A stretch of 18,441 bases of DNA from Deltaproteobacteria bacterium. GTDB lineage: Bacteria; Desulfobacterota; Syntrophia; Syntrophales; UBA5619. The DNA is taken from NCBI GenBank assembly GCA_021372695.1, contig JAJFTY010000167.1, positions 1 to 18,441 of the forward strand, written 5' to 3'. This document shows, piece after piece, positions 1-18,441 of the stretch (position 1 is the stretch's first letter; every line of letters starts with the position of its first letter). Below the pieces are notes generated by a model, which searched no databases, was not told where the DNA came from, and saw only the letters and a program-made list of their open reading frames with translations. Both the position numbers and the translations under genes were made by a program.

Positions 1-42
1 GTCCAGCGGGAGGACGTCTTCCGCTACATGCACCGGATATAG
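1..42 (+). CDS. C-terminal end of ACT-domain protein, UPF0237 family (partial)
   Basis: The first 14 codons are open from base 1 and read VQREDVFRYMHRI followed by TAG. This is the characteristic tail of UPF0237 ACT-domain proteins, small proteins of about 90 residues that usually end in a motif like R-x-E-D-[IV]-F-x-x-M-H-R-I. The gene directly downstream is UPF0210, and these two families are known as conserved neighbours, which supports the call. Only the tail is in the window. ACT domains generally bind amino acids or other small ligands, but the ligand of this family is not established. The gap to the next start codon is 9 nt, so the pair is probably co-transcribed and translationally coupled. 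Confidence 0.75.
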   Translation, partial: VQREDVFRYMHRI

Positions 43-51
43 GGGGCGGGA

Positions 52-1413
52 ATGAACTATTCTCCGCAGGAAATCATCGAGACGATCCGGATGGTCCAGA
101 TGGAGCATCTGGATATCCGTACGGTGACCATGGGGATCTCGCTTTTGGACTGCGCGGGGAGCGACACGGACGCGCTCTGCCGCAGGATCTATGAAAAGAT
201 CATGGTCGCGGCAGGAAAGCTCGTGCCGGTGTGCGAAACGATCGAGAAGGAGTTGGGGATCCCGATCGTCCACAAGCGGATCGCCGTCACGCCGGTATCG
301 CTCGTGGCGGCGGGCATCCCAGCGGACGGATTTCCGGAAGTGGCCCGGGCCCTCGACCGCGCGGCCTCTGCGACCGGGGTCAACTTCATCGGCGGCTTTT
401 CCGCTTTGGTCCACAAGGGATTCACGGTTGGCGACACGCACCTGATCGAGACGCTCCCGGAGGCGCTGGCCGGGACGGGGAAGGTGTGCGCGTCGGTCAA
501 TCTGGCCACGAGCAAAGCGGGGATCAATATGGACGCCGTTGCGCTGATGGGCCGGATCATCAAGCGGACGGCGGAACTGACTGCCGATCAGGGGAGCATC
601 GGCTGCGCGAAGCTCGTGGTCTTCTGCAACGTACCGGAGGACAACCCCTTCATGGCGGGCGCCTTTCACGGGATCGGCGAACCCGAAACGGTGATCAATG
701 TCGGGGTGAGCGGACCGGGCGTGGTCCTGCATGCCGTGCAGAAGAGCGGGGAAGCCGATTTCGGGGAGCTCGCCGAGATCATCAAGAAGACGGCCTTCAA
801 GGTCACCCGGATGGGTGAACTGGTCGGCCGGATGGCCTCCGAAAGGCTGAAGACGCGCTTCGGCATCGTCGATCTGTCGCTCGCCCCCACCCCGGTCGTC
901 GGCGACAGCATCGCGGCGATCCTGGAGGAGATGGGCATCGAAACGTGCGGGGCGCCGGGAACGACGGCGGCGCTCGCGCTCCTGAACGATGCGGTCAAGA
1001 AGGGCGGCGCCATGGCCTCCTCCTACGTCGGCGGCTTGAGCGGGGCGTTCATTCCCGTGAGCGAGGATGCCGGCATGATCGCCGCGGTCGAGGCGGGCGC
1101 GATGTCGCTGGAAAAACTCGAAGCGATGACCTGCGTCTGTTCGGTCGGGATCGACATGGTGGCCGTGCCGGGAGACACGCCCGCCGAGACGCTCTCGGCA
1201 CTGATCGCCGATGAGATGGCGATCGGGATGGTGAACAAGAAGACGACCGCCGTCCGCATCATTCCCGCGGCGGGGAAGCGGGTCGGGGAACGGGTGGAGT
1301 TCGGCGGGCTTTTGGGCGCCGCCCCGGTCATGGCGATCAGCAGGCTCGATTCATCGCGGTTCATCCGCCGCGGCGGACAGATTCCCTCGCCGATCGCCAG
1401 CCTGACGAACTGA
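52..1413 (+). CDS. UPF0210 / DUF711 family protein (PFL family protein)
   Basis: This 453-residue protein matches the usual length (about 450) of the UPF0210/DUF711 family, often annotated 'PFL family protein' although glycyl-radical chemistry has not been shown. Recognisable family stretches are the N-terminal [20 protein letters not shown] segment (about residues 10-29), the [10 protein letters not shown] segment (about 158-167), and a C-terminal half rich in small residues and GG turns. I see no signal peptide or membrane helix, so it is probably cytosolic. The ATG at 52 has a purine-rich GGGGGCGGG just upstream. It sits 9 nt behind the UPF0237 ACT-domain gene, the conserved partner of this family. 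The biochemical function of the pair is unknown, though a ligand-sensing role through the ACT partner is plausible. Confidence 0.9.
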
Positions 1414-1440
1414 CCGGCAGGCTGCTGACCGGGAGCGCAT

Positions 1441-1474
1441 CCTTCCGGCCCCGCCCGGCAGGCGGGCCGGAGGG
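1441..1474 (+). terminator. Strong hairpin downstream of the UPF0210 gene
   Basis: Bases 1441-1455 pair with 1461-1474 in a 14-bp GC-rich stem with one bulged C (1449), one G-T pair and a CGGCA loop. It begins 28 nt after the UPF0210 stop codon. No T-run follows immediately on the + strand, so it may be a factor-dependent terminator or an mRNA-stabilising 3' hairpin rather than a classical intrinsic terminator. The genes beyond it are on the opposite strand. Confidence 0.5.
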
Positions 1475-1576
1475 CGCAATCAAAAAACCGAAGGCTTCCT
1501 TGCCGGGAAGCACCGCCGGCGCGGGCGGGTTTCCGAAACGCTCATCTGCTGCGTTGCGCTGCAAACCTCATCGCTC

Positions 1577-1634
1577 CCTTCGGCAGACCCAGGGCAGGCT
1601 AAAAGCCTTCTGTCATGGTGAGCCTGTCGAACCA
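1577..1634. repeat. REP-like imperfect inverted element
   Basis: The right arm, 1616-1634, is TGGTGAGCCTGTCGAACCA. This is very close to a palindromic repeat unit (GGTTCGACAGGCTCACC and relatives) that I recall as common in intergenic regions of many bacterial genomes. The left arm, about 1577-1598, contains CCTTCGGCAGACCCAGGGCAGG, a diverged inverted counterpart. Between them is the small hairpin AGGCT-AAA-AGCCT. It lies between two converging transcription units (UPF0210 from the left, the disulfide operon from the right), a typical place for REP elements. Copy number cannot be judged from this window. Confidence 0.5.
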
Positions 1635-1695
1635 TTGCACGCCTTGCATCTGGGCATTTTTGAGCAGCCTGCCCGGACCTGCCCCCTTAGAAAGA

Positions 1696-2637
1696 TTACT
1701 TTCCGCCATCGGGCTTCCGGAGGCTGCGGAGTCCCTTGAGGATGTCGTCTCTTCCGATCAGGGTCTGCTTCCCCTGCGGGCCGATGATCACGCAGGAGGG
1801 GGTCGTGTCGATGTGGTCCTCCTTCAGGTAGTTGCTGAAGATCCTGAAGGCCGCCGCCGTATCGGCCGGCCGGATCTCGATTCCCTTCTTCTTCAGGAAG
1901 GCCTCCATGGCCTTGTCCCCGTCGACGCGCTTTCCCGCGGCCTCGAAGAGCGCACCCCGGGCGGCCACGGCCTGCCGGAGATCTCCCTTCGCGCTCAGAG
2001 CCGCGAGGAAATAGCCGACGTAGAAGACGGTTTCCCGGTGGATGGGTGTGTCGATGAAGACGACGCGGATGACGTTCTTTTCGACGAGCTCCGTGATCTC
2101 GGAGATCACTTCCTTCTCCTCATCCTGGCAGGGTCCGCAGAAGTAATCGGTGTAGAGACGGACCTCGACGGTCCCGCGGCCGAATGCGGTCGAGACGGGC
2201 TCGGCGGCATACAGGGGGGTCGTGGACCCGGAGAAGAAGAGCAGGAAGAAGAGGAGCCCGGCGGCGGCGGCCAGGGCTGCCCAGGCCTTGCGACTCCGGT
2301 CGAAGTTGACCGCGCAGGCGAGCAGGACCGTCGTCCCGAACCCCAGGCAGAAGGGGCAATAGACGCCGCTCTTTACCTGATAGCCGATCAGGAAGATCTC
2401 CCCGCCCGCCCCGAAAGCGAGAAGCAGGAAGCAGAGGAGCGGTTTCCGCAGCCAGGCGAGGAGGAAGACCACGGCCATATAGAAAATCCCGAGGTACTTC
2501 AGATCGATCCCGAGGATGTCCCCTTTGAGGGCGCTGCATGCGCCCAGGCAGACGATGTAGGCGAGCGTGACGGCAATGCCGACCAGAGCCAGCAGGAGCG
2601 TCAGGATCCGCCGCCTGGACTGCGGGAACTTTTTCAT
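1696..2637 (-). CDS. VKOR-family quinone-dependent disulfide oxidase fused to a thioredoxin/DsbA-like domain
   Basis: This 313-residue protein probably makes disulfides in exported proteins and passes electrons to membrane quinone. Residues about 10-135 are an integral-membrane VKOR domain with several hydrophobic helices. It has a loop cysteine pair C30/C34 followed by GIDLKYLG (compare the GIP-x-S-x-x-G region of VKOR) and the quinone-proximal CPFC pair C94/C97. After a last helix, about 119-135, residues 157-305 form a periplasmic thioredoxin-fold domain with FCGPC (C167/C170) and a cis-proline TTP at 278-280. All six redox cysteines are present, so the fusion appears functional. The gene is last in the operon, 90 nt after the aminopeptidase gene, with a GGGAGAGGAG ribosome site. 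The VKOR-Trx fusion architecture is known; substrates are unknown. Confidence 0.88.
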   Translation of the reverse strand: MKKFPQSRRRILTLLLALVGIAVTLAYIVCLGACSALKGDILGIDLKYLGIFYMAVVFLLAWLRKPLLCFLLLAFGAGGEIFLIGYQVKSGVYCPFCLGFGTTVLLACAVNFDRSRKAWAALAAAAGLLFFLLFFSGSTTPLYAAEPVSTAFGRGTVEVRLYTDYFCGPCQDEEKEVISEITELVEKNVIRVVFIDTPIHRETVFYVGYFLAALSAKGDLRQAVAARGALFEAAGKRVDGDKAMEAFLKKKGIEIRPADTAAAFRIFSNYLKEDHIDTTPSCVIIGPQGKQTLIGRDDILKGLRSLRKPDGGK

Positions 2638-2660
2638 GAAATCCGATTTCTCCTCTCCCT

Positions 2661-2718
2661 GACCAGGCCGGATTCTGTGCGATCCGGATCCCGCGGCTTG
2701 CGGGCAGCGCTCCTGGTC
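2661..2718 (-). other. Multi-branched intercistronic RNA structure before the VKOR gene
   Basis: The 90-nt gap between the aminopeptidase stop and the VKOR start can fold into a closed junction. An outer stem GACCAGG (2661-2667) pairs with CCTGGTC (2712-2718). It encloses two hairpins: CCGGAT/ATCCGG (2668-2673 with 2682-2687) and CCCGC/GCGGG (2690-2694 with 2700-2704). There is no T-run, so it does not look like an intrinsic terminator. It could protect a processed mRNA end or tune expression of the VKOR gene. The folding is by eye only. Confidence 0.4.
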
Positions 2719-2727
2719 AACGGCCTG

Positions 2728-3945
2728 TCAATAGCGGAAGCAGCCGTTCTCATAGATGACGACCTTCCTGCCCGTCTTGAGATGCGCCGTCACGGTTTTC
2801 TTCTCGGTGTTCACCAGATCCCAGTGCAGGGCGGAGTCGTTGAAGCCCAGCTTCCGCTTCAGGTCGCGGTCCAGAGCGGCGGGATCGCCGGCATAGGTGT
2901 CGGCATAGGAGGAGCCGACGGCGACGTGGCAGTTTCCCTGCTCCCCGCCGAAGTTTTCATCGAACAGGGTATCGGCCATGAACCGGTCGATCCGCGAGAA
3001 GCGCCGGTCCGTGAGCGAAAACTCGCCGACCCGTTTCGCTCCCCGGTCCATGGCAAGCTGTTTGACCGTGAACGCCTCGCCGGTTTCGGCGCGGATTCCG
3101 ACGGCGCTCCCCCGCTTGAAGGTCAACTCCACCCCTTCGACATAGTTTCCGCTCCGGTAGGAGGGGAGATTCGCGTAGTAGGTCCCCTCGGTGCCGCGCC
3201 AGTCCGGGGAGACGAACAATTCGAAGCTCGGAATGTTGTGGCCCGATACCCCGGCCCATTGCCTCTCCTCGCCGGGGGTGATCCGGAAGTCGCAGTGGGC
3301 GGATTCGACATGGAGGAGGGCAGCCTTCAGGCTGTTCAGCCATCGCTTGATTGCGATCGAGTCGCGCTTGATCTCCTCCCACTTGGCAACCGGGTCTTTG
3401 CGGTCGAGGTAGCAGGCCCGGACGATCTGCTCCGTGTAGATTCCCATGGTCGTGCGGGCCTGGCTGGCCAGCTCCGCGGTCGGCAGGGTGCAAAGAGTCC
3501 AGCCGTAGGATCCCGCCTGCTCTCTCTTTTCGACGATGTCGCGGAGCGGCTTGCGCGAAACGATGACCTTCCCGATCCGGGCCGGGTCGACCTCCTTGAG
3601 GTGGGTCAGGGAATCGGGCGCATGCAGGTAGATCCGTCCGTGGAGGTTGCCGTAGAGCTCCTTCTCGCCCGGGGTCTGGAAAACGAGCTGGCGATTGTCC
3701 GACTTCCCGTAGAACGCGCGCTCCATGTCGACGGTGAGGCCCATCCGTTGAACAGGGTTCATCCCCGCCTCGACGATCTTTCGGAAGAGGATTTCCGCAA
3801 GCCTGAGCGCGGCGGGGCAGTACTGGATGAGGATCGCGTCTCCCTTCCGAAATCGCCCCTGCCGGGCCGATCTGAGGCCCCAGAGCAGCACGTCGGCGTA
3901 CCGCTCCAGGTATCGTTCGTTCAAGGTATCGGCGTTTTTCGTCAT
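2728..3945 (-). CDS. M29-family metal-dependent aminopeptidase
   Basis: This 405-residue protein has the length (about 400-410) and motifs of peptidase family M29 (AmpS/AmpT/AmpII), dimetal aminopeptidases that remove N-terminal residues from peptides in the cytosol. By comparison with the family the metal and catalytic set is visible: E242 in NIPSFELF, E308 in VGEF, H340 and Y347 in NCHVAVGSSY, and H374/D376 in ALHWD. The usual GE before the first ligand is FE here. No signal peptide is seen. I chose the ATG at 3945 because it overlaps the upstream TGA as ATGA, indicating translational coupling. A longer in-frame reading to 4098 runs inside the upstream gene and is not credible. Its place between two disulfide-chemistry genes is unusual; the connection is unknown. 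Confidence 0.85.
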   Translation of the reverse strand: MTKNADTLNERYLERYADVLLWGLRSARQGRFRKGDAILIQYCPAALRLAEILFRKIVEAGMNPVQRMGLTVDMERAFYGKSDNRQLVFQTPGEKELYGNLHGRIYLHAPDSLTHLKEVDPARIGKVIVSRKPLRDIVEKREQAGSYGWTLCTLPTAELASQARTTMGIYTEQIVRACYLDRKDPVAKWEEIKRDSIAIKRWLNSLKAALLHVESAHCDFRITPGEERQWAGVSGHNIPSFELFVSPDWRGTEGTYYANLPSYRSGNYVEGVELTFKRGSAVGIRAETGEAFTVKQLAMDRGAKRVGEFSLTDRRFSRIDRFMADTLFDENFGGEQGNCHVAVGSSYADTYAGDPAALDRDLKRKLGFNDSALHWDLVNTEKKTVTAHLKTGRKVVIYENGCFRY

Positions 3946-4649
3946 TTTTGGGCGCCCAGAATCCTTTCCATCCGCGGGATGTCCGCCCCGAAAACGACCT
4001 GTCCGTCGATCAGGAAGATGGGGGTGGATGAGACCCCGGCGCGGTTGAGCATCTCCTTGTGGGACCTGAGGAGATCTTCCGCCTCGGCGGACTTGCACGG
4101 GGTGAATTTCATGTCGTCGAGTTTGCCGGCCATCGCCTCCTCATAGGCCTTGCCGCGGTCCTCCGCGCAGAAGATCTGGCGGACCTTCGCCTCCGCATCG
4201 CGGTGCATCGCCAGCGGGAAGAAGAAGACATATCGGGTGAGATCCTTCACACCAGCGAGAAAGGCGGAGCCTTTTCTGCAGAACGGGCAGTCCGGGTCCG
4301 TGACCTCGATGACCTGATGGGTGCCGGAGCCGATCCGGATCGCCTTGTCGAGGGGAAGTTCCTTCAGCGCCCTGGCAATGATCTCCTTGACGCGCTCGTC
4401 CGTCAGATTCTTCCCCTCCTTCGTCACCATCTGTCCGAAGATCAGGTACTCGGTTTCCGGCGCGTAGTAGAGGACCTGATTCCGGGATACCACCTCGTAC
4501 AGGCCGGTCACGGCGGAGGGGCGGAAACTGTCCACCCGGATGTTGGGGAAGTTCTTCCGGAACGACTCTTCCGGCGAGGCCGGCCTCGCCGGCGCCGCAG
4601 CCAGGAGGATGAACAGCAGGCCGCAAAGGATGGAGACGGATCTCTTCAT
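3942..4649 (-). CDS. DsbC/DsbG-like periplasmic thiol:disulfide interchange protein
   Basis: This 235-residue exported protein resembles DsbC. Residues 1-24 are a signal peptide (KR, hydrophobic core LCGLLFILLAAAPA, likely cleavage after ARPA). Residues about 25-100 resemble the N-terminal dimerisation domain, including RPSAVTGLYEVV (43-54) and YLIFGQM (68-74). Residues about 105-235 are a thioredoxin fold with the active site DCPFC (C121/C124) and cis-Pro T209-P210. Two further cysteines, C161 and C185, sit where DsbC has its structural disulfide. It probably isomerises wrong disulfides in the periplasm, or acts as an oxidant partner of the VKOR protein in the same operon. The ATG at 4649 was chosen because it overlaps the upstream stop as TAATG and starts the signal peptide. 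Confidence 0.88.
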   Translation of the reverse strand: MKRSVSILCGLLFILLAAAPARPASPEESFRKNFPNIRVDSFRPSAVTGLYEVVSRNQVLYYAPETEYLIFGQMVTKEGKNLTDERVKEIIARALKELPLDKAIRIGSGTHQVIEVTDPDCPFCRKGSAFLAGVKDLTRYVFFFPLAMHRDAEAKVRQIFCAEDRGKAYEEAMAGKLDDMKFTPCKSAEAEDLLRSHKEMLNRAGVSSTPIFLIDGQVVFGADIPRMERILGAQK

Positions 4650-5617
4650 TAAAGCCGCCTTTCGATGATGTAACCCGCGATGGTCAGGAGCGCGGTTTTG
4701 GCGTCCGAGTCGGGAAAGGGTGCCAGAAACCCTCTCGCCTCTTCGATGCAAGCCTTGGCCTTTCCCAGCGCATAGGGGATGCCGTCGTAGCGGTGGATCA
4801 GGGCCATGATCGCCTCCGTTGCCTCAATATTCTTGGTTTCGATTCCCGTCCGGATGAAGGCCTTTTCCTCCGGGTTGCACTTCCGCATCGTCCGGATGAG
4901 GGGGAGCGTCAGTTTCCCCTCGCTCAGGTCCTGTCCGATCGCCTTGCCGAACTCCTCCTCCTTGGCCACATAGTCGAGGGTGTCGTCGGTGATCTGGAAG
5001 GCCGTGCCGAGCCTCATCCCGAAGCGGGTCAACGCCTCGATCTGGCTTTCCGCGGCATTTCCGAGGATGGCGCCGATGGCGCAGGCTGCCGAAATCAGGA
5101 TCGACGTTTTTTTCTCCACGATCAGGAGGTACTCCTTTTCGGTGAGATTGGTGTCGCCGGCCTTCATCAGTTGAAAAACCTCGCCTTCCGACATGGTGTT
5201 GGTCGTCGTGGAGATCAGCTTGAGGATGGCCGGGGTTCCGTCGTCGGTCATCAACTTGAAGGATTTCGAGTAGAGGAAGTCCCCGACCAGGACACTGGCC
5301 GCGTTTCCCCAGACGTGATTCGCCGAAACCTTTCCGCGGCGGGTTTCCGCCTCGTCGATCACGTCGTCGTGCAGAAGGCTTGCCGTGTGGATGAACTCGA
5401 TGATGGCCGAGAGCGGATAGCGGCGTTCTCCCCGGTAGCCGCAGAGGTCGGCGGCAGCCAGGAGCAGGAGGGGCCGGAAGCGTTTGCCGCCGCTGCCGAC
5501 CAGATGGTGGATGATCTCCGGGATGAGCCGGACCTCGGAACGGAGGTACATCTCCATGTGCTCCTCGACCTTCTTGAGGTCGTTTCCGTAGTGGTGAAAG
5601 ACGTCCTGTATCTGCAT
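4649..5617 (-). CDS. ispB: Long-chain polyprenyl diphosphate synthase (octaprenyl-type)
   Basis: This trans-isoprenyl diphosphate synthase of 322 residues condenses isopentenyl diphosphate units to make the side chain of menaquinone or ubiquinone. Family motifs are GSGGKRFRP (41-49), the first Asp-rich motif DDVID (D84, D85, D88) followed by ETRRG, KTS (170-172), and the second Asp-rich motif DDTLD (211-215). Small residues just ahead of the first motif (HTAS, 77-80) fit long-chain enzymes rather than farnesyl or geranylgeranyl synthases. The exact chain length and the choice of ispB over hepT/sdsA cannot be settled from sequence. The start at 5617 has GGGGGC upstream. It is the first gene of the operon, overlapping the DsbC-like gene by 1 nt. 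Confidence 0.88.
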   Translation of the reverse strand: MQIQDVFHHYGNDLKKVEEHMEMYLRSEVRLIPEIIHHLVGSGGKRFRPLLLLAAADLCGYRGERRYPLSAIIEFIHTASLLHDDVIDEAETRRGKVSANHVWGNAASVLVGDFLYSKSFKLMTDDGTPAILKLISTTTNTMSEGEVFQLMKAGDTNLTEKEYLLIVEKKTSILISAACAIGAILGNAAESQIEALTRFGMRLGTAFQITDDTLDYVAKEEEFGKAIGQDLSEGKLTLPLIRTMRKCNPEEKAFIRTGIETKNIEATEAIMALIHRYDGIPYALGKAKACIEEARGFLAPFPDSDAKTALLTIAGYIIERRL

Positions 5618-5650
5618 GTCGCCCCCGTTTCCTGAAAGTCCGGTCTCCCT

Positions 5651-5673
5651 AAAAAAATCCCGGCTGTCCGGGA
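5651..5673 (-). terminator. Intrinsic terminator-like hairpin in the ispB leader
   Basis: Read on the minus strand, TCCCGG-ACAG-CCGGGA (5673 to 5658) is followed at once by seven T residues (5657 to 5651), a textbook intrinsic terminator. It sits about 34 nt before the ispB start and just downstream of the predicted ispB promoter, so it would act on the operon's own transcript (attenuation) as well as on any incoming minus-strand transcription. Bases 5668-5678 can alternatively pair with 5634-5643 with one bulge. Confidence 0.6.
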
Positions 5674-5688
5674 CTTTCCATGCGGGTA

Positions 5689-5717
5689 TCTATAATGGAT
5701 CGATGGGCAAATGTCAA
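5689..5717 (-). promoter_or_regulatory. Near-consensus sigma70 promoter for the ispB operon
   Basis: On the minus strand, TTGACA (5717-5712), a 17-nt spacer and TATAGA (5694-5689). Transcription would start near 5682, giving a leader of about 65 nt. This promoter drives ispB, the DsbC-like gene, the M29 gene and the VKOR gene. Confidence 0.7.
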
Positions 5718-5882
5718 ATGAGCGGTCGGGCCAGGGAAGGCTTCGCCGGGTCGAGTGATCCGTTTGGAGATCCTATTCCGGGCGTGTCCGCCCGCCTTTC
5801 GGATGGCTCCGCCATCGCTCCCCGGTTCCCGCTGGAACGCATCGCGGTTCGCTCAGATTTCTCTGGCGACGGTGATTTGCAT
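5718..5882. other. Divergent intergenic spacer with no recognisable gene
   Basis: The 388-nt stretch between ispB (minus) and the Gdx exporter (plus) holds the two promoters and their leaders at its edges. In this central part I see no coding sequence with a convincing start, no RNA gene and no repeat. Confidence 0.5.
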
Positions 5883-5911
5883 TTGACGCGGGTTCCCGAT
5901 CGTACTATATA
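5883..5911 (+). promoter_or_regulatory. Near-consensus sigma70 promoter for the Gdx exporter
   Basis: TTGACG (5883-5888), a 17-nt spacer, and TATATA (5906-5911). Transcription would start near 5918, leaving an 88-nt leader before the ATG at 6006. No other + strand promoter as good is seen upstream of this gene cluster. Confidence 0.7.
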
Positions 5912-5928
5912 CGCCGCGAAAAACGGGT

Positions 5929-5987
5929 CCCCTTTGCCCGGCCCCGATGGGCGGCAAAGGGGGAGTTATCCGGGGAATTTCCCCGTA
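5929..5987 (+). promoter_or_regulatory. Structured leader of the Gdx exporter mRNA
   Basis: Bases 5929-5938 (CCCCTTTGCC) pair perfectly with 5953-5962. A further 4 bp follow inside (5941-5944 with 5949-5952), with a CGAT loop and a two-base bulge. A second small hairpin, CGGGGA-ATT-TCCCCG, lies at 5971-5985. The ribosome site TGAGGA (5994-5999) follows. Guanidinium exporters are classic targets of guanidine riboswitches. However, I find neither the ACGR tetraloop pair of class II, nor the conserved core I recall for class I, nor the class III pseudoknot sequence. Any ligand role is speculation. Confidence 0.4.
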
Positions 5988-6005
5988 CTGTCATGAGGAT
6001 GAGAA

Positions 6006-6323
6006 ATGTCCTGGTTCTATCTGGTGATTGCCGGCATCTTCGAAACGGTCTGGGCCGTAGCCCTGAAGCAGACAGAAGGGTTTTCCCGGCTTTTACCTGC
6101 CGGTGTCACGGTCGTAGCGATGGCGCTGAGCCTCTATTTCCTCTCGCTGGCCCTCAAAGCGCTCCCCCTGGGAACGGCTTACGCCGTCTGGACGGGAATC
6201 GGAGCCGTGGGTGCGGCGGTCCTCGGGATGTTCCTCTTCGGCGAGTCCCATGCCCCGATGCGGATTGCGAGCATCCTGCTCATCGTTGCGGGAATTGCCG
6301 GCCTGCGCCTGACGACCTCATGA
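6006..6323 (+). CDS. sugE: SMR-family guanidinium exporter (Gdx/SugE)
   Basis: This 105-residue four-helix inner-membrane protein of the small multidrug resistance family belongs to the Gdx (formerly SugE) subtype, which exports guanidinium in exchange for protons as an antiparallel dimer. Residues known to matter in Gdx proteins are present at the expected positions: the proton/substrate-coupling E13, W16, S42, Y59 and W62. The strongly conserved [10 protein letters not shown] stretch (62-71) and GES (79-81) are also there. Overall similarity to E. coli SugE runs the whole length (MSW...VIAG...E..WAV.LK....FSRL). The ATG has TGAGGA 6 nt upstream. It has its own promoter and a structured leader. 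The next gene is 113 nt downstream. The subtype call is firm; the physiological substrate in this organism is inferred. Confidence 0.92.
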
Positions 6324-6388
6324 TGAGGCACGGGGATTCCAAGGGTGGACCGCCGGCAGGGGCAGGGCGAGCCGGCATGCCCGTTGGA

Positions 6389-6413
6389 CAACGAGCGTCT
6401 GAAAAGCTCGTTG
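6389..6413 (+). other. Hairpin between the Gdx exporter and the next gene
   Basis: CAACGAGC (6389-6396) and GCTCGTTG (6406-6413) form a perfect 8-bp stem with a 9-nt loop, 24 nt before the next start codon. There is no T-run, so it is probably an intercistronic stability or processing element rather than an intrinsic terminator. Confidence 0.35.
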
Positions 6414-6436
6414 GAACGGACGGAAGGGAAGGTGCG

Positions 6437-6874
6437 ATGAGCGAGAAGGTCGAGGCGGCGGTCGCCTGTTTCAAGGAGGGGTTCAGTTGTTCACAGTCGA
6501 TTCTCTGCACTTGGAGCGGGGAACTCGGCTTGGAAAGAGAGGTGGCGCTGCGGGCAGCGTCAGCATTCGGAGGGGGGATGGCAGGCCTCGGAGAGGTCTG
6601 CGGAGCCGTCACGGGCGCCCTGATGGCGATCGGCCTGAAACAAGGCCAGACGGAGGCGAAAGACAAGGAGACGAAAGAGAAGAACTATGCCCGCGTCCGC
6701 GATTTCACCGACCGCTTCCGCTCGCGCAACGGCTCCCTGCTCTGCCGGGAGCTCCTGGGATGTGATCTGACCACGCCGGAAGCGAGGGAGGCGGCGAAAC
6801 AGAAGGGACTCTTCACCGAGCGCTGCCCCGGCTTCGTCCGGGATGCGGCGGAGATTCTGGAGCAGATCCTGTGA
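6437..6874 (+). CDS. C_GCAxxG_C_C family putative redox-active protein
   Basis: This 145-residue cytosolic protein has the spaced cysteine pattern of the C_GCAxxG_C_C family: C11, C18 (FSCSQS), C24, C55 in EVCGAVTGALMAIGL, C103 and C109 (CRELLGCDL), and C130 (RCPGFV). The family is common in anaerobes and is presumed to bind metal or do redox chemistry, but no reaction is established. The ATG at 6437 gives a protein that begins with the family's usual N-terminal helix (xxAxxCFxxGFSCSQ) and has a purine-rich GGAAGGGAAGG upstream. The open frame further upstream overlaps the Gdx gene and is not real. It is probably co-transcribed with the flanking transporter genes. Confidence 0.85.
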   Translation: MSEKVEAAVACFKEGFSCSQSILCTWSGELGLEREVALRAASAFGGGMAGLGEVCGAVTGALMAIGLKQGQTEAKDKETKEKNYARVRDFTDRFRSRNGSLLCRELLGCDLTTPEAREAAKQKGLFTERCPGFVRDAAEILEQIL

Positions 6875-6962
6875 CGGGCCATAAGATCGGGGGAGGGCGC
6901 TGGTCCCGGAGGCCCGAAGGGATCGGAACACGTCCCCGGAGCCGGAATCGGGGGGCGTCGAA

Positions 6963-7835
6963 TTGAGCGGCCTCGCCCTGGCCATCGTCCTGGCCTCCGC
7001 CTTCCTGCATGCGGGCTGGAACTACCTCCTCAAGAAGAGCGACCGGAAGATCGTCTTCACCTGGTGGTTCGAACTGGTGGGCGCCGTCATCTTCCTTCCG
7101 ATGCTCGTCTACTTTCTCCCGGAGACGCCCATCCCGGCGAAAGGGTGGTTTTGCATCATTGCCAGCGCCGTCATCCACGCGGCCTATTTCACCTGCATGG
7201 GGTGCGCCTACCAGCGGGGCGACCTCTCGCTGGTCTATCCGCTGGCACGGGGATCGGGCCCCCTGTTCGTCCCGCTCCTGGCCGTGCTCCTCCTGGGGGA
7301 AGAGATCGCCCTGCTCGGCGGGATCGGGATATTCTTCATCGTCTGCGGCATCCACTGCATCCATCTGCGCTCTTTTTCGGGCGCCGCCTTTTGGGAACCT
7401 TTTGCCGCTCTGAGGGGCGGAGCTTCCCTGTGGGCTCTCTTCACGGGACTTGCCATCGCGTTCTACACGCTGGTGGACAAGGTCGGCGTGGGGCAGGTCT
7501 CACCGCCTGTCTACATCTACATCATGATGCTGATGACCTGGGTGCTCCTCACGCCGTGGGTGCTGATCCGCGAGAGGGATGGGCTGATGTCGGAATGGCG
7601 GCGCCACAAGGGCTCCATTATGGCCGTCGGGTTCCTGAGCGGATTCACCTATCTGATGATCCTCTTCGCCCTGACGATGAGCAAGGTCAGTTACGTAGCG
7701 GCGGTCCGGGAGGTGAGTATCGTCCTGTCGGCCTATTGCGGCGTTGCCTATCTCGGAGAAAAACACGGGCGGCAGAAACTGCTGGGCGCGGCGCTGATCT
7801 GCCTGGGGGTCGTCGCCATCGGCCTGAGCCGGTAG
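6963..7835 (+). CDS. EamA/DMT-family transporter
   Basis: This 290-residue, strongly hydrophobic protein has about ten membrane helices arranged as two EamA repeats (about 1-135 and 150-290), typical of 10-TMS drug/metabolite transporters. Each repeat ends with the usual pattern, LARGSGPLFVPLLAVLLLGE in the first and REVSIVLSAYCGVAYLGE in the second. The N-terminal AFLHAGWNYLLKK stretch is common in this family. The start is assigned to TTG at 6963, which has GGGGGG about 8 nt upstream, because no ATG or GTG fits the first helix better; a slightly different start is possible. Substrates of such proteins range from amino acids to nucleotides and cannot be predicted. The gene lies 88 nt behind the cysteine-rich protein and converges with the LysR gene. 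Confidence 0.85.
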   Translation: MSGLALAIVLASAFLHAGWNYLLKKSDRKIVFTWWFELVGAVIFLPMLVYFLPETPIPAKGWFCIIASAVIHAAYFTCMGCAYQRGDLSLVYPLARGSGPLFVPLLAVLLLGEEIALLGGIGIFFIVCGIHCIHLRSFSGAAFWEPFAALRGGASLWALFTGLAIAFYTLVDKVGVGQVSPPVYIYIMMLMTWVLLTPWVLIRERDGLMSEWRRHKGSIMAVGFLSGFTYLMILFALTMSKVSYVAAVREVSIVLSAYCGVAYLGEKHGRQKLLGAALICLGVVAIGLSR

Positions 7836-7894
7836 GGGCTTGATTTTGACCGGGAGTGCATCGGAAAGCCCTGCCTTGTCGGACGGGAGCTTCG

Positions 7895-8767
7895 CTATTT
7901 CGAAAGGGTCCGCTGGAGCCTCTTCAGCGTGGATGTGAACACCCGCACCATGTTGGAGCTTCGGCGGTCTCTCAAAAAGATCAGATCGTAATCCACGTAC
8001 AGCTCCTCCTCGATTTCGGCCATGTGATACAGCCCCTCCTGGACATCCCGCTGGATGGTGAACTGGTGAAAGAACGCCCCACCCATCCCCAGCTGCACCA
8101 TATGCTCGATCGCCGGCGGGTTTTCGCAGGTGATGCTGTTGGTGATGGTCAGATTCCGTGCGGCGAACTCGCGGATGAGGTAATCCCGCGTCGCCGATCC
8201 CTCCTCGGGCAGAATGATCGGGTAGTCCGCCAATTGGTGAAGGCTGACCCGCGGGCCCATGTCCTCTTTCGAAATGAAGCACAATTTCGACTTCAGGATG
8301 GGGATCGAGACGATATTGTCCGGGTAAGGCAATCTTCCGATCACGGCCAGGTGGTATTCGTAATCCACCACCTTGTTGAGGCCCTCCTGGGACAAACCGG
8401 TGTAGATCTGGACCCTCACGTCGCTGTGTTTCTCGCGCATGGCGAGCAGAACTTCCGGCAAAACGTGATTTGAGATGTACGGCGTTGAGCCGATGATCAT
8501 GTTGGAGGTTTCGAAATTCTCCAGCTCCTTTTTCAGCTCGTTGATGAGGGAGAAGATCTTTTCGGCATGGCCGAAAACGATGTTTCCCTCTTCGGTCAGC
8601 TCGAAGGCTTTCTTGTTCCGTTTGATGAGCGGAACGGCGAAGCGCTTCTCCAGGGATTTCACCTGCATGCTGAGGGTCGGCTGGGAGACGTTCAACTGCT
8701 TCGCGGCCTGGGTGAAACTTTTTGCCTTCGCAACCTCGTAAAACGCCCTCAGATGGTTCACGTTCAT
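7895..8767 (-). CDS. LysR-family transcriptional regulator
   Basis: This 290-residue protein has the standard LysR layout. Residues 1-60 form an N-terminal winged helix-turn-helix with the recognition segment SFTQAAKQLNVSQPTLSMQV (17-36). Residues 60-88 form a linker helix, and about 90-285 a two-lobe substrate-binding-like effector domain. The effector is unknown. The ATG at 8767 puts the MNVNHLRAFYEVAK start in register with the family, with GGGAG upstream; the 34 extra codons of the longer open frame are unlikely. It is on the same strand as, and downstream of, the alcohol dehydrogenase and TRAP genes but is separated from them by a terminator and has its own promoter. It is the obvious candidate to control the divergent catabolic genes, though the distance to the 13.5-14.2 kb control region makes that an inference. 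Confidence 0.92.
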   Translation of the reverse strand: MNVNHLRAFYEVAKAKSFTQAAKQLNVSQPTLSMQVKSLEKRFAVPLIKRNKKAFELTEEGNIVFGHAEKIFSLINELKKELENFETSNMIIGSTPYISNHVLPEVLLAMREKHSDVRVQIYTGLSQEGLNKVVDYEYHLAVIGRLPYPDNIVSIPILKSKLCFISKEDMGPRVSLHQLADYPIILPEEGSATRDYLIREFAARNLTITNSITCENPPAIEHMVQLGMGGAFFHQFTIQRDVQEGLYHMAEIEEELYVDYDLIFLRDRRSSNMVRVFTSTLKRLQRTLSK

Positions 8768-8913
8768 GCTTTTTCGCTCCCGTTGTGTCAACGAATGACG
8801 CTCCCTGAACTCGTCAGACCTTTTTGCTTCCCGGGGACATGAGATTGAGAAGAGGAAACTTCCGGGCAATCCCGACCAGTTGTCCAGGAGGCCTGTCCTG
8901 AAAAGCCACTCCT

Positions 8914-8942
8914 TTCATACTTGGATGGTTTGGGCTTGTCAA
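8914..8942 (-). promoter_or_regulatory. Sigma70-like promoter for the LysR gene
   Basis: On the minus strand, TTGACA (8942-8937), a 17-nt spacer and TATGAA (8919-8914). It lies directly after the terminator of the alcohol dehydrogenase gene and would give a leader of about 140 nt, so the regulator is probably an independent transcription unit. Confidence 0.6.
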
Positions 8943-8969
8943 TAAAATTTGGCGTGAAGCCCGGGAGGC

Positions 8970-9012
8970 AAAAAAAAAGCCTCTTCGCGGACACCAGCCG
9001 CTCCAGAGGCTT
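8970..9012 (-). terminator. Intrinsic terminator after the alcohol dehydrogenase gene
   Basis: On the minus strand, AAGCCTCT (9012-9005) pairs with AGAGGCTT (8984-8977), with an inner GCGG/CCGC stem. The run of T residues extends to 8970 (nine in a row). It is 24 nt past the dehydrogenase stop codon. Confidence 0.85.
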
Positions 9013-9036
9013 CCCAGGAATTCTGGGTTTTGGGGA

Positions 9037-10131
9037 TCAGGGCTTCACGGCCACGCGGATCGTCTTCCCCGATTCGGCGATCTTCAAGCCGGCGTTGATT
9101 TCGTCGAGGGAGACCCTTTCGCCCACGATCAGGCCGAAGGGGAAGCGGTTCCGGGTCATCCGAAGGAAATCGACCGCTTTCTGCAGATGGACCGTATCGT
9201 AGTTGTGGACGCCCCTGATCGTGAGGCATCTGAAGACGATATCCGAGGCATCGCAGTTGAAAACGGCGCCGGCGAAAGCATTACCGATTTCGACCAGGCG
9301 TCCGCCCGTGCGCAGGCATTTGAGGCCGAGCGGGAGCAGGGGGGGGAATCCCGCCAGCTCCATGACGGCATCGACGCCGAACCCGCCCGTGAGCTCCTTG
9401 ACCGTGTCGATCACTTCCTCGTCGGTGAGTTCCTTCGAATTGATCGTATCGGTGGCGCCGAATTTTTTCACGAAATCGAGCCTGTGCTCCATGACATCGG
9501 ACACGATGACCCGGCGGCATCCATAGTGGCTCGCCAGGGCAGCCGCGTAGACGCCCAGAGCCCCGGCCCCCTGGATGAGCACGTTTTCGAAAGGCCGGAC
9601 TGCGATGGCGTCCCAGCCGGCCACCACCGTCGCCAGCGCGCAGTTCGCCGGTGCGGCCTCCTCATCGGTCAGTTCGTCCGGAATCCGGATGACGCACGTG
9701 CCCGGGGTGATGTAGCAATATTCCGCGAACCCTCCCACGAAATGGGGCCAATCGGCGCAACTGTCGTGGCCGTATTTCTTCAGGTGGCTGCACTTCATCA
9801 TCAGTCCCTTTTCCCGGCAGTAGTAGCATTTCCCGCAGTTGTCCATGATGGTCCATGTGATGCGGTCACCCGCGCGCAGGGGGGTGTTGCCCGAATCCAT
9901 CGTCACGCCCGCACCGAGTTCGACGATTTTGCCCACGATCTCGTGGCCCAGAATGATCGGGAGCGGTGATTTTCTTCTCCCCGTCCAGGTATGCAGATCC
10001 GAGCCGCAGATGGTGCAGCAGGTGATCCTGACCAGCATGCATCCGGGACCCACTTCAGGCAAGGGATACTCCCGGATCTCCAACTCCTTCTTGGCCTCCG
10101 TCATGACGGCGGCCCTTCCCGTCTTGTTCAT
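9037..10131 (-). CDS. Zinc-dependent MDR alcohol dehydrogenase
   Basis: This 364-residue medium-chain NAD(P)-dependent dehydrogenase probably interconverts an alcohol and an aldehyde or ketone. Features include the catalytic-zinc region C42 in ICGSD, GHE at 62-64 and a later cysteine, C164 (APANCA). A structural-zinc cluster is formed by C99, C102, C105 and C114, and a Rossmann glycine pattern by QGAGALG (187-193). The stretch around KYGHD, GGFAEY and APANCALATVVAG resembles the MDR subgroup often annotated as phosphonate-utilisation-associated, but I see no phosphonate genes here. The start has GAGGT upstream. It lies 139 nt after dctM, behind two large hairpins, and ends at a good terminator. 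In context it may supply the aldehyde used by the acylating dehydrogenase encoded divergently. Confidence 0.88.
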   Translation of the reverse strand: MNKTGRAAVMTEAKKELEIREYPLPEVGPGCMLVRITCCTICGSDLHTWTGRRKSPLPIILGHEIVGKIVELGAGVTMDSGNTPLRAGDRITWTIMDNCGKCYYCREKGLMMKCSHLKKYGHDSCADWPHFVGGFAEYCYITPGTCVIRIPDELTDEEAAPANCALATVVAGWDAIAVRPFENVLIQGAGALGVYAAALASHYGCRRVIVSDVMEHRLDFVKKFGATDTINSKELTDEEVIDTVKELTGGFGVDAVMELAGFPPLLPLGLKCLRTGGRLVEIGNAFAGAVFNCDASDIVFRCLTIRGVHNYDTVHLQKAVDFLRMTRNRFPFGLIVGERVSLDEINAGLKIAESGKTIRVAVKP

Positions 10132-10153
10132 CCTGACACCTCAAATTGATGAA

Positions 10154-10194
10154 AAGAATATGGGTTGGCCGGACCTCGGCCAACCCATATTCTT
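10154..10194 (-). terminator. Perfect 18-bp hairpin between dctM and the alcohol dehydrogenase
   Basis: Bases 10154-10171 (AAGAATATGGGTTGGCCG) are perfectly complementary to 10177-10194, with a 5-nt loop. On the minus strand the stem ends in ATTCTTTTC, so it can act as an intrinsic terminator (the base of the stem is AT-rich in both directions). It lies only 22 nt ahead of the dehydrogenase start, so it probably limits read-through from the transporter genes. Confidence 0.6.
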
Positions 10195-10232
10195 GCGATT
10201 AACGTTTCCACCCGATCTACCTTGCCCCGCAT

Positions 10233-10260
10233 GGCGCGTTCCAACCAAAGGGAACGCGCC
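10233..10260 (-). other. Second intercistronic hairpin after dctM
   Basis: GGCGCGTTCC (10233-10242) and GGAACGCGCC (10251-10260) form a perfect 10-bp stem with an 8-nt loop, 10 nt after the dctM stop codon. No T-run follows on the minus strand, so it is more likely an mRNA 3'-end protecting element that works with the 18-bp hairpin next to it. Confidence 0.45.
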
Positions 10261-10270
10261 GATCGATTTT

Positions 10271-11587
10271 TCATCCGAACAGATATTGCGGCAGCCACAG
10301 GGCAATCTGCGGGAACATGTAGATAAGGGCCACGCCCAACCCCTGCAATCCCATGAACGGCATCATCCCCAGATAGATATCCTTCAGCTCCCACTCCGGC
10401 ATGATCGCCTTCAGGTAGTAGGCCGACAGGGCCACCGGAGGGGAGAGCCAGCAAGTCTGCAGCGTGACGGCCAGAACGATGGAGAACCAGATCATGTCGG
10501 TATGGAGACCCTGGAGAACGGGGAGGAAGATCGGGACGATGATGACCACGATCGGAATCCATTCCAGAGGCCACCCGAGGACGAAGCAGGCGACCAGGAT
10601 GCCGACGATGAAGATAAACGGCGGCAGGTTCCAGGACAGGAGCGCATCGGCGATGAACTTGGGTGTTCCCATGGAGGAAAAGACCGCCCCCATGAACGTG
10701 GACGCCGCCAGGAGGATCATCACCATGCTTGTCGTCTCGGCGGTCCGGAAAGCCGAATCCTTGAGGATTTTGAAGGTGAGGCGTTTGTTGCCCGCCGTCA
10801 CCGCCACCGCGCCCGCGCAGCCCAGGGCCGCCCCTTCCGTCGGCGTGGCCAGGCCGGAGAGGATGGAGCCCAGCGTGACGAGAATGAGAACGGCCGGCGG
10901 TACGAGACCGAAGAAAAACTCGCGCGCGATGTAGCCCCTGGAAACGTTGAGTTCCTCATCGGAGAGGGGGGGACCCAACTGGGGATTGATCATCGTCCGT
11001 ACCATCGTGTAGACAATGTAAAGGGTGGCGAGCATGATCCCGGGGATGATGGCGGCTGCGTAGAGCCGCGCAACGGAGACCTGGAACACCGGTCCCATGA
11101 CCACCAGCATGACGCTGGGGGGAATCAGAATGCCCAGAGTCCCGCCCGCGCAGATCGTTCCGGCGGACATCCCCGTATCGTAACCCGACTTTTTCATGAC
11201 CGGGGCGGACATCAGACCGATGATGGTGACCGATGCGCCGACGATGCCGGTGGCTGCGGCGAACAGCGTTGCCGTGAAGATGGTTCCCAGGTAGAGGGAG
11301 CCCCTGAGCCGACCGGAGAGGAGCTGCAACGCATGGAACAGACGTTCCATGAGTCCGGCACTTTCCAGGACGCAGCCCATGAAGGTAAAGAGGGCAACCG
11401 CCGCCAGGACGGTGTCCATCATCGTTCCCCAGAACGAAAAGGTCATCAAATGGAACACCTTGGGTCCCAACCCGATATAACCGAATATCGCGCCGAGGGT
11501 GATCAGCGTGAAGGATATGGGAAACCCGATGCATATAAAGACGAATAGGCCGCCCAAAAGGATCAGGCCGTACACTTCCAAGCTCAT
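10271..11587 (-). CDS. dctM: TRAP transporter large membrane subunit (DctM family)
   Basis: This 438-residue integral-membrane protein with about 12 hydrophobic helices forms the substrate-translocating subunit of a sodium-driven TRAP uptake system. Family signatures include the N-terminal LLGGLFVFICIGFPISFTL helix, GALFAAATGI-like FAAATGIVGAS (about 108-118), GGTLGILIPPSVMLV (about 147-161), TPTEGAALG (about 247-255) and the WLSPPVALS segment near residue 380. Length is as expected. The ATG at 11587 has GGAGGC 6-7 nt upstream. It follows dctQ by 82 nt, and dctP/dctQ/dctM are in the usual order. The substrate is decided by DctP and is not known. Confidence 0.93.
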   Translation of the reverse strand: MSLEVYGLILLGGLFVFICIGFPISFTLITLGAIFGYIGLGPKVFHLMTFSFWGTMMDTVLAAVALFTFMGCVLESAGLMERLFHALQLLSGRLRGSLYLGTIFTATLFAAATGIVGASVTIIGLMSAPVMKKSGYDTGMSAGTICAGGTLGILIPPSVMLVVMGPVFQVSVARLYAAAIIPGIMLATLYIVYTMVRTMINPQLGPPLSDEELNVSRGYIAREFFFGLVPPAVLILVTLGSILSGLATPTEGAALGCAGAVAVTAGNKRLTFKILKDSAFRTAETTSMVMILLAASTFMGAVFSSMGTPKFIADALLSWNLPPFIFIVGILVACFVLGWPLEWIPIVVIIVPIFLPVLQGLHTDMIWFSIVLAVTLQTCWLSPPVALSAYYLKAIMPEWELKDIYLGMMPFMGLQGLGVALIYMFPQIALWLPQYLFG

Positions 11588-11669
11588 TTACGCCTCCTGC
11601 ACAAAATAGTGCACTCTTTCTATAAAAATGCGACTCCAGAGGTCATGCCGCAGATCGGCAACATCCGGC

Positions 11670-12209
11670 TCAGGTCACTTCGCGGGCCGCCGACTTGTAG
11701 CGGTGATCCACGCCCGTCACCAATGTCTGGATGCATTTGATCAGTTCCGAGATTCCCTGGAGCACGATCAGGAAGCCGCTCACGGGAATGACCAATTTGT
11801 AGGGGTAAGCCGGGGGTCTCCAGGTCGTCATCAGTTCTTCCTTGAGCGCCCAGGATTCGGAGAAGAAGTCCCAGCTCAGCCAGATGAACAAAACCATGCC
11901 CGGGAGGAAGAGGAAGAGATAGCAGATTGCATCCACCCAGCACTGCGTCTTCGTGGACCAGTTTCCGTAGAAAAAGTCGGTCCGGATATGCTGTCCCAGA
12001 TAGAGGGTCATGGCACCGGCGATGAAAAAATGGGTGCCGTAAAAGATGGTGGACATATCCACTGCCCAGAGCGTGGGTTTGTAGACATAGCGGATGAGAA
12101 CCTCATAGACCAAGCATGCCGCCATCGGGATGATCAGCCAGGATATGGCTTTTCCCGACCAGAGGCTGATCTTGTCAATTGTTTTGGTTATCCGATCAAG
12201 ATGGTTCAT
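11670..12209 (-). CDS. dctQ: TRAP transporter small membrane subunit (DctQ family)
   Basis: This 179-residue protein has four predicted membrane helices (about 19-38, 53-73, 92-115 and 139-159). Typical DctQ features are VYEVLIRYVY (about 34-43) and W-x-x-D-x-S (about 48-53). It partners DctM in the membrane; its precise role is a scaffold needed for transport. The ATG at 12209 was chosen because GGAG lies about 9-10 nt upstream. The longer reading would start with TTG inside that ribosome site. It lies 211 nt after dctP, behind a very strong hairpin, and 82 nt before dctM. Confidence 0.9.
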   Translation of the reverse strand: MNHLDRITKTIDKISLWSGKAISWLIIPMAACLVYEVLIRYVYKPTLWAVDMSTIFYGTHFFIAGAMTLYLGQHIRTDFFYGNWSTKTQCWVDAICYLFLFLPGMVLFIWLSWDFFSESWALKEELMTTWRPPAYPYKLVIPVSGFLIVLQGISELIKCIQTLVTGVDHRYKSAAREVT

Positions 12210-12318
12210 ATCTAAATACTCCAAAAATATGGCAGCTTACAGGGAGCCGGCCATTTAGGGGTGATAAAATGACCGCTTGTCAAACGACCGGCGGGCATTG
12301 CCATCCAAAACGACTGCC

Positions 12319-12364
12319 CGGCCGGCCGATCCATTTCCTTGGTTCCGGAAGGATCGGCCGGCCG
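12319..12364 (-). other. Perfect 14-bp hairpin between dctP and dctQ
   Basis: CGGCCGGCCGATCC (12319-12332) is perfectly complementary to 12351-12364, and the 18-nt loop has an extra TTCC/GGAA pairing. It starts 57 nt after the dctP stop codon. There is no T-run on the minus strand. Such stems after binding-protein genes commonly stabilise the upstream message, so that the binding protein is made in excess over the membrane subunits. Confidence 0.5.
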
Positions 12365-12420
12365 AGGCAAGACTCTTGGCAACGGTCGGACCCGTCGGCA
12401 GACGCGCCCGTCCGTTGCGT

Positions 12421-13536
12421 TTACTTCACCTCCGCGGCCCCGGAGATCAGGTCCATCAGTTTGTTGGTCTCTCTGGTGTAGGGAACCACCAGATGAGCAT
12501 ATGCGCGCTGCGAATCGAGGACCTTCTTGAAGAAGGGATCTTTTGCCTCGAACTTGGCGAGCACCTTCTTGGACGATTTGATGAAGGCCTCCGAGTAACC
12601 CTTGGGGGCGTCGAACAGTTTGACACCCTTTTCCTTGGTCAGGATATTGAGGGCCTTGGCGTTTTCCTCCACGAAGAACATCATGCCCTCGAGAATCGAC
12701 TGGGTGCATGCGGTCTGGATAATCGCCTGGAGGTCAGGGGGGAGAGCGCGCCAGGCCTGGCCGTTGATCATGATATCCTGGATGCCGATGGCCTGGTGGA
12801 GCCCCTGGAGGGAGTAGTTTTTGGCAACGTCATAGAGACCGAGCTTCAGGTCGCTCGCCGTGTTGATCCACTCGCCGCCGTCGATGACCCCCCGCTCCAG
12901 GGAGGGAATGAGCTCCTGGCCGGCTACGTTCACCGGGATACCGCCCATGTCCTTCAGAACGTCGGACGAGAGGCCGGAGGACATACGGAACCGCATTTTC
13001 AGGTAATCATTGAGTGTCTTGGGCGCCTTCTTGGCCCAGCCGAAAGCCTCGGGGCCGTCCGGCGCGATCAGGAAGGGCATGACATCGGCCTTGAGGATCT
13101 TCGTGTAATATTCCACGTAGAGTTCCCGCCCTCCGCCGTTCATGTACCAGGAAAGGTGGTTCATCACGTCCAGACCGCTTCCGGCGCCGCCGAGCGGGGA
13201 GCTGAAGAGGCTGCCGCTGGGGTTTTTGCCCATGGAATAATGGGTCCACCACTGTCCGCATTCGATGATGCCCTTGTTGACGCCGTCGAGGATTTCAAAG
13301 GGGTTCACGATGGCGCCGCTGGCCAGAACTTCGATCTTCAGCCTTCCGCCCGACATCTTGTCGATGCTGGCGACCAATTTGTTCAACAGTTCAATCTGAG
13401 GGGCTCCTGCCGGATGCGCGCTCTGGAGTTTCCATTTGATCGGTCCTGAAGGTGCAAATGCTGCCTGCGACAGATCCGCCAGACCGAACACGCCAAAAAA
13501 TGCTGCGATCACTAAAAATCCAACCACTTTCTTCAT
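12421..13536 (-). CDS. dctP: TRAP transporter periplasmic substrate-binding protein (DctP family)
   Basis: This 371-residue exported solute receptor has a signal peptide at residues 1-25 (MKK, hydrophobic core VVGFLVIAAFFGVFG, likely cleavage at SQA). The mature part has the DctP-family order: the KWKLQSAHPAG start, MSGGRLKIEVLASGAI, and the carboxylate-binding region around KMRFRMSSG. Next come PVNVAGQELIPSLERGVIDGGEW and KLGLYDVAKNY. The last two segments resemble the 2-oxo-acid/mannitol-chloroaromatic (TakP-like) branch more than the C4-dicarboxylate branch. The substrate is probably an organic acid anion, but this is inference. The ATG at 13536 has a near-perfect GGAGGAG ribosome site. 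It is the first gene of the minus-strand arm of the divergent locus. Confidence 0.93.
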   Translation of the reverse strand: MKKVVGFLVIAAFFGVFGLADLSQAAFAPSGPIKWKLQSAHPAGAPQIELLNKLVASIDKMSGGRLKIEVLASGAIVNPFEILDGVNKGIIECGQWWTHYSMGKNPSGSLFSSPLGGAGSGLDVMNHLSWYMNGGGRELYVEYYTKILKADVMPFLIAPDGPEAFGWAKKAPKTLNDYLKMRFRMSSGLSSDVLKDMGGIPVNVAGQELIPSLERGVIDGGEWINTASDLKLGLYDVAKNYSLQGLHQAIGIQDIMINGQAWRALPPDLQAIIQTACTQSILEGMMFFVEENAKALNILTKEKGVKLFDAPKGYSEAFIKSSKKVLAKFEAKDPFFKKVLDSQRAYAHLVVPYTRETNKLMDLISGAAEVK

Positions 13537-13716
13537 AGATCTCCTCCTAAACTTTGGGCTAGGAAAATTCTCTCAACCGTGACCGGACCTGCTGTTTTCG
13601 CCTCACCGATTTCCGGGACGCATCGCCATCGCAGGTCCTGACCGCTGCCGTCAGCGGGTTTCAAAAACTACCTTCTGTGGAATATTGACCGGATCACCTC
13701 CTCTCGCCTGTGAGAG

Positions 13717-13753
13717 ATGCGAATGATAACGCATACTCATCCAATGGCCATTG
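13717..13753. promoter_or_regulatory. Pair of dyad symmetries on the dctP side
   Basis: ATGCG-N8-CGCAT spans 13717-13734, and the perfect 12-bp palindrome CAATGGCCATTG spans 13742-13753, about 20 bp apart centre to centre. They lie about 180-215 bp upstream of dctP. Size and spacing suit binding sites for a dimeric regulator. The protein is unknown; LysR boxes usually have a T-N11-A core, which neither shows clearly. Confidence 0.35.
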
Positions 13754-13811
13754 ATGGCGTGAGCATCGCCCTATCGGGGGAGTGAGTCAAGTAGAAAAAA
13801 TTGATACACCT

Positions 13812-13826
13812 ATCGTTTTAAACAAT
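13812..13826. promoter_or_regulatory. 15-bp near-perfect palindrome, possible operator
   Basis: ATCGTTTTAAACAAT is symmetric about its central T with one mismatched pair. It resembles operators of dimeric helix-turn-helix regulators. The function and the bound protein are not known. Confidence 0.3.
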
Positions 13827-13921
13827 GGTGTTTCGAAATCGGCGTCTTTTCCCCGCAAATCTGCGGCGGAGGAGGTGTCCAGGGTCCGGGGCGGCCGCGT
13901 CAACATAAGGATTTACTATGG

Positions 13922-13973
13922 AAGTATAATTATTATCAGTTTGACTTTCCACGGGAGCTCTTTCTATGATGCC
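13922..13973 (+). promoter_or_regulatory. Promoter module, copy 1
   Basis: An AT-rich UP-like stretch leads into TTGACT (13941-13946), an 18-nt spacer and TATGAT (13965-13970), a good sigma70 promoter toward the citrate synthase-like genes. Bases 13922-13947 match 14036-14061 at 22 of 26 positions, and similarity continues to the -10 region (CTCTTT, ATGCC), so this is one of two copies. The predicted start is near 13977, giving a leader of about 260 nt. Confidence 0.55.
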
Positions 13974-14022
13974 TTCAACGCGGTAACCTTGAATTTGTGT
14001 CGGCGCCGCCGAGAATGATAAC

Positions 14023-14068
14023 CACTTATAATCGAAAATATGATTATTATTATTTTGACTTATAAGTG
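14023..14068. promoter_or_regulatory. Spaced inverted repeat CACTTATAA / TTATAAGTG
   Basis: Perfect 9-bp arms lie at 14023-14031 and 14060-14068, separated by 28 nt. The right arm begins in the last base of the second TTGACT (-35) and runs downstream of it; the left arm lies just upstream of the AT-rich stretch. This looks like a two-site operator that could be bridged by a regulator dimer or tetramer, or a cruciform. It is AT-rich, unlike its surroundings. Confidence 0.45.
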
Positions 14069-14087
14069 ATCGCTCTTTTACCATGCC
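14036..14087 (+). promoter_or_regulatory. Promoter module, copy 2
   Basis: Equivalent to copy 1 with TTGACT (14055-14060), an 18-nt spacer and TACCAT (14078-14083). The -10 is weaker than in copy 1, and its -35 overlaps the inverted-repeat arm at 14060-14068, so this copy may need an activator. The predicted start is near 14090, about 150 nt before the first gene. Confidence 0.4.
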
Positions 14088-14237
14088 GCTCGAACAATCA
14101 AGGACGCAATTGGCTGCCGGCGGCGCGGTCCTGATGGGCGGGATGGCCGCCGATGGGATGGCGGAGCGCCTAGGGCAGGGAGAAGTTTAAAACTGGGATT
14201 GAAGGGACAGAACGAGGACTATTGGGAGGAGTTTAGA

Positions 14238-15131
14238 ATGGACAGACAACCGTTGTTCAAGAGGAAGACGGCCCTTTCGTACAAGACGGAGGAGAAAACC
14301 GTCGTTCGGGGCTATAACGTGAGCGATCTGGCGGAGGCGGGCTATACGTTTTACGATATGCTCTTCATCCTGTTCCAGAACCGTATCCCCGCCGAGAACG
14401 AGGCAGACATGCTGCGTTATGAGACGGGCGAGTTCCTGGAGCACTCGATGTCGCCGTCGGCGGCGTCGGCGATCGCCGTGATGGGCGGCCGGCCGAACCT
14501 GCCGGCGGCAATCGCGGCGGCGGTGATGACCTTCGGGTCGGCGCACGGTCCGGGGGCGGCGCACGGGTACATGATGCACAAGTACATCGAACGGGCGCGC
14601 GTCGAGGGGAAGACGCTCGAAGAGATGGGCAAGATCCTGGTGGACGAGTACGTGGACGCGGGACTGGCGGTCATGGGGATGGGCCAGCCGCAGCACCTGG
14701 ACGGCGACCCGCGGGCGCAACCGACGCACATCAAGCACGAGCAGCTCTGCAGCGGCGTCTATCTGAAGTTGCAGTGGGCGATCGAGAAGCATTTCAACGC
14801 CCGCCGGAAGAAGGAGGGCAAGGCATTCGTCGCGGTGAACATGATCGGCGCCGGCAATACGGCCCTGGCGGAGCTGGGATTTTCCCCGAATGCGGCCTGG
14901 TGCATCGGGTGCGTCTGCCGCGGTTTCAGCTGCGCGGCGCATGCGACCTACACGATGAAGAAGGGGCGGGCTTGGGCGGCATCGAAGCGCGAACCCATGG
15001 TCCAGATGCTGGATCTTTCCATGATCAAGTACATCGGTCCCGATAACCGTCCGGTGCCGAGCCAGGCCGAGAGAGAGGAATACGCCCGCAAGCAGAAAGA
15101 GGAAGGAGAATACAAGAAATGGATAATCTAG
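14238..15131 (+). CDS. Citrate synthase/citryl-CoA lyase-like protein, subunit A
   Basis: This 297-residue protein has the citrate synthase fold as judged from ordered landmarks: VRGYNVSDLAEAGYTFYDML (23-42), LPAAIAAAVMTFG with SAHGPGAAHG (88-110, active-site His region), VMGMGQPQHLDGDPRA (145-160), and GNTALAELGFSPNAAWCIG (206-224). In citryl-CoA lyase-type enzymes the third landmark reads like PGFGHPxHxxxDPR. Here the catalytic His position is Q150, while H153 and D157-P158-R159 remain. The usual Asp of the NVDGA-like motif is absent (NMIGA, 201-205). Residues 222-232 form an unusual C-x2-C-x-C-x4-C cluster. The C-terminal tail, YIGPDNRPVP, is shared with the next gene. The ATG at 14238 has GGAGG 8 nt upstream. 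It probably forms a heteromer with subunit B. Substrate unknown. Confidence 0.75.
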   Translation: MDRQPLFKRKTALSYKTEEKTVVRGYNVSDLAEAGYTFYDMLFILFQNRIPAENEADMLRYETGEFLEHSMSPSAASAIAVMGGRPNLPAAIAAAVMTFGSAHGPGAAHGYMMHKYIERARVEGKTLEEMGKILVDEYVDAGLAVMGMGQPQHLDGDPRAQPTHIKHEQLCSGVYLKLQWAIEKHFNARRKKEGKAFVAVNMIGAGNTALAELGFSPNAAWCIGCVCRGFSCAAHATYTMKKGRAWAASKREPMVQMLDLSMIKYIGPDNRPVPSQAEREEYARKQKEEGEYKKWII

Positions 15132-16114
15132 ACGATCCGAGACTCAATTTCAATTACCGGACCAGGGAATGGGGCACGGTTCCGTTCGATGAAAATCGCG
15201 CCCGTTTCCAGTGGGTGTCCGAAGTGGCCTATAAGAACGTTCACCGCATCGTGTCGCGGGGATACGACACGACGGAGCTGGTGGAGCATGGGTACGGGCT
15301 GACGGACGTTCTCTTCGTCGATTTTCAGGCGCGGATTCCGCTGGTCGAAGAAGACAAGATGCTCAACTACGTCATGGTCTGCATGTTCGAAGACGGCCTT
15401 TCCTCGCCGGCGAATATCGCACGGATCGTCGCCAGCGGCAAGACCATCCTGACCCAGGCCGCCGGCTCTTCGATCCTGGCTTTCGGCCATGCCTACGGCG
15501 CCTACCAGGAGATCGGAAAGCTGATGGACGGCATCCTGGCCCGTCAGGCGAAGGAGGGCAAACCGCTCGCCGAGGTGGTCGAGGCGGTGGTCAAGACGAA
15601 ACTGAACGACCCGGCCCTGGGGATTTCCGGACTGATGCTGAAGGACCCGATGGCCAAGCGGATGATCGCCCGGGCCGAGAAGCTGGGCGTTGCGGGCAAG
15701 TATGTCTCGCTGATGAAGGAGATGGTGAAGGCGGCGCAGAAGTTGAGCAAGGAACCGGTGGACATCGATCTCCTTGGCGCGACCGCCGCGGTGATGTTCG
15801 ACATCGGCTTCACGCCCGAGGCGACGTGGGGGATCCTTTCGGTGACGCGTGCGTTTGCGACGGGAGCCCACTACTGCGAGGAGATGGAGCGGGAGGAGCC
15901 GGTGCGTCTCGGCCAGACGCTGACGCCCAAGGCGTGGTATGACGGGCCGGAAGACAGGCCGGTGCCGACGCTCGAGGAGCGCAAGAAGGTGGCCAAGGCC
16001 ATGGAGGCCCAGACGCCCGAGGAGTGGAAGAAGACCTTCCTCGAGCGGCAGAAGATCAAAGGTTCCGGCTGGGCCATCGTCGAGGAGATCGACGACCCCA
16101 AACGGAAAATCTGA
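15119..16114 (+). CDS. Citrate synthase/citryl-CoA lyase-like protein, subunit B
   Basis: This 331-residue paralogue of the preceding protein is read from an ATG inside its 3' end (13-nt overlap, different frame), with GGAAGGAG upstream, so the two are translationally coupled. Landmarks of the fold are SRGYDTTELVEHGYGLTDVL (46-65), EDGLSSPANIARIVASG (91-107), AFGHAYGAYQ (121-130, first His), GISGLMLKDPMA (168-179) and VDIDLLGATAAVMFDIGF (214-231). In place of the GFGHPxH...DPR loop it has SGLMLKDPM, so the central catalytic His and the following Arg are gone. A DxD (D215/D217) sits where the catalytic Asp region would be. The tail contains YDGPEDRPVPTLEER, like subunit A, plus a charged extension. 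It probably pairs with subunit A; whether B is catalytic or structural is open. Confidence 0.72.
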   Translation: MDNLDDPRLNFNYRTREWGTVPFDENRARFQWVSEVAYKNVHRIVSRGYDTTELVEHGYGLTDVLFVDFQARIPLVEEDKMLNYVMVCMFEDGLSSPANIARIVASGKTILTQAAGSSILAFGHAYGAYQEIGKLMDGILARQAKEGKPLAEVVEAVVKTKLNDPALGISGLMLKDPMAKRMIARAEKLGVAGKYVSLMKEMVKAAQKLSKEPVDIDLLGATAAVMFDIGFTPEATWGILSVTRAFATGAHYCEEMEREEPVRLGQTLTPKAWYDGPEDRPVPTLEERKKVAKAMEAQTPEEWKKTFLERQKIKGSGWAIVEEIDDPKRKI

Positions 16115-16123
16115 TGGTTCAGG

Positions 16124-16164
16124 GATCCCCGCCCCGGTCGTTTCCCAGGCAGAGGGTGGGGATC
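16124..16164 (+). other. Hairpin between subunit B and the aldehyde dehydrogenase
   Basis: GATCCCCGCCC (16124-16134) pairs with GGGTGGGGATC (16154-16164) through 11 bp with one G-T pair and a 19-nt loop, starting 10 nt after the subunit B stop. No immediate T-run follows, so partial attenuation or RNA processing between the genes is more likely than full termination. Confidence 0.4.
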
Positions 16165-16215
16165 ATTCTATAGCGGCTTGAGGTTCTTTTCTTTTTGGAG
16201 GTAAGGGGGAACGAT

Positions 16216-17607
16216 ATGGAAGACAATATTCAGGAAATGTACAAAAAGGCGCGTGCGGCATTCAAGGTCGTCGAGTACTGGCCGCAGGAGAAGGTCGACG
16301 AAATGGTTCTGGCTGTAGGCTGGGAGCTGCAGAAGGCGGAGACGGCCGATGAGCTGGCCCGTCTGGCCGTGGAAAAGTCGGGTCTCGGCGTCTACGAGGA
16401 CAAGGTCCACAAGATCGGTACGAAGGTCCGCGGTACGCTCTACGACCAGATCGGCATCAAGACCTGCGGCCTGGTCAGCGAGGACAAGGCGAAGGGGATC
16501 CGGACGTACGCCAAGCCCATCGGCGTGATCGCGAACGTCGTTCCCTGCACCAACCCCGAGTCTACGGTCTGCTGCATCGCCCTTTCGACGCTGAAGACCC
16601 GCAATGCGATCATCTGCTCGCCCCATCCCCGCACGGAGCTGGCGACGAATGCGACGGTGGACCACATCCGCAAGGCGCTCGCGAAGGTTGGCGCCCCGGT
16701 GGATCTCGTTCAGTGCATCCGGAAGACGAGCAACGAAAAGACACAGGAGTTGATGGCGAACTGCGACTATGCCGTGGCCACGGGCGGCGCGGCGCTGGTG
16801 AAGGTGGTCTACGGGGCGGGCGTCCCGGCGCAGACGGTGGGGGCCGGAAACGTGATCTCCATCATCGATTCCACGATCAAGGACATCCCCGGGGTCGCCT
16901 TCCGGCTCCGGAAATCCAAGACGGCCAACAACGCGGCCTCCTGCTCCTCGGAGAATGCGGTTGCCATCGAGGAGGTCATCTTCGACAAGATGATGGCGGC
17001 CCTCAAGGCCGAAGGGGGCTATCTCTGCACGACCGCAGAGCGTGAGATCCTCCGCAAGACGATGTGGCCCGACGGCCACACGCTGAACCGGGAGGTCGTG
17101 GCGAAGAACGCCCTGTTCATCGCGAACCTGGCAGGCCTCAAGGTCCCGGCCGACACGAAGATGCTGATGGTCATGGGCGAGAAGATCGGCCCGGAGGACC
17201 GCTTCTCCGGCGAGAAGCTCTCTCCTGTGCTGACCGTCTGGAAGTGGAACGATTTCGACGAGATGCTCGACCGCATGGAGAAGATCCTGAAGTTCTCCGG
17301 CGAGGGGCACTCCGTGAACATCCAGACGTCCCTCGACGAGCGGATGCACAAGCTCGGCCTTCGGGCGAACACGAGCCGCGTCGTCTGCAACATGGGCCAC
17401 ACCGAGGCCAACAGCGGCGGCTGGACGAGCCATCTGGGCTTCACGGACACGCTGGGCTGCGGGACCTGGGCGGGAAACATCAGCTGCGAGAACATCAACT
17501 GGAAGCAGTTCCTCATGTACACCCGCGTGGCCGTGCCCGTGGCGAACTACCAGCCCTCCGATGAAGAGCTCTTCGGCGCCTATCTGAAGAAGTACGGCAG
17601 GGACTGA
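16216..17607 (+). CDS. CoA-acylating aldehyde dehydrogenase (SauS/EutE-like)
   Basis: This 463-residue enzyme of the acylating aldehyde dehydrogenase branch converts an aldehyde, CoA and NAD(P)+ to an acyl-CoA, or the reverse. Landmarks are IGVIANVVPCTNPESTV (102-118, the PxTNP motif of acylating enzymes), the nucleotide-binding ATGG (188-191), and the active-site cysteine C243 in ASCSSEN. The C-terminal TLGCGTWAGNISCENI (412-427) is also typical of this group. The SCSSEN version resembles sulfoacetaldehyde/succinate-semialdehyde-type dehydrogenases more than plain acetaldehyde enzymes, but the substrate cannot be fixed. There is no microcompartment targeting peptide and no shell genes nearby. 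The ATG at 16216 was chosen over an upstream TTG that lies in the ribosome-site region GGAGGTAAGGGGG. It probably supplies or consumes the acyl-CoA handled by the citrate synthase-like pair. Confidence 0.88.
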   Translation: MEDNIQEMYKKARAAFKVVEYWPQEKVDEMVLAVGWELQKAETADELARLAVEKSGLGVYEDKVHKIGTKVRGTLYDQIGIKTCGLVSEDKAKGIRTYAKPIGVIANVVPCTNPESTVCCIALSTLKTRNAIICSPHPRTELATNATVDHIRKALAKVGAPVDLVQCIRKTSNEKTQELMANCDYAVATGGAALVKVVYGAGVPAQTVGAGNVISIIDSTIKDIPGVAFRLRKSKTANNAASCSSENAVAIEEVIFDKMMAALKAEGGYLCTTAEREILRKTMWPDGHTLNREVVAKNALFIANLAGLKVPADTKMLMVMGEKIGPEDRFSGEKLSPVLTVWKWNDFDEMLDRMEKILKFSGEGHSVNIQTSLDERMHKLGLRANTSRVVCNMGHTEANSGGWTSHLGFTDTLGCGTWAGNISCENINWKQFLMYTRVAVPVANYQPSDEELFGAYLKKYGRD

Positions 17608-17645
17608 TCTTGAGGCTTGCGAAACTTCGAGCGATACGGTAGTGA

Positions 17646-17676
17646 AAAACGGCCGCCGGCGAATGGCGGCCGTTTT
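17646..17676 (+). terminator. Intrinsic bidirectional terminator after the aldehyde dehydrogenase
   Basis: AAAACGGCCGCC (17646-17657) pairs perfectly with GGCGGCCGTTTT (17665-17676) around a 7-nt loop, 38 nt past the stop codon. The T-run is part of the stem base, as is common for bidirectional terminators. It separates the catabolic operon from the HAD gene. Confidence 0.85.
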
Positions 17677-17690
17677 CAATTCGGAATGGG

Positions 17691-18353
17691 ATGGCCATGA
17701 TCCGGGCGGTATTCTGGGACAACGACGGGGTTCTCGTCGACACGGAAAAACTCTACTATCAGGCAACCCGAGAGCTTATGCTCCAGGCGGGGGTCACGCT
17801 GACGCCCGCGCTTTTCCAGCAGATCTCCCTCTTCGAGGGGAGGAGCGCCTTCGATCTGGCTGCGGAGAAGGGAGTCCCCCGGGAGGTGATCGACCGCCTT
17901 CACGAAGCAAGGAACCGGCGCTACACGGAGCTGCTCGCGGGCGGCGTCCGCATCCTGGAAGGGGTCGAGGAGACCCTGGGTTCGCTCCGGGGCAGGGTGA
18001 TTCAGGCGATCGTGACCAGTTCCCGGAGAATCCATTTCGACGCGATGCACGTTCGGACCGGGCTCCCGGCCTTTTTCGATTTCATCCTGGCCCGGGAGGA
18101 TTACCGGCTTTCCAAGCCGGACCCGGAACCGTACCGGCTCGCCATGGAGAAAAGCGGCTGCGGCCCGGAGGAGTGTCTCGTCGTGGAAGACTCGGAACGG
18201 GGGCTCCGGGCGGCCATCGCGGCCGGCATCCGCTGCATCGTCGTTCCGAACGATCTGACCCGGAAGGCCGCCTTCGCCGGGGCCTGGCGGATCCTTCCCT
18301 CATGCCGGGCGATCCCCGGGGAGATCGAACGGCTGGGCGGGATGAAGGGATGA
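17691..18353 (+). CDS. HAD-superfamily phosphatase/phosphomutase-like hydrolase (subfamily IA)
   Basis: This 220-residue cytosolic HAD hydrolase has all four motifs: motif I DNDGVLVDT with nucleophile D10 and acid/base D12, motif II VTSS (108-111), motif III K142 in SKPDPEPY, and motif IV VVEDSERGLRAA (164-175). An alpha-helical cap of about 65 residues follows motif I, as in beta-phosphoglucomutase and phosphoglycolate phosphatase relatives. The sugar or other phosphate substrate cannot be read from sequence. The start is either the ATG at 17691 or the in-frame ATG at 17697; the ribosome site is weak for both. It lies just 14 nt behind a strong terminator with no obvious promoter between, so its transcription start is unclear. 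Its stop overlaps the next start as ATGA. Confidence 0.87.
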   Translation: MAMIRAVFWDNDGVLVDTEKLYYQATRELMLQAGVTLTPALFQQISLFEGRSAFDLAAEKGVPREVIDRLHEARNRRYTELLAGGVRILEGVEETLGSLRGRVIQAIVTSSRRIHFDAMHVRTGLPAFFDFILAREDYRLSKPDPEPYRLAMEKSGCGPEECLVVEDSERGLRAAIAAGIRCIVVPNDLTRKAAFAGAWRILPSCRAIPGEIERLGGMKG

Positions 18354-18441
18354 CGAAGCCTGCTCACCAGGGCAATGTTCCAAAGCGTCACGCGGCTGCC
18401 GCCGATTCCCGGGAGCAGTGGGATGGAGAAATGGAGGAATG
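18350..18441 (+). CDS. Start of an unidentified protein (partial, cut by window end)
   Basis: An ATG at 18350 overlaps the HAD stop codon as ATGA, and its frame stays open to the window edge (30 complete codons). The readable N-terminus begins MTKPAHQGNVPKRHAAADS and is hydrophilic with no signal peptide. Purines (GGGCGGGATGAAGGG) lie upstream as a possible ribosome site. I do not recognise a family from so few residues. The tight overlap is the main argument that it is a real gene, co-translated with the HAD gene. Confidence 0.4.
   Translation, partial: MTKPAHQGNVPKRHAAAADSREQWDGEMEE

Follow-up and report, generated by a model that had tools for sequence, protein, structure and literature searches.

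A putative C2-phosphonate catabolic gene cluster with a citrate-synthase-fold protein pair and a CoA-acylating aldehyde dehydrogenase

Introduction

To our knowledge, the known means of C–P bond cleavage are few, namely phosphonatase, the phosphonoacetate and phosphonopyruvate hydrolases, C–P lyase and the oxidative PhnY*/PhnZ system (PMC9381506). Several described systems resemble the locus presented here in part. The hydrolytic pathway of PhnW or PbfA with PhnX has the same feeder enzymes and the same phosphonoacetaldehyde hub, but here an acylating dehydrogenase and two citrate-synthase-fold proteins, CS-A and CS-B, seem to stand in place of phosphonatase (PhnX, TIGR01422), which was over cut-off in none of 27 CS-A genomes. 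The PhnW-PhnY-PhnA pathway also oxidizes phosphonoacetaldehyde, and a PhnA-like gene lies downstream in 3 of 51 loci, whereas the dehydrogenase here is of the CoA-acylating type and PhnA (TIGR02335) was over cut-off in one of the 27 genomes, with another at 402 of 407.6 bits. SauS, the acylating sulfoacetaldehyde dehydrogenase, comes closest to the dehydrogenase among named relatives and uses a comparable C2 aldehyde bearing an acidic group, yet the cluster's enzyme stays under the SauS cut-off and its neighbor genes handle phosphonates. Citrate synthase, citryl-CoA lyase and the CCL module of ATP-citrate lyase share with CS-A the family and one catalytic His, but CS-A and CS-B are two linked partner proteins from which the other catalytic residues are gone. 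Fom1-type fusions of PEP mutase and cytidylyltransferase carry a partner domain like that of fused CS-A, although PEP mutase belongs to PF13714 and CS-A to PF00285. The initial annotation did not recognize the gene set as a characterized pathway, and the open-access literature, for the most part checked superficially, likewise yielded no description of the CS-A/CS-B/dehydrogenase set.

Gene Organization and Control Region

The window, i.e., the entire 18,441-nt stretch of DNA analyzed, contains all genes named in the initial annotation, each with an open frame (Table 1). Their placement within 8914–17,607 held for the other genes but not for LysR (7895–8767), which falls outside the start at 8914. 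The unit is larger than first described, with an EamA permease and a HAD hydrolase that recur with the cluster in relatives. DctP, DctQ and DctM together form a complete TRAP transporter (PF03480, PF04290, PF06808), and SmoM (2hzk) and a ketoacid-binding protein (7ug8) are among the best solved relatives that DctP has at the sequence level. The LysR ORF extending to 8869 is probably an over-extension, with the HTH beginning at an internal ATG; its second-best NCBIfam match was TIGR03339 (phn_lysR, 138 of 341 bits). The permease scored 166.5 bits against TIGR03340 (cut-off 288), which NCBIfam names phn_DUF6, a phosphonate-utilization-associated membrane protein, and recurred at ≥34% identity in 21 of the 51 loci, the window among them (≥49% in 18 of these). 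For CS-A the most likely start is ATG 14238, preceded by GGAGGAG, rather than the upstream TTG; residue numbers of CS-A below follow the 310-aa reading from 14199. CS-B overlaps CS-A by 13 bases and is ∼31% identical to it. The true start of the acylating dehydrogenase is probably ATG 16216.

The gap between dctP and CS-A measured 701 bp (13537–14237), matching the control region of about 700 bp reported at first, and alignment of five loci revealed islands of conservation within it. The element AGTCAAGTAGAAAAAATTGATA showed a few substitutions in L001 and L007; on the minus strand its TTGACT hexamer follows a run rich in A/T, and the element appears promoter-like, towards dctP. A second element also looks like a promoter, directed towards CS-A, with its TATGAT kept in three of the five loci and altered in L007 and L005.

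Table 1. Features of the window, with positions, strand and supporting matches.
Feature	Position	Strand	Evidence
EamA-type permease	6963..7835	+	PF00892; top match TIGR03340
LysR-type regulator	7895..8767	-	PF00126 + PF03466
MDR alcohol dehydrogenase, HpnZ-like	9037..10131	-	TIGR03366 316.9 bits, cut-off 328.1
DctM, TRAP large permease	10271..11587	-	PF06808 240 bits
DctQ, TRAP small permease	11670..12224	-	PF04290 79 bits
DctP, TRAP solute-binding protein	12421..13536	-	PF03480 108 bits
Divergent control region	13537..14237		Sequence; five-locus alignment
Conserved element AGTCAAGTAGAAAAAATTGATA	13785..13806	-	Strong conservation across five aligned loci
Conserved A/T element + TTGACT (13941-13946) + TATGAT (13965-13970)	13925..13970	+	Sequence, alignment
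A/T element + TTGACT (14055-14060), second copy	14042..14063	+	Sequence, alignment; putative function
CS-A, citrate-synthase-fold protein	14238..15131	+	PF00285 52.5 bits, cut-off 27
CS-B, diverged CS-A paralogue, 331 aa	15119..16114	+	PF00285 30.2 bits, cut-off 27
Acylating aldehyde dehydrogenase	16195..17607	+	NF047625 (SauS) 477 bits, cut-off 600
HAD-family phosphatase-like protein (HAD16), accessory	17691..18353	+	PF13419 103 bits

Conservation of the Cluster

The comparison set comprised 51 loci, 49 of them with CS-A; the cluster was found in uncultured anaerobic bacteria. CS-A and CS-B were adjacent in 48 of the 49, the sole exception being L027, where the contig ends 55 bases past CS-A, and this adjacency is not due to chance. 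Of the 35 loci with room for the dehydrogenase, 33 had it. It was not observed next to the pair in L013, which contains masked stretches, in L123, where it sits on another contig of the same genome, or in L109. The link of these genes to TRAP and MDR genes recurs in other genomes, with DctM in 7 of 51 loci and an HpnZ-like MDR dehydrogenase in 16, including all seven with DctM. The gene after CS-B in L109 encodes a CoA-transferase (PF01144), and no acylating dehydrogenase of this type was found on the 8.5-kb contig; a CoA-transferase in this place fits a CoA thioester as the substrate of CS-A/CS-B. By tblastn, phosphate-transporter genes turned up in 9 of the 51 loci, four of them verified as PF01384, compared to 1 of 12 control loci; in L008 and L009 they belonged to the operon itself, with CS-B on one side and the dehydrogenase on the other.

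Association With Phosphonate Genes

A phosphonoacetaldehyde-forming feeder (PhnW, PbfA or HpnZ-like alcohol dehydrogenase) was found in 41 of 51 loci. PhnW-type genes occurred in 30 (25 by the new-type query, six by the classic one, one by both) and PbfA in seven. Both new-type PhnW proteins tested passed TIGR03301 (413 and 415 vs. 360.8), as did two of three PbfA proteins for NF049939 (655 and 710 vs. 525), the third, truncated where its contig stops, reaching 513. In all 17 loci showing the three genes, new-type PhnW lay between CS-B and the dehydrogenase. PhnW was over cut-off in 24 of the 27 CS-A genomes. Among 389 class-mates it was over cut-off in 22 of 25 genomes with CS-A compared to 33 of 364 without (Fisher p = 4.9e-18, kinship between genomes ignored). 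Most of the genomes compared are MAGs and possibly incomplete. The window itself has neither PhnW nor PbfA, and it matches HpnZ and phn_DUF6 below their cut-offs. A phosphonoacetaldehyde-forming gene is seen in the cluster through relatives, the window having the HpnZ-like alcohol dehydrogenase only. This enzyme, 11 bits under the HpnZ cut-off that its relative in L041 passes (343.3), is proposed to be a 2-hydroxyethylphosphonate dehydrogenase. No phosphonate marker was found in 6 of 51 loci, three of them short or cut (L004, L027, L029) and three with room (L011, L022, L026).

Since the recurrent neighbors are phosphonate genes (PhnW and PbfA over cut-off, HpnZ-like, phn_DUF6-like), the aldehyde of this route is most likely phosphonoacetaldehyde. 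A phosphonate role of the cluster is well supported from relatives, and the locus very probably serves phosphonate catabolism. The initial annotation had proposed that an imported carboxylate or sulfonate passes through alcohol and aldehyde to an acyl-CoA for a normal condensing or cleaving enzyme. Its skeleton of import, alcohol, aldehyde and acyl-CoA is supported, including the addition of CoA by the aldehyde dehydrogenase itself and the use of the acyl-CoA by the citrate-synthase-fold pair, but the substrate class was not borne out by these neighbors, and general annotation, not targeted at sulfonates, recognized no sulfonate gene among them. The dehydrogenase's resemblance to SauS (477 bits) would suit a sulfonate, yet the SauS cut-off is unmet and citrate-synthase catalytic residues are missing from the pair, which leaves the carboxylate or sulfonate route very improbable.

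Acylating Dehydrogenase and Known C–P Enzymes

The catalytic Cys of acylating aldehyde dehydrogenases sits in an SCSSENAV-type motif, and C250 occupied such a motif in 31 of 31 dehydrogenases. The enzyme is SauS-like without reaching the cut-off of that family (NF047625, 477 vs. 600 bits). Against acetaldehyde dehydrogenase models it reached 310 and 350 bits, again below the cut-offs, and against phosphonoacetaldehyde dehydrogenase TIGR03250 only 24 of 636 bits. We propose that it converts phosphonoacetaldehyde to phosphonoacetyl-CoA, a likely intermediate of the route.

The acetaldehyde dehydrogenase matches would also suit an ordinary acetylating enzyme, with a cluster HAD as an unrecognized phosphonoacetaldehyde hydrolase and CS-A/CS-B using acetyl-CoA. 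HAD proteins do recur (24 of the 51 loci have HADc4 and 6 have HAD16), and a PhnX-like HAD occurs in three loci; one of these was scanned and reached 119 of 220 bits against TIGR01422. However, TIGR01422 was absent among the best 24–25 NCBIfam matches listed for HAD16 and HADc4, neither was found, at the identity thresholds applied, in 5 of the 28 loci that extend at least 5 kb downstream, and this explanation, which we regard as improbable, would leave the most conserved genes without a reason.

Weak phosphonatase-family matches occurred in 14 of the 27 CS-A genomes (at most 118 of 220 bits). Of 11 sampled genomes that lack CS-A but have a high-scoring PhnW, ten had phosphonatase over cut-off in the PhnW locus and the eleventh had PhnH and PhnI; none of CS-A, CS-B or the acylating dehydrogenase was found in any of the 11 stretches. 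C–P lyase PhnJ (PF06007) was over cut-off in one of the 27 CS-A genomes and PEP mutase (TIGR02320) in three, with two more near 300 of 320 bits. The scarcity of PhnA proves nothing, because in a second set of 58 genomes it was over cut-off in none, CS-A and CS-A-free PhnW genomes alike. PhnA-family matches at E ≤ 1e-20 were found in 7 of the 27. In L001, L002 and L009 a phosphonoacetate-hydrolase-like gene lies 4–7 kb downstream of the CS-A start; its product, at 184 bits to the solved phosphonoacetate hydrolase 1ei6, could cut a C–P bond.

The Citrate-Synthase-Fold Pair

CS-A and CS-B belong to PF00285 (cut-off 27) but did not reach curated cut-offs of citrate synthase- or citryl-CoA lyase-type families. 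The nearest solved structure to CS-A is citryl-CoA lyase 6hxp, also the top Foldseek match for both proteins, with weak AlphaFold models (pLDDT 61 and 62) and TM-scores of 0.3–0.5. CS-A-type proteins carry the database label citrate/2-methylcitrate synthase.

In citrate synthase, one His stabilizes the thioester enolate, the other His binds the ketone and an Asp deprotonates to the enolate. CS-A retains the first His alone (H116, 189 of 189); the H320 equivalent is Q163 in 188 of 189, and Asp is absent from position 216 in all 189. CS-B has none of the three, with Y/F126, S170 and L219 in 42 of 42. Because two of the three catalytic residues are missing from CS-A and all three from CS-B, the ordinary condensation or cleavage first assigned to the pair is unlikely. 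H122, H166, D170 and H177 of CS-A, also invariant (189 of 189), could be metal or phosphoryl ligands. We propose that CS-A is a catalytic subunit acting on phosphonoacetyl-CoA and CS-B its partner subunit.

A Horner-Wadsworth-Emmons type of reaction, in which the pair joins the phosphonoacetyl-CoA carbanion to a carbonyl and expels phosphate to give an unsaturated acyl-CoA, would suit the C–C-forming fold, the nearby phosphate transporters and the missing deprotonating Asp, given that a phosphono group acidifies the alpha-CH. We give it very little credence, as the ketone-binding His is Gln in 188 of 189 and no enzyme for an unsaturated product was recognized among the annotated recurrent neighbors.

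Proposed Pathway

We propose that the genes of this locus serve the catabolism of C2 phosphonates. The TRAP importer would take up a hydroxy-phosphonate, most simply 2-hydroxyethylphosphonate (HEP), which the HpnZ-like dehydrogenase would oxidize to phosphonoacetaldehyde; relatives would reach this aldehyde from 2-aminoethylphosphonate (PhnW) or (R)-1-hydroxy-2-aminoethylphosphonate (PbfA). With CoA and NAD(P)+, the acylating dehydrogenase would then form phosphonoacetyl-CoA, whose C–P bond a CS-A/CS-B heteromer would cut. Water or another acceptor would receive the phosphoryl group, and protonation of the acetyl-CoA enolate, which His116 of CS-A would hold, would give acetyl-CoA; phosphate would arise directly or via the HAD phosphatases. 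We put the pair as the C–P-cleaving enzyme at an even chance, and the whole route, this cleavage included, is equally balanced. That the pair represents a new C–P-cleaving class, a citrate-synthase-fold heteromer expelling the phosphoryl group from phosphonoacetyl-CoA and passing it to water, phosphate or a nucleotide, is a tentative proposal, held at slightly under even.

Alternatively, phosphonoacetyl-CoA is made but CS-A/CS-B merely removes or transfers CoA, and a PhnA-like protein or HAD cuts free phosphonoacetate. The PhnA-like gene near CS-A in L001, L002 and L009 and the recurrence of HADc4 and HAD16 suit such a scheme, but the few genomes with PhnA-family matches and the five roomy loci with neither HAD argue against it, and losing the CoA bond would make acylation pointless compared to plain PhnY. 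We consider it unlikely.

If C–P cleavage by CS-A/CS-B is correct, C2 phosphonates could supply anaerobes with both carbon and energy, all of the carbon being retained as acetyl-CoA and the C–P bond energy possibly conserved too. An acyl-CoA route with a citrate-synthase-fold pair would add a C–P-cutting mechanism, explain the use of common natural phosphonates by anaerobes without PhnX or C–P lyase, and provide a marker of phosphonate use overlooked by phnX, phnA and phnJ surveys; proteins labeled citrate/2-methylcitrate synthase would become a testable enzyme with a named substrate.

Cytidylyltransferase Fusions

Four CS-A proteins were fused to a PF01467 cytidylyltransferase domain. That of CS-A P0066 was 55–62% identical to the domain of three confirmed PEP-mutase fusions, with further unconfirmed matches at 48–63%. 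According to one study, this domain is fused to 23.6% of PEP mutases, and that of Fom1 acts on HEP (PMC6697681). Such a fusion suggests a role in making phosphonates rather than in breaking them down. It favors a reversed, PEP-mutase-independent pathway, in which CS-A/CS-B forms the C–P bond on acetyl-CoA and reduction by the dehydrogenase leads to phosphonoacetaldehyde, from which PhnW or the alcohol dehydrogenase makes AEP or HEP for attachment by a cytidylyltransferase; PEP mutase was indeed not over cut-off in 24 of the 27 CS-A genomes. However, the importers, the LysR regulator and PbfA suit catabolism, PbfA being a breakdown enzyme (PMC12366243). CS-A and PhnX occur in complementary genomes, which also speaks against synthesis. 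Moreover, C–P formation on acetyl-CoA would be steeply uphill, judging from the thermochemistry of PEP mutase. Synthesis as the general role of the cluster thus seems quite improbable compared to catabolism, while the fused CS-A forms might put the same chemistry to use in phosphonate synthesis without PEP mutase.

Gene Content of the Window

The gene list of the initial annotation was borne out, with dctP, dctQ, dctM and genes for an MDR alcohol dehydrogenase and a LysR protein on the minus strand. The plus strand carries two overlapping PF00285 genes of the citrate synthase fold (CS-A and CS-B) plus the gene for an acylating aldehyde dehydrogenase (ALDH). An EamA permease and a HAD protein also belong to the unit (see the table). 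The CS-A start is most likely the ATG at 14238, preceded by GGAGGAG. In NCBIfam scans, none of the window proteins passed a phosphonate-family cut-off on its own score. The MDR enzyme had TIGR03366 (putative phosphonate catabolism associated alcohol dehydrogenase) as its best match, at 316.9 bits against a cut-off of 328.1, and the LysR protein had TIGR03339 (LysR of AEP catabolism) as its second-best match, at 138 against 341 bits. Since all window proteins were under these cut-offs, the assignment was decided by the relatives of the locus, from which its identity as a phosphonate catabolic locus is well supported. A role of the HAD protein as a phosphonatase was not supported by NCBIfam, among the matches listed, and Rfam gave no match at gathering score inside the window.

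Alignment of five loci revealed little conservation in the divergent region apart from strongly conserved islands, in fast-changing intergenic DNA. An A/T-rich element with TTGACT at its end occurs twice in the orientation of CS-A, and a single TTGACT preceded by an A/T stretch points to dctP; these shared elements suggest that a common control protein may act on both arms.

Features and their coordinates in the window and in related loci (L numbers).
Sequence	Feature	Position	Observation
Window	DUF711 (PF05167) protein	52-1413	633 bits
Window	Weakly thioredoxin-like protein, M29 aminopeptidase, DsbC-like protein and polyprenyl synthetase, in a run	1696-5617 (minus)	
Window	PF00893 small multidrug resistance-type protein and C_GCAxxG_C_C redox protein	6006-6874	Immediately upstream of EamA permease
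Window	EamA permease	6963-7835	Best NCBIfam match TIGR03340 (phosphonate utilisation associated membrane protein), 166.5 vs. 288 bits
Window	Divergent region	13537-14237	
Window	HAD protein	17691-18353	
L001	Shorter PhnA-like gene	14897-15985	
L001	PbfA-type gene	15993 (minus)	tblastn, 76% identity
L001	PbfA-type gene	17585-18967 (plus)	Over NF049939 cut-off
L001	Gene c28	18983-20152	
L002	Shorter PhnA-like gene	8769	
L009	Shorter PhnA-like gene	16823	
L109	CoA-transferase gene (PF01144)	6313 onwards	
L139	Shorter PhnA-like gene	4061	
L140	Shorter PhnA-like gene	3884	
L141	Shorter PhnA-like gene	3223	

Relatives and Neighboring Genes

A scan of genome contigs yielded 45 loci, almost all from MAGs and mostly from Deltaproteobacteria, Desulfobacterales and Syntrophales; also represented were Gemmatimonadota (2), Planctomycetes-type (3), SAR324 (1) and Prolixibacteraceae (1). 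CS-A was uncommon in genome samples centered on G001, G003, G006, G013 and G014, with the center genome counted in each: it occurred in 2/297 genomes of a phylum sample, in 11/155 and 25/389 genomes of two classes (the larger set covering the best 4–5 candidates per genome), and in 1/199 and 1/52 genomes of two other phyla. Neighboring genes were counted in 51 loci, comprising the window, L001–L045 and, from later genome searches, L109, L113, L114, L120 and L123, with contigs that recurred in searches counted once. A gene was taken as present when a tblastn match covered at least a quarter of the query, at an identity threshold of 34–60% depending on the gene.

The trio proposed for the plus strand proved to be conserved. 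CS-B lay directly after CS-A in 48 of 49 loci, the exception being a contig end (L043 and L044 start at CS-B, the contig start removing CS-A), and ALDH was present in 33 of the 35 loci whose contig extends 3 kb or more downstream. The other two were L013, which has masked stretches, and L123, where ALDH is on another contig of the same genome. The proposed link to TRAP and MDR genes was likewise found in other genomes, with DctM in 7 and an HpnZ-like alcohol dehydrogenase (ADH) in 16 of the 51 loci, the ADH of L041 exceeding the TIGR03366 cut-off at 343 bits. All seven DctM loci also carried the ADH, and therefore the TRAP ligand is probably the alcohol HEP.

A new type of the transaminase PhnW was detected in 25/51 loci and was located between CS-B and ALDH in all 17 loci showing all three genes; the two copies scored reached 413 and 415 bits, over the TIGR03301 cut-off of 360.8. 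Classic PhnW occurred in six loci, one of them shared with the 25, and PbfA in seven (655 and 710 bits against a cut-off of 525, and 513 for a copy truncated at the edge of its contig). EamA was found in 21 loci, three at just 34–35% identity. Overall, 41/51 loci contained a phosphonoacetaldehyde-forming feeder gene and 45/51 a phosphonate marker. A sulfonate, as entertained in the initial annotation, or isethionate was considered an unlikely substrate, as ALDH was under the SauS cut-off and the recurrent neighbors that could be named were phosphonate genes.

Two PbfA-type genes were present in L001. Gene c28 recurred in 4/51 loci (L001, L011, L031 and L032) and adjoined PbfA in L001 and L032; the L001 copy had no NCBIfam match at 1e-15, and the L032 copy matched carboxynorspermidine synthase at 32 of 800 bits.

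Feeders and the Predicted Substrate

According to the sections consulted of the respective articles, PhnW converts AEP to phosphonoacetaldehyde (PMC10590968), PbfA converts R-HAEP to the same aldehyde, and oxidation of HEP would give it directly (PMC12366243). Because feeders of known function converge on phosphonoacetaldehyde, this is the likely substrate of ALDH. Phosphonoacetyl-CoA is a likely intermediate. In the open-access literature searched, phosphonoacetyl-CoA was found in PMC12871164 alone, in the part consulted as a predicted intermediate of flavophos biosynthesis. No description of the set of CS-A/CS-B and ALDH was found in the titles and abstract openings of the few open-access papers retrieved, nor did “citrate” appear in the available portions of the main texts of PMC12366243, PMC10590968, PMC9381506 and PMC6697681.

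PhnW and Known C–P Enzymes Across Genomes

Among the 389 genomes of one class, PhnW over the cut-off was found in 22/25 with CS-A vs. 33/364 without it (best 4–5 candidates per genome; Fisher p 4.9e-18, uncorrected for relatedness). In the genomes of 27 among the first 45 loci, PhnW exceeded its cut-off in 24, vs. 0/14 control genomes. Phosphonatase (PhnX) passed its cut-off in none of these 27 genomes; 14 gave weaker hits to the family, none above 118 bits (cut-off 220). The C–P lyase gene PhnJ was over its cut-off in one, as was phosphonoacetate hydrolase (PhnA), for which a further genome scored 402 vs. 407.6 bits. A test for mutual exclusion of CS-A and PhnA gave no contrast, with PhnA over the cut-off in 0/58 genomes, in the CS-A and CS-A-free groups alike.

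For comparison, 11 control genomes with classic high-scoring PhnW on roomy contigs were hand-picked from 33 CS-A-free PhnW genomes. Phosphonatase over the cut-off was located near PhnW in ten of them (305–342 vs. 220 bits); the eleventh locus had PhnH and PhnI, and PhnI was also present in one of the ten. CS-A, CS-B and ALDH were absent from all 11 PhnW stretches. The contrast in phosphonatase, 0/27 vs. 10/11 (Fisher p 2.3e-8, from two differing search methods and hand-picked controls), indicates that CS-A/CS-B and ALDH occupy the place that PhnX has elsewhere. A 2013 survey, in the part consulted, described the genomes of sulfate reducers then known as devoid of phosphonatase, with PhnA in 18/95 (PMC4046663); PhnX loci in genomes sharing the class of a Deltaproteobacteria MAG suggest that this absence no longer applies to the group as a whole. 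A twelfth control locus, L141, came from G796, a genome whose CS-A is on another contig, and carried ALDH, the HAD family HADc4 and a PhnA-like gene. In four CS-A-free genomes (G625, G630, G694 and G755), PhnW matches were in open frames of 619–646 aa, perhaps transaminase fusions.

CS-A/CS-B Residues and the Proposed Reaction

The nearest solved structure for both CS-A and CS-B was citryl-CoA lyase 6hxp, which Foldseek also retrieved from weak models (pLDDT 61 and 62). Residues were counted in 189 CS-A sequences, of which 146 were database proteins and 43 came from the loci, the window among them, with possible overlap between the sources; the L004 CS-A (broken reading frame) and the L017 ALDH (internal stop) were left out. 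In citrate synthase, one His holds the thioester enolate, a second His binds the ketone and an Asp is the base. H116, at the enolate-holding position, was kept in 189/189 CS-A sequences, while the ketone-binding His was replaced by Q163 in 188 (His in one) and position 216, that of the base, was Ile, Val or Met in all. H122, H166, D170 and H177 were also invariant. CS-B had Tyr/Phe, Ser and Leu at the three catalytic positions (42/42). Given the lost catalytic residues and scores below the curated cut-offs, an ordinary citryl-CoA lyase was considered unlikely.

Judged by its residues, CS-A would fit enolate stabilization without proton removal or ketone binding, as in dephosphonylation of phosphonoacetyl-CoA. 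CS-A/CS-B would carry out this dephosphonylation by stabilizing the enolate of acetyl-CoA. That CS-A/CS-B is a new C–P-cleaving enzyme is the best explanation on present evidence, with the chances for and against it about equal.

Phosphate, CoA and Fusion Proteins

Phosphate-transporter genes were found by tblastn in 9/51 loci vs. 1/12 control loci, and those of L004, L008, L009 and L123 were verified as PF01384. In L008 and L009 the transporter gene and a PF01865-type partner are part of the operon, flanked by CS-B and ALDH; in L004 the two come after CS-B, with the contig end beyond them. From these genes, phosphate looks like a product. In L109, a CoA-transferase gene directly followed CS-A/CS-B, then another ORF, and no ALDH was seen on this 8.5-kb contig; CoA thioesters therefore seem to be the common factor.

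Four CS-A proteins (P0060, P0066, P0068 and P0078) were fused to a PF01467 cytidylyltransferase domain, P0078 with a differing, longer N-terminus. The P0066 domain was 55–62% identical to that of three confirmed PF01467+PF13714 PEP-mutase fusions; other cytidylyltransferase matches had 48–63% identity and were partly unconfirmed as fusions. The fused domain resembles that of Fom1, which forms CMP-HEP; a cytidylyltransferase domain is present in 23.6% of PEP mutases, according to the part of PMC6697681 consulted. These fusions tie CS-A to C–P chemistry. They also hint at synthesis in those organisms, as if the set ran backwards to make phosphonates; PEP mutase, the synthetic enzyme, was over its cut-off in 3/27 CS-A genomes. 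The genomic context of the fusions was not found in the samples of 297, 155, 389, 199 and 52 genomes; these instead contained unfused CS-A, or cytidylyltransferase domains encoded in a different frame.

Cleavage of free phosphonoacetate by a PhnA-like or HAD enzyme would be another route to the same bond, and its main evidence is a phosphonoacetate-hydrolase-related gene in L001, L002 and L009, the L001 copy scoring 223 of 407 bits and 184 bits to 1ei6. A shorter phosphonoacetate-hydrolase-like family of ∼360 aa (roughly 175–223 of 407 bits where scored) was found near PhnW or CS-A in these three loci and further in L139, L140 and L141, in several anaerobes, and is possibly a separate C–P enzyme.
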